From Antennarius striatus (taxonomy: Eukaryota; Chordata; Actinopteri; Lophiiformes; Antennariidae): a DNA stretch of 64,000 nt. The stretch is from assembly GCF_040054535.1 (NCBI RefSeq), contig NC_090785.1, positions 12,004,501 to 12,068,500 on the forward strand. Reading direction: 5' to 3'. The translations under genes were made by a program, and so were the position numbers. Below, piece by piece: positions 1 through 64,000 of this stretch. Numbering within the stretch: position 1 is the stretch's first letter; each line of letters begins with the position of its first letter. The notes under the pieces were generated by a model. It did not search any database. It was not told where the DNA came from and saw only the letters and a program-made list of their open reading frames with translations.

Positions 1-578
1 AACTGGTGAGGCTTGAGTTCCCCAGTGCCTTATTAAATAATGGGTCTTTTGTAGATTAATAGCACGTTGCATTTCGTTACAGATTTCTATTGATGGTTCT
101 GGTGGTTCCAGACAGAGACAGACAGCAACACAGGGAGAGGGAGAGGTGGATTTCAATGTCTGAGGAAGGTTTTTGTACATTAGACAATGACGTCTAATGT
201 CAGACTGCTGTCTGAGCTAATTTCCTCTGAGATATCCTTCAAACGTTGCACAATAGAGGTCTTAAGTTTTAGTAAAAATAATATGAGAGAAGCCAATAAG
301 TCAGCAGCTACAACAGGCCTCTGGGCTCTTGAATAATCCTCACATTTCACCATAGTACAACTTAAGTACTTCAAATAACAAGGAGGGCAAAACCAATTAT
401 TTTAAGGTTTGTGGCTTTCATATTTGTAATATTTTATTATCTGTTCATAAATAGAGATGGCCTCCATTTTGATGCTTCTGCCAGTCAATTGTGCCATCAC
501 TATGGAGCTGTCACATCAATGAGGTCACATCTCATTTTCTCCTCTGCAGGAGCAACACTGGTGGACTTTAAAGGAAAA
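1..578. other. Unassigned sequence at left edge
   Basis: I see no convincing exon, RNA gene or named repeat here. The open frames in this stretch are short, lack splice signals at sensible places and resemble no family I know. It may be intron or upstream sequence of a leftward gene whose first exon could lie near 2.5 kb. Confidence 0.4.
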
Positions 579-983
579 ACAAGGCAGTCAGAGACTGCAA
601 CATCCCGCGACTTACCCTGACCTACTTTCAGGGTAGGTCAGGGTACCCTGAAAGTACTACCTGACTAGTGCATAGACTAGTGCATATGGAGAAAGTCAGT
701 GTGAGTAAGGCCATAGATCAAAGCTAGTGCATAGGTGGATCAGAGCACTAGCTTTGATCTATGGTCTTACTCACACTAGCTTTCTCTCTCGTCTTTCTAT
801 CTTATCCAGCTCCTGAAAGTACTACAGTTGAAATTTGACCTTGACCTAGCTTTCTCAAAGAATAATGGGATGACCGAGGATGACAATGGTTGCGAAGATA
901 TTTGGTGGACATACTAACGGTTGAACGAACGGACAAACACTGACAACTACAAAACATCATCGCTTTGAAGGGGGATGTAATTA
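579..983 (+). repeat. Interspersed repeat family X, copy A
   Basis: This is one of three copies of the same roughly 400-480 bp sequence in the window; the others are at 36189-36588 and 38764-39240, all in the same orientation. Each copy opens with the motif AAGGCAGTCA followed by a segment containing GCAACATCCCGCGAC, has a middle full of inverted repeats, then GACCTTGACCTAG, TTGCGAAGATATTTGGTGG and a run of CGGAC or GGAC units, and closes near a GATGTAAT motif. In this copy positions about 691-732 and 747-790 form an imperfect hairpin. I see no coding capacity. It looks like a non-autonomous element, but I cannot assign a class. Confidence 0.75.
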
Positions 984-2533
984 ATAACAGTCCCACCTTT
1001 ATCCCAATATCTGTGTTACACATGTCAGTACTTCTACCTAACCATCCATCCACTGGTCATTTCAAGATTATCAGGTGGAAACCCTGAATAATTAAATGAG
1101 TTAATTTACTGAGAAAGACAGATATTTACTGATCAACAGCTTCTAATAGCCACAATGTGAAGAATCTCGTTCAACAAACAGCTGGTCTAAATGTTGAGCT
1201 GGAGCAGCAAGCAGCAGCCATCATGCACCGTGGCCTGGAGACATGAAGCTCAGACTTAAGTCGAGTGGGGGAGAGGATGGCTGACGGTCTGGTTTGAGCA
1301 AGTGGGACAGAGCAGCAGTCATCTGGGCAGATTCTAGGTTAATGCACGTATCATGCCTGTCTTGATGGACACGTTCTGCACATCTAGTCATGTTTCTCCT
1401 CTTATAGAAGGACCTTACAGACAAAAAACTCCATGATGTAACATACATCCCTGAGTCATAACAAAAAGCCTGCGGCAGCAGGGGCAGGGCAGCAGCCATA
1501 AACAAACAGTACACAAGACTGTAAGCAAAACACTGAGCATCCGTTGCTATTCTACAAATGCAGGGCATCATATGACTAAAATGACGTTCATTCATTCATT
1601 CGTTCCTCCGTCTGGGGGTTAGCAGTAGAATGCATGGCTGTGTTTGTAATGATGGTTGTCGTATCCCACGTGTTTAAATAGAACCGCGATCGGCGGTCAC
1701 GTTAAAACATGTCATGCATTAAATCGGGGCCCCAGAGCAGCAAAACGCATTGTTCCGGTCTAGTTGTGTTGCGCTTATCACGCCTGGCACGGCACGGAGA
1801 AGCGCAGGGCAGAGGCTGCTGTTGGCCAAAGGGTATGAGGAAGACAGAGAAGAAAAAGAAGAAGAAAAAAAAAAAAACGTCAGGCGACTTTCCCGGAGTA
1901 GCTGCACATCGCCTACGCCCATTCACAAAGTGCGTGTTTTACTACCCAGACTGCTGGCATTCCCTGATCCGTCAGGATTTAGTCCGTTCGTTTCAAATCT
2001 AAGCCCAGTGCCGGCGCTTTCACTGCGCATATGGCAGCGTGGGTTTTCAAAATCACTGCACAAAACAGGTGTTTGTCAATGCGTATTGTGAATCTTCTTT
2101 TTTTTTTCAGAATAGTGTCAACTACTCATTAACTTTGATTTAAATATGAATTGTGGTAATGAACTATGGACGGATCGTCTTTTTCCACGCATAAATGCTC
2201 GTTGTCCTTAAAATAATCATCATTTAATTGACAAATACTTAACTTCGATCAGTGATTGCAGCCATGATAATCACACCATACGGCTTAACAAAGAAAAAAA
2301 GGGTCAATCTTTTGTTGGCTCTTTTATCATATTAATCGGATTTAAATCTTTACACCACCTCTCTCAAGCGGTCACACGATTCCATCCTGGAGGCGCCGTG
2401 GAAGCAACCATCGGTTCAATTATACATTTTGATGTGGGGAAAAAGCATAAATATCAAGACGGGCGCAAGGTGTATGTACATCCGTAGAAAGCGCTATCTG
2501 ACAATAACACCGGGAAATACCGACAAAACTCAC
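984..2533. other. Unassigned non-coding sequence
   Basis: No exon or named repeat is recognised. Positions 1846-1880 hold a purine-rich AAG/A tract, which by itself generates lysine-rich or phenylalanine-rich open frames on the two strands; these should not be read as genes. The right part approaches a GC-richer region that may be a promoter shared with tomm5. Confidence 0.4.
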
Positions 2534-2620
2534 CTCGTGGTCTGAAAACAAGAGAGACGGGCTAGACGAACCGGGAGACTGAGGGGGTTATCCCCAACAA
2601 AGATCAATGATGGCGGAGAA
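2534..2620 (-). other. Possible non-coding first exon of a leftward gene
   Basis: On the minus strand the sequence ends with CCACGAG followed by the good donor GTGAGT at 2528-2533. No open reading frame is anchored here, so it could only be 5'-UTR. In human the gene head-to-head with TOMM5 is FRMPD1, so an frmpd1 first exon is a reasonable guess, but nothing in the sequence identifies it. The upstream boundary is arbitrary. Confidence 0.25.
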
Positions 2621-2855
2621 ATTGAAGGGAAAGGATATCCGTTTCTCTGAAATATCTGCGTCCTCCCGATGATGATGGTGATGTGGAGTGTGGGGGGTTT
2701 GGCTATGTGCTGGATGCTGTCATCACGCTGGGACTGCTCTCTAATCCTCGGCCCTGAGCTCAGAAATAACCCACCCCCGCCTTCTGCTCGTCTCCCTTTA
2801 CAACCTGCCTCCTCCGCTCACAGACCGGAGGACCGTCAGTCCCTCCTCAAGGTCA

Positions 2856-2856
<1 letters not shown>

Positions 2857-2935
<79 letters not shown>

Positions 2936-2994
2936 CAATCACTCACATGTGTGAATCATAATAATAATAGTAATAATAATAATACAGTAATATA
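2857..2994. repeat. (TTA)n microsatellite with complementary (AAT)n arm
   Basis: About 25 uninterrupted TTA units run to 2933. After a short spacer containing ACTCACATGTGTGAAT, positions 2958-2990 carry the complementary AAT/TAA repeats. The two arms can pair into a long hairpin. Confidence 0.9.
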
Positions 2995-3209
2995 AATTAG
3001 CATATTTATTTGGTTACGTAGGGTGCGATTTTAATTTCCACATCCCCTTGCTGATTACCTTACCACATAAAAATAACAAAGTTGAAATTACGTGAAGTAT
3101 AAAAACATATTTTCTATGTTTAACGCCTAGTGCTCGCAACGCGATTAATTTGAGGGGTTGTGCTGAACGTGCCACTTTGGTTGTCGTCTTAACGTAGTTT
3201 GTCCTCCCG

Positions 3210-3339
3210 TGCTCGCCGTCTTACATTGGTAACTTCCGTATGACGTACTTCCGTTGTAGATCAACGCGTCCATTCACCCCGTGGCTTTGAAATTTCAACA
3301 GGAGACGGACGAGCAAGGCTCAGTAAACCACTTTCCAAC
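3210..3339 (+). promoter_or_regulatory. Putative tomm5 promoter with ETS-CRE-ETS motifs
   Basis: Two copies of ACTTCCG (3232-3238 and 3247-3253) flank a TGACGTA motif (3241-3247), about 90-110 bp upstream of the tomm5 ATG. ETS/NRF-2 and CREB-type sites of this kind are typical of promoters of nuclear genes for mitochondrial proteins. The motifs are seen directly; their use is inferred. Confidence 0.45.
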
Positions 3340-4143
3340 ATGTTTAAATTGGAGGGACTCGGACCAAAATTGGATCCGGAGGAGATGAAGAAGAAAATGC
3401 GACAAGATGTCATTTCGTCTGTACGAAACTTTCTAATTTACGTCGTTCTTCTGAGAGCCAGTGAGTACAGCTAGCTGACATTGACAGTGAAAAGCTTAAT
3501 GCACATTGTTGTTACAGCATTAGTAACTGGTCTGCAGTGGTATGTAAATGTAGTTTGGTCACGTATGTCCATGCGTCACCAGAAGGTCAAAATGTCACCT
3601 TTTACAAGGTAATAAAGTTACAATACCATTAAAGCACCATTGTAATCAAAAATATAGTGGAAAAAGGAAATAAAAAAACCCTCAATTGTTGCTGTATGAG
3701 ATGAGATGAGTATGAGATGTCAAATACTGTACATATTAATAGAAAGAAATACAAATATCTCATTGGACATTACTGCAGTATACAATGTTTTACACATTTG
3801 GTAATCACTGTTTCCTAACAGCAGTAGTTACAGAAGTTACTGTCCCCATCATGGACTGGCCAACTTGCAGGTGTAATCATGTGGGATGTTTGTCATAGAT
3901 TTTTAAAATTATTTAAAAATCTCATCCACAAGTTGACATGACTGTATTAAAACAGAATGTGTTTTTTTAAAATATATTTTATTAAATTATGGTGTGGTTT
4001 TAAATGACTTTCATACTCCAGTTTATATACACATAAAAATCAAGGCGGATACAACTCTGAGAGCCTATTCATGTTCCAAATACAATGAGCTCTTGTCTGT
4101 GTTAACAGCTCCATATGTGTTAAAGAAGCTGGACAGTATATGA
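3340..4143 (+). CDS. tomm5: Mitochondrial import receptor subunit TOM5 homologue
   Basis: The product is a tiny tail-anchored subunit of the TOM complex in the outer mitochondrial membrane, which passes precursor proteins to the TOM40 pore. There are two coding exons, 3340-3460 and 4109-4143, with donor GTGAGT and acceptor AACAG; the split codon is A|CT. The 51-residue product begins [20 protein letters not shown] and ends with [10 protein letters not shown], matching vertebrate TOMM5 in length and at nearly every position I remember. Residues about 26-45 form the single hydrophobic membrane helix. The first ATG was chosen because it gives the family N-terminus. A poly(A) signal AATAAA lies at 4507-4512. 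It is too short to stand out by open frame alone, and the identification rests on family resemblance. Confidence 0.95.
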
Positions 4144-6051
4144 ATGGAGCAGCTGACCACTTCCTTCAGCACCCCCTGAGAGATTACTTTACCAGGAACA
4201 CTGGAACACCATCTGTAAACAGCAAGGGACAGTACAAGAGGACTGCTGTCCACCTCCCACTGCGCCTCAAGACACATCTTTTTTTTTTTTTAAGTTTTTG
4301 TTTCTTGTTAAACATATTGCAGTCATTGTTGAATGCACAGATTGATAGTGTCCATGTCTGCTGTGTTCACCCAGTGAAAAGAAATTGTTTTTTGTGTTCA
4401 TTTGTTATACATGGCACATCTGCTCAGTCCTGCAAAGATTAAATGGAAAATGACAAAAATGTACTCTTCTATAATTACTTTATTAAATGTCTAAGAAATA
4501 GAGAACAATAAACAAATGCAAAGCCCTTTTTTTCTGTTATCATTGATACTTATCCATTTAAATCTGAACTTTGAAAAACTCAAATTTAAGACTGGTCTTC
4601 AAATGCATCTTTTTCATTTGAGTTATGCAGTGTTAAAAGCAAGCTTCTATTTTCAGGATTTAATTTCCTCAGGGAAAATATTGTTAGCATTGTGTTCTGA
4701 AGTTGATGCATGTTGTGATGGTTCTATTAAACGTATATTTTGTTTATAAAAACCCGTGAACTTACAAACCATCTGCACAGAATGGGAGTCTTTCATAGTA
4801 GAGTGTTTTAGAAACAAATGCTTTATTTTTCATTTAAATTCTCTTTTTTTTTGTTCATTTTAACTTCTGTATATTTTTAAAACTGGTTGCATGTTAAGGT
4901 ACTATAATTAATAGTGCTGGTGATAAGCTAACTTATTGATCGTTGTATTCTCCAATTGTGTCATCTAAGCCATTAATGGTACTTACACAGATTCTTTTAG
5001 TTAAATCTTGAAATAGGGTTGTTTTTTTTATAAAACACTACCCAGAAAAATCTACACATACACACATTTGTTTATTTCAAACCCTTGAATGTAGAGAAAA
5101 GATGTTGCCAATCACAAATATACTTACAATTTGAATCAACACTACTCAACATTTCATCAATTTTTTGTCCAATGCTAAAATACAGTAAAGTAAATGTGAC
5201 CCAGATTTTGCAAAAGTAGTTTGAGATGGACCCACTACTATCTGTACTTTTCTAGTCTTTGTACTTTTCCTCGTTTAGAGTTTTTTTTTCCATTAGTCTG
5301 TCTAGTTGTGTAATATATGTCCTGTAGTGTCAATGTTATTACATCACACTTTAAAGCAGTGATGTATTGTTCTCTTTCTGTGTTTATTTACCCTGTTTTG
5401 TTTTCGGGGGGGGGGGGTTGCATCTATATCTGCTGTGCTTGTCTATGGAATTGCAAGTATATGAGCAATTCATACACGCAAATTCATCCGGGATTAATAA
5501 AGTATCTATCCATCCATTCATCTACCCCTCCATCCAGCTGTACCGTAGATGCACTCCCTCCTGGCGACCGCCAGGAGGCGGTGAACACTGAGGAGTGTTA
5601 TGGAAGCGTTGACTCGAAAGGAGACGATGCGTGATCGCGAACCAGTACAATGAATAATAGCGATGATCAAAGCTAATATATTTGAGTTTTAGATGTACAG
5701 TTGCGTGGATATCGAGGCCACACGCAGACATGTAGCCTGAGACCAGGACACATCTTCACGTGTTCTAGTTGGACTCGACCCGCCCATACTCCCGAGCATC
5801 TCCCAAGAAAACCGGCTCCTACTGACTATCACCCGCTCACACATCAGACCTACCGGAGGTAGGCTTCTCCAAAGGTCAGACCGACCAGCCTGTTGGCGAT
5901 TTCAGCCGTGGAGATACGAAAAACTCGAGCAGATATTCCCGAGCAGTGAGAATGTCTCCTACCCGCTTTGTGTGACGGTACTGCCGGCAGGACCCCTGAT
6001 GTTACAAAATACTATCAGCAATATTAAAGAACAACAAATCAACCGCCTGCT
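4144..6051 (+). other. tomm5 3'-UTR, intergenic sequence and zbtb5 5' region
   Basis: The first 370 bp are probably tomm5 3'-UTR, ending near the AATAAA at 4507. No gene is visible after that. A 13-base G run sits at about 5405-5417. At 5488-5528 the sequence GGGATTAATAAAGTATC followed by ATCC-type repeats looks like the 3' tail of a fish retroposon. From about 5540 the sequence becomes GC-richer and is probably the 5'-UTR or promoter of zbtb5. Confidence 0.5.
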
Positions 6052-8031
6052 ATGGATTTCCCAGGTCATTTCCAGCATATTTTCAAGGAGCTCAACCACC
6101 AGCGCCGCCATGCTCAAATGTGTGACTGTGTGGTGGTGGTTGGAGGCCAGAGCTTCCAGGCTCACCGCTCCATCCTGGCTGCATGCAGCTCCCACTTCAG
6201 GGCTCTCCTGATCTCCAGCGATAGTAGTGAAAAGGTTGGAGCTGACATAGGTGTAGTTCCTGGTGTGATAAAGTTAGATCCAGAGGTGGTGACCCCAGAG
6301 GCCTTTTCCACCCTCCTTGACATGATTTACACCTCTACTCTTTCATTGGGGGCTTCCAATGTGATGGATGTACTGCTGGCAGCATCAAACTTGCATCTCA
6401 ATACTGTTGTCAAGGCTTGCAAGCTCCACTTGTCCAGGAAGAACTTCCCTTCATCACCACCTAAAGGCTGGAGATCAGTACACCAGCAGCAGCCATGTTC
6501 CCAGGCAGAGAGGCTGGTTACATCCGGCATGAACGAGAAAATCAATGAAGAAGAAGCAGGAGGGGAGGTTAGCCAGTCTGTTGGGTTTGAAGACCAAGGT
6601 ATGAGTAGGAATGTAGTAGGGGAGCACAGCGATCCATTTGTGAGGCACAAGAGAAAGTCACAGGAGGATTTGCTCAGCAGCGGGAAGAGGTCCTGCAGGC
6701 CGCTCGAGGGAAACTTTAGAGAGTGTTTGCCGACTATAACCAGAAGCGCCGTCAATACAGAGGAGCAGGGAGAGGAACTCCTGTCTCCAGACTGCCTGAG
6801 AACAACTGAAAGACTCTGGGACAGCCGAGCTGAGGAGGAGAAATACGAAGCAACAAAGGGAGAGTTGGAGGAGTTCCAGCTGCCTAGTCAGTCAGACTGC
6901 AGCACAGGAGGTGTAATTGTGTGTGAGAAGAGTGGATGCACAGGAGAAAACACTGTGGTCAAAGTGAAGGTGGGGGAGGAAGGAGAAGGTTCTGACGATG
7001 AGCAGAAGATCCCCATCATCGAGGTGAAAAAGGAAAATCAGAACTCCCCAGATTTTGACATGGAACAAAATAGTTTTCCTCTATCTCCACCGCAAGTTCA
7101 CACGGACAATTTGCACATGCCAGGACATGATGAAAAAATAGCCAGCGCCTGTCTGACAAACAGTGATGCTAGAACTTTACAATCTCATTTGTGTGCAGAT
7201 CTCCAAACTGATTCACAAAGAGAGGGTGGCGGTTTGGACCAGGAGTCGGTGGACACAGGTGAAGGCCTGGACAGTCTGTCAGAGTTGACCTTCTCCTGTC
7301 TCCTCAATCCTAGTAGTGAAATAGGAGCTCTGGAAGAAGAGGACAGTCTAGCCAGTCTCACTGATGCTGCTAATGCCGCCGCTGCCGCTGCAGCTGCTAG
7401 CAGCGGTGGACCTGCAGGTGACGGGGGTGAGCAGAGTCAAAACTCGGAGGTCCAGTCCTCTGACTCCTCTTCTCTTCTCTTTCCAGTGCCACAGCAGCTT
7501 CTCCCAACTCAGGTCTCTGGTTTCAGTGACACACTAATCCTCCATCCCACCCATAGTCCCCTGGCAGGGTTTCTGAGTGGCATCCGACCAAGCCTCTGTC
7601 TGAGACCCTCTCTCATCAAACCATCCAGGGCAGGAAAAAGTTCAGCTGCAACGACCTTCCGTCGCATTGCCCCCAAAGTGTCACCTGGATCAGAAACTGA
7701 TGCAGATCATTGTTCTGCAGGAGACGCTTCTGATAAGCCACTTCTCACCAGAGCTTCGGAGGATGTTCTGTCCAAGTGCAAGAAGGCAGCGGCTGAAGAC
7801 CTTGTGCTGCTGGTGGAAGGGGAGAAGAAATATGCCTGTAAAATCTGCTGTAAGACCTTCTTCAACCTGACGGATTGCAAGAAGCACATCCGCATCCACA
7901 CAGGCGAAAAGCCCTATCCATGTCCAAAGTGTGGCAAATGCTTCAGCCAGTCCTCCCATTTATACAAGCACTCAAAGAACACCTGTTTAAACTGGAAGGA
8001 TGATCAGTCATTCCCAGACACCCTGCCCTGA
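6052..8031 (+). CDS. zbtb5: BTB and C2H2 zinc-finger transcription factor ZBTB5
   Basis: A nuclear transcriptional repressor of the BTB-zinc-finger family. The whole 659-residue protein is in one exon, close to the length of human ZBTB5 (about 677). It starts MDFPGHFQHIFKELN, exactly the family N-terminus. The BTB/POZ domain covers about residues 10-120 and contains CDCVVVV and FQAHRSILAACSSHFRALL. The middle is acidic and low-complexity, with an alanine run near residue 440. The motif LTRASEDVLSKCKKA before the fingers is shared with the mammalian protein. Two fingers lie at about 595-616 (C2H2, joined by HTGEKPYPC) and 623-645, where the last ligand appears to be Cys (C2HC), as in human. 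A loop of about a dozen extra residues after residue 57 of the BTB domain is longer than in mammals. AATAAA is at 8303-8308. Confidence 0.96.
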   Translation: MDFPGHFQHIFKELNHQRRHAQMCDCVVVVGGQSFQAHRSILAACSSHFRALLISSDSSEKVGADIGVVPGVIKLDPEVVTPEAFSTLLDMIYTSTLSLGASNVMDVLLAASNLHLNTVVKACKLHLSRKNFPSSPPKGWRSVHQQQPCSQAERLVTSGMNEKINEEEAGGEVSQSVGFEDQGMSRNVVGEHSDPFVRHKRKSQEDLLSSGKRSCRPLEGNFRECLPTITRSAVNTEEQGEELLSPDCLRTTERLWDSRAEEEKYEATKGELEEFQLPSQSDCSTGGVIVCEKSGCTGENTVVKVKVGEEGEGSDDEQKIPIIEVKKENQNSPDFDMEQNSFPLSPPQVHTDNLHMPGHDEKIASACLTNSDARTLQSHLCADLQTDSQREGGGLDQESVDTGEGLDSLSELTFSCLLNPSSEIGALEEEDSLASLTDAANAAAAAAAASSGGPAGDGGEQSQNSEVQSSDSSSLLFPVPQQLLPTQVSGFSDTLILHPTHSPLAGFLSGIRPSLCLRPSLIKPSRAGKSSAATTFRRIAPKVSPGSETDADHCSAGDASDKPLLTRASEDVLSKCKKAAAEDLVLLVEGEKKYACKICCKTFFNLTDCKKHIRIHTGEKPYPCPKCGKCFSQSSHLYKHSKNTCLNWKDDQSFPDTLP

Positions 8032-8667
8032 CAAGGATGTTGTTTCTTCTTTTGGCTTCTTTTTAAACATTGCACTCTGGAAGCATGTCAAGATGAACAT
8101 TGAGAAACTATTTATTACTCCTTGCACTTTGTTTTTATGCTACTGTTACACAAAATCAAAGGCAATTAGCTGATGTAACTTAAGTATTTTCAACGATGAT
8201 GCGATTTTTTTCTTTTCTGTTTAATGAAGACTTAATGAACTCAAACTGATGTGAATGCATTGAAAATATTCCCATAAAATGACATGTTTTTTGACTACTT
8301 TAAATAAATGATGAACTCAGTAATTTACATTGATTTTAAATTTGTTATGAAAAACAGGGATTTATGAAAAAGACATAAAATATTGCACGAAAACTAAGCT
8401 GTCCAGTGTGATACTTCAGAAAAATCTAATTTCACACTCAAGTGCACAATTTTTTACAGTCCTAGACTACAGAGGAATTAACATATTTAATCTTGGAAGA
8501 AAATGATAAAAGGTAAAAAATAATCATGCACATTGTGTTTTCATGAGAAGTATGGTCGATGACTGTTGATTGTTTTTCTAATTGTCTAAACCTTGGATTG
8601 AATATATTGTGTATGTAATCTCATCCATGCAGCACCGAAGTTCAGCACAGTAGTTCAGTTCCAGGGG
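8032..8667. other. Convergent 3' ends of zbtb5 and grhpr
   Basis: This stretch contains the zbtb5 3'-UTR, with AATAAA at 8303-8308, and from the right the grhpr 3'-UTR. For grhpr the candidate signals on the minus strand are weak, for example ATTAAA at about 8486-8491. The two genes are tail to tail and I see no other feature. Confidence 0.55.
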
Positions 8668-11600
8668 CTAGAAGCTGAGTTCACTCGGCATGTGTGTGCC
8701 CTGTAAACCCGCCAGTAGGTTTCGAGCTGCCAAAACTGCCATGGCTCCTCTTGTTGAGAAAGTGGCACTACCAATGTGTGGCAACACCACTGCACAAGAC
8801 AAGACAATAAAGACAGAATTTAAAAAAGATGCGAAGAAAGTATTCAATGGGTCCACTGGGGTAGAACATGTCTACTTTTTTGTATATTCTATATACTCAC
8901 CGCAGTTTGTAAGTGTGAGGAGGGGGTGGTTTGTTGGGAGGGGCTCAGGTGATGTAACATCCAGTCCAGCTGCTGCTATCTTACCACTGGACAAAACCTC
9001 GTACAGATCCTCCTGGTTTACCACAGCTCCTCTAAAACCAATAATTCACCTCATCTTCATTATTGTGTGCTCTTTTCAAACATGGCAATAGACAAATGAC
9101 AACTGTTTAAACCAAAATCAATGTGTTTCACTCAACACGCACTCTGGTATGCAGTGTTTTGGAAGTCTACCTGCTAGAATTGATGAAGACTGCTGTGTTT
9201 TTCATCTTGCTGAAAAAGGCTTTGTCACACATCCCTTGGGTTTCTGGAGTTAGGGGGCAAGTAACAATTACGAAGTCGCTGTCAGACGCGAGTGTGTCCA
9301 GGGGTACTGTTCAACAAAGGAAAGAACAATGAAGGAAACAGGAGAAGAGGAAGCACATAATATACAGCACAATTTTTTTTTAAATTTTCATTACATTTTA
9401 ATTACATCTTATCATTTTCCTCATTGTTCATTCTCTGTCATGTTCACTCCATCACCTTACCAAACTCTCCATTCACCTCAGCAGCCTGGGCCTTCACTGT
9501 TCGTCCAGAGTAGAGCAGCCTTTTCACGCCAAAGGGCATGAGCCTCTGAGCGATGGCAAAACCTGAACTCAAACACAGCATGTTAATCTACAAAGAACAA
9601 GCTGAGACCTTACTGAGAAAACAGGCATGAAAACTTACTCCTGTTTCTGTGTCAATAACAACTCTAGTTAATTGCATACAGGAGAAAACAAATCTCATTC
9701 ATTCATTCATCTTCCGAGCCGCTTTATCCACAGTAGCGGGTCAATAAATCTCTAAAATTGAAATTAAATCTACAGATGGACGGAACCCAGTCCTAAACAA
9801 CCCTTAGTTGTTTTTGCGGTAGGGAGAGTAAGAAAGTTCAATGTGCTATTGATATGATGACACAGTCATCTAGTCATAAAATATAATGATGAAGTTGCAG
9901 CACTAAAGTAAATGATTAACAGTAATTTTTACCAATGCGACCCAGTCCAATGATCCCCACTGTGCTGCCGGTCAAACCATAACCACACATCCAAAGACTC
10001 CCACCATGTTCACCTCTGAAAAAGAAAATGACCACATGAAGATAATGACTTGTACTGATGGTTAAATTTTAAAAGACAATCCTAACAGACATTGCTTTGG
10101 GTCGGGGTGTTGAGACTAACTTTTTGACCATCTCCACTCCCTCTGGTATCCTCCGAGATGTGGCCAGCAGCAGCGCTATGGTCAGTTCTGCTGTTGCATC
10201 AGTCAAGATATCTGGAGTGTGTCCAACACGTATACCACTGTTGACAACGGCAATGTGACTTAGACAATGTGACACAAGTCCCTCATTGATTTTTGATCTT
10301 TGCTACCTACCGTTTTTTAATTTCTACAAGATCCAAATGGTCAAATCCCACAGAAAAGCAGCTAATCATTTTCAAATTTGGACCTGAAATCACAGACACC
10401 AGTTGAGACATAAGCACATTTGATCAACAGATTTTGGTTGTTGATTTGTTTTGAAAATGGATTAATTAGTTGAAAACTAGAAAATAATAAGGAACATGTA
10501 TCATCCCTGGCTGTGTGGATTTGGTGATCAACAGAGTCGTATATTTAAAAATTACACTGTTGCCAAAAATATTCACATCCATGCAAGTTCTCATTTGTAA
10601 CTTTTTTCAAACAATGGGTCAAAGTCAAGTTGTTTTTGAGCTATAATTCAGATTGTTTCTGTCATTTATTTTTTTGTCTCTCTACTACCATCTGTGATAT
10701 AGGCATAAAAAAGTCCTAAAATTTCTTAATATATGACAACAGTATCGAGGGATCTCAACAAAACATGACAACTTAAAGTAGTGGTTAATAGACCCATTCT
10801 GCCCTTTCAGAATGGGCCTTGTGATGAGCATGTGACACTGCAGGCAGTGGTATTCTTGAGAAAGACTCACTGACACAACTTCAAACTCTGTGCTTCCTTG
10901 GAATGACAACAATAAAGTTACCATCATGTAGTTACATTATTTAGCAATGCAAGAATCTACATATAATTTTCATGCAAAAGAGGACAAACAATCAACTGAG
11001 CTACTGCTAACACGTTCTAATTGAGCATCGAGATAAGGAGGATTAGCTGCAGCTTGTTCTGCAGAGGAATCACACAGGGGTCCTAGAAGAGGTCCAGCAA
11101 GTCAACCTTCCCTCCTCACTGAGATCTAAACAGTTATACACCTATAAATATGGGATTCACATTTTAAGCCAAATGGGAAAGTTTAGTTTTTGGTTTTATT
11201 ATATAGAGAATCATTTTGTGCCTTTTTTTTTTTTTTACAGTATTTCCAATATATTTTTCGCGTAACAAACCTTCAACAACATGTTTTTAGACATTTATTT
11301 ACTTTGTTCCATGGTGCTTTGGTAAAAATATGACATTATTAATAAACTCAAACAGGCTAAAACACAGTCCCTGAAAAGCAAACATGAAAAGCAAAGAGCA
11401 ACAAGCCCTTTTTTCTCAAAATCTGTATTGTAGACAAACTCTTTTGGTCCATAATAGCCCCAAAGGAAAACTTAATAAAGTTTTCTTTACACCTAAACTC
11501 AGCCTGACATCCACAGATGGAAGAACAAATGTAAAAAAAAAAACCCCATGTATCTCAAATCCCACGCAAACATGGAGTCTCATGTATCATCCCTTAGATT

Positions 11601-13285
11601 TCAGTGGCAAAATGCCACACATAACTACAGAACCATACCTGCCAGCAGTTTAGCTTCATTTGAAACTGGTTACTTTTCTGACCACAAAGAGATTCTATAC
11701 GAAATCATCTGCAAGGAAAAGGAGATCTGAATACAGGTTGAAAACTAATTTGAGCTATATTAAAACTTGATTCATTTTCTGACATAGGCTCCAGCTCCCC
11801 ATGACTCGCTACGGCGGATAAAGCAGCAGAAAATGAATGAATGCCCTGACTTCGGCCGGATTCGGCCTGCAAATAAATTATCTACGGCCCCCCTGGATGT
11901 TATTACTGATATTATAAGAACCGGACTGCAGGCCCCAGCTACCTGCTGGTGTTTTGCACGCACCAACATTACATTGAAACGGTAACCCATGAAGTCACCT
12001 TGGCCTCATTATTCATCACCCATCAGAGGAAAAGTTAACTTTCAGCTACCCCCCTCCTCAAAAATGGCTAAGCGGAAGGTGGACGCTTAGACCAAGGGAT
12101 TTCAAGCCAGGTGGGAGTCAGAGGTAATGTTCAGGGAGGTGAAGGGAAAACCTGTGTGTCTTCTGTGTGGACAAAGTTTGGCTGTAACAAAAGAATATAG
12201 TTTAAGAAGGCACCATGAAACGTCTCAGAAACACACAAAGACGTGATTTTTCTTAGAAGTGTTAGGTAAACGGACTTTTATCCCGAAGTCCACCCAGAGC
12301 AGTTGTGCGTGGAAGGAAGTCCATTTTTGTCTTTTTACCTGTTGAAAAATGTTTTCACTCGAAATTACTGACGGATCCATAAGAATATATTGCTTTATTC
12401 ATTTAATCATTCAATAATATACACTCTTGGTTAAATAGGTTATATGCAATCGTTTCAATGTGTTTTAATAAACATTGAACCAGTCCGACCCTCAGTTTGA
12501 AACAAATTTGTTTTTTCAACCTTTGTGTATTTGACTTTGACATCCCTGCTCTGCAGTGATGAAAAATAGCAGTTGAAATTTACAGCATTCTTTGTATTAA
12601 AAACAAAATCTTTTGTTTTTGTGCTCATGTTTTTTGTAATCACTTCTTATTTTTTTGAAAATTGGAACATTTGCCAATCGGACACAGGAGTGATCAGTAC
12701 CTGCAGCGTCCAGAACAGCAGAATCGATTATGTCATATGGGACACACAGAATCCCATCAACCCCATCCACGCGTTTCAGAAGCTCTGCCTTCGTTAAGGT
12801 ATCGTCTGAGTCGCACATAGACACCTCACACCTGTTTTCACGGACACAAGAGAACATTTTAAAAAAAAACATGCGACAGCCTGCAATGTGGCAGAGAGGC
12901 TAATTAATAGACTAAAGTACCAGTGAGCTCATTTACAAATTTGTTTAAGTAGTTTGAGTCATTTGAAAATAAAAATCTACAACATTCAAACATTCTTCTC
13001 CTTGTCTCTAAAAAAAAGATGTTCCTATAGTAACGTTATAAACTGGTTCCCCATATGTCTGCGGGAATTGAGAAAATGTTTCGTGGCTGCGAAATGAAAC
13101 CAGAACAATTCCGCGGTTTTTTGATTTATCCAGTGAGGATTACCGTGACAGTCTACACAAACAACGTGATGACGTCTACATAATCGACAGTGGATTATTA
13201 AAAATCGATCTGATCCTTACACTCCAGACGCCGTCAGGATCTCCAGTCCCTCCTGTGGGAGACGTTTCGTTACGAAAACTTTCAT
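8668..13285 (-). CDS. grhpr: Glyoxylate/hydroxypyruvate reductase
   Basis: A cytosolic NAD(P)H-dependent D-2-hydroxyacid dehydrogenase that reduces glyoxylate to glycolate and hydroxypyruvate to D-glycerate. Coding exons in order: 13221-13285, 12701-12831, 10311-10383, 10121-10237, 9933-10015, 9461-9562, 9171-9306, 8901-9031, 8668-8789. They sum to 960 nt, 319 residues plus stop (human 328). All introns are GT-AG and the phases close. The start gives [17 protein letters not shown], the family N-terminus. Seen motifs: [19 protein letters not shown], the Rossmann loop GLGRIG in exons 5-6, [12 protein letters not shown] with the catalytic Arg region, [10 protein letters not shown], and LPHIGSAT with the catalytic His. 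The end is PSELSF. It is the convergent neighbour of zbtb5, as in the human 9p13 cluster. Its intron 2 carries one hAT derivative and a second lies upstream of exon 1. Confidence 0.95.
9692..9745 (-). repeat. SINE/LINE tail fragment in grhpr intron
   Basis: The CATTCATTCATTCAT run followed by CTTCCGAGCCGCTTTATCC is the reverse complement of the common fish retroposon tail in which GATAAAGCGG or similar precedes GAATGAATGAATG. Only the 3' end is recognisable. Confidence 0.4.
11781..11844 (+). repeat. 3' fragment of a DANA-like SINE
   Basis: The segment ATAGGCTCCAGCTCCCCATGACTCG with GGATAAAGCAGCAGAAAATGAATGAATG matches the 3' part of the complete SINE at 14770-15115. The head is missing. It abuts the left end of the hAT derivative that follows. 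Confidence 0.6.
11845..12548 (+). mobile_element. Internally deleted hAT-type DNA transposon, copy 1
   Basis: The right end reads TTGACATCCCTG, the inverse of the CAGGGATGTCA end of copy 2, which is typical of hAT elements. Inside at about 12064-12245 is the start of a transposase-like frame: ATGGCTAAGCGG, then [18 protein letters not shown] and [14 protein letters not shown], a BED-type zinc finger as found in GTF2IRD2/ZBED-like hAT transposases. The frame has an in-frame stop in this copy and the catalytic part is absent, as in copy 2 at the same point, so both derive from one internally deleted, non-autonomous family. It lies in grhpr intron 2. Confidence 0.75.
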
Positions 13286-13777
13286 GATTTTGCCCCAGTC
13301 GTTTATCCGGGTACGACGGTTCTAATGAAACATCACGGGACTTCCACGCAGGCTTTGAAGACCAAGACGTCCAATGCTGAGTCATTCGGCGTAACCCGGC
13401 CTCTAAAACCTACTCAAAATGCACCGTCACTGAAGCCACGCCCATTCAAACTGCCCCCACTCTTACCCTCACCCCCCAGACCCGACTAGAGACAAGACAA
13501 TTCTTTCAGAATTCAGCAAGTCACAAGGTTTGTTGAACAGGCAACATGAAGTAAATTTTTATTTATTTAGTTGGGGGTTTTTTTTGGATATGTTATTACA
13601 ACAGACTTCACATCTTCATCACATTTGAACATCAACAACATCTGAAAAACAAACGGCAGAGGGGTAGAAACCATTTGGCTTGTGAAATTCCCATCCCAAA
13701 TCATATCCTCTGCAGAGGATTCATTCAGTGGCATAAGATCTCACCGAGAGGAAGTTCGATCATCGAAGAGTCTATAC
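13286..13777 (-). promoter_or_regulatory. grhpr upstream region
   Basis: This is the gap between the grhpr start codon and the second hAT derivative. It should contain the grhpr promoter and 5'-UTR if the coding model is right. I see no TATA box at a sensible place; no individual site can be defended. Confidence 0.3.
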
Positions 13778-14425
13778 CAGGGATGTCAGGGGGCCAAAAA
13801 ACCAGATTTGCGCCGAGTTCCAGTTAAATGTATATTAAAATATAAAATGTACTATTGAAAATACTGCACATAGCCTCTGGAACCAAGAGTTTCTAAACCA
13901 ATAATACAGAAATATTTTCTGAAGGATCTGTCAGTAATTTCAAGTGAAAACATTTTTTAACAGGCACACAGACAAAAAGAAACTTCTTTAAAAGAAAAAT
14001 CACATCTTGTGTGTTTCTGAGACGTTTCATGGTGCCTTCTTAAACTATATTATTTTGTTACAGCCAAACTTTGTCCACACAGAAGACACACAGGTTTGCC
14101 ATTTACCTCCCCGAACTTGTCCTCTGACTCACACCTGGCTTTAAACGCCCTGTTCTCAGCGTCCACCTTCTGTTTAGCCATTTTTGAGGAGGGGGTTAGC
14201 TGAAAGTTAATCTCTGCTCTGACTGCTGATGAATAATGAAGCTGAGGCCAACTTGCTCCAGTGACTTTGTGGGCTTCTGTTGCGTTGTGGGGAATGTAGT
14301 GTGTTGGGTAAAAGACCAGCAGGTGCCTGTGGCCTGCGGGCAAGTTAGAATAGTAATTAAATAACATTCAGGGGGCCATAGATAATTGGTTCGTGGGCCA
14401 GATCAAGGGCCTTGACTTTGACTTA
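13778..14425 (-). mobile_element. Internally deleted hAT-type DNA transposon, copy 2
   Basis: Inverted relative to copy 1. The outer end CAGGGATGTCA is at 13778-13788. On the minus strand a frame at about 14050-14184 encodes MAKQKVDAENRAFKARCESE, then [16 protein letters not shown] and a stop; upstream sequence aligns with the upstream part of copy 1. The BED-type finger is cut short and no hAT catalytic or dimerisation domain follows. The other end near 14400-14425 (GGGCCAGATC and CTTGACTTTGAC) is a worn hAT end. I could not see an 8-bp target-site duplication. Confidence 0.72.
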
Positions 14426-14757
14426 TATGGTCTGACCTATGCTCAGAACTTAAGAATGTTTCTGGCAGGCTCTTTTCATCTAAATCCTTCCTCCTACAGA
14501 CAATGTAGAATGACCATGACATGTTTTGACTTTCTATTGAATGGTTTCTGCTATTTGAAACAAACAGTTTTACATTTTATTACCCAGACCCCGAGTGTCC
14601 GAAGAAGTGGACATTCAGAGCGACACACATATGAGAATATGCAGAACCAGAATTTTAAGTGATGTGAGTCCAATATGCTAGCTCAACAGTGAATAAACTG
14701 TTAAAGCATATTTATATTGTACAGTATATTAAAGATACAAATGATTTAATACATATT
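14426..14757. other. Unassigned intergenic sequence
   Basis: AT-rich sequence with no exon, RNA gene or repeat that I recognise. Confidence 0.4.
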
Positions 14758-15127
14758 TGAGCAAGTATCAGGCGGCACGGTGGCGCAGTGGGTAGCGCAG
14801 TTGCCGCACAGCAAGGCGGTTCTGGGTTCAAATCCCGGAGTTTGAATGTTCTCCCTGTGTCTGTGTGGGTTCTCTCTGGGTTCTCCTGCTTCCTCCCACC
14901 TCCAAAAACATGCACTTCAGGTAAATTGGCCAGTCCCAAATTGACCATAGGAATGAGTGTGTGTGCGTGTTTGTGTGTCTTTGTGTGGCTCTGTGGTGCA
15001 CTGGCGTCGCGCCCGGAGTTTCCCAACCTCACGCCCAATGACAAGCTGGGATAGGCTCCAGCTCCCTGTGACCTGCGCAAGCGGATGAAGCAGGTTGAGA
15101 AAAGGAATGAATGAATGAGCAAGTATC
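14758..15127 (+). mobile_element. tRNA-derived SINE (DANA/V-SINE-like) with target-site duplication
   Basis: The body is 14770-15115. It starts GGCGGCACGGTGGCGCAGTG, has a tRNA-like promoter region with GGTTCAAATCCC as the B box, a central domain containing TGTTCTCCCTGTGTC and GGGTTCTCCTGCTTCC, and ends in GAATGAATGA. This is the structure of zebrafish DANA and related SINEs. A perfect 12-bp direct repeat, TGAGCAAGTATC, flanks it at 14758-14769 and 15116-15127, so the whole insertion is defined. Confidence 0.9.
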
Positions 15128-15389
15128 TCAATTGTTCTACTAGTTTGATAACAACATTGATGAAGTCTTAATGTATTAACTATTTGATATCTTAGCAATT
15201 TACCCTTTTCACATCATTTATGATTTGGCCAAAATAAGCCTGTAAATTTAATATGAGACGGCAAAGCAAAATATGACCACACAATGTGTATAAATTCATA
15301 CATAATTTAACCTAACCTGGATTTGGTAGAAGAGCCCAAAGAAAAAAAAGCTGTTGACAAAGACTAGAACTTGAAATAACATCATAATA

Positions 15390-15680
15390 AACAAGTGGAT
15401 GGATCCATCCATCTATCCAATTTCTTGGAGATGAGACAACAGTATTTGTCACCAGCAAATTGTGGAGCCACATAAAGGACAAACAACCACTCATGAACAC
15501 ACTCATACCAACAGACAATTTAATTTGTTCATATCACCTAATTACATGTTTTTGGACTCAGGAGGAAGCTGGAGAATCCACCCAGACACCACATAAACTC
15601 CCTGCAAAAAGTACTCAGTCCTGGAACCTTTCTGCTGATGTGACAGTGCTACCCACTGCACCACCATACCACCTGAATGC
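15390..15680 (-). mobile_element. Degenerate DANA-like SINE
   Basis: Read on the minus strand, the right end (about 15660-15680) is the SINE head with GGTGGTGCAGTGGGTAGCAC, followed by a decayed body with GGGAGTTTATG and a tail near GATGGATCC. It is much more diverged than the copy at 14770. Confidence 0.6.
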
Positions 15681-15722
15681 ACGCATATTCCATATGAAGT
15701 GAACCAATGATTATATGAATCA

Positions 15723-16022
15723 ATGTGGCACAGTGGGGCAGTGTGTCCTGTCTGTGCAGAGTTTGTATGGTCTTCCCATGTCTGCGTGCATTCTCTACAG
15801 GTTCTCCAGCTTGGTCACACTTCCAAATACATGCACTTTAGGTGAACTGGTCAGTCTAAGTTGTCCAGAGGTGTGAGTGTAAGCATGAGTAGTTGTTTGT
15901 CCTTCATGTGGCCCCACAATGAGCTGGCATTTTATCTGGGGTGTACCCTGCTTCTTGCCAATAAGCAACCGAGATAGGCTCCAACAGTCCCAAGGTGAAT
16001 AAGCAGCAGTTGAGTATTGCCA
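15723..16022 (+). mobile_element. Degenerate DANA-like SINE
   Basis: Plus-strand match to the SINE: GTGGCACAGTGGGGCAGTG, GCAGAGTTTGTATGGTC, CATGCACTTTAGGTGAACTG, then GAGATAGGCTCCAACAG. It lies head to head with the degenerate copy at 15390-15680. Confidence 0.65.
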
Positions 16023-16339
16023 TTGTCTCATCTAAAAGAAAATTGATGAATGGGCGGATGGAATTTATGAATCTGTGAATGTCCAAATAGATAAAGATAG
16101 TAACTTGTGTAATCTATAAGGAGTGGCATGAATGTTGGTCACCACGAGACAGAAGAGGCATGCTGTGGAATATCAGGAAAATCATAGTAAATTGATGTAT
16201 TCTCAACTAAAGGGAGCAACATGAACTGACGCAAAGGGATCGCTATAACTAGGGCTATATGTGCAGTTACAAAGATATCTTTTGTTAATGATCCAGGGGA
16301 AAGTCATAATTACCAACTCAAGCCAAAGGAAATTCCTAA

Positions 16340-18634
16340 ACACAATCACACATTCAGCCAACCATCTTCCACCGCTTATCTGTAGTCAGGTCAGGGAGGC
16401 AGAAGCTTCAACAGGGAGCCCCAAACTTCCCTTTGCCCGGCCACATCCACCAGCTCTGACTGGGGGATCCCAAGGCGTTCCCAGGCCATTGTTGAGATAC
16501 AACCCCTCCATCTGGTCCTGGGTCTGCACCGAGGTCTCCTCCCAGCTGGACATGCTAGAAACAAATCCCTAGGGAGGAGCCCCAGAGGCATCCGCATCAG
16601 ATGCCCAAACCACGTCAACTGACTTCACGCGAAGGAGCAGCGGCTCTACTCTAAGCCCTTCGCGAATAGCAGTGTTTCTCACCTTATCTCTAAGGGAGAT
16701 ACCAGCTACCCGCCTGAGAAAGCCCATTTCAGCCCCTTGTGTCTGCGATCTCGTTCTTTCGGTCATGACCCATCGCTCATGACCATAGGTGAGGGTAGGA
16801 ACGAAGATCGAACGGTAGATGGAGAGCTTTGCCTCTCGGCTTAGCTCCCTCTTTGTGACAACAGTGCGGTAAAGCGACTGCAATACCGCTCCTGCTGCCC
16901 CAATTCTCATCCAATCTCATGCTCCATTGTTCCCTCACTTGTGAACAGGACCCCAAGATACTTAAACTCCTTCACTTGTGGAAGGACTTCATTCCCCACA
17001 CGGAGAAGGCAGTCCACCGGTTTCCTGCTGAGGACCATGGCCTCAGATTTGGAGGTGCTAATCCTCATCCCCGGCACTTCACAGTCGACTGCAAACCGGA
17101 CCAGTGACTGCTGCAGGTCACAGGCCGATGACGCAAACAGGACCACATCATCTGCAAAAAGCAGCTATGCGATCCTCAGGCCACCAAACTGTAACTCCTC
17201 ACCGCAACTATGCCTCGATATCCTGTCCATGAAAATCACAAAGAGATTTGGTGATAAAGCACAGCCCTGGCGAAGGCCAACAGCTACTCGGAATAAGTCA
17301 GACCTACTGCCGAGGACCTCTCGCAGCTCTCACTTTGGGCGTACAGGGATTGGACGGCCTTGAGGATAGGCGCCCTCACCCCATACTCCTGCAGTACCTC
17401 CCACAGTATATCCTTTGGGACCCGATCGTACGCCTTCTCCAAGTCCACAAGACACATGTAGACTAGATGGGCTTACTCCCAAGCCCCCTTTAGGATCCCT
17501 GCCAGAGTAAAAAGCTGGTCTGTTGTTCCACGACCAGAGCCGTCAGCATTTCCGGGCGAATCTCATCAACACCTGGGGCTTTGTCACCTTGAAGTTGTTT
17601 AACTACCTTCGTGACTTCGCCCCGAGAAATTGACTTGAATGCCCCATCATCCTCCAGCTCTGCCTCTGCAACAGAGGATGGGTCAGTTGGGGTAGTTGGA
17701 TTCAGCAGTTCCTCAAAGTGCTCCTTCTACCAACCGACAATGTCCTCAGTTGAGGTCAACAGTGTCCCATTCTTGCTGTATAATGCTTGGATGGTCTCCC
17801 GTTTCCTTCTCCTGAGGTGTTGGACAGTCCTCCAGAACAACTTTGGTGCCGTCCAATAGTCCTTATCCATGGCCTCTCTGATCTCCTCCCACACCCTCTG
17901 TTTTGCCTCCATCACAGCCGAGGCTGCAGTCCTTTTGGCCTGTTGGTACCCTGCAACTGCTTCAGGAGTCCCCAGGGACAACATGCCCCTGAAGGCCTCC
18001 TTCTTCAGTTGGACGGCTTCCCTGACCACTGGGGTCCACCACGTTGTTTGAGGGTTACCACCCCTTGAGGCACTCAAGACCTTGAGACCACAGCTCTCAG
18101 CTGCAGCTTCAGCAATGGAAGCTTTGAACATCGACCATTCAGGTTCAATGCCCCCAGCCTCCACAGGGATGCATGAGAAGCTCCTTCAGAGGTGTCAATT
18201 GAAAGCCTCGCAAACAGAGTCCTCTTCCAGACATTCCCAGTTCACCCGTACCACTCGTTTGGGCTTACCAGGTCTATCCAAAAGTTTCCTCCGCTAACGG
18301 ACCCAACTAACCACCAGGTGGTGATCAGTTGACAGTTCTGCCCCTCTCTTCACCCGAGTGTCCAAAACACACGGTCAAAGGTCAAATGATACGAGCACAA
18401 GATCAATCATTGACCTCCGACCAAGGGCGCTCTGGTACACTTATGAGCATCCTTGTGTTCTAACATGGTGTTAGTTATGAACAATCTGTGACTAGCACAG
18501 AAGTTCAACAACATAACACCACTCGGATTTAAATCAGGGAGGCCATTCCTCCCAATCACGCCCCTCCAAGTGTCTCCATCATTGCCGATGTGTGCATTGA
18601 AGTCCCCCAGGAGAACAATGGACACAATCACACA
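16340..18634 (-). mobile_element. 5'-truncated RTE-type LINE with 13-bp target-site duplication
   Basis: The body is 16353-18621 on the minus strand. In the element's 5'-3' order there are the end of an APE-type endonuclease ([14 protein letters not shown], about 18600), the linker region (about 17730-18165), and reverse transcriptase with DKAPGVDEIRPEML (about 17560), a VDLEKAYDRVP-type block (about 17440), the polymerase aspartates just before LFASSACDLQ (about 17140), KEFKYLGVLFTSEG, and the 3' region with RRPRCRPRTRWR and WERLGIPQSEL. Several frames are broken. It ends with a GATAAGCGG-type RTE 3' end near 16380. The direct repeat ACACAATCACACA at 16340-16352 and 18622-18634 defines both insertion points. 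I call it RTE clade (Rex3-like) from these protein blocks; the exact family is not certain. Confidence 0.85.
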
Positions 18635-19700
18635 ATGACAGAAAATATTGCAGGCTGTTTGGGCTGGGGCTCTGGATCAATGCCTGTTTGGCTTTAGCCA
18701 GTGATGCATCTGTGAAGTGTGTGCCATTGTTTAAATGGCTCAATTTAAAGAACATAATGTGGAATCAGCTCTTTTGGTAGTACTTTTATCAAGTGTTATG
18801 TTTTACATGGGATGGCCTCTACCCATTTTGTACCTTTGTCTACCATTACCATGATATATCTACATTGTCTGGTCCCACATCTGTGTAGTGTTATGACAAT
18901 ATCTTGCCAGGGGGGCATTTGGCATTGAATAGGAACCTACCAGTCTCTTGTAGGGGAAGGTGCGGCTGTAGCTGTTGCAGGTTACACAGTCAAAGTTACA
19001 CAGGGATTTGAACACAAAAATTTGAATAGTTTGGATAGCTAAGCAAATACTTTTGTCAATATAGTGTACATCGATCCATCCAAGCATACATACACACATA
19101 TGTATTTGTCATATTATAAACCACAACATTTCACATACATTAATACCTACATGTTGCTGTGGTTTGTTTAATTAAGTTTATCTATAAATAGAATCACCAT
19201 TTGCATGAATTACTATTCGAATAGTGATTTATTTGTTTTTTATTTCATTTTAATTTTTTTATTTAAAAAATCACTTGAATCACTATTTGATTCAAGTAGT
19301 CAATTTAAGTAATCAATTTACCTATTTTTTTAAATTTATTTTTTATGGTCTTCCACATCTCAGACTATACTAATCAAGAGTGAACCCTGCAAGATCAACG
19401 CGCAACACACAAAAAGCCTATGAACTACCAATGCTCCAGGCTGCTTCCCACACGTTTGACAAATAAAAATAGACGATTGATTATGATCATTATAGATATT
19501 GGCCATGGTTCAATTTTTTTTGCAAATACAGAGTAGTTATTATGATAATAATATTGTATTTTTAGTTTAGTTTGTATTTCTGTGCACGCATTGAATAAAT
19601 TACATTCCAACAACACCGTTCCATTTGTGACACCGTTTTGCTTGTGTGTGACGTCATTGTCCTCTCCTTCTCCTGCAGTCCGTTGTCCTCGTCCCGTCTA
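18635..19700. other. Unassigned intergenic sequence
   Basis: AT-rich, with short internal direct and inverted repeats around 19200-19340 (TCAATTTAAGTAATCAATTTA-like). No exon or named element recognised. Confidence 0.4.
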
Positions 19701-19837
19701 CCGGGGCAGGCGCGCTCTAAACAGTCGAGTCGTCGCCTTAGATAGCAACAGAGGGCGGAATAACAAGTCCGTAGTTGAGGAACAAACGAGTGGACTTCCA
19801 AATCTGGAAACCAGAGCGAGGACCCAGTCTTAAAGAG
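19680..19837 (+). other. Probable ssh3 non-coding first exon
   Basis: A GC-richer block ends with AAAGAG followed by the donor GTGAGA at 19838. It would splice to the acceptor TTTCAG at 20782-20787, upstream of the ssh3 start codon. The 5' boundary is not known. Confidence 0.4.
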
Positions 19838-20903
19838 GTGAGAAACCCATCTTCTTCTGGATAACTTGATATATCCGTGTCGTGGTTGTTTTGTTGAGGC
19901 AGGCTAACGTTATCGTCGGCTGGTAACATTAGCCGGGAGTGGTTTTTACAGGCTGCGTCGTTACGGCTGTTTGCCTTTTTCTTGGAAGCTCATGCGAAAC
20001 TGTCTCATGGCTTCTTTGGTTTCCGTGTTATTGCATACAAGTCAGTATGATGGAGCTAGCTGGAGCTACATTGCAGATATGCTTCCGTAACGTAGGCTCT
20101 ACCAGACGGTTCATGTTGTCCACTCACTGGTAGAACCCTTTAGACGAAAACTTTTCTCTGTTATAACCTTTTCTAACTAATATTTAATTGATTTATATAC
20201 AAAAAGGTTAAGACCCATCCCCGTATTAACATTTTATAAAGCCATTAGTGAGTAGCTGCATGATTAATTTGTCAATCTCCATGGTTGTGCTGTTACTATC
20301 TCTGTTCGTTCTGTGTGCACACAATAAAATTGTGTGACATTAAAGGAATGCAGTTTGGTTCCGGTGTGCAACAGGAATGTCGAGTCTTCCCTTAATAAAA
20401 GATGGATAAAACCATCAGAGTAAGCAGTTTTATGTTATGTGTTGCTCTACATGCTTTCTTGACTGATTTACTAACTCTAAGAAATGTCTGATTGAAGAAG
20501 GGAAATATTAAGTGACTTCATTACACTTGTCCACTAAATCCAGTAATATACCTATCATATATGTATATATAAATATAGAACATCATCTAATCAGACATGT
20601 CACAGTATTTGTATTTAGTGGTATTCTGTAATGCTCATGTTTCTCAACCCCGACACTACTGCAAAAAATTATGTTCTTGATTTTATTGGACTCCATGAAT
20701 CAGTCAGCTGATATCTTTGTTCAGGAGTTACTCATAAAGTCTATTTATTGGATGTAATGGGATCTAAATATCCTTTTGTCGTTTCAGAGACAAATACCAG
20801 CGTTCATCACACCCACAGCACACGTGTAGTGGAGGAACTTGCAGAGCCTGTCTGAGCTTGTTACCAGCTGCTGGGTTTAGTTGAAATATACTTGCAGTGT
20901 GCT

Positions 20904-23900
20904 ATGGCTCTGTTTACTCTTCATAGGACGCCAACCAACCCCACTGCTGCAGTGAGTTCAGTTACACTCATGTTTTGTTATACATAAACAAGTTGAAGAA
21001 GTGGTGTCATATCATTCAGTATGAAAATGTTCACCTTTTGCATTTAAATGATAAAGTTCTCCTGCTTCCTGACCTTCCAGGTTTTTCATGTACTGTAAAG
21101 CACTTGTTCCTCATTGACGATATCGTCACTAACATACCACAGTTAAAGGGTCAGCAAAGTGGTTTAGCTTCCATTCTCATCCATTTCTGTGATGTTAGGT
21201 GGTGATTGTATAACATTCTGTTCTGACATGCTCTATAACACTATGGTTGTTTAATGTATAAATGCAAACAGAAGTCCAAGAAGTTTTGATGCTGTGTAAA
21301 TGATTGAAAGTCTCTTTTAGCCTAATTGTACAAAGTTGCTCCAGTGGGATTCTGCCATTCCACCTTCTGTCTTCTTACTAGAACTAGAATTCCAACTCAA
21401 AGACTGGTGCTCTTAGTATTCTCTCTTCTAAAACTCTTCCACAATCATATGAGTCTGTCGTTATCATCTCCTTTCTTCTCCTTCAATCACTCTATAATGG
21501 AGATAATTTATCCTACCTCTACATCTGGCTTTGTTTGTTTTCATTGCCAACTAAACCATAAATGATCTGATTGTAGGGACATCACTCATTTTTTGCACAT
21601 TTTAAATCTAATCACTCCAGTATCTTAACTTGTGTTCTCTTTTTTTTCTGCCAACCGTCATTGTTCCTGTCTTGGGTCCTTCCCACTTCTCCTCATTACG
21701 TTCTTTCTTTTTTTCACTCTGTCTGGACTTGTCAGTTGCACAACAGGTAATGTTGCTGTCTCAAGTTTCTTTGTCACCCCTTGCCACTACTCCAACCTTC
21801 CCTGTTCGCTTGTCTCTTTATCCCATCACTCTCTTGCATTGTATCTTAAATTTCTTGTCCTTTGATAATTTCCCTGCTAAAATTGACCTCTCTTCTTTTT
21901 CTACATTTCACTCTTCACGTCCGTCTTCTCACATTGGTCTTTCACTGCATCTTTGTCGCACCACCTTTGACTAGAAAAACATGTTGTCACATTACTTGTG
22001 TCCATGCAGAAAAACACTGCACACTGCCTCGAATGCTCCCAACAAGGCTGTTATAGTCAGCATCAAATATGCATTTTGGGAGTATTAGAAGTGGTGTGCA
22101 GTTTTTTTTTCATTTAATTACTATACTGTAATACAACGTTATCTGTTTAACTTGTGTTAATGTTGCTTACATTTCTTTCGAATATGTGTATTCAAAGCTT
22201 TCAAAACAGCCTACACAACACACACGTTATAATTTGCTGGATTATAAGAATGCTGGTAAACAAAGACTGAAACATACACAAAACACAATAAATGATTAAT
22301 AATTTTATGATTGATTCTGCTTGATTATTTTTTAAGGATGACAGTCTCAAAAGGAGAGCAACACTTCAGAAAAGGTAGGTACTCACTTGTGTGTCTTTTA
22401 TACTTTCATTTTATGAATCATTTTATGAATCATTCCTGGTTTGTAGATTACAACAGTATGATACTAAGCAATCTGCCCAATTCAGGGAGAGTTTTGCCCT
22501 TGTTAAGGGGGCTGTCCATCTGTTGGAAGAGGGTCGCAGGACAGACTTCAATGTGGAAACTTCTCAGCCTCCAATTTCTCCTGTAAAAGAAGATTGCAAA
22601 GTGCCTGACACGCGCCACAAGCAGCTCCACGCCATGGTCGAACAGCTCAGACCAGAAGACACCATCAAGCTGGTGAGGGCTGTTTTTTGCTTTTATGTTG
22701 GATGTAGCATTTGGTCAAAAGTCTGGATCAGAACTGATGCCAACACTGACCTTCTTTACTGGATTCATGTCCTTCAAAGAAACCAATTGATTTTTTTTTG
22801 TCATAGCCATCCTGTATTACAGTGTTTAGTTATCAGTTTTCTGCGGTCAGACAAAGTAAACTCTCTGGTTTCTTGTTACTGAATATAAATAACTCCAGTA
22901 CTTCCATTCAGTGAAATTCAAGATTTAGAGAGGGATAAAAGAGAACTGGTATGAGATGGTTCTTTGGCGTTGATATAGAGAAAGGTGGGCGGTGCATCCC
23001 TAATAAAAGCCATAATTTGCCGCTTGCTATGGGTGGTTTATTGTGCTGAACATTTAGTGCTGGCTGGGTTTTTTAAAAGTGTGTTATGTTTAATAGAGAA
23101 TTAATGTTCCAGATGTGATTTCTTTTTGAAGGTCAAAAAAAAAATCTCACATTCTGTCTGATGATATTTTTATTGGGTTTAATTTGTATCAACAGACTTG
23201 AGAGGACCTCAGCAACATATTACATGTATGTTTCTTTAATTCTGAGTGACGTCATGCTATGCTATGCTCTCTCCTGTCAGGCAGTACAGTTGGAATCTGT
23301 CAACGCACTCCGAGTCAGATACCTGATTGTTATCGCCACCCTCAGCAACAAAGAAGAAAGCATCCTGCTGGGCATGGATTTTCCTAACTCAGACAGGTGT
23401 GTGTGACAAAGATTCTGGTGTGCTGTGTCACAGATAGAGCTAAAAATATATGATTTATAATAAGTTACTGGTCTCTGGTTTTCCTTTAGCGAATTAAATT
23501 ACTTTCCTTGTTGCCTCCTTGCAGTGATCAGTGTACAATCGGCCTGGTTATGCCAGTGTGGAGTGACACACAAGTGTATTTGGACGGAGATGGGTAAGAC
23601 ATTTTTAAAATCACTGATGGTTGAATTGTGAGTGCAGCTAAGGTTGTGAGGCACAGACTGGGCAGCCTGAAGTCTGGGATTCTGGCTGGAGAAAAAATGA
23701 ATGAGTAATGTCTCTAATTATGGAGCTGAATCATTCTCCACACATTACAACTGTGCTTATCACTCAATCACACCGTTATGTAAGCATGCAGCTCATGTGT
23801 TTTTATAGTTGGCCTCTTTCTGTGTCAGTAAGAAAAGTTAGTTAGACTTTAGCTGCTAAAAGCTGTGAAATAAAGAAAATATCCCCCCGTCTCTTACTGG

Positions 23901-26900
23901 GTTGCACCCATAACTTCAACTGTTAACCCTCTTATAACATATCTTACACATAACAAGGGCTGAAACGTAACTCAACACATGTAAAGCAAATTAAAAGTGA
24001 GCTGGGGGGGGGGTGCATTGGTGTGTTGGACAGAGAAAGTACCGGGGGGTAGTGCATTGGTGTGTTGGACAGAGAAAGTACCTTAAGTGGATAGCAGAAT
24101 GGATGAAGAGTTGTTTGAAACAAGGGAGAATGTCCTACCAGAGCTCTGTATCAACCTTAACAACATTACTATTTATATAATAGTTATTGATTTGTTTTTT
24201 TACTTACCGGTATATTAAATATTTTTTCCATTTCTTAACTTTTTATCCCTTCATTTGTCTCCATTTTCCTATCATTTATGTATGTTTATGATTATTGTAT
24301 AATTTTGTTATGACTGTAAATGAAAAATGAGGAATGACACAATGATTATAAATGGAACAATGTCTTCACAGCTCAATGTAAATATTTGAAACAGAACCAA
24401 AAATTATTTGTTCTCAATGTGACGACTCCTTAACCATCTGCAAAGAGGGAGATGTGGAGAAGCTGAGACGAACACAGTATTTTAACTCTGCTTCACGTCA
24501 AGCATCATGACAAACACTTGTAATAGCTACCGTATCAGCCCATGTTCACCCTCATGAGGTTAGATCACACTTACAGTTGTTCACTCTCTTAACTCTGATT
24601 TTCCTCCAGTCTCCTCACCCAAACCATTGCTAATTTACAGTGAATGACTATCTTATACCTCCCTGTGTGATCATTTGTCTGATGATGTTAACTTTCTTAG
24701 TATTTGCTTTCTTCTCTTGATCTTCCTGATTTAATCATTGTAGGTTATTTTCTTGTGTTTTTTCCCACAGTGGATTTAGTGTAACCTCAGCTGAGGACAC
24801 CAGAATCTTTAAGCCTGTATCCATGCAGACCATGTGGTGAGTGACAGCGGATTAACATGTTGATGTTAAAGCGTCAATGCTTTTACTCTGGTGCCCATGC
24901 TCCTTTCATAACTTTGTGACTGTGTTGCCCCCTTCTGACATATTTCTTGACAATTCTTAATTCATGTGTCTCGCTTTCCTTGTCCATGTAAGGTCAGTGC
25001 TGCAGGTATTGCATGGCTGCTGTGAGCGAGCAGTAAAGGCAGCAGTGATTCCAGGCAATGGCCTGGAGTGGGCTGAGCACTACAAGAACCACATAGAGTC
25101 AGACCGCTTCTGCCTCAATGAGTGGGAGTCCATGTCCGACCTGGAGTCGGTTCGCAGGGATAGTGATGGACAGAGGTACAAAAAAGAAACATAGCTCAAA
25201 ACTGTAGTTACCTTAGTCATATGGTACTCAAGTAAATAAATTGAAAGTTTTAATTTGTTCATATTAGAAGTGCAAACATGTCAGCTTGTACCCAAGTTTC
25301 ACATGTACTGTACTGGAAGCTCGGCAGACAGACTCTCCAATGAGGCGCAGATCAAAGAACACCTGAGAGACATAATGAGCACTGAAGACCTGGACAACCT
25401 TACTTCTAAGATGGTAAGACATGTGAGTCAATGTAGAGAGGAAGTCATCTTAAATGTAGTCAGAAGTGTTAAAACACTGATGAGAAAGATTAAAAAGCAA
25501 AAGAATTTATGTGTCTATAATCAGATTTGTCTGTTACTATAGGTGCACACTGCTTTGCAGACCCGGATGAGCTTTGACCTCAGACCCTATAAGGAGTACA
25601 TTGACAACGAGATCATCGTCACCATGGCTCAGATTGACAAGCCCTCCAAAATATTTGACTACCTCTACCTGGTAACAGCTTAGCTTTAAAGACAGCTCTA
25701 AACTTTCTTTGAAAAATTCTGTTCAAAAGCCCTTTTGTGCTTTAGTCAATATACTGACGGAAGTGTGTTTCCACCCAGATGTTGTCATATGACTTTAACT
25801 TCCCCTTTGTGGGGCTCTGCGCTGGCAGCGATAGGGAAGATAACTCTGTGGGCTCTTTCCTTTTTGTCTTCTCTGGCCTCAGCTTAACCTTTTTCTTGTT
25901 ATCTGCTGTCAGGGCTCTGAGTGGAATGCTGCTAACTTTGAGGAGTTGCAAAAAAACAAGTAAGTGTTTTGACCTGCAACATGTACGTCAGCTCTGTTTA
26001 TTGTCCTCCTGCTCTGTTGTCTCATGACATGGGTAATGCTCATTTGAGCATTGTGTTTTACTGAGTAACACCATGGCTCTAAGTTGGAGTCTGTATGCTC
26101 AAAGAAGGGTATGTAGACAGGCAGAGCGCAGGTGGGGCAAAACCAAACTCCAGGTTCATTATGAAGACAGTCTTGACATCTTCAACCAGGAATGGAAAAA
26201 TGCAACACAATCATTTTTCTCAGAAGTTATCAATAGAAACAGTAATAATGCTCGCACACTGTTTTCGGTTGTAGACAGACTGACAAACCCCACAGCATCA
26301 GTCTCTTCTGAGCTGTTGTCCAACAAATCATGCAATGACTTGGCAGCATTTTTCACGGATAAAATATTACAGATAAGACAAAAAGTAAGCGTTTCTCCTT
26401 CAGGAAAAATCACAATGTAACTTGTACCATACAACTTTGAAAGAAACTGTTTTAAAGTTAAAATCCACAACAGGCTGCCTTGTTATGGTGCCTTCAAAAT
26501 TTTTCTAAAATGTTTTTAACTGCATTGCTCCTAACTTATTACTCATAGTGAATAATTCTTTACAATCAGGGCAGTTTCCCCAGGCCTTAAAAACTGCAGT
26601 AATAAAACCACTTATAAAATATGCCCAACCTGGATACTTCAACAATAAGTAACTACAGGCCTATATAAAATCTTCCTATTTTGGGAAAAATAATGTCTCT
26701 TTCAACAGATTCACAATTTTATGATGCAAAACAATCTCTGTAATGCATTTCAGTCTGGATTTTGACCACACCACAGCACTGAGACTGCACATATTAAAGT
26801 CTTAAGTGATATACAGTACATACTGTATCAATAATGACGCCTTCGAAACCACCGTCCTGGTATTGTTGGATCTCAGTGTTGCATTTGACATGATTGATCA

Positions 26901-29900
26901 TCCTGCATGACAGACTAGAACAGTGGGTGGGACTCACTGGCACCTAGTTAAATTGATTCAAATCTTACTTGCAAGATAGGGACTACTTTGTCTCAGATTG
27001 TAGTCATGAGTCCGTGCGAACGAAGATCAGATGTGGGGTCCACAAGGGTCCATTCTAGGACCACTTCTATTTAATATCTACTTGCTGCCCCTTGCTCAGA
27101 TCATGGAATACCACAACATCTCCTATCATACTTATGCAGATGACACACAACTTTACATTTCAGTGTCAGCACAAGACTATAGTCCCTTTCATTAAGCAAT
27201 TGTATTCATCAAATCAATAAATGGATGTACCAAAATTTCCTCAAGCTCAATCCAGACACGACAGAAGTGATTGTTTTTGGCCCCAAAAATGAAAAATCAA
27301 AGATCAGTGCTCACCTTGACTCCATGTTATTAAAAGCTACAAATCAAGCCAAAAATCTTGGTGTAATTATAGACGCAGACCTGAATTTTACCAGCCATTT
27401 AAAAGCTATTAATAAATCTGCCTATTACCACATGAAAAACATAGCTTGAATAGAGGGTTTTAAGGGAATCAAGGGAAAACCTTGTTCATGTTTTCATTTT
27501 CAGTAGGATAGATGACTGTAACAGTGTCCTTACCGGTCTACGTAAAAAAATCAGTCAGGCAGCTGATCCAAAATGCTGCAGCCAGAGGCCTTACAAACAG
27601 CAATAAACTGGACCACATCACACCAGTCCTTAAATCACTACACTTGGTTCCTGTGAGTCAAAGGATAGATTTTAAAATTTTACTGCTGGTCTACAAATCT
27701 TTAAATGGTCTGGGACCAAAATATATGCAAGATTTATTAGTTCCCTAATCATTAGCTTCACTTTGAATATTTTATTCTCCTGTTTAATTGCCTTTTTCCT
27801 TTTACACACTTTTTTAATTGATATTTTATTGTCTTATTTTAATCCCCTTTTGTCTTCTAAATGTTCTTGTATTTCATTGTCTTTGTAAAGCAATTTGAAT
27901 TGCCTGTGTATAAATTGTGCTATACAAATAGACTTGCCTTGCCTTTTCAGTGTGGGCTACATTCTAAATGTGACTAGGGAGATTGACAACTTTTTCCCAG
28001 AGGCCTTCACTTATATGAACATCAGAGTCTATGATGTGGAGACCAGTGACCTCCTCTCTCACTGGACAGACACGTATAACTTCATCAACACCGCAAGGTA
28101 CTACTGAAGCCTTAAACACCAGAAAACACATACAATGCAAAGTAATGTTTCATTTCTTATGTTTGTTCAATTATAAGACATATAAGATATAAGACACGGT
28201 CATATTAACATGGATATGATTCATTTATTTGCAAGTGCTCCAGTTGGCCCTGTTCGACAAGGGAAATTGTCGACCCACTAACTCCCCCTAAAAAACAATG
28301 AATGCAGATAGTAGATGGGAACATTGGTAACGGTCCCACATCCATCCTCTGGATGTGATGCTGGACCCAAAAGATGCTTAGCTTAGCATGAAAAGAGAAA
28401 GCGGCGGGAAGTAGAGTCCTTTATAGACCACAAAATGCTGGAGTATTTTTATCTTTTTGCAGTTGGCAGGAAATTAGAAAATAATCCCAAATGAATGCAA
28501 CTATTAAACAGCTTGAAGGGTGTTCAAGTATATCTGGCAGTTTATGCATTCTAACGTCACCAACCTTGACAACAGTGACTAATGAATGCTAATGTAGTGA
28601 GTTTCTCTTGATACCTCTGCAGAAAGAGTGGACAGGCGGTGTTGGTGCACTGTAAGATGGGTATTTCTCGCTCTGGGTCTACGGTGGTCGCCTATGTCAT
28701 GAAGCAGCAGCACTGGCCGCTGGACGTGGCTTTGGCCTTTGTCAAGGAACGGCGATCTATCGTCAAGCCCAACGAAGGTTTCATGAAGCAGCTTCAGACA
28801 TACAATGGCATCCTCAAAGCAAGGTCAGACATGCTGTTAGGCCTGATGCTGGATTTATTCCAGAAGGTCCAATAACACAAAAGAATTGTTTGCTTTTTAT
28901 AGAGATTTCTAGGAGCTTGTTTGAAGGTTATGTGGTGCATCATTACAGCGAGCAGCGTCACAGTGCACTCTGGAGGCGAAAGTCTAGAGACCAAAGACAG
29001 AAGTCAGTACACAAGAAGGAAAGAGGGGAGGAAGAGGAACCCAAAGCGGATGGAGAGGAAGAGGAGGAGGAGGAAGAGGAACTTGATGAAGATGAGGAGA
29101 GTTCAGATGAAAAAGATGATACAGAGGAAGAGTCAGAGGTAATTAGTGACTTTAGTGAACCAAATCAGTACTTAAAGCGCTGTAGTTCGCTAATTATCTT
29201 CCCAAACACAACCAGGTGTTTGAAGAGCCCGACTCCCGGTTTGATACTAACGATGCATCTCAGCAGATGGAACCACCACGAGCCAGTCCTGTTATCACAA
29301 TAAATGAATCAAGAAATGAAGTGGAAAATGTGAGCAGACATGACCTCACTCAGACATACTGCATTGGAAGTATGTTTATCCATCATGCCTTTTCAGTACC
29401 TTTCTATTTTCTCATTATGTTTTTCAGCTCAAGGTAGCTCCGAGTGTTAATCGTAGTGGCAGGATGAACCTTTTCTCCCTCATGCAATCCATTAGTGAAC
29501 TGGAGGATTTGGATAAAGAACAGGTAACTGAAGCAGAGTTTTTCCTAATCTCATGCTGTTTGATACTTGACATTACGATCCAGTGAGAGGTGGTTAATTT
29601 TCATTGTTGCTGCCTGTTTAAAGATTTTAAACAAAACAGATGGATTTCCCTCATTTTTGTACCAAACGAATATTTGTTCCCAAATTGTATTTTCCGCACT
29701 ACAAGGCGCACTGGACTATAAGGCGCACACAATAAAAAATAAATAAAATTTATTTGATAAACTGCAGCGGCTAAGGTTGCGCAATCGGTCCACTAGATAG
29801 AGCCGCGCTGCTCAGGCAGTCATGATTGCATTCATAACTCCTTTGAATGGCTCCTATTGTTATGTCAATTAGCCATTCTGAGCCTCATCAAGGAAGCCTT

Positions 29901-31358
29901 ATCACTTGATCACATCTTAGAAAGAAGTCAACACACATATTAAAAAACCTGACATTAAAACTGGTTAAATTCATTACAAGTCCACTCAGCGGATTATTTC
30001 CTGATCTGAAGTTCGAAGCAGATATTTAAGCTCCGACGTTCGTCTTCGTTTATTAATTAAATATTGTTTCGATGGATCGGTAGTCCAGTAGGAGGTGGGG
30101 TGCAGCTATTTGCTGCTGTGTGTCCTAAACAATTTTTTAACTAGTTTTTAATGCCAGGCTGCTAATTTACTGGCAAATATGACCCTGTTTTACTCCTAGA
30201 ACTGACTTTAACGTCGGTGTCTCACCGCCGTGAATTTCACAGCACGTCGCTGCAGACAGAATACACAAGCCTGAATGCGCCCCTCCGCCACCCGCCCAGA
30301 GCTATCAACTATATTTGTAAATCAATTGCAGTACAGTAGACACCTTTGTCTAGCAGTGACTGCTCTTGAAATTTCAGAAAAGGCTGGAAGATCAGCTTTG
30401 AAGGTCTTTCGTTCACCTTTATGCCAGTTCCTCCGTGTGTTTCCACAGACTAATAGAATGGACCGTCACTAGATTCCAGTGACGGAGTGCGGCATGACTG
30501 TCGGCCAGACTGCCGGCTTTCATCATGTCTTTAACCAATGTTAATATGAATATTAATCCATATACAAGGCGCACAGGATTATAAGGCGCACTACGGGTTT
30601 ATGAGAAAATTTTAGACTTTTAGGTGCGCCTTACAGTGCGGAAAATACGGTACATGAGAATATATTGCTCTGCTAAAAATACGGTAAGTATTGATTTTAA
30701 AAGTTCACTGTCAAAATATTATTCCTCAACCAGCCTTTATTGTAAACAATAATTCTAATACTGTAATCTTAGCATACATTAGAACTTTCTGGGACGATTA
30801 TCATTTCTTTAGCATCTCATATAGTCGCAACTCTGGGCAGCCATCCCACAGGATGACCTGAGGTTGTTCAAGTCCAAAGAGAGATTGATTACTGCTGTAG
30901 ACAATGCTACTTGCTAAAAAAATTTTGAATTATCTGGGAAAAAAATCTTGATCATCCTTTTTTTTATATCGACCTTTACCAAAATACAACTTTTTCTTTC
31001 CTGGTCTATTCCTTATTCGTCCATTTTTGGGGGGATATCTATCCAGTAGTTTTTTCCACAATCCTCCTTTAAAAAAACATTAAAAGAGTGACAAGTGAAA
31101 ATATGACCTCCTGAGTACCAGAAATAAAAGTATGTTTTTAAAGCCTTTGAATATTTCAGTTCAAAAATTTAAATCTTCAATTTATTCTTTTTGAAGTTGT
31201 CTGGCAGTCTGAGGCAGTCTCCATGTCAGCGGAGACGTAGCCAAGGCAGACGGGGTCTGGTTCACCAGAAAGCTTGTATGGATGTTTCACCTGATCCAAA
31301 CGCCAGAAAAGAAGCCATGAAAGCAGAAACAAAGCTGATCAACACAGAAGAGCAGTAA
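20904..31358 (+). CDS. ssh3: Slingshot protein phosphatase (SSH3-like)
   Basis: A dual-specificity phosphatase that removes the inhibitory phosphate from cofilin/ADF and so promotes actin filament turnover. Coding exons: 20904-20951, 22337-22374, 22447-22672, 23281-23396, 23525-23593, 24771-24836, 24993-25175, 25332-25413, 25543-25671, 25913-25959, 27951-28097, 28623-28823, 28949-29138, 29216-29329, 29428-29523, 31197-31358; total 1914 nt, 637 residues. All phases close. The conserved SSH N-domain contains [27 protein letters not shown] and [16 protein letters not shown]-like segment is at about 250-305. The phosphatase domain follows, with [31 protein letters not shown] and the active site HCKMGISRS (Cys394, Arg400). 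The short acidic tail (510-637) and total length favour SSH3 over the much longer SSH1/SSH2. Three acceptors are AAG (22334-22336, 24990-24992, 31194-31196). The last exon is the least certain; an alternative acceptor at 31211 would give an earlier stop. Confidence 0.9.
24013..24082 (+). repeat. Two-copy tandem repeat in ssh3 intron
   Basis: The 31-base unit starting GTGCATTGGTGTGTTGGAC occurs at 24013-24043 and again, identical, at 24052-24082. G-rich spacers precede and separate the units. Confidence 0.85.
26073..27944 (+). mobile_element. 5'-truncated L2-type LINE in ssh3 intron
   Basis: Plus-strand protein blocks in several broken frames: [53 protein letters not shown], then LLFNIYLLP-type and [14 protein letters not shown] near 27050-27165 (the YADD polymerase motif), [58 protein letters not shown] and [20 protein letters not shown]. 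This is the C-terminal half of a fish L2/CR1-like ORF2. The 3' end has a GCTATACAAATA motif and a short TTGCC tail that stops a few bases before the splice acceptor of ssh3 exon 27951. Confidence 0.9.
29687..30648. mobile_element. Non-autonomous TIR DNA transposon in ssh3 intron
   Basis: The left end GTATTTTCCGCACTACAAG is mirrored by the right end with GTGCGGAAAATAC. Sub-terminal copies of AAGGCGCAC also occur near both ends (29703-29730 and about 30568-30590, 30623-30635). No transposase is encoded. I know this ACTATAAGGCGCAC-type terminus from many fish genomes but do not want to name the superfamily. Confidence 0.75.
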
Positions 31359-32639
31359 GAGACGAATAAACAAGGAAATAAATGGGGGGGGGGGGTGTCC
31401 AGAAGAAGACAGCTGGAAGAAAGTTGGTTCCAGTTTTCATACACTTCTGTGCTCTTTTATTTCATATTCTCTATATTACCTAAGTTTTAGATTTTTTAGC
31501 AGATCTTTAATTGCATTTGTTGTTAACAGAGTGCTCTGTTGAGAAACAGGTCTTTTCAGCATTGACAAACCAGTGAGTCAGAATTTCTGATGGCTGAAGG
31601 GATTATGGGTGTAGATTGTTCAGTGTTTTTAGTGATGTACCATTGACCTCACCACAAACTGATGTACTGCCTCTCCTTACATTCTCCCTCATTCCCACGT
31701 CCCTTCTCTAGCCATCAAATCACTGGTGTGGATATTATCTATGCAATCAAGTTTCTCTTTTCGCTCCCACTGGTGATGAGGCCGTATGCTGCCAATGCAA
31801 CAGAATATTTATTTTACATTACCCTCAGGTCAGGGATTTCACTGTATCCCAACCTGTACCTTATGGGCCAAGTCAGGGCCAGTGTTTTGACACAAGCCTG
31901 TTTGCCAGACGATGTATTCATGTGCCAATGCAGTTCTTTTTTGTGTTAATGTTTTATTCCCTCTATTTAAACACCAGAGCTGTATGAGTGCCTCAACCAG
32001 AGAATGAAATATGACAATGACTTGGTGGCTGTATCCTGTACAATTGTTTCTCGTAATTCATATCACATGCATTATGTGTGTATGTATGTACAGTATATGT
32101 ACATACATACGTATACACACACACACATACACACACAAAATGCTGAAGTGGGAATACTTCATGCTGGTGTCACTTTTTATCCTGTGAACCCAAGCTAAAG
32201 TGCAACCTATTTAACCTGCATGCTTGCTGTTGGAGAAAACATGCACTTTATATTCCCACAACACAGATGTTTCCACTGCCTGAGCCAATGTCACACTGTA
32301 TTTCAATTAAATTAAACCTATTTCAAAATTTTTTTTACATCTGTCATGTTTTATTGTGCGTTCTATGGTTTGCACCTAATGTTTACAAAAACGCGTTCAG
32401 TGAAAGAATATAGTAATAACTCTGACCACCTGTGAATTCAAATGTCCAGATTAGAACTGCTTCCATTCAGAAACATTTAATCTATGAGACAAAACATAGC
32501 AACTTACTTTCATAACTCATTTTCCACTCTTGACAAGTTTATTCACTTTTGTGTTTGTTACTTGATATCATGTTTATTCGGTGATCACTCAGATACAGGG
32601 GACATTTCGCCAAATAAACTCGATAGATATAAGTGAATT
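31359..32639. other. ssh3 3'-UTR and convergent mrpl18 3' region
   Basis: ssh3 runs rightward into this stretch and mrpl18 leftward. AATAAA motifs lie immediately after the ssh3 stop (31365-31370 and about 31377), perhaps too close to serve. For mrpl18, TTTATT at 32572-32577 and 32538-32543 gives minus-strand AATAAA about 65-100 bp past its stop. A G12 run lies at about 31384-31395 and a TATGTACA/CACACA microsatellite at about 32080-32140. No other gene is seen. Confidence 0.5.
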
Positions 32640-34283
32640 TCAGGTCCCAATGTATTTTCTTCTGGGTTCACTGAGGGTGATTCCTCCTTCTTTCATTGCG
32701 GTCCTGAACGACTGAACCTGTGAAGAAAAATATGAAACAGGTGTTACCATAAGCTTGATGATTTTATTCATTACGTTAATTGTTATAAGGCATTACCAAT
32801 CTGCTGTATCAACACTAGCTGACACAGCGTGTACTCACAGCATCAGAGCGGTACGTCCATGGAATTGCCCTGTACACCATCCTGGTAATGCCAGCCTGAT
32901 GGCATCGATGTGCCAGTACCTCCCCCACAGCCTGACATGCCGCCACGCAGTGTGTGGAGCCCAGTTCCTTCTTCACTGCCCACTCCATTGTTGAGCAAGA
33001 AAGTACCGGGACAGGAGAACTTCCAGAGAATACTTGTGCTGTCACGTGTCTGTGTGTACGATTAAACACCAGCCTGAAAAAATCAAATTACAAAGTGGTG
33101 AAAAAGAAATAAAGAATATAAGGAAGTGAAAAAACAGATTTAATTAATAGCAAAGATGTTTCATCACAATTTATGCAGCTTATTTTTTTTCCCTCCACTT
33201 AGGCCTCCTTTCAGAATAAGATCCCACTTAGCAGAGGAAGTGCACTGAAAAAATTGACATTGCACATTAATTTAATGCAGACTACGGAAGGGCAGGATTG
33301 TGTCCATTACATGGTAATATTCTGAAAAGTGAATTAATGTAGTGCAGACTGCAGTACTAATACATCGCTTTGACAAAGAGCAAGCACCCAAGACTTTGTC
33401 ATTAGACGTTCTAACGTGATGGACCAATGTCTGGAAAAATGATTTTCCAGGGATAGAACGAACCTGTGGTAGAACTCCCGATGAGGCCAGGTAGTCTTCC
33501 AGCCCCGTTGCTTCACAGCAAGAGCCATCTGCTCAAGGTTCCGTGGATTTCTGTTCACAAAGGTCGGGTTCACAACTTCATTTCCTTCTTCCCTTATCTC
33601 GGGTTGAGAGGCTGTCTGACTCAAAAACCGAGCTGGGTAACAGAAAACAAGTTTTGTTAAGCAAAGGTGCTTGGTTCCTGAATATTTACTCTGAAACCAA
33701 GATAAGAAGTATCCAAAGTTGTTTAAATCAATTCACTTGGCTTCAGGAAAGTTTCTTCAATGCAACAACTCCCACTGACACTCCATGGCACTCCCATCAG
33801 CCATCGTTGAGGGGCCAGACGGGTCTTGACAGTGGTCATTGGAATACGAATTGCACTGACCACACCTCACAATGTTAAGAAGCTGAGACAAGACCAACCA
33901 CCACCAGAGCTGAAGAAGCCTCTTGAATGAGAGGTGGAACGTCCTCAAGGAACTATAAGTCCAGTGGATTGATTTAAACAACGTTGGATAACCATGACCT
34001 GGACGAATGAGAAAATACACAGAGAAGAAGAGGTCAAATTCAGGTGGTTAAGTGAGGATACGCGGTCAGTATCTTCCAATATTACAAATTAATTTACATA
34101 TTAAATAACTGACATTAGATACACACACAATCACCGTTGGAAGTTTGCTTAAATCCACACAAATTATCAACAAATAATACTAAAATAATAACCAAACCCA
34201 CCCATCGGTTCCAAAGCCACCACTGAACGGCACTGGTGACCTATCAACATCCGCACACGGTGACTAACTTCGCTCAAAGCCAT
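32640..34283 (-). CDS. mrpl18: Mitochondrial large ribosomal subunit protein uL18m
   Basis: A 39S mitoribosome protein of the uL18 family; the human protein has also been linked to 5S rRNA import. Four coding exons: 34202-34283, 33464-33632, 32839-33073, 32640-32717; total 564 nt, 187 residues (human 180). Introns are GT-AG and phases close. The start gives MALSEVSHRVRMLIGHQC, a short basic and hydrophobic leader that fits a mitochondrial targeting sequence. The core has NPTFVNRNPRNLEQMALA, KQRGWKTTWPHREFYHRL, STMEWAVKKELGSTH, QAVGEVLAHRCHQAGI and MVYRAIPWTYRSDAVQSF, ending GGITLSEPRRKYIGT. These follow human MRPL18 block by block. Exon 1 is the least conserved and was chosen because its phase (one extra base) and donor GTGGGT fit exon 2. 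Confidence 0.93.
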
Positions 34284-35985
34284 TTCCTTGTCATCGATGT
34301 TCAACAAAAACTGAATTATCTCCAATCACGTCCTGGTAAACTGATATATCCAAGAAAAAAAAAAAAGAAGGTATTTTTTAAACACAGGATTTCAAAGGGA
34401 CACAGTCCGAGTCGTATGGAACGCCATCTTTGACATTCACATGCATCCGGTTTACTTGATGCAACATGAAAGGCAGAACGGACAGAAACAAACACCCATT
34501 CTTCAGGAGGTCCTAGAACAAACGTTCCGTCCTCCCACTGAGGACCTGTAAATTTTATCAATAGCAAAAAATACATAAATAAATTCAGACATGTTGGTTT
34601 TGTGGTCACAGACACTAGAATTTCCCCATACTGTATTCACAGTCATATTTCTGTGGTAGTTCTGTTTTACACTTCTAGTATTCTTGCACATTCATCAGAT
34701 GGCTACTGCAACTAGATGTTCTTCAGATAAATACATATTTGTCCTAAAAAACAGGATTCATCAGTTATTTAACTAACCACTAGTGTGAGTTTTTTAGTGC
34801 TGCGCTCCACTCCACTCCACTTGTGAATTTACCAGGTTGGGATTAATAAAATGTATCTTTGCATCCCTGACTTTCTCTCCCTCCCTCCTCTCTCTCTCAT
34901 TATATATATCTTTCTCTATATTGTCTATCTCTCTATCATCTATCTATCCACTCCATTCTGTAGATACTACTGTATATAGTTCACATTTATAAATATATTT
35001 AGCTTGTACTACTATCGAGAAAACTTTGAATGCAAGATTTCTCATTTGTAATCTGATATTTACAATATTGCTCCTGAGATGTCACTACTATGTCTTCAAA
35101 TTCATAATAATCACACATACTTGGTACCAGTTGTATATTTACATATAGTGTAAATGTACACTATATTTACAGATATTGTTTATATACAACAGGTAAGGCA
35201 GATGTCCAGTGAATGATTTTCCACAATAAGATTACACAAGAAAATCGTATTTATTTCAATTCAGATTTGATCCATTTTAAAGTGCAAGCTGACTGAAAAA
35301 AAAGGACAACTGTCAATTTTGTTCAAAAACAGTGGCATAATCAGTGTTGTGATTTTTACAAAAAGACAAGCACAAGTAAGGCACATGAGAAACATTCACT
35401 AAATATGGATATCTGTGGTATGTTGTGCATGGAAGACTTGACAATAGTGGAAAAGTATCTTTGGCTAATGAAGATCATTTAGGTTACTTCAAAAAGATTC
35501 CACGTAATGGTCTATTAAAGCAAAACACACTAATCAAGGAATTATATGTTCCCTTAAGCTGCAGCAGAGATTCACTGCATGGTATGCTTTCCCCCTTTTT
35601 CTCATAACAAATTTTACAGTAGATCTCCATACAGATGAGCATAAATGATTAACATTTTTTAAGGTAAGGAGTCATTAGAAAGCAGTACACAACTCCGATG
35701 ATGGGGGGGGGGAACAAGGGGATACAAAAGTATATTTTTTCATTTCATACAATAGAATTGCAAGAAATTGTACAGGGAATCATTTTCATTCTTCTGGTGA
35801 AAAAATAACAGTCTATACCATCATTCTCATTTTGCAAGTGAATTTAATGAAACCATTATTTTGAAAAAAGGAAATAGAATACCATTGAGATGGTCATTCT
35901 GGTGTTTACAGTTGTAGTTCAAGTACTGAGTAATACACATAATTTAACATAACAATCAAGCAATACTAAGCAACCATTCTGTCAG
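34284..35985. other. Intergenic sequence between mrpl18 and tcirg1
   Basis: The first few hundred bases are the mrpl18 promoter side. At 34835-34960 a retroposon-like tail (GGGATTAATAAAATG) is followed by CT-rich, TATA-rich and TATC microsatellites. A short inverted repeat built on TATTTACATATAGTG/CACTATATTTAC is at about 35134-35172. The right part is probably tcirg1 3'-UTR. A G11 run is at 35703-35712. No gene is recognised. Confidence 0.45.
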
Positions 35986-38900
35986 TTATATAGCAGTCGA
36001 TGCATTGATTAGAGATGAGAAAGAGAAAGGGCTCAGCTTGTAGCCTGATCCACTGTAGAATTTGTTCTGAAACTCCACCCTGTAAGACAGAGACAAATCA
36101 TCTCTTAACAAATACAAATCATAATACACACAGAGCCAGTATTTTCATCTAGTTGGCTTCACAACATCCTTTCAAAAACAACTAAAACCAAGGCAGTCAC
36201 AGGCTGCAACATCCCGCGACATCCCTGAATTCAAAATTTGACCTGACCTACTTGCATAGGTCAAAGATCAAAACTAGTGCTCTGACCTATGTCATTGATC
36301 AAAGCACTAGCTTTGATTTATGGTCTTACTCACACTAGCCTTCTCCCTCATCTTTCTATCTTATCCAGTTCCTGAATGTACAAAAGTGGAAATTTTACCT
36401 TGACCTAGCTTTCTCAAGATCAAGGTCATCATCTCATTTTCATCCCCTTTGCTGCCTGAGTAATGTGCTTTTTGTTTCATCTTTCTATCTGCAATGATTG
36501 CGAAGATATTTGGTGGACTAACGGACGGACGGACAAGCACACGAACACTGACAATTACACATCACTGCTTTGATGCAGGATGTAATCATACATTTTGCTT
36601 TTAATAGTGGTCACAAAGCTGACTGTCTTTTCTGAGTGAAAAATGACATGATAACCTTAGGTATGATACTACTGCCATGAATGGATTAAATAATGACAAT
36701 TAAAAAAACAGCATATTGTAATCATCTTCCACGTATATACAAAACAATTTGAGTTCAGCAGAAGTATTAGTTTCACCAATGATTGGGGGGGGGGGGGGCA
36801 ACAATAAACAACAACAATAAAAAATAAGCATGTAACCCACCCTAAAAAAATAACATGTTCCCAACAGATTCAGACAGTTCACAGAATTGATTAATTTGAA
36901 TGAAAATGGATGGGAATCCACTGTTCAGTGGAAAATTGCTAATTGTGCTCTTGGAGCCTCCTGAATCCAAATTGAAATTTTAACATGCAAGATGCATGAT
37001 TCAGCCACAAAGGTATTGTCATGAAATTTACTGCATGTCACATTTGTGAAGAAACCTAGGCTGCATATTGTCTGATTAAGCAGACTTTGCTTTGTCATTT
37101 ATGTGAAACTGCAAACAAAGTACATTTTGTTTTGTTGTTCACTTTCTACTACTTGGATGATCATCAAAAATTCAACTGGAAAAAAACTGCTTGGTCAAAA
37201 TATCTAGATAAGCAAGTATTTAACACATTTTCCCCTTCTCGTCTCCTGACTACCCTTACCAGTGTAAACGAAGTGCATGCAGGAAAGCTGAGAGCCCCTC
37301 CATGATCAGCAGGATGGCGACAGTCAACAAGGCAAAGAAGGCGAGTATCACAAAGAGGACTGCTGAGCCAACATAGCCCTGCCATTTCAGGGCAATACGC
37401 ATCACCATTACCCACAACACCTCTGACAGCTCTGCAGACACAAATAATTCACTGTCAGACACCAGTGCTTGGAAAAATACATCATGTGCATGTGAGTAAC
37501 TGGCTGGAAAGAAGAACAGTGTGCTAAAGTCAAACAGGAAGTCTGTGTGTTCATAAATCATGTAAGTATTATGGGCTATGCTGTATTTGTGTGTGCCACT
37601 TACGTGCGTGTGCTAAGCTGAGAGCCCAGAGTCGGAGGTACGATGCTGTGTTGGAGATGCAGCCCAGGCAGTACTCTATCGTGTGGATGGCCTGATGCAT
37701 CAGCACATCTGCAATATCAAACTTCTACAGAGAGAAAGTCCAAAACTTTACATACAGGATACAACAGAAACTCATCTTCTAAGCTGCTCAGTCACCTGAC
37801 TTACACAGGCGTCTATTTTACCTCATCATCATCATAAGCTTCTTCCTCCAGTTCACCCTGACGGGTGTTGATGTTGCCGTCATCAGCCACAAGCGGACGC
37901 CTGTCTTCCTCCTGATGTTGCATAGAACCAAAAGTCTGACAGACGATTCTTCTAAGTTTTAATGAGGGTTCTATAAAGTCCAGTCAAACACAGACTCACC
38001 ACTTGATGTTGTCTCCTTCTGAATGTGACATATTCACATATGGGCTTTCCTAGTAGGAGTACTGGGACAGAACACAAGGCCAGAGCCACCAGGACCCTCT
38101 GAACCACAACCTGTGTTGCAGGAAGAACCATTAAGATTGTAAAAAAAAAACCTCTAATGATAATATACTTTTCTGCACACAGAATGTTTTGAAAATTGTT
38201 GCTTATTAACTTAGATGCACAGCATGCAAATTATATTCAATGGTTTCTGGGTATTTATTCAGTCACTTTTACTTCTCCTGAGGAAGTTATGATCAGTTTG
38301 TTTTGCTTGTTCAAAGCTAAAGCTAAGATGCAGCTATTTGGAGTGGAGAAGAATATAAAGAACGATCTAAGAACTTTTTTTTTTTTTGCTTATGGGTATA
38401 AACTACATGAAGGGACTTTCATGAAACCCCATAGAAAGATTGGACATGCATCAAGGAAGCCATGCCAGTTTGGAGTAAATCTAGATAAAGGGGCAGAAAT
38501 AGGAAGGTTTTCTACTTTTTGAAACTTTTTTTTTTAACTTTTAGCATTGCATGTCTTAACTGTTGGGCATTGGCAGAGTATGGCAGGTGTGTGTTCGAAG
38601 TGCCTTTCCAGTTCATAACGTCCTACAGATGTTCACTGGTTTGAGTTCATTTTAGTAAAAGGGAGTTGGTAGAGACTTAAAAACATACTCAGAGATAAAA
38701 TGCAAAAAATTAATGTCTACAGGTTACTCTAAATCACTAAATCCCACAGCACACAGACTAGAACCAAGGCAGTCAGAGACTGCAACATCCCGCGACACCC
38801 GTGAATTCAAAATTTTAATCTGACCTACTTTCAGGGTAGGTAAGTCGCGGGATGTTGCAGTCTCTGAATTCAAAGTTTTACCCTGACCTATGAAAATAGG

Positions 38901-41900
38901 TGGTTTGATCTATTTTCACAGGTCAGGGTAAATCAAAAGATATGTAGATCAAACCACTAGCTTTGACCTATGGTCTTACATCGGCCTTCTCCCTCGTCTT
39001 TCTATCTTATTTGGTTCTTGAGTGTACAAAAGTTGAAATTTGACCTTGACCTAGTTTTCTCAAGGGCAAGGTCATCATCTCATTTTCATCCCCTTTGCCG
39101 CCCGAGTAATGTGCTTTTTGTTTCATCTTTCTATCTGCATTGGTTGCGAAGATATTTGGTGGCCTAACAAACGGAGGGACGAATGGACAAACACATGAAC
39201 ACTGACAACTACAATGCATCACTGCTTTGAAGCGGGATGTGTCAGAAATATAAGGAAATACATTCTGCAAAATAAAAGCAAGTCATACTCCACACTGGTG
39301 ATTTTGTGAAACATGTAGCTCATGCCTTATACACTTTTCTTTCAGAGAAATGATCACACACACACACACACACACACACACCTGTCCTTTATAGAGAGGT
39401 GGGTTCTGAGGGTTGTCTGCGAAGAGGAACATGTCTATGAAGTGGATAAGTATACTGGGAGCAAATTTGGACTGGTCGGGGGTGTACGCGATCCACTTGA
39501 AGACCACCATGAACACCAGGTAGCCAAACAGACACAACATAAAAATCAGCTCAGGGATCAGCACAAAGAACACACTGCGTATCTGACGGAAGTGCCTAGA
39601 GAAAACAAAGATGAGTGTGGACATAGAAAGATACAGCGAAGGAACGTCAGAATAAATGAGAATAAAAAGAAGGGACCACTCAGTAAGAAAGGATTACTAA
39701 CCAGTAGTTGAAGAATGACAAACAGACTCCAAAAGTCATGTGAATGATACCAATGATGATTGACATCTTCATCTTGTAGGAGTTGAGGAAAGTTAGTTTG
39801 TTGTTGGCCAGTCCCCAAATCTGACAGACAAATCATGAGACAGAATCAGGAAGATGCAGCAACAAACAAGAGGATGAAAGAACACAGATTGTTACTCAAG
39901 GTTTGAAGAATGTTAAGATCATACCGGGTCAATACCAAAAGGATAGGGGCTGGTGAAAACACCAGCTGTAGTAGCATCCATTTCCAAGTACGGATACTTT
40001 GCCAGGACCGATGAACTGAAATAAATCGTATAATAAGATGGAGCAAAAATGAGGTGGAGAATGAGTGAAGCAAACCGAAGCAGAAATGTCCTCACTTCCA
40101 TTTGTTCTGTTCAAACATCGGACCGACGTGCCACGCAGAGTCGAAGACATTGAGACCTCTGCTGAAGCATTCGTTATAAACAGCCCCCGTGTAGATGGAG
40201 AACAGTCCCATCAAGAGAATCAGATACCTTCCTCCGAACATCATCCTCCAGATCTGAAACACAGACGTTTAATGTCAGCATTCAACCTGTGAGGCTAAAG
40301 ACATGCATGGGCTCTGTTGATGTACAATTTTGCTGATAGCTTACTTTTATTTGTTTGGTTTAAGAAAATATATAGACATCTGATATACTGTAGGTCTAAA
40401 TCGGGAGATACACTGAATATATTTTTTCATATCTATTTCACTTCTCTGGTTTGGAGAAATGATTGGTGTCACATTTTTTTATTTGAAATACCTCATTGTT
40501 GTTATTCTGCAATTTGGGGTCTTTCTCCTTCAGAACCATCCAGAGGGCAGCCAGTGTCATCAGAATGCCATGACCCACATCCCCAAACATCACAGCAAAC
40601 AGGAAGGGGAAGGTAATTATGGTGTATACCGCTGCAGAGGCATTGAGAGAAACGACTCGACTGAAGTTGATGGAAAAACTCAACATTACATGGAGCAGTC
40701 TCTGGGATTTTAGCTGAGCAAAGACTCTAAGTGGTGTCCAGCCATACCTGGATTGACCTCACGGTAGCTGGCCACTCCGTAGGCATCAACAATGTTTTGG
40801 AAGCCCGCTGTGAAAGAGTTTAGGGGAAACAGGGTAGGTGGAGGGGTGGAAGAAGGCAAGCGGTTGTAGAAAGAATCAACCCCGCTGCCACTCTTTCTCT
40901 GAGGACGAAGGGAAAAGTAGGATAAAAATCGATTGGTAGAAGTGAGGTGGCTTGCATTATTGACCAGTTTTGGCAGTTTTACATCTCCTTACCCCTCCCT
41001 CTCGCAGAGCGCTCTGCAGTTCAGGCAGCTTGGCAGTGGGACACCAGGCCTCGGCGATCAGGCATTTGTCAGTGACGGAAGGGCTGCAGAGATTCAACAC
41101 CATCTGGACGGCTTTACACTTCTGCACCCTCACTTTCCACTGAGGCAGCAAAGCCAACGCCCGCATCAGCAGCTGCTGCAGGAAGGCCTCAGTCTGAGAC
41201 AATACCTGAAGTAGAGGGAAGTGAGAGTGAGAACAGTTCTATTTCTGTGCTTTTTAACATTCTAAAATATTTTTATTGTACCATTGCACTGTTATTACAT
41301 ACATGAACGATACTTACAGATTTAATATCTTCAATTCTGCCTTGAAGTCCATGGAGAATCTCCTCTCTCTCTGTGCTGCTCTCGGGGTATACAAATGTCT
41401 GTGTGTGGAAGCTGTGAGGAAGACAAATCAGAAGATATTCAGGATCTTCCTCAAACATTCAATGATGAAATCTGTGAATTAAAGGGCAACGTCTTGTTGT
41501 GTTCCTTGTTGTGTGACAACCTTTAAAAAAGTAATAAAATTTTTCTGGGTTCCAAAGACTTTCATGTAGAGGATTCCTTTTCACACTCACTCCATCTGAT
41601 CAGCTGCATCGCATAATCCAGTGGAATTTGGTTTGAATATCTGCAACAATCTCACTCAGACCTGTTCAAACCTGGAAAAACTTGTTTAAATATTGCCTCT
41701 TGAATCAAACTTAGGATAAGAATTTATCTGTGATTATTTTTTCCTCAAATGGTCTTTTCCCTGTTTCGAATTAAAGATATGTAAAATATTGAATGAGTAG
41801 ATTTTAACAATTCTTTTTTGTGATGGACGTGACATGCATGACATGCAAGTCTTTATGGAATCCGGTCTGTAAGATGACAACAAAAAAAATTACTGTTGGA

Positions 41901-43715
41901 AACTGGTGGAAACATTTACCCACCAATCACATATCTTCTTCACTTTCTGTCCAATCTGATCTCCCCAGTAGGAAATTAAGAATACGGTCCATTGCACCAA
42001 CTCTCCCTGCCAATGAAGAAACAGCTGTGATAACATACACATAACACGTGCAAAAATTTCTTACATGACTGAAATCGTCAAGGACTGTCCCTCAAACAGA
42101 ACGCTTTCACCCCTCCCAGTTCCTACTGTCTCCGGATGTTCAAGACGTTCCTCCATTTCTCTGAAATCCACAATAATATAGCCACGACAGGCCCGCCATA
42201 GCAACCGCTCAAATGAGGGGACCTTCCAAGGATGAACCACTCCTGCCACAAAACTGAGACAGAGGAGACGACGTCTGAAATGTGTCAAGTGCAGAGTAAA
42301 AACCTGAGAAACATAAGAAGTTTAGCAAATGAAATCTACCTGAGGTGGACATCCTGGCGGTTATCAAACAGGCCTTGACTTTCCAGGACAGGAGGTGGAG
42401 ACTAGAAGATGAAAACATCTTGCAGTTTGTGATCTTTTTCATTATTATGAAATAGAATTTTTTTTTAAAGTTTTGTACTACCTGAGAAGCTATGAGAGAG
42501 TGTGTTTTGTTCAGGACACCTCGGCATTGACAGAGTTGGGTCAGCTGAGCGCGGAGGCTGTCTCTGTTCCTGGACACCTAGTGAATCGCATGAATGGAAA
42601 AAAGAGAACTATCAGGTCAGTTAATTTAACCTCTTTTGATTTTTCGTTTCTGCTGTGTGTCAAACACTCACCTCTCGAAGCTCTCTGGCCAGCCTCTCAC
42701 ATTCTTCCTCTATGGCGATGAGCTCACGGGGCTGAGGAGCCAAAGGAGTCGGGCATGGAGGAGGAAGGGGACCCTGTAAGTGTGGAGGCAAGGAGCGATT
42801 GATCTCCATCTCCAGGAAGTCTGATGGATCAATAAAGAAGGTCAGAAAGGGCAACAAATAAACTATGAATGAAAACATACAACAAGTAAACACTTACTAA
42901 AAGTTTTCTCCAGTTCTTCACATCTTCTCACTTCACCAACAAACTTCCTCTGAAAGGCGTTCACATTTGGATTTAACTGAAAACACAAATACAGATGGGA
43001 GAGGAAGTGAGAAACTATAGAAGAGATGGAAATTCTAGCTTTTGGACAGTGACTCAAAAAACCTCCATCATCTCTTTCCAGTTCTGATTTAAAAAAACAA
43101 CATTAGTGACTTCCATGAGGTCGCTTGCTACAGTGGTCCCCAAACTTTTTTGCATCAAGGACCGGTCAAGGACAGGATAAATACGACTAAATAAAATGAT
43201 ACGACCAACATAAAAACGTTTTTTTTCGTCCAAATATCCAATCCAATGAATATGCAACTTTAAAACTGAAGTAATGTAAGTTATGTATTTTTTCTATGCG
43301 TCTCAGTACTAATCGACCAAAGGACTGGTACTGGTCCACGGCCCCGGGGTTTGTTGACCACTGATCTTCAAGTAACAATTACAAGAATGTAATTTTCAGA
43401 CGTGTATTACTCTGAATCAACAAGAATATTGATCATAAGTTTGTAAATAAGACCCAAAACACACAAAACAGGGTTAAAAATCAATTCACCATGTCCAAGA
43501 GAAATTCTTTAGAAATAGACCAGTTTGTAACTAATGGATGAGTTTCTTCACCACATTAGCTTGAGCCAAGAGTTTCTCCAAGAACTGAAGTTACTCACGT
43601 CTCTGAACTCAACCAGGCCCAGCTCTCCCAGTTCACTGACACAATTATAAGCAGAGCCGGACTGAAGGAAGAGCTGCACCAGACACACCTCCTCACTGCG
43701 GAACAAGGAGCCCAT
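35986..43715 (-). CDS. tcirg1: V-type proton ATPase subunit a, TCIRG1/a3 type
   Basis: Membrane subunit a of the V0 sector, which forms the proton half-channels; the a3 isoform serves osteoclasts and lysosomes. Twenty coding exons: 43599-43715, 42898-42976, 42672-42820, 42482-42577, 42340-42401, 42127-42253, 41924-42006, 41318-41411, 40993-41205, 40748-40898, 40492-40631, 40096-40253, 39925-40015, 39702-39820, 39382-39595, 38000-38110, 37822-37911, 37604-37724, 37260-37431, 35986-36079. Total 2481 nt, 826 residues (human TCIRG1 830), phases closed. It starts [20 protein letters not shown]. Key blocks: [98 protein letters not shown], and [20 protein letters not shown] holding the essential Arg. 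The DCFH block and the YKLSPFSF C-terminus mark the a3 isoform. A non-coding exon 1 ends near 44975-44980. The exon 39382-39595 donor lies in a CA/GT microsatellite. Confidence 0.95.
36189..36588 (+). repeat. Interspersed repeat family X, copy B
   Basis: Second copy of the family described at 579-983, inside the last intron of tcirg1 on the opposite strand to the gene. It has the CATCCCGCGACATCCCTG start, the ACTAGCTTTGAT / ATCAAAGCACTAG inverted repeats, GCGAAGATATTTGGTGG, and the CGGACGGACGGAC run. Confidence 0.75.
38764..39240 (+). repeat. Interspersed repeat family X, copy C
   Basis: Third copy, in the tcirg1 intron between exons 38000-38110 and 39382-39595. It is about 75 bp longer than the others because the start is duplicated in inverted orientation: a perfect 23-base arm at 38774-38796 is mirrored at 38844-38866, giving a hairpin with a 47-base loop. 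Confidence 0.8.
39355..39381. repeat. (CA)n microsatellite forming a tcirg1 splice donor
   Basis: Thirteen and a half CA units. On the minus strand the repeat directly follows the exon end AAAGGACAG, so the donor is GTGTGTGTG. No other in-frame donor fits nearby. Confidence 0.85.
43131..43363. mobile_element. Short hAT-like MITE in tcirg1 intron
   Basis: The left end CAGTGGTCCCCAAACTTTTT is mirrored by the right end GGGGTTTGTTGACCACTG, with inner GGACCGGT and GGTCCACGGCCCC motifs. Fish and mammalian hAT MITEs share this CAGTGGTCCCCAA terminus. It has no coding capacity and lies between the first two coding exons of tcirg1. I do not see a clear 8-bp target-site duplication. Confidence 0.75.
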
Positions 43716-44974
43716 AGCTACCTGCAGAACACCATGGACAACAACAACAACAAAAAAGAGGACAGTTCTCAAAAAACTGAGAGCACAGCTGAAGAATTGA
43801 CCGTTATAGTGGAATTAGGAGTACTGTCGAATAAAGAGGAGAGCAGCAGCAAGCAGGGAATTCACTCACTGGTTTTGAGTGGTAATGTGATAAAGCAGAA
43901 CTTCATGAGTGGAAACAGAAGAAAAAGGAAGCATCAAGTCATGAGTGTGATCAAATGGGAATTCCACTGTTTCCATACAAATTTACAGCTAGTGTCTCGA
44001 CAACGCCCAACTAGATGTGACCGATGCACTGAAGCAGAAGCTCTAACAATGATCCTGTCATTATAGAGATTAAATGCTTTAATGAGTTTTTGTTGATGCT
44101 ATTTAAATGGAAGTGTTGATTTTAGTTTATAGTCATATTTGTGGTTAGTTTGAAGCACAAAAATTTCCATTTTATAGTACACTCACCAATACATACAAAA
44201 CAAAGATTTAAACAAATGAAAATGAAATGAACACGGCTGTGAGTCAGACTGCACTCATTTTCAAACTGACAGATAACATGAAATATAAACTAAAGGGAAC
44301 ATGATTCAAATGACAAACATGCCATTAAAAGTGCATTAAAGAAAAAAAGCCTTTAGTGTAACATTTCCTTAAACAAATAGGAACCTCAGGTCTTTCACTT
44401 CTGTAATATCTGGATGGTTTTCATCACACCCTTTTCACTGGAACCCTGTTGTGATGAAACCCAGAAAGGTCTCAAATCTGAATTTGAACAGCTGATTCAT
44501 TTTGACAGAGGACATGATTTTATGAAGACCACTCACTAGTCACTGCTGTCACAGAGGACTAAAAAAAAAATCATCTTTATTTGTACTTCCTGGAGTACTA
44601 CTTTATTTACTTTTAGATGTGGTATAAACATACTATTTGAAATGATTTAGATTAAATATTTTGAAATCCCCAGAAATACCTGTTGTCGTTTTCATTGTAC
44701 AATGTAGGGCTTGTATAAAAAATGGTATCCCAGTACAACTGAGCCACTATCAGCGCCCATGAAGCCTTATTGTTTCGTCCTGTATGTACAAAGTTATCAG
44801 AGTTTCGCCGGCGGTAGTGTCAACAACACGAAACCGAACGAGCAGCAGCCAATCAAAGCTGTAAGGTTCCCATCACAGACCCTCAGGTGACCGATTGGGT
44901 CGTGGTTCACATGTTCCCTTCACGATCAACAGAAACAGTTCGACAATAACACCAGAGGAAGCTCCGGGACTCAC

Positions 44975-45240
44975 CTCACCGGTCTGCCTCCCAGACTCCA
45001 CCGGATACCAGGCAGCTGTCTATTAGAATGGATGGCCCCGCAGCACCGATCCCCACACCGGCAACCGTACGGAGGTGTTTATTAACGTCCACTTGTGATC
45101 ACACTTCCTATTCATATGCGCCCACTTATGGCAGTCTCGTGTGCGGGTGACGTATGAGTCACTGGACCACGTGAGGCCGAGTTTCAAATGGCGGCTCGGA
45201 CCGTGAATGTAACATTAGATGCTAACGTCTGACGTTAGCT
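44975..45240 (-). promoter_or_regulatory. tcirg1 non-coding first exon and promoter region
   Basis: A GC-richer block. On the minus strand GGCAGACCG is followed by GTGAGGTGAGT, two overlapping candidate donors at about 44980 and 44975. The splice would join the acceptor TTCTGCAG at 43722 and onward, six bases before the tcirg1 ATG. The transcription start is not determined. Confidence 0.45.
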
Positions 45241-46486
45241 TGATGATTACAGTAATGGGAATCATGTGTGCAGTTTTTTTGGTTTGAATTAAGTCAGTCG
45301 TAGAATGTTATTAAATTTATTTTAATTATGGATGTGTCTAGATTTTTTCCCTCGTTAATTTCAAATATTTAAATGAACATGGCGTTCGATGGGTTTCAGA
45401 ACAGAAAACCTAATTGGCTCAATAAGACAATAATGTAGCCCTAGTCATTAATGAGACGTTTAAAGACACCATTCATGTAGTACATCTGAAGACTTTCATG
45501 GTGAAAGGTTCAATGACCTTAAGGTTCATAAATATAACATAAAGTCAATGAACGTTTTCTATTTGATAAGTTTTATAAAAAAAAGCAGGTATATATATAC
45601 ATATATACACATATATATACATATATATACATATATATACAGTATACTTCAATTGAGTTTTCCAGTTGTCTATTGTTTCACGTTTCCACATTAAAAATAT
45701 TTTTGTCTTGCAAGACAATGAAATTACAGTAATTGTAACGTAAACAAACGAGTAAAAAAACTTTAAAACAAAGAAAACATGTAAAAAGCTAACAAAGTGC
45801 ACAAACAACCCATCCTATTGTGTGTAACTGCAGGTCATTTTGTTGTTTGATCTTCATTAAAAAAAGAAGAAGAATGGCAATACAAAAGATTTTTATTGTA
45901 AAAGGGTAGATTTGCAACCTGTAAAATAAAAAACAAAAACGCATTTGGAAAGACAAAAGTTTAAGGGAAGCAAAAACAACATTGAAAACTACATTTTACA
46001 CAGATGAATATGAATCTGATTCAGCTGTTTGTTTTTTTTCCAAAGATGCACATCAAGATGTATTTTCATCTTAATAATCTAAAGTTATTGTATGAAGCCA
46101 ACCTACATAAAGAAGCAAAGATTTTGGTTACACCAATTAAAGCACCCGGCAGTGTACTACAAACACATACAAAAAACCTAATGAAATCATATTTTTTCAC
46201 AAATAAGACAGGGATATTACATTGGCTTCTGCAGATCATTTCACATAATCTACACTTCAGACTTACAATGTCAACAATCATCTGAACAATGGCTGCACTG
46301 GTTTATTCTAGCAGAGAGTTTTATGGGATCTCACTCCTGAACACAAGGACACACTAATTAAGCAAAGTTAGCAGTGAATTTTCTTTTTCTAGGATTTGCA
46401 GGCCAGTATCCAGGATAGGGACAACTAAGAAGACTGTTCCATCTTCCTCAGTTCTCTTCCAACCATCATTCTCATTTAGTTGATTT
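45241..46486. other. Intergenic sequence between tcirg1 and prpf19
   Basis: Contains a TATATACA microsatellite at 45590-45643 and AT-rich sequence. The right part is the prpf19 3'-UTR, with TTTATT at 46302-46307 (AATAAA on the minus strand) about 180 bp past the stop. No other gene is seen. Confidence 0.5.
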
Positions 46487-49400
46487 CTACAAACTGTAAA
46501 ATTTGAGGCTTCTGTCCATTCCTGCCGAGGTCAAGAACTGAGCGTTCTCTCCAAAAGCCACCCCGGTCACCAGCCCTGTGTGGTCTGAAATTTGAGAAAG
46601 AGCCACGGTAAAAATCTGGTATTCAGTACAAAATCCCTAAGACATGCACCTAGGACATCATTCCCCCTCACCGGTGAAGTTGAGGACCTCAGACCATTGC
46701 TTGCAGATGTAGACGCGGATGTCAGACCCTCCCACAGCCAGGTAAGTACCACTCTGATCAAACACGAGGGACTTCACCTGGAACAGAAAATGAGAGGAAT
46801 GAGGAGAAATGGAAGTAAATGTTTCATTTGGAGCCACAGAGATTAAATTTTAGCTTAGCATAAAGAAATAGCTAGTAAAGTTAAAGAAACTCACCTAACC
46901 ACTTATAAACAAATGAAAAGTTGCAATGCTAGAATTTTACAGGAAATAACAATTTTTATTTTAATCACAGTTAAGTGGGTCAACTCCATTAATGGCTAAA
47001 AATATCATCACCATCATCTTTTCACCGTGAGAAAAGGTCACTCATTGCAGGAGTAGCCACATACAAAAGTCAGAAAACAATTGCCCCAAAGTGTAAAATA
47101 TTCCATGGCAAATTTTGTATCTGCTGGTTCTAGATTCACTTTTGGTGTAGGAAATAATATTTTCAGAGCTCGGCAAATACTTGAATACTTGCACTTTCTT
47201 ACTTCATAGTTGTTGTCGAGGGTGATGGTTTTGAAGTTCTTCAGTTTCCTCAAATCCCAGAGTTTTAGAGAGCTATCCTGGGCACCTGAAGCACAGCAAC
47301 ACAGAGAGATGTTAAGATTCTCCAGACGAACACTATTAAACAAATGCCAGGTCCTGATCGAGGGCTGTAGCTGTCCTGAGCACTGAAAGGACTGAATTTC
47401 ACAGTAAAGGTTAAGATGACATCAAAGTGCAATTTTATGAACAACACTTCAAATGTGCAGCAATGTGGTGTAAAATTGTCGGCTCTCTTAACCTGTGGCT
47501 AGATAGTATCCGTTCTCAGAGAAAGCAATTGAGGTGACGGGACCAGAGTGGCCTGGGAAGTTGGCCACATTGGTGCGCTCCTTCAAATCCCAGATCTTGA
47601 TTTGGGAATCAGCTGTCCCAGTGCCAAAAATGAGACCATCGGGGTGGAACTGGGCACAGGTAAGAGCTGGAGGGGCAGGGAGCAACATTAGCACCTTAAA
47701 TTAATTCATTTAATTATTTTCACTGCCAAATGAACAATTCAAAAAGATTTTTACCACAGCCAGCGCTTTCATCAGTGACTTTGGTGAGGACGCGACCGGT
47801 CTGGATATCAGAAAAGGCCCAGTACTGCAGAACAATGAATAAAATGGAGAAATGCTCATTTGATGAGACAGTTATCCAGTGAAGATATCACTAGGACAGG
47901 TATGAAATACAGCATGAGGTCTGATATATTTGACAAGCTGCACACACCTGATCCTCAGAGGAGCTGAGCAGGTAGTCTCCAGTAGCATGAAGGGACAATC
48001 CAGTGACACCTGCCTCATGGGCACGAACCACCTGGACACAGTTGCTGCCACTGACAGACCAAACACGGATGGTGCTGTCCGGAGACGCGGAAAAAACCAC
48101 GGACTATGGGAGGAAAGAAGGCAACAGAGCAAAGGATGAGAAAAAGGATAAAATGACCAACAAAAAGAGATCACAACACATCCAACACTTCTTCTGAGGA
48201 CCGCAGAAACTGGAACAATTTAATGTATAACATTACTAGTCGATGCTTGAAACAAAAGATTACCTGAGATGGATGGTAAATGACAGAGGTAACCTTCTTG
48301 GTATGACCCTTAAGTGTCGCCACAATCTGCTCCTCATTTTTGTCAAACACAACCACATTCTTATCAGCTCCACCTGAGGAACACATGAGGAACGGTATCA
48401 AATATGGTGGCCATACAATGACCTGAAGATGTTAAACACACATGTCATGAAAATAATTTCAAAGAAACATGCAGCAGAGATAAACTCAATGTACCGGTGA
48501 GAACTTTGTTGGTATCTGAGGGGCACAAGTCCAGGGCCAGAATACCAGGAACACTGGCACTATGGAGACCCTGAAGGCAACAATGACAGCACACATGACA
48601 TTACATAGAGTCCCTCAGTTGTAGTCTGTTGTAGTCTTCTGATTCAAAACAGAATAAAAAAAGAAAGATTTTAAAGTCTGACAGACAGAAGTCCAGACTT
48701 ACAGCGTGTGAGGCCATTTGGCGATATTTGCTGAGATCCTCAGCTCTGACCAGCTCCTCTGGGACAGTTTTCCCTCTCTGGAAAAATACAGTCAAATAGT
48801 TAGGAGTGTGACAGGATGCACCACAGCACAGTTACAAGCAATGTCATGAATATAACAATGTAATACCTTCTTTCTCTCTGTAGTGAGGATGGTAGCTTTG
48901 TCTTGGAGCTGAAAACAGAAAAATGTTAAAACAGATCTTGGACTTCAGAAGAAATTACAAAAGCCACACCCAAATAAAGAATCACTGCATGGACAGGAAA
49001 AAACAATCTTACCTTTTGAACGATCTCTGGTGTCATTCCCACTTGTTCACTAATCTCCATAGGCTCTCCACCAGCACCCTGAGACAGCATTTTACCCAGT
49101 TATTAGGAGAAAGTATCATAAAAGCATTTGGGAAGAGTTTCGATCAGTATCAGACTGACCGCAATTTAATGAATTTATAAGTAAATAAATAATAAATCAC
49201 CACTGCAGCTGGCTGAGAGGCTGGAACTGCCTGAGGAGTGACCAGTCCAGCTTGTGGTTTGAGTGTGGCCAAAGCTGTGAAGAGGAGAAAGAAACCGTAA
49301 GACAAAAAGCTATAATATCACCTAAGCAAATGTGTTGATTTAGAACCGATTTTGAAAAACTGGTGGGCGTTAAGACTGAAATTAAGCCCGGCTTTAGAGG

Positions 49401-50626
49401 ACAAACTGCTACCAACAAACCTTCTCTTGCAGCAGTAACCTCTTTAGTGAGCCGAGCGATGACTCTGCAGGCGGCATCATGCTGATAGAGGGCATGTGAA
49501 AGTTCCTGGCGAGTTGTCTGCAGTTGCTGCCGAAGGGTGAAACTGTGAAGCATTACAGCATCCTAAAACAGAAAAGGTAGTAGTTTTTAAACACAGAGCA
49601 GCAACACATTCAGATTTGTCTATACAGATCAAAATAGAAATTCTTGTTACAATATGAAAGTGTTTTACTGAGGATTACTCCCGTGCCTTTTCCTCAAGGT
49701 TAACACTACTTACCCACTCATCTTGAAGGGACTTGAGAATAGCAGGAATACTTGTTGCTGATGGTGCCTTTGGTCTAATAGGATGGGACACTGAAACAGA
49801 CAAGTTGCTTATGTTAAAAATAACATGCAAAATCTTCTTATACCAGCAGCACTAAAATGATAGGAGGCCAGTAAGTTGACTGAAAGTCATTCAGTATTTC
49901 ACTATATGGGACAAAAAAACACTCTTTTACTTAACTTTTAAAGTTTATCGCTCACAATGGCAAGCGAAAAACATTAGCGTAGACCTGATTCAATATTTCT
50001 GTCAGGAAGTTTTAGAACATTTTATGCCCAGAGACAACGGAAAAAGTAGTGAGTTTCACACCTGTGGAATTTGCGATCTCTGTATCTTGCAAATTGAGTG
50101 GAAACATACTAAAAATCTCTATCAGTATAATCCACTGCACTTCACCATCTAAAAAATTGACTTTACAGCGTTCGTGAGGATTTAAATGAAGGATGTTTTA
50201 AAGTTTAATTAATCCTAGCTGCTTGCATGGATACGGAATAAACTTAAAATAGTGTGTGGGTGTTGAAGCCTCTCCCATTACCCTTGATATCGACGAGCTG
50301 CTCCTCAGAGAGAGGCTGTCCATTCATCGGATCCGTTCCATTCTCTGCTATGTATTTCTCGATCAGTCTGCGCTCGAACACTTGGTTGGACACCGGGGAG
50401 ACGCACGGATGCTCCGGCACCTCGTTCGAAACTAAGGAAAAGTGTAACGAGAGTTTAAAAACAACTGGATTGCATCAAAAACAGGATCACAAACAGAAAA
50501 AAATAACTTTCCCATAGAGAAGTCGGCGCTGCATGGCCGCTAAATAGCCGATAGCTTTAGCTAGCCTGTACTACCCCCGTCTCTTGAATGAATTAATCTC
50601 CACTTACTTGCACAAACCAAAGACAT
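46487..50626 (-). CDS. prpf19: Pre-mRNA-processing factor 19, U-box E3 ligase
   Basis: Core of the NineTeen complex, which activates the spliceosome; a nuclear U-box ubiquitin ligase also used in DNA damage response. Sixteen coding exons: 50608-50626, 50282-50431, 49714-49790, 49421-49562, 49201-49274, 49013-49078, 48867-48908, 48703-48777, 48495-48570, 48264-48373, 47948-48103, 47755-47824, 47493-47666, 47203-47285, 46672-46777, 46487-46584. Total 1518 nt, 505 residues (human 504), phases closed. It starts [20 protein letters not shown]; the U-box covers about 1-73, with [19 protein letters not shown]. The coiled coil that makes the tetramer is at about 80-140 ([20 protein letters not shown]). 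Seven WD40 blades run from about 210 to the end, with [61 protein letters not shown] and the end [11 protein letters not shown]. Very conserved; nothing is missing. Confidence 0.97.
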
Positions 50627-52383
50627 CTTTCAGACCAGTACGTGACACTCTTTGGAAGACGGGATTACGTTTGACGCGCACTTTGTCGATTACTGCCAAT
50701 AATTTACACTGTACTCAAGTTTCAAGTAGCACGCTGTCCTTTCATTGCCGTTACAAACGTGTCTTCTTCTACGCTTTTTTTCTGCGTTCTCGCGTCACGT
50801 TAGCGCCCACTAACCTCAGTTATCCACCACCGGAAATACGGGGCTTCCTCGTTTAATGGCGGAGTTTGGCGATTTAATGTAAATGTCGCCACCTAACGTT
50901 CGTCTGGTGAACTCCAGGCTTTCGCAGATTTCCAGACTGTTGATTCATATCTTTATTACTATGGCATATAAAAATAAAAAAAAATCGATGAAAACTAATG
51001 TACAAACATGTTCTGCCGGATGTTTTCCTGGTTGGCAGGTAATCAAATACTTATGTCATGCAATAAAATGCAAATTAATTTAATTTTCATACAAATTGAT
51101 TTTCTAGATATGTCACTCACAGTTGAAGTGTTCCTATGAAAAAAACAGACCTCTACATGCTTTATAAGAGGGAAAATATACAAAATAAGCATTCTATCAA
51201 ATATATGTTCTCCACACTGTATATGTACTGTATATATACAGCATATATGTATATAGTATGGCATGGCTGGTCTAGGTTGTAGTAAACTTGCTTGAATCGA
51301 GCTTGCATGGTGGACACTAGAATGGTGTGGCAGTGAGAACACACTGCCACACTAGTGAGAACTAGGCAAGTCTGTTTGTCATCAGCTTATACTGTATACT
51401 CCCGTCCTCATATATAGTCCACCTGAAGGAGAGCTGGTCCAGGATTCCTTTCTCTAACCAGGAAAGGGAAAAAATCAGGGGTCTCACACTATCTATGTAA
51501 TCCAGCAAAGAATTAACAAATTAATCAATAATTAATAGTAAATAATTCTTAGTTGCCTCCAAATATACAATATAATAGAAATTAGCATCTCAAATGTGTT
51601 TGGTAAAGATATATTTTATTGTTTGAGAGAGAAAGTCAATGATCCAAAAACATCACAAATGTCAGTCCTGTCTCTTATCATGACAAAAATTATATCCTTG
51701 ATATTATACTGTACATAACATTCACAGATGTATAGGCTATTGTAATATTTTGTGAAACATGTTCTAAATTCTATTTCTAAAACAAGCTCCATACTACAAC
51801 ACTAAATTATGGCAAAAATCAACAAACTCTAGAACAGACTTGTAATATAAGTAAATTTTATCACAATAAGGAATGGCTAGCCTGGAATAAACACATTAAG
51901 TAACTTTCTTTCACGGTATAGTACATACTAGTTCTCCTTTCCAAACTTGTGTATCACAATTCAAATATCATGTAGCCCTAGAGATCACATTACTCCCAAA
52001 CATATAGCACATACCATCACTCAGCAAATGCAGTGCAGATCATAAGTGGTCCTGAGGGTATGGAGGTAGATAGGAACAGGAGATTTCAGGAGTGTCATCA
52101 ACATTGTCAACATTGGTAGCAGTTTGTCCTCTAAAGCCGGGCTTAATTTCAGTCTTAACACCCACCAGGAGTGTCATCAACATTGTCAGGACATCTTAAC
52201 TCATGCCTCCACAAAAATTACTTGAAAAATGACATGCAGTATCGAAAACGAAATGTAAAAACTAAGATGCAAAAGGCACAGATGAGGTATTCTTTTCCAT
52301 TACAGCATCCCTCCATCTGAGAATCTTACAGCTTCTCCAATCCTCAAGTTTCTTCTTCCCTCATTTCAGCTCCAGTTCTCTGT
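50627..52383. other. prpf19 upstream region and 3' side of the Ig-like gene
   Basis: The first 250 bp are the prpf19 promoter side, with TTACGTT and CACCGGAAATACGG (ETS-like GGAAAT) near 50830. A TATATAC/GTATATA microsatellite is at about 51220-51260. Positions 52087-52188 hold the templated duplication described in the findings. The rest is AT-rich with no recognised gene. Confidence 0.45.
52113..52168 (-). repeat. Inverted 56-bp copy of prpf19 intron sequence
   Basis: Reverse complement of 49360-49415, the end of the prpf19 intron segment next to exon 49421-49562, with one mismatch in 56. It lies between two copies of the 23-base repeat starting CAGGAGTGTCATC, at 52087-52109 and 52166-52188. 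Confidence 0.93.
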
Positions 52384-55300
52384 TTATAAGAAGTTTAGTT
52401 TCTCAGAAGTGTAAACACTTGTGGATTCAGAGGTGTCAGTGTCTAGAGGCAGCGTGGAAAGATATTGTTGTGATTTGTTGCCCCTTTCTTTGCCTCCATT
52501 TTTTTTGATCTGAAACTGAACGCAGTCCTCAGAGGAGTGGAGACAGTCTGAAGCCCCGGGTACAGAGAAGGAAATCATTCTATCTTTCTCATTAGTTGTG
52601 TCCTGCTAAGAAAAAATGAAGAGGTGTTTTAATATTTGTTGATAACATACAAACAGCCCCAGCTCAGTTATGGTATTACCTCAGCAGTTGAATTGTGAGA
52701 AGGGGAGTTTGCAGCTGCTGATCTGTGTACTTCCTGGTTCTGTGATCTCGGGGTTCCTACCATAACTGGACTGTAAGCCTGGAAAACATAAACAGTAACA
52801 TGGTTCACTCACATGATACTAACAACTTAAACAAAAACACAAAACCTGCCATCTCTTTTAACTCATTTAAATTGTCTTACAGAGTGACTTGGACTGGGTC
52901 TCTGGGTCCATTTTCTTGGCGTTCCAGGCTGTTGAGAGTGACTGTAGAAGCCTGAGGGCTGAGGCTGGCTGTAGTCCTGTAGAGACGAACATACAGACAC
53001 ATTAAGATCAGAGCTAGGACTTCCTCTGTGGAGATTAGGAGGGAGAGAAACAAGACAAAACATGTTGAACTTGATCATGAATCATTCAGATTCCTTGTTT
53101 TTCTTTTGGATCACACTGATTTTTCACATTATTATAGTGAAGTTAATGTAGATGCCCAAGGGTTTTAGAGTAGCATACCCAAAGTTTGCTATTAGCACCC
53201 CAGTGCTTTGTAAACCACTGAAAGCTGTGTCTTTGAATGAGTTCTTTGTCAACGATCCTATTATTTAAATTCAAAAAGCACTAAGGAAAAAGTCAAGCTC
53301 CACAATGGAAAGATTTATAAAGAAGCAGGTTCTTTTAACGGCCCCATTAATACTATTTTGTAATTAATTTAAATCTACCCATATGTCATACATTACATAA
53401 CCCCAAAGCTACAACACCCATCGGTATTCAATTATAATCCCTCCTTTTTATTCATTGCTGCCGACAAAAGTGAAGTTTTCTTTCATTGGGTTGTTTTGTT
53501 TCATGTTGCACAAAAACTCAGTTGTTTTTGTGCAACATGACACAAAAACAACTGAGTGGACCACAAAAGGTTTTTTTTTTTTGTAGCTCCAGATAATCGA
53601 CTATAGTAATGTCACTCAAGCTTATGCTGAAATTAAAATGTAATCATTTGTAGAAAACATAAAACCAGCATGACTAACTTACTGGCCATATTCTCTCACC
53701 TGAATGTTCACCCTAGGAGGGTTAGCTGGTGGTGCACGGTTTCCTCTAAGGCCACCAATGATCTGTGAGAGGCTGCAGTATGGGTATCTTTTCATGAAGA
53801 GGATGAAACCGGCCAGTGACACAAACATACCAGAAGGGACAGTGATAGACTTGAGGAGGGCTCGCCATCTGCCACCTCTTTCTAGATAGAGTGGCGTCAC
53901 AGAGACAAGACAGATATTAGAAATGAACAGAATGTGATGAAGTAAAACAACACCCAAACACACACTGCCACTCACCAATCACATGTAATGTGGTAGAGGA
54001 GACCAGGTTGCCATTTCCATCTTTGATTTCATACAGCCCATCATGCCTTGAGGTGAGTCTTCCTATGACAACCTCGTTGACGGTGCCATTCCTGCCCAGA
54101 GAGATGAGGCCCCTGTAGCGTATGTCATGGTCTGTTATGTGGCCCTCTCGGATTAGCTGAACAGAGCCACGGGGAGGCTTGTAGTCAAAAGGGCCCAAGG
54201 AGGATTCATCAGGGTGTCGGGAGGGGGTAAAAATGAGGTTGGCATGAGGAACAGGAAGAAATAGGGGCAGGTTTAGAGATTCCTTGGTGAAGCGTGTGAT
54301 GTTGAAGTAGTGCCCTGAACCCACATGCAGGATCATGAACATAGAGGGGAGCACACAATCAAAGGTACGGGAGGGTGTTAGATGGGAAAGGAAAGAGAAA
54401 GATAAATATTACACTTAAAGTTAAGATTAAATTAATATGTCAGCTTGTTAAACCTTGTGCTGTCATGTTAGTCTCTGCTCACCGCGGACAGTGAGGGTCC
54501 TTCGGGAAAGAACGTTCCCCATGCTGTCTCTCACAGTGAAGTTGCCTTGGTCTGATTGCGTCACCCTGTCAGCTACCCAGACCTTCCCGCCCTTTATCAG
54601 CCGTCCCCTGCCGGTACTGCTGGTCTCAGGATCTGTCCGATTCCACAGCACAACTGGCATGGACATCGGCGGAGCACCACGGAGAGTAAACTCCAGGATC
54701 GTGCCATTTTCAGGGATGTTGTGCTCAAAGTTTTCCCCATAGTTTCTGTAGTAGGACTTGGTGCATTCTGAACCAGAGCAGAGCAGAAACGGGTTAGAGG
54801 AGTCCTCAATTCTTCATCAATTCATCCATTTTAAACTTAATATCATGTAAGTAAAACCAAACTTTTACTATTACTGATTATATTATCAAATCCATTTACA
54901 GGCCAGTTAAACAAATAATTTTTGTTACAGACTAAACGCTTTAGATTTTGATTTTGAAACTTCTACAGGGGAAATTTTGCACCAGTTACAAAACCATCAA
55001 AGAGACAGGTCATTGTAATAAAACTGATCAATTTCACAAGCAGGTGAAATTACCTTGAACCATCAGGTAAACAGTTTCGTAGGTGAATCCGGATGACAAT
55101 TTGATTGCATAGAGTCCCTGATCATCATGAGACACTTCTCTCAGGACTAACATCCTATCTCTGGTCCACTCGAACCGTGGGTCCATAACCTACAGATGCA
55201 TATTAACAGGTTTTTGACACCATGGTCACACATTAAACAGAAAAAAGACAAACCACAACACACTTTTTCCTCACAATAGTGTTCTCCAGCAGGACTCGCC

Positions 55301-57242
55301 TCGGCCCCTTAGAGTCCGGTTTAAAAGTTACTGTTCTGGATGTTGAAAACACAGGCAGACGAAATTCCTTCCCAGCACAGACCATCTGGGCTTCTTCTCT
55401 GTCACCTATCAACGAGGAAAATTAAGTTAGCAACCTCTTCAGAAAATACATTTTGTTTGTGAAGGATGCTTGATGAAATATGACATTTCACTTACCTAGT
55501 ACGACCCAACCTGCAAGGAGAGGAGAATGTGCATTGTGATTGATGGACCTGAGCACAACACCTGAACCTTATTACAATATCATTGAAGAAATGATGATAC
55601 AGTTTCTATTTAAAATTTTAAAGAGGTTATAAGTGGTACAGTAAAAAATGACTTCAATATTGATTATAAAATGTGTTTGTCCCCAAAGGATCTATTCTCA
55701 CACCTCTTTTATTTTCACTACATACTCTCTATTCTCAGGAAACAAACCTGGAGGCATTAAAGAGAGAGAACCCTTAACTTTTAATGTACAAATAACTTGT
55801 CTGTCAAGATTAGATGAACTGAATCCTAAAACATAAAACTATTATGCATACCTAATGTAAGTGTTGCCATATTCTATGTGTGCAAAACACACTTGGCTTT
55901 CATAGAGTACATATTTTTGTGTAATAAACAAATAAATACAAAATTAAATAGAAGTACTCTAAATCCATTTGTTAGGGTTATAATATAATCAGGGACAAAT
56001 TAATATCCTCACCAAAGGACCTGTGTGTCCATCACAACTTTGTGCGATGGACAAAATGGTCTGTTTTTTGGACGGTCAACCTGTCGAGGTCAGGTGAAAA
56101 GAGCTCTCCAATGAAGCTCCACTATAAGTTACTATGCTATATACTATGTTCACTATATACTATAGTATTTAGTCTAATTCTGAGGCTTAAAAAAACAAAA
56201 CAGAAAAGACTTTCAAGGAATTAAGGCTCTCTTTTCAGGACATGCAAACGACAAGCCAACACTACCATGTATTGATCTATTTTGAACTCTGTCCATTCAC
56301 AAATATACTGTAGTTCTATGTCATTGAGGTGTGGATCCATTCAAGATGTTCCCAAACAATCAATAAACTCCTGTATTCAAGTAACATATTTGTGTCTGTG
56401 TTGTTGTGAAGAGACCTTTCACTGTTCTGGTCTTGCAACTTCATTTTGGCTATTTACATGTATTCATCCTGCACATTTGATTATATCGGTTTTCATTCAT
56501 GTATATTTACTATTAGCTCTTCTCATTTTTTATCTTTTAACACATTAGATAGCACAATTACACATTCCAGCCTTCAACATAGTGTTTTTTATCTCCCCAA
56601 AACAAGGTCAGAAAAATACTAGACCCTAAATGTCAAAAACAGCAAATGAAGCACCTCATGTGTCAACCCTTATGTCGTGGGGAAATACACACCCTCAATA
56701 AAAGTATGACCTCTGACTTTCTGCTTCAAGACTGACTGAGATTTACTTTGCTATTTATCAACAAAATATCTGTAAATGCTTATAACATAATAAATGAAAT
56801 CTAATGCTAATTGATTCCATCCATGAATTAATGATGCATAAATGATTTAATTTGCATTTAGAATTTAACACAACCCTGAGTAGCCTTGCGAGAGAAATCT
56901 CTTCTTAATTATCGACTATTAATATTAATGAAAACGCGTCACCAAACACAGAAACACAGATTAAATAACACCAGTGAAATCAAACACCGTGTAAACAGAT
57001 AAACACACACAATGTGACAACCTACTAGTATTTTTCGAAAGAGTACATTGTAACTAACAAATAAAACATTATTAAATATTTATTCAGCATTATTTAAGAT
57101 ATTATTATAACACATGTACATCAAATAAGGTTCTACTATACCATTTTTTGGAGAACTCACCCACAGCGAGAGGAAAAGTGAGCAGGGCAGCCAGCAGCAC
57201 AGAGGAGGACATCTTGCGTGAAAACAGATGAGCGTGTTTCAT
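52384..57242 (-). CDS. Uncharacterised Ig-like type I membrane protein, paralogue A
   Basis: I do not recognise this gene. Ten exons fit: 57161-57242, 55496-55510, 55275-55405, 55054-55189, 54483-54767, 53976-54314, 53700-53881, 52881-52976, 52680-52778, 52384-52602; 1584 nt, 527 residues, phases closed. The start gives a signal peptide (hydrophobic core SSSVLLAALLTFPLAV); a second ATG ten codons in would also serve. The ectodomain (about 30-340) has three Ig-like segments with DDQGLYAI, SDQGNFTV and SRHDGLYEI, the usual DxGxY F-strand signature, but no Cys in that strand. The only two ectodomain cysteines are Cys42 and Cys123, bracketing the first domain. N-glycosylation sequons include NRTD, NFTV, NITR and NGTV. 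The membrane helix is about 341-358. The 170-residue tail is rich in Ser, Pro, Gln and Tyr (DYSQPQPSGFYSHSQQ). Exon 2 is a 15-nt microexon. Cell-surface recognition is an inference only. Confidence 0.8.
53502..53557. repeat. Overlapping, mutually exclusive hairpins in an intron
   Basis: A perfect 16-base arm at 53502-53517 pairs with 53524-53539. The overlapping 17-base segment 53516-53532 pairs perfectly with 53541-53557. Only one can form at a time. It lies in the intron between exons 53700-53881 and 52881-52976 of paralogue A. Confidence 0.88.
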
Positions 57243-58062
57243 CTACAAACACAGAGATACGCAGAGATTATCATCAATCCTCTCACCCGAAAACAAGCCG
57301 CTGGACGTGCGCCCATCGATCAACAGGCCCGAGGTGACCTTCGATACGATTCCGGTGACGTTTCTCTATCACCGACACGCACGCAGACGGCTATAAACCC
57401 TGATCAATACTGTAATACTGTATTCCAGTCTGATCCATCACGCCCTGTGCGTTTTGCAGTCACGTCCACTCAGGTTTCCAACATGTTTCCAGCCTGTGAC
57501 CGGTGTCCACCGTTTGGCACTGATGTGATTCGATGCAAAGGTCTTTGCAGCACCGCGTCGGGACTCACCTGCAGAATGCACGAAGAATAAACCCACCGCT
57601 GTTTGTCCACCAATGTTGACGTGAATAGAATTTAGCTGATACTAACGAGCTCTACGAAGCGCGCATGGGCACTGGAGCCCGTCTCTAATTTGTGTGAACG
57701 GTGAAGTGTATTCCCAGTCGATGCTACTACGCAAGATGCGCCACACGCTTTTCACTGCGGTCGCGCCATCTACACTCCGCGCTCGGGATCTGCGCTGAAA
57801 AATCAGCTGAACGTGGACGTCGATGCGTTTTCCAAAAGTCACGTGTTCTGGTATTTTGTCTTTACGCCATCATCTCCACAGGATGCGCCGATACACACAA
57901 AGAGGAAGTGCGTTAATTGCGTTAAACCAACAAGTCACAGCAACATGAACGTAAACACACACTGATGCACATGATGTTATGAGCCGAATTGCTTTAAACA
58001 CATTTTACTGATAATGCGTGACCTAAATACTATATGACCAACGTTAACTTATTTTCTGCCTT

Positions 58063-58063
<1 letters not shown>

Positions 58064-58151
<88 letters not shown>

Positions 58152-58257
58152 TAATAATAATAATATTAATAACAACAACAATAATAATACTATTATTATT
58201 AGTAGTAGTAGTATTAGTATTAGTATTATTATAATAGTATTATAATAATAATAATAA
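58064..58257. repeat. (TAA)n/(AAT)n microsatellite
   Basis: About 28 nearly perfect TAA units to 58147, then interrupted TAA, AAC, ATT and AGT units. Confidence 0.92.
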
Positions 58258-58274
58258 TGTGTGTGTGTGTGTGT

Positions 58275-58419
58275 GAGCGTGCGTGCGTGCGTGTGTCCTT
58301 TTGAATCAAACAATTAAAAAATAAATGAAATGAAAGAAATGAAGAAAACACACAATTTCTGTCATTACATTACCTTAATCTTTTTCTTTCAGTGCGTTTA
58401 AACTTGTGAACTCATTTTT
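58275..58419 (+). repeat. Direct duplication, left copy
   Basis: Starts GAGCGTGCGTGC after a GT run, continues through CCTTTTGAATCAAACAATTA and ends at GTGAACTCATTTTT. It matches 59152-59292 with only a 4-base indel and about two substitutions. Confidence 0.93.
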
Positions 58420-58997
58420 TTATTTATTTTTTTATTTTATTTTATAATAATAATAATAATAATACAATTATTATTATTATTATTATTAATCATACTAATG
58501 CTAATGCTAATAATAATGCTAATAATAATAATAATAATAATAAAAGTGAATGAAGTTAGGTCAAGCGTGACCTGACCTGACCTTTACAGCTGATCGTTTT
58601 AGTGTTTGTCTTTGCAGGAGAAATCTACAGTAGGTATTACATTAAAAACATAAGCATAAAACAGTCACAGCATCATTCTATACTTATTACATTTTAGATT
58701 TAAGTTCAAATTAATGTATACGATTGGAACATGAATGAAACGCATTCACGTTTCACTGAGAAATATTACGTTTTCTGTTTTGGCAGTGGTTCAAACTGTT
58801 TGTCTATTTGTGAATTTTGGAAGAAAGCAGTTAAATCCATGAGGATTCGACTTGTGGACGGGATGGTTCGAGTCCCGGGTGGACCACAGTGGATGTACCG
58901 TCAGTGGACCAGAGGACACTGGTGAAAAATGGCTGCTCAAAGGCAAAAAGCTGTGCAGTGGGGTCCCATCTGTTGAATCCTCAGTCATGGTTTTGTA

Positions 58998-59151
<154 letters not shown>

Positions 59152-59292
59152 GAGCGTGCATGCGTGTGTCCTTTTGAATCAAACAATTAAAAAATAAATG
59201 AAATGAAATAAATGAAGAAAACACACAATTTCTGTCATTACATTACCTTAATCTTTTTCTTTCAGTGCGTTTAAACTTGTGAACTCATTTTT
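59152..59292 (+). repeat. Direct duplication, right copy
   Basis: Matches 58275-58419. The homology breaks at CTCATTTTT, after which the left copy runs into T-rich and TAA sequence and this one into CTAGTGTACC. Confidence 0.93.
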
Positions 59293-59620
59293 CTAGTGTA
59301 CCTGAACCCCTCTCTGTCGAACCAAGGTCCAGCGCCTTCGAAACAACACATGCGCAGTTTGCCTACAAATGGCGCAAGTATGACGCGCGGTGTGCGTGAA
59401 AGAAGCCTCGCCCAATTGACTTTCCCGTCCTGAAAAACACACCGCACAAGACAGACTGTAACAAGGGAAAGGAATTTATAAGTGAGTTTATTTACACGTT
59501 TGTCTCACAACATTTGAGAACCTGTCGATGTTCCGTGTTGTCCGTTCCGACTTGAGCGGAACGAGGCGGTCATAAGACAGCTGATTTACGCGCTCCAAAT
59601 GTTTCCTTCCTCTACAGGAC

Positions 59621-62600
59621 ATGTTACTGTTTTTCCTCCCCGCTTGCTGCGTCTTGTTCGGTGAGTATTTATCCATCCTTACGCGTTTCGACGGGTTCAG
59701 TCCACTTGACCATTGCGTTGAAACGGTCTCAAAATCTCCTTCGAGTTTCACCCGATACAGAAAGGATGTCAGCTGGTAGGTTACAAACTGTTTTACAAAC
59801 TTAATCTAATATTGGATCATACGGGATTCGTTTTTATCATCTGACACAACAGGATCTCTGCCAGGAACTCCAGATTTACATGTCTGCATAATGTTTGCAA
59901 AAAAAACAACAACAAAGACAAGATGTTCACATTATTTACTAAATGCTTTGCTGTACAACCCCATACACAGTAAGCATTAGTTTCCAGTCAGTAATACATA
60001 AATATATCAATAAACACTTATCAATCCTGTCCTAAAATGTATTAATTAGAAACCACACAGAGCGGAGACGTCCACCAAACACCACACTTTTCTACAACAA
60101 ATCGATGTGACAGTGCACGATTCGTTTATTCCGTATTGGTGATGGTCATCCATGAGGAGATCATCAGCATCTGTCTCGGTGTGTCTTCATTACATCACAC
60201 TCCATGGTTATAGCACCGTGATGACGTCACCTACTCAGACCTGCGTCACGCCTACTTGAAGCAGCTCGATTTACAGCTCGCATTTGGAATCACTGGGTTG
60301 TTATGAGTAGTTATCACTAATTATTAGTAGTTATCACTACTAACTAGTTAAAGAGAAACAAAATTATTATTTACATTTTAGCATAGTCATTTACTGGAAA
60401 TACTATTACTATTACTACTATTAATGCTATACTACTCCTATAATTAATGCTACTACTACCATATTACTACTATAACTACTACGACTACTACTACTATTAT
60501 TCATACTATTATTAATCAATCAACCTTTATTTATAAAGCGCTCATTCACATCAGCAGAAATATCAAAGTGCTTTAACAGACAGAGAAAACCCAACTGGAC
60601 CCTCCGGAGCAAGCCTAAGCAACAATGGTGGGGAAAAACTCCTTCACTGAGGAAGGGCCTCCGGGTAGGACCCAGACTCTGGAGGGCGGTCATCCACCAT
60701 GACCGTTTGGGTGGGAAAGGAAATAGAATCGGGATAGAGACAGGACAAAGGAGAGAGAGAGAGAGACAGAGAGAGTGGCAGATAGGCCAGATAGAATTTG
60801 CAGTCCTAATTGTGCTGTAGTTTACCACTTTTAATACTACTGCTACTACCACTACTACTATTACTATTATTACTACCACTATTACTACTACTGCTATTAC
60901 TATTACTTCTGCTACTACTGTCACCACTACTACTACTACTACTACTACTATTACTACTACTATGTAATAAATGTACTAATGGAAGATGCCGTAGTGTGTT
61001 TTTCATCCAGCCCACACTGAACCAAGGGTTATGTTTGTGGGATTATATTTGAGTCATTTAACAAAGAAACCGCAGCAGTGAGTGACAATCCAGCTTGACT
61101 TTGGTTGGATGAAAATAAATTCATTACTCATTGAAAAAAAATTCATAAGTCATTGCTCAATTTAGTGTAATGCTTTATGTCTCTTTCTTGTGTACAAAAC
61201 ATTTCTATGAATAATGACCTTGTTTTGAGTAGAGCAATCACATATTATCGCATAATATTTCTCCCAGTATGTCTGTGCAGGACATTCATACAGCAGCATG
61301 CTCTTCTGATTTCTCTGTGAATACACTCACCGCAATATTCCATCTTTCTCTTCTCCATATTTGTCTTCCTGGTAGGACGTTCATTTGCTCAGTCTGATAG
61401 AGCACAGAAATGCTATGGTGACAGCTACACTTTACCGTTTCGGTACTCGCCACTTTTGTTCAAGGACAAGCTGTACTTCACCCCGAGTACGGGGGGGTCC
61501 AGGAGGTTGGTGCTGGACAAGGGGAAGGTGAGCAACTTCTGATGCATTCATTTTATACTACAAGGTGTATTGCTATAACATCATTGTTCAAGTTGGAGGA
61601 ATGTCTGGTGTTGAATGAGGACAGGATGATCTCTGTCTTCAGTAAATTAGTTCATTGATTGTTTCATTGATTCAGTCTGTGGACCCACGCTTCAAAATAT
61701 CCTATGACTCAGTGGAGTTTACAGATCTGAGATACAGCGACGCAGGAACGTTTTCAACAGTGAACTCATACGTTAATTATCATCGTGATGTCATCAGTCT
61801 GAAAATTACAGGTAAGAACACATTACATTTTATATTAAATTAATCTATTCCAAATAGTAAGTATGTATTCATATTAGCTGTTTAAAGATTACATGAAGCC
61901 TTTTTCTTAATGTTCTTTTTCAGATTGTTCTACCAAAACTGTCAAGTATTATGGCGACTCATACTCCTTTGACGTACCTAGACAAGCAGAATATCTGGAG
62001 TATGCTCCTCTTCAGTCTCCGGAGCAGACGACGGTCCTGTGGAATCGCACAGACTCTTCTGTTTCTGACGGAGGCCGAGGAAAGCTGAGATATAGTTCCT
62101 GGAGGTTCACCCAACTCACGCCGGGAGATAATGGCTACTACAACTTAAGGGCAAAAGACAACAGGCTGGTGTCTAGGTTTCGGTTTACAGTAGAAGGTGA
62201 TCTTATGGACTTGACATTAGCTGCATGCTAATCTGAATAAATTTTAATGTTAAAATTCTACTTTTTATCATGCAGAAAAGGAAGTATACTATGATGTGAT
62301 GGTGAATGATAAGCTCCTCATCAACAATCCATCAACCGATTCCTCATGGTCAGTGGATTTTACCCCAAAGGGCGATTCCGAGCCAATAGCACTGGTACGC
62401 GAAGGAAGACTTATCTTAAGTCAATGGGATACTATGGCTTTTGGAGACAGAGCTTCTGTCTTGATTGAAGGCATCGAGATTGCTCCTGTGGAACTTACAG
62501 AAGCTGGCACCTATGTCTTCAGAGATTCCAAAGGTTACCAGGCCCAGACAGCATTTGTGTCGGTAAACTATGGTGAGCAGCGTTATTTTTTATGCTTTAG

Positions 62601-63120
62601 AAAGAGAAAGTGTCTGACCATTTGCTAAACTAACCCTGCCATTGTATTCTGCTCTTACAGAACCAACTCCTACATTTGTTTATGTTGCTATTATTGCTGG
62701 TGTTATCCTTGGGGTCCTTGTCATCTATTGCTGTATGAGAAAGTGTTGTTGTAAAAAGAGCTCCAAAAGGTCCGCTGCGGCGCCTGCTACGTATTACCGT
62801 GTAAGTACTGCTTCTAGTATGCATTCATACTTAATATTTACAATATTCTTACTTCAACATGCTTACTCCAATTGCAGGATCAGAGTCAGCCTGAACACCC
62901 AAGTAACTCTGCTGCACCAGCAGCCCCAAGTTACTCTGCTGCACCAGCAGCCCCAAGTTACTCACCAGCAGCCCCAAGTTACTCTCCTGCACCGGCGGCC
63001 CGGAGTTACTCTCCTGCACGAGTGGGCCCAAGTCACTCTGCTGCACCAGCTGAAAGTTTCTCTTATTCCCCACTGAATCCCACTGATCCTAACACATCGG
63101 TATGTTATTCTCTTTGCTGA
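59621..63120 (+). CDS. Uncharacterised Ig-like type I membrane protein, paralogue B
   Basis: Not recognised, but clearly a paralogue of the leftward gene at 52384-57242. Exons: 59621-59660, 61376-61527, 61676-61811, 61924-62196, 62276-62572, 62661-62800, 62878-63102 or reading on to the stop at 63120 (427 residues). Introns are GT-AG and phases match those of paralogue A; the third exon is 136 nt like its counterpart. Signal peptide MLLFFLPACCVLFG. The ectodomain holds three Ig-like segments with YGDSYTLPF, SVDPRFKISYDS, SDAGTFST, VLWNRTDSSVSDGGRGKL, GDNGYYNL, ALVREGRLI and EAGTYVFRDSKGY. As in paralogue A it has just two ectodomain cysteines, Cys26 and Cys111. The membrane helix is about 305-325, followed by a CCMRKCCCKK cluster, a likely palmitoylation site. 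The tail repeats AAPSYS/PAAPSYS units. GTATGT at 63103 is a good donor, so a further exon may lie beyond and the C-terminus is provisional. Confidence 0.8.
60360..60966 (-). repeat. L2-like LINE 3' fragment flanked by ACT/TAC microsatellites
   Basis: Positions about 60514-60790 start CAATCAACCTTTATTTATAAAGCGC, continue with TATCAAAGTGCTTTAACAGA and AACTCCTTCACTGAGGAAG, the reverse complement of a common fish LINE 3' end of L2 type. ACT/TAC trinucleotide repeats flank it at about 60400-60510 and 60835-60965. The whole block is in intron 1 of paralogue B. Confidence 0.55.
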
Positions 63121-64000
63121 GCAGAATTTTCCCAGGGATGCATGATGTTAAAGTGCTTTGGTAGCTGCATGTTGATAATCTGAAGTAAATGTATATAGAT
63201 CAACAGTTGAAATTTTAGTAATTTCTATGACACTTGTGGAGGCCATTGATGACAACTATTCATCCTTGAGTAGCTGTCCTTTATTAAGGATAGTCAGCCT
63301 CATATTTCAAACAGGTTCTACTGGCTGTTGTCACTCCTGGTCATACAGAGACACATACAGAGGCATTTAACTCTTCAATGTTTTTTCATCAAATTTGATG
63401 TGAACACAAACCCATGCAAGCATGCTGCCTTTTTGGCATTTTAGTATATTAATTACATTATTTTTATATTGAACCTATGAAATTTTGAATGTGGATAGTT
63501 TAACGATTTAGAAATCATTTTTTGTTTTTCCATGGATACAACTCAAGTATATATATACTGTATTAAAAAAAACTGCAGTTCCTTTTTGAAGCATATTTTT
63601 AAACTTTTATTCATAAGTAATACTCAAATGTGTACATTTTTATTTTTCATTATGGTGTCATTATTTATTTCAAACTGATTGATAACTTAATTATTTATTT
63701 ATTTATTTAACAGGGACCTTGTGCAACAAATGTGTTACACAGATCAGACATAGTTTAAAGCTAATTTTTGTCTGTAGTCCCTGGGCACATGCAGAAATAC
63801 ATCTGGCTTATGAAAATCCAACTAGCTCAACAAGATAAAACAACAGTTTAAAGAATTTGTATCCATGCAAATACATGCTGTGATGGGGGGGTACTTGTTT
63901 AAGATATGCTGGGGGTACCTTTGCCTTTACTGGACATTGTTGACAGTTAAACAAGAGAAACATGGGGATAGGAAAAGTGCTATGACTACAGACATCTTGG
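63121..64000. other. Unassigned sequence at right edge
   Basis: May be 3'-UTR or intron of paralogue B. AT-rich, with a TTATTTATTTATTTA run at about 63690-63710. No exon with clear splice sites was found. Confidence 0.4.

Follow-up and report, generated by a model that had tools for sequence, protein, structure and literature searches.

Two paralogous, disulphide-poor Ig-like genes beside prpf19 in the frogfish Antennarius striatus

Two head-to-head genes and their exons

The window analysed here is a stretch of 64,000 nt of Antennarius striatus DNA, and all coordinates are positions in it; the last exon of gene B is numbered on past its end. Two genes, both adjoining prpf19, lie head-to-head with 2.38 kb between their start codons, as a preliminary description of opposite-strand genes 2.4 kb apart had it: gene A (57242-52384, minus strand, 527 aa) and gene B (starting at 59621, plus strand). 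Their entries in the sequence records carry the name 'uncharacterized' only. Consensus splice sites support both gene models, that of A being identical to the NCBI protein P0011 (527/527 aa) and that of B showing 100% identity to NCBI P0001 over 96% of the query. Chance open frames are ruled out by the conservation of the proteins among relatives.

In gene A, exon 1 (57161-57242) encodes the signal peptide and ends in phase 1, and is followed by a 15-nt microexon (55496-55510; residues WVVL) that is also in P0011. The first half of Ig domain 1 (D1), with Cys42, is encoded by exon 3 (55275-55405), this cysteine being found in 57/57 A proteins with a residue there, and the second half, with DPRF and DQGLY, by the 136-nt exon 4 (55054-55189). 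Exon 5 (54483-54767) encodes Ig domain 2 (D2), with Cys123 at its start, VLWNRTD and Arg201 (gene model and alignments), and exon 6 (53976-54314) Ig domain 3 (D3). According to the gene and AlphaFold models, which also support D3, exon 7 (53700-53881) holds the stalk, the transmembrane helix and the juxtamembrane segment. The tail is encoded by exon 8 (52881-52976), exon 9 (52680-52778) and exon 10 (52384-52602). The ITIM-consensus sequence SAYSPV, which includes a Y-x-P-V element, spans the junction of exons 8 and 9, and the conserved C-terminal module runs to VYTSEKLNFL and the stop codon in exon 10 (open frame and identity to P0011).

In gene B, exon 1 (59621-59660) encodes a signal peptide, and most B relatives have similar N-termini, for instance MLLLYMTVSCVLLGSS; the NCBI isoform P0001 has another start (MSAG) and lacks the signal peptide. 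Exon 2 (61376-61527) and the 136-nt exon 3 (61676-61811) encode the two halves of D1, with Cys26 (Cys16 of P0001) in the first. D2, with Cys111 (Cys101 of P0001) and VLWNRTD, is encoded by exon 4 (61924-62196), both cysteines being placed by gene model and alignment, and D3 by exon 5 (62276-62572). Exon 6 (62661-62800) contributes the transmembrane helix and the juxtamembrane cluster CCMRKCCCKK, and exon 7 (62878-63099) a proline-rich tail with AAPSYS repeats; D3 and the membrane exon rest on the gene and AlphaFold models, exon 7 on the gene model and P0001. The end at 63120 given earlier for B has to be moved, since the frame ending there is a read-through of the donor after 63099. The next and last coding exon (64237-64425), outside the window, was found by tblastn downstream and in P0001, and encodes the conserved tail end, ...HVYNSAKLNFISEVH.

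The rebuilt models bear out the 136-nt exon in both genes and the common blocks VLWNRTD, DPRF and REG. The intron phases of the common exons also match (1,0,1,1,1,0,0), so the proposed identity of exon plan holds except for the microexon of A, which has no counterpart in the B model.

A family widespread in fishes

Homologues of A number 123 proteins at E<=1e-3 (120 among the matches listed), and a B-led profile finds 161 proteins, A types included (120 among the matches listed). Our alignments sample 60 A proteins from the 120 matches listed and 68 B proteins from 118 matches on the B list. A tree built from 33 selected proteins separates A from B by a single branch (support 100/100). Together with the common gene structure, the sequences identify A and B as real, diverged and old paralogues of one fish Ig family. 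B is multi-copy in some fishes, with three proteins in Pagrus major. For the frogfish, a larger local cluster was considered and rejected: when the whole genome was searched, A, B and a query of a third type matched only exons of A and B (7, 6 and 3 matches), and tblastn over the window and 38.5 kb downstream gave no third gene (off-exon matches E 0.13-0.93), these searches taking exons singly and scoring the best candidates only.

The proteins were described as unrecognised, and this agrees with the 'uncharacterized' records and with the Pfam copy searched, which holds no model specific for the family. A newer model may exist for part of it, because PF27934 is precomputed on the relatives P0135 and P0148, although our Pfam scan did not report it. 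NCBIfam yielded nothing useful and Rfam no match. The Pfam model FAM163 matches 26/68 B proteins at E<=0.01 and exceeds its cut-off in P0135 (30.5 vs 28.3), but the match falls on the Cys-rich membrane segment and was rejected as an effect of composition. Viral mimics were also rejected: a profile scan of viral contigs gave 37 pattern matches with 0 confirmed, and structural matches to viral Ig proteins were generic. The B protein P0180 of Syngnathus bears the symbol wu:fc21g02, which is of zebrafish style. Among the open-licence full texts searched, we found no paper on the family and none using this symbol. The family is widespread in fishes, farmed species included.

Predicted Ig domains and their cysteines

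AlphaFold models show three Ig domains in A and three in B, with pLDDT 84-97 in most 10-residue blocks of these domains; by these predictions both are type I membrane proteins of Ig fold, as had been proposed. The three domains resemble each other (hhalign of the D1, D2 and D3 profiles: 96.8-97.1%, E 5e-11 to 3e-10), and the tandem of three V-like domains probably arose by internal duplication. Moreover, the two marks of the Ig superfamily fold, a beta-sandwich and a DxGxY-type F-strand motif, are seen in the predicted models, the Foldseek matches and the motif sites, which are conserved (B D3 has Ser for Asp in 59/68). Matches to known structures are otherwise unspecific. A alone found a single protein among the PDB sequences, VEGFR2 (E 0.33), and profile searches gave weak generic Ig matches.

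Models and alignments confirm that the F-strand cysteine is absent from all three domains of A and of B and that each ectodomain has two cysteines (Cys42/Cys123 in A and Cys26/Cys111 in B). The canonical B- and F-strand cysteine sites are mostly hydrophobic, most clearly in A and with a more mixed pattern in B D1 and D3, and the C-strand Trp site is Phe in most of the 60 A and 68 B proteins. Nearly all the proteins have other residues at the sites of the canonical B-F disulphide and the C-strand Trp in each of the three domains. Ig domains lacking these features are an exception of a known kind, and here a hydrophobic core would hold the domains together in place of the disulphide. The two remaining cysteine columns show no exception among the aligned residues (57/57 and 60/60 in A, 67/67 and 67/67 in B), which suggests a single staple at the D1-D2 junction. 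In A, a bond between Cys42 and Cys123 would probably link the two ends of domain 1. The ectodomains offer a clean test of Ig-domain stability with a junction disulphide alone.

The residue after the missing F-strand cysteine raises the question of a Siglec-like sialic-acid lectin, which would bind through this arginine in D2 and D3. Arg occupies the A201 site in 51/60 A and 66/68 B proteins, and Arg or Lys the A314 site in 60/60 A and 56/68 B; these sites would correspond to the position of the essential Siglec Arg. The Pfam model Ig_CD22 matches 28/68 B proteins at E<=0.01 (P0136 scores 31.7 against a cut-off of 27 bits), and A D3 weakly matches the sialoadhesin profile (E 0.52). However, it is the first Ig domain of Siglecs that binds, the essential Arg being an F-strand residue of this N-terminal V-set domain. 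The corresponding D1 site has Lys in 55/60 A proteins; among the 68 B proteins, 40 have Ser there and 3 have Arg. Moreover, the junction cysteines alone are conserved in the ectodomain, at variance with the Siglec V-set pattern, and a D2-D3 piece of Chelmon B matched no Siglec among the PDB sequences. We consider such a lectin highly improbable.

Tails, rates and possible function

Both tails are long (about 160 residues each in the frogfish) and share two elements. The C-terminal peptide VY(T/N)SxKLNF(L) is found in 53/60 A and 62/68 B proteins (shuffled maximum 1 and 0). The other element is YxP(V/L); in the form YxP[VLIM] it occurs in 44/60 A and 41/68 B proteins (shuffled means 4.7 and 8.1) and is absent from 16/60 and 27/68, the A absences including both gadids and Aplochiton. 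The claim that the tails have diverged is correct for their middle part (mean A-B identity 0.19) but not for the end, where identity rises to 0.39 over the C-terminal 59 residues and 0.70 over the last 12; it is 0.12 in the transmembrane segment. The juxtamembrane Cys cluster is conserved among aligned B proteins and is probably palmitoylated. Several AAPSYS repeats are indeed present in frogfish B, but only one PSYS-like unit in nine other B proteins compared.

The ectodomains evolve at different rates. That of A has about 79% mean identity over 23 species, and the B/A ectodomain distance ratio has a median of 3.73 (253 pairs of 23 species). Hence, of the supposed fast-changing pair, only B is fast-changing at the sequence level, and A is conserved. 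The faster change in B may reflect relaxed constraint. A rival explanation is structural cell adhesion, in which A would be conserved for homophilic or heterophilic adhesion, with B as its relaxed copy; the conservation of A, the proline-rich tails and the broad Foldseek and profile matches (contactins, Robo, Sidekick and titin among them) are compatible with it. These generic Ig matches do not discriminate, however, and the C-terminal peptide kept in 62/68 B proteins shows a continuing intracellular constraint on B. We regard adhesion as possible but doubtful.

The preliminary description likened A and B to paired immune-type receptors. Paired receptors, according to PMC3533184, are expressed on immune cells and have very similar ectodomains and opposite signalling; the inhibitory member has an ITIM, whereas the tail of the activating one is short and its transmembrane segment contains a charged residue. 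Under this explanation, A and B would bind similar ligands and give opposite signals, A being inhibitory through its ITIM/ITSM-like element. The genes are neighbouring, head-to-head and of one family, B changes fast and has several copies in some fishes, and in A the loose ITIM ([ST]xYxxV-type; 42/60, shuffled mean 14.5, max 26) and the ITSM pattern (24/60, mean 2.1, max 6) both exceed shuffles, frogfish A itself having the strict match SAYSPV. The strict ITIM, however, lies within shuffles in A (17/60; mean 11.8, max 21), and in B exceeds them (29/68; mean 12.8, max 22) but is missing from the frogfish protein. Mean A-B identity is just 0.27 in D1, 0.35 in D2 and 0.20 in D3, charged transmembrane residues are rare (0/60 A, 6/68 B), and the ITAM pattern occurs in 0/60 A and 0/68 B, which together speak against the pairing of an activating with an inhibitory receptor. 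No activating part is visible in B, and both long tails end in the same peptide. The paired reading is thus decidedly unlikely, and A and B look like members of an unstudied fish receptor family and not like a classical activating/inhibitory pair.

The explanation that we favour, at somewhat better than even chances, is that A and B are two paralogous receptors with a shared partner, A having a fixed ligand and B being under changing selection. The ligand of A would be a stable self molecule. B, with its Cys cluster as the probable membrane anchor, would be a recognition receptor whose ectodomain changes quickly behind a constant tail end, since such change and the multi-copy state are as expected of one. 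Inside the cell, a cytoplasmic partner common to both may dock on VY(T/N)SxKLNF(L), perhaps after tyrosine phosphorylation; both tails also carry the YxP(V/L) element, which in many A proteins resembles an ITIM or ITSM. The peptide is not known to fit an SH2, PDZ or PTB consensus, so it is its conservation that suggests the shared partner. The ITIM/ITSM-like element of A would point to a phosphatase or SAP-type partner specific to A more than to a common one, because ITSM occurs in 24/60 A but 0/68 B proteins. An immune role is possible. A bolder version, which we hold to be unlikely, takes the two as kinds of disulphide-poor Ig triplet, A frozen and B fast and copy-variable, with a common intracellular partner at the C-terminal peptide; B would sense pathogens or variation in self, possibly as a lectin through the D2/D3 F-strand arginine. 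In either form the asymmetric pair provides a clean test case of how a fast receptor preserves the end of its tail under a drifting ectodomain.

Among known systems, paired receptors such as KIR, LILR and PILR, as described in PMC3533184, resemble A and B as neighbouring type I Ig genes, and many A proteins have an ITIM/ITSM-like element; they differ in that the A and B ectodomains are too dissimilar, the tail peptide is shared and no activating part was found. Four Siglecs (Siglec1, CD22, MAG and Siglec15) are regularly present in fish, according to PMC7226832. A and B resemble Siglecs/CD22, by description, in lacking the F-strand cysteine and having a basic residue just after its site in D2 and D3, and some B proteins match the Ig_CD22 profile; the Arg of A and B, however, lies outside the N-terminal domain and their cysteines are few. 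The teleost immune-type families NILT and SITR are likewise fish Ig-type receptors. NILTs, which also have V-type domains, are described with one or two of these and with ITAM or ITIM, whereas A and B lack an ITAM and have three domains poor in cysteine. In Foldseek both models match pIgR best (5d4k_B; E 1.1e-17 with A and 8.8e-15 with B), also with tandem V-type Ig domains and with generic Ig matches close behind. Identity to pIgR/FcmR is however 12-19% with TM-scores of 0.23-0.28, and A and B have three domains without canonical disulphides. The V domains of pIgR and CD300 have the canonical and an extra disulphide, and no such conserved cysteines are present in our alignments. Finally, the IL-1 receptor family has in domain 1 a disulphide from the N-terminal strand to the domain end, as suggested here for A and B, but it retains its canonical disulphides and has a TIR domain.

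Gene models, gene neighbourhood and relatives

Genes A and B, the head-to-head neighbours that encode type I membrane proteins with three predicted Ig domains, are real and conserved. Protein A is identical to the Antennarius striatus record P0011 (527 aa), while protein B has 100% identity to the frogfish record P0001 across 96% of the query; P0001 is isoform X2, with a different start and without a signal peptide, and the B exon at 59621 is similar to the N-termini of most B relatives aligned. Gene A runs from 57242 to 52384 on the minus strand in ten coding exons (82, 15, 131, 136, 285, 339, 182, 96, 99 and 219 nt), of which exons 1-9 come from scripted gene modelling and the last (52384-52602) from its open frame and identity to P0011. 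Most residues matching the 15-nt microexon (55496-55510) are seemingly absent from the salmonid and pike A proteins aligned. Gene B starts at 59621 on the plus strand, with exons of 40, 152, 136, 273, 297, 140 and 222 nt within the window and a last exon past its end (64237-64425, plus); the B stop placed at 63120 in the preliminary description is a read-through of a splice donor. The frogfish B C-terminus reads ...LNFISEVH (64411-64425, past the window end), and the other nine aligned B proteins end in ...LNF or ...LNFL.

Neighbours in this stretch of the 548-Mb genome were spotted by eye from open frames. We take them to be a BTB-domain gene (6028-8028), one exon of a slingshot-like phosphatase (near 28.6 kb), several exons of V-ATPase subunit a (~37-44 kb) and, next to A and B, prpf19 exons (47-50.5 kb, minus strand); past the window end, a tmem109-like gene (67.4 kb) and rnf40-like exons (~72-81 kb) presumably follow. 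Human PRPF19 and TMEM109 are adjacent, and no Ig gene is known between them. WD-repeat Pfam domains occur in four listed A predictions (P0094, P0107, P0124 and P0126), and two of the four bear the name Pre-mRNA-processing factor 19; this fits with prpf19 adjoining A. Between A and B lies a 165-nt direct repeat (58258-58422 and 59131-59295; 97% identical, 873 bp apart), set among TG and TAA/TTA microsatellites. Elsewhere, open frames at 16572-18676 and ~26000-27450 resemble, by eye, LINE reverse-transcriptase and endonuclease fragments.

Of the 7999 candidates scored in the search with A, 123 proteins matched at E<=1e-3. Among the 120 matches listed, identity is mostly 70-82% in percomorphs, 56-60% in some of them (e.g. 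Takifugu, Cynoglossus and Echeneis), ~60% in salmonids and pikes, and 45-48% in gadids. One A-type cluster, P0048, is first named for tilapia and also 'unnamed protein product' of Mustela putorius; because of that first name, the second is probably contamination or mislabelling. A single-sequence search with B returned 10 proteins and a 13-sequence profile led by a B protein returned 161, with Centroberyx affinis among the 120 listed; no B protein of a salmonid, pike or gadid was seen among these best 120 of 161, scoring being limited to candidates with the most shared words. Taxonomy, looked up for three fishes, places Antennarius, Aplochiton and Lota in Euteleosteomorpha. In the unrooted tree of 33 chosen proteins the split between A (19) and B (14) is supported at 100/100, and the pike, salmonid and gadid sequences lie on the A side.

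The pair is probably old, because A and B gene numbers lie <=5 apart (judged by eye) in 13 cases among the matches listed: Lates (LOC108899260/62), Cyclopterus (LOC117737629/30), Pseudoliparis (LOC130209398/400), Gasterosteus (LOC120818285/87), Stegastes (LOC103365650/51), Cololabis (LOC133446954/57), Dunckerocampus (LOC129189433/38), Stigmatopora (LOC144207331/34), Thunnus (LOC122991104/07 and LOC121901942/43), Pampus (PAMP_023674/73), Dissostichus (NQZ68_009038/40) and one more assembly (g20968/g20967). The numbers are far apart in Chelmon, Cheilinus, Plectropomus, Mugil and others. In three predicted proteins (P0135, P0148 and P0162, from Nibea, Siganus and Scortum) a B-like part is followed by D2-D3-type units that are shorter and contain additional cysteines, and the C-terminus reads VY(T/N)SDKLNFL as in A and B. 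This architecture suggests that some fishes have a probable third receptor type, located downstream of B; none was found in the frogfish downstream region or genome.

Ig domains with a single cysteine pair

AlphaFold models give three Ig domains for both proteins, with 10-residue blocks mostly at pLDDT 84-96 in A (78 once in D2; 50 and 73 in D3) and 91-97 in B (lowest 69). The tails are disordered, and overall pLDDT is 68.9 and 73.2 (pTM 0.50 and 0.58) for A and B, respectively. As the D1, D2 and D3 profiles each match the others in profile-profile comparison, the ectodomain appears to be internally triplicated.

Cysteines were counted in 60 of the 120 A proteins listed and in 68 of the 118 B proteins. 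The canonical B- and F-strand sites are filled by other, mostly hydrophobic residues, most commonly V, I, I, V, L and I in A, and more mixed in B (Phe, Ser, Tyr or Glu at D1-B; Tyr or Asn at D3-B). Phe occupies the C-strand Trp site of D1, D2 and D3 in 56/60, 60/60 and 60/60 A and in 67/68, 54/68 and 62/68 B proteins. Wherever a residue is aligned at these positions, both ectodomain cysteines are invariant, the strongest new support for the single pair per ectodomain noted earlier; exactly two occur in 50/60 A and 55/68 B proteins, and the remainder have 1 to 6. In the A model Cys42 ends the first D1 strand and Cys123 lies between the last D1 and first D2 strands, and a bond between them may be inferred. 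The juxtamembrane Cys cluster of B is also conserved.

Unequal rates and a common tail end

Rates were compared in 23 species, with one hand-picked A and B each (253 species pairs); the sample leaves out Plectropomus, Lates, Cyclopterus and others, and B copies are maybe mixed in a few comparisons. A is more conserved than B in 253/253 pairs for each Ig domain, in 249/253 for the transmembrane segment, in 241/253 for the C-terminal module and in 183/183 for the middle tail (70 dropped for coverage). Mean identity is 0.79 in each A domain and 0.43, 0.46 and 0.38 in D1, D2 and D3 of B (C-terminal module: 0.77 and 0.64 for A and B). The B/A ectodomain ratio of 3.73 (IQR 3.22-4.46) measures protein distance, not selection. 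Hence the proposed 'fast-changing pair' describes B but not A.

Similarly, the tails have diverged in the middle, where mean A-B identity is 0.19, but not at the C-terminal end (0.39 over 59 residues, 0.70 over the last 12), an agreement the preliminary description could not see because the last B exon lies past the window end. Elsewhere this identity is 0.27, 0.35 and 0.20 in D1, D2 and D3, and 0.12 in the transmembrane and juxtamembrane part. The motif [VI]Y[TNVS]SxK[LF][ND] occurs in 53/60 A and 62/68 B tails (maximum in 200 shuffles 1 and 0), and YxP[VLIM] in 44/60 and 41/68 (in shuffles 4.7 and 8.1 on average, at most 10 and 15).

For the strict ITIM, the A count (17/60) lies inside the shuffled range and the B count (29/68) exceeds it. 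With Thr permitted at -2 it is found in 42/60 A tails (shuffled mean 14.5, maximum 26), chiefly as [ST]GY[STA]PV, and the ITSM pattern in 24/60 (mean 2.1, maximum 6); since both counts exceed the shuffles, A may well carry an ITIM/ITSM-type docking site. B has the loose ITIM in 29/68 and ITSM in 0/68, and no ITAM pattern was seen in the 60 A or 68 B proteins.

Receptor function and known families

The suggestion of paired immune-type receptors is supported in part: the ITIM/ITSM-like site favours A as an immune-type receptor, but pairing is not favoured. Judged by ectodomain similarity and transmembrane charge, following the published definition (PMC3533184), the reading of A and B as paired receptors fails on both. 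The anatomy itself is established; on function, we favour two receptors that would have a common intracellular partner, the A ligand being stable and the B ligand changing. Cell adhesion is a serious rival to this proposal of two receptors with one partner.

A Siglec-type Arg is located in D2 and D3 and may be regarded as a lead. Membership of the Siglecs fails, as the N-terminal domain is without this Arg and the cysteines differ. A and B are undescribed within the literature searched, and belong to a kind already known, the IgSF receptors, among which their cysteine economy, common tail peptide and rate asymmetry are unusual.
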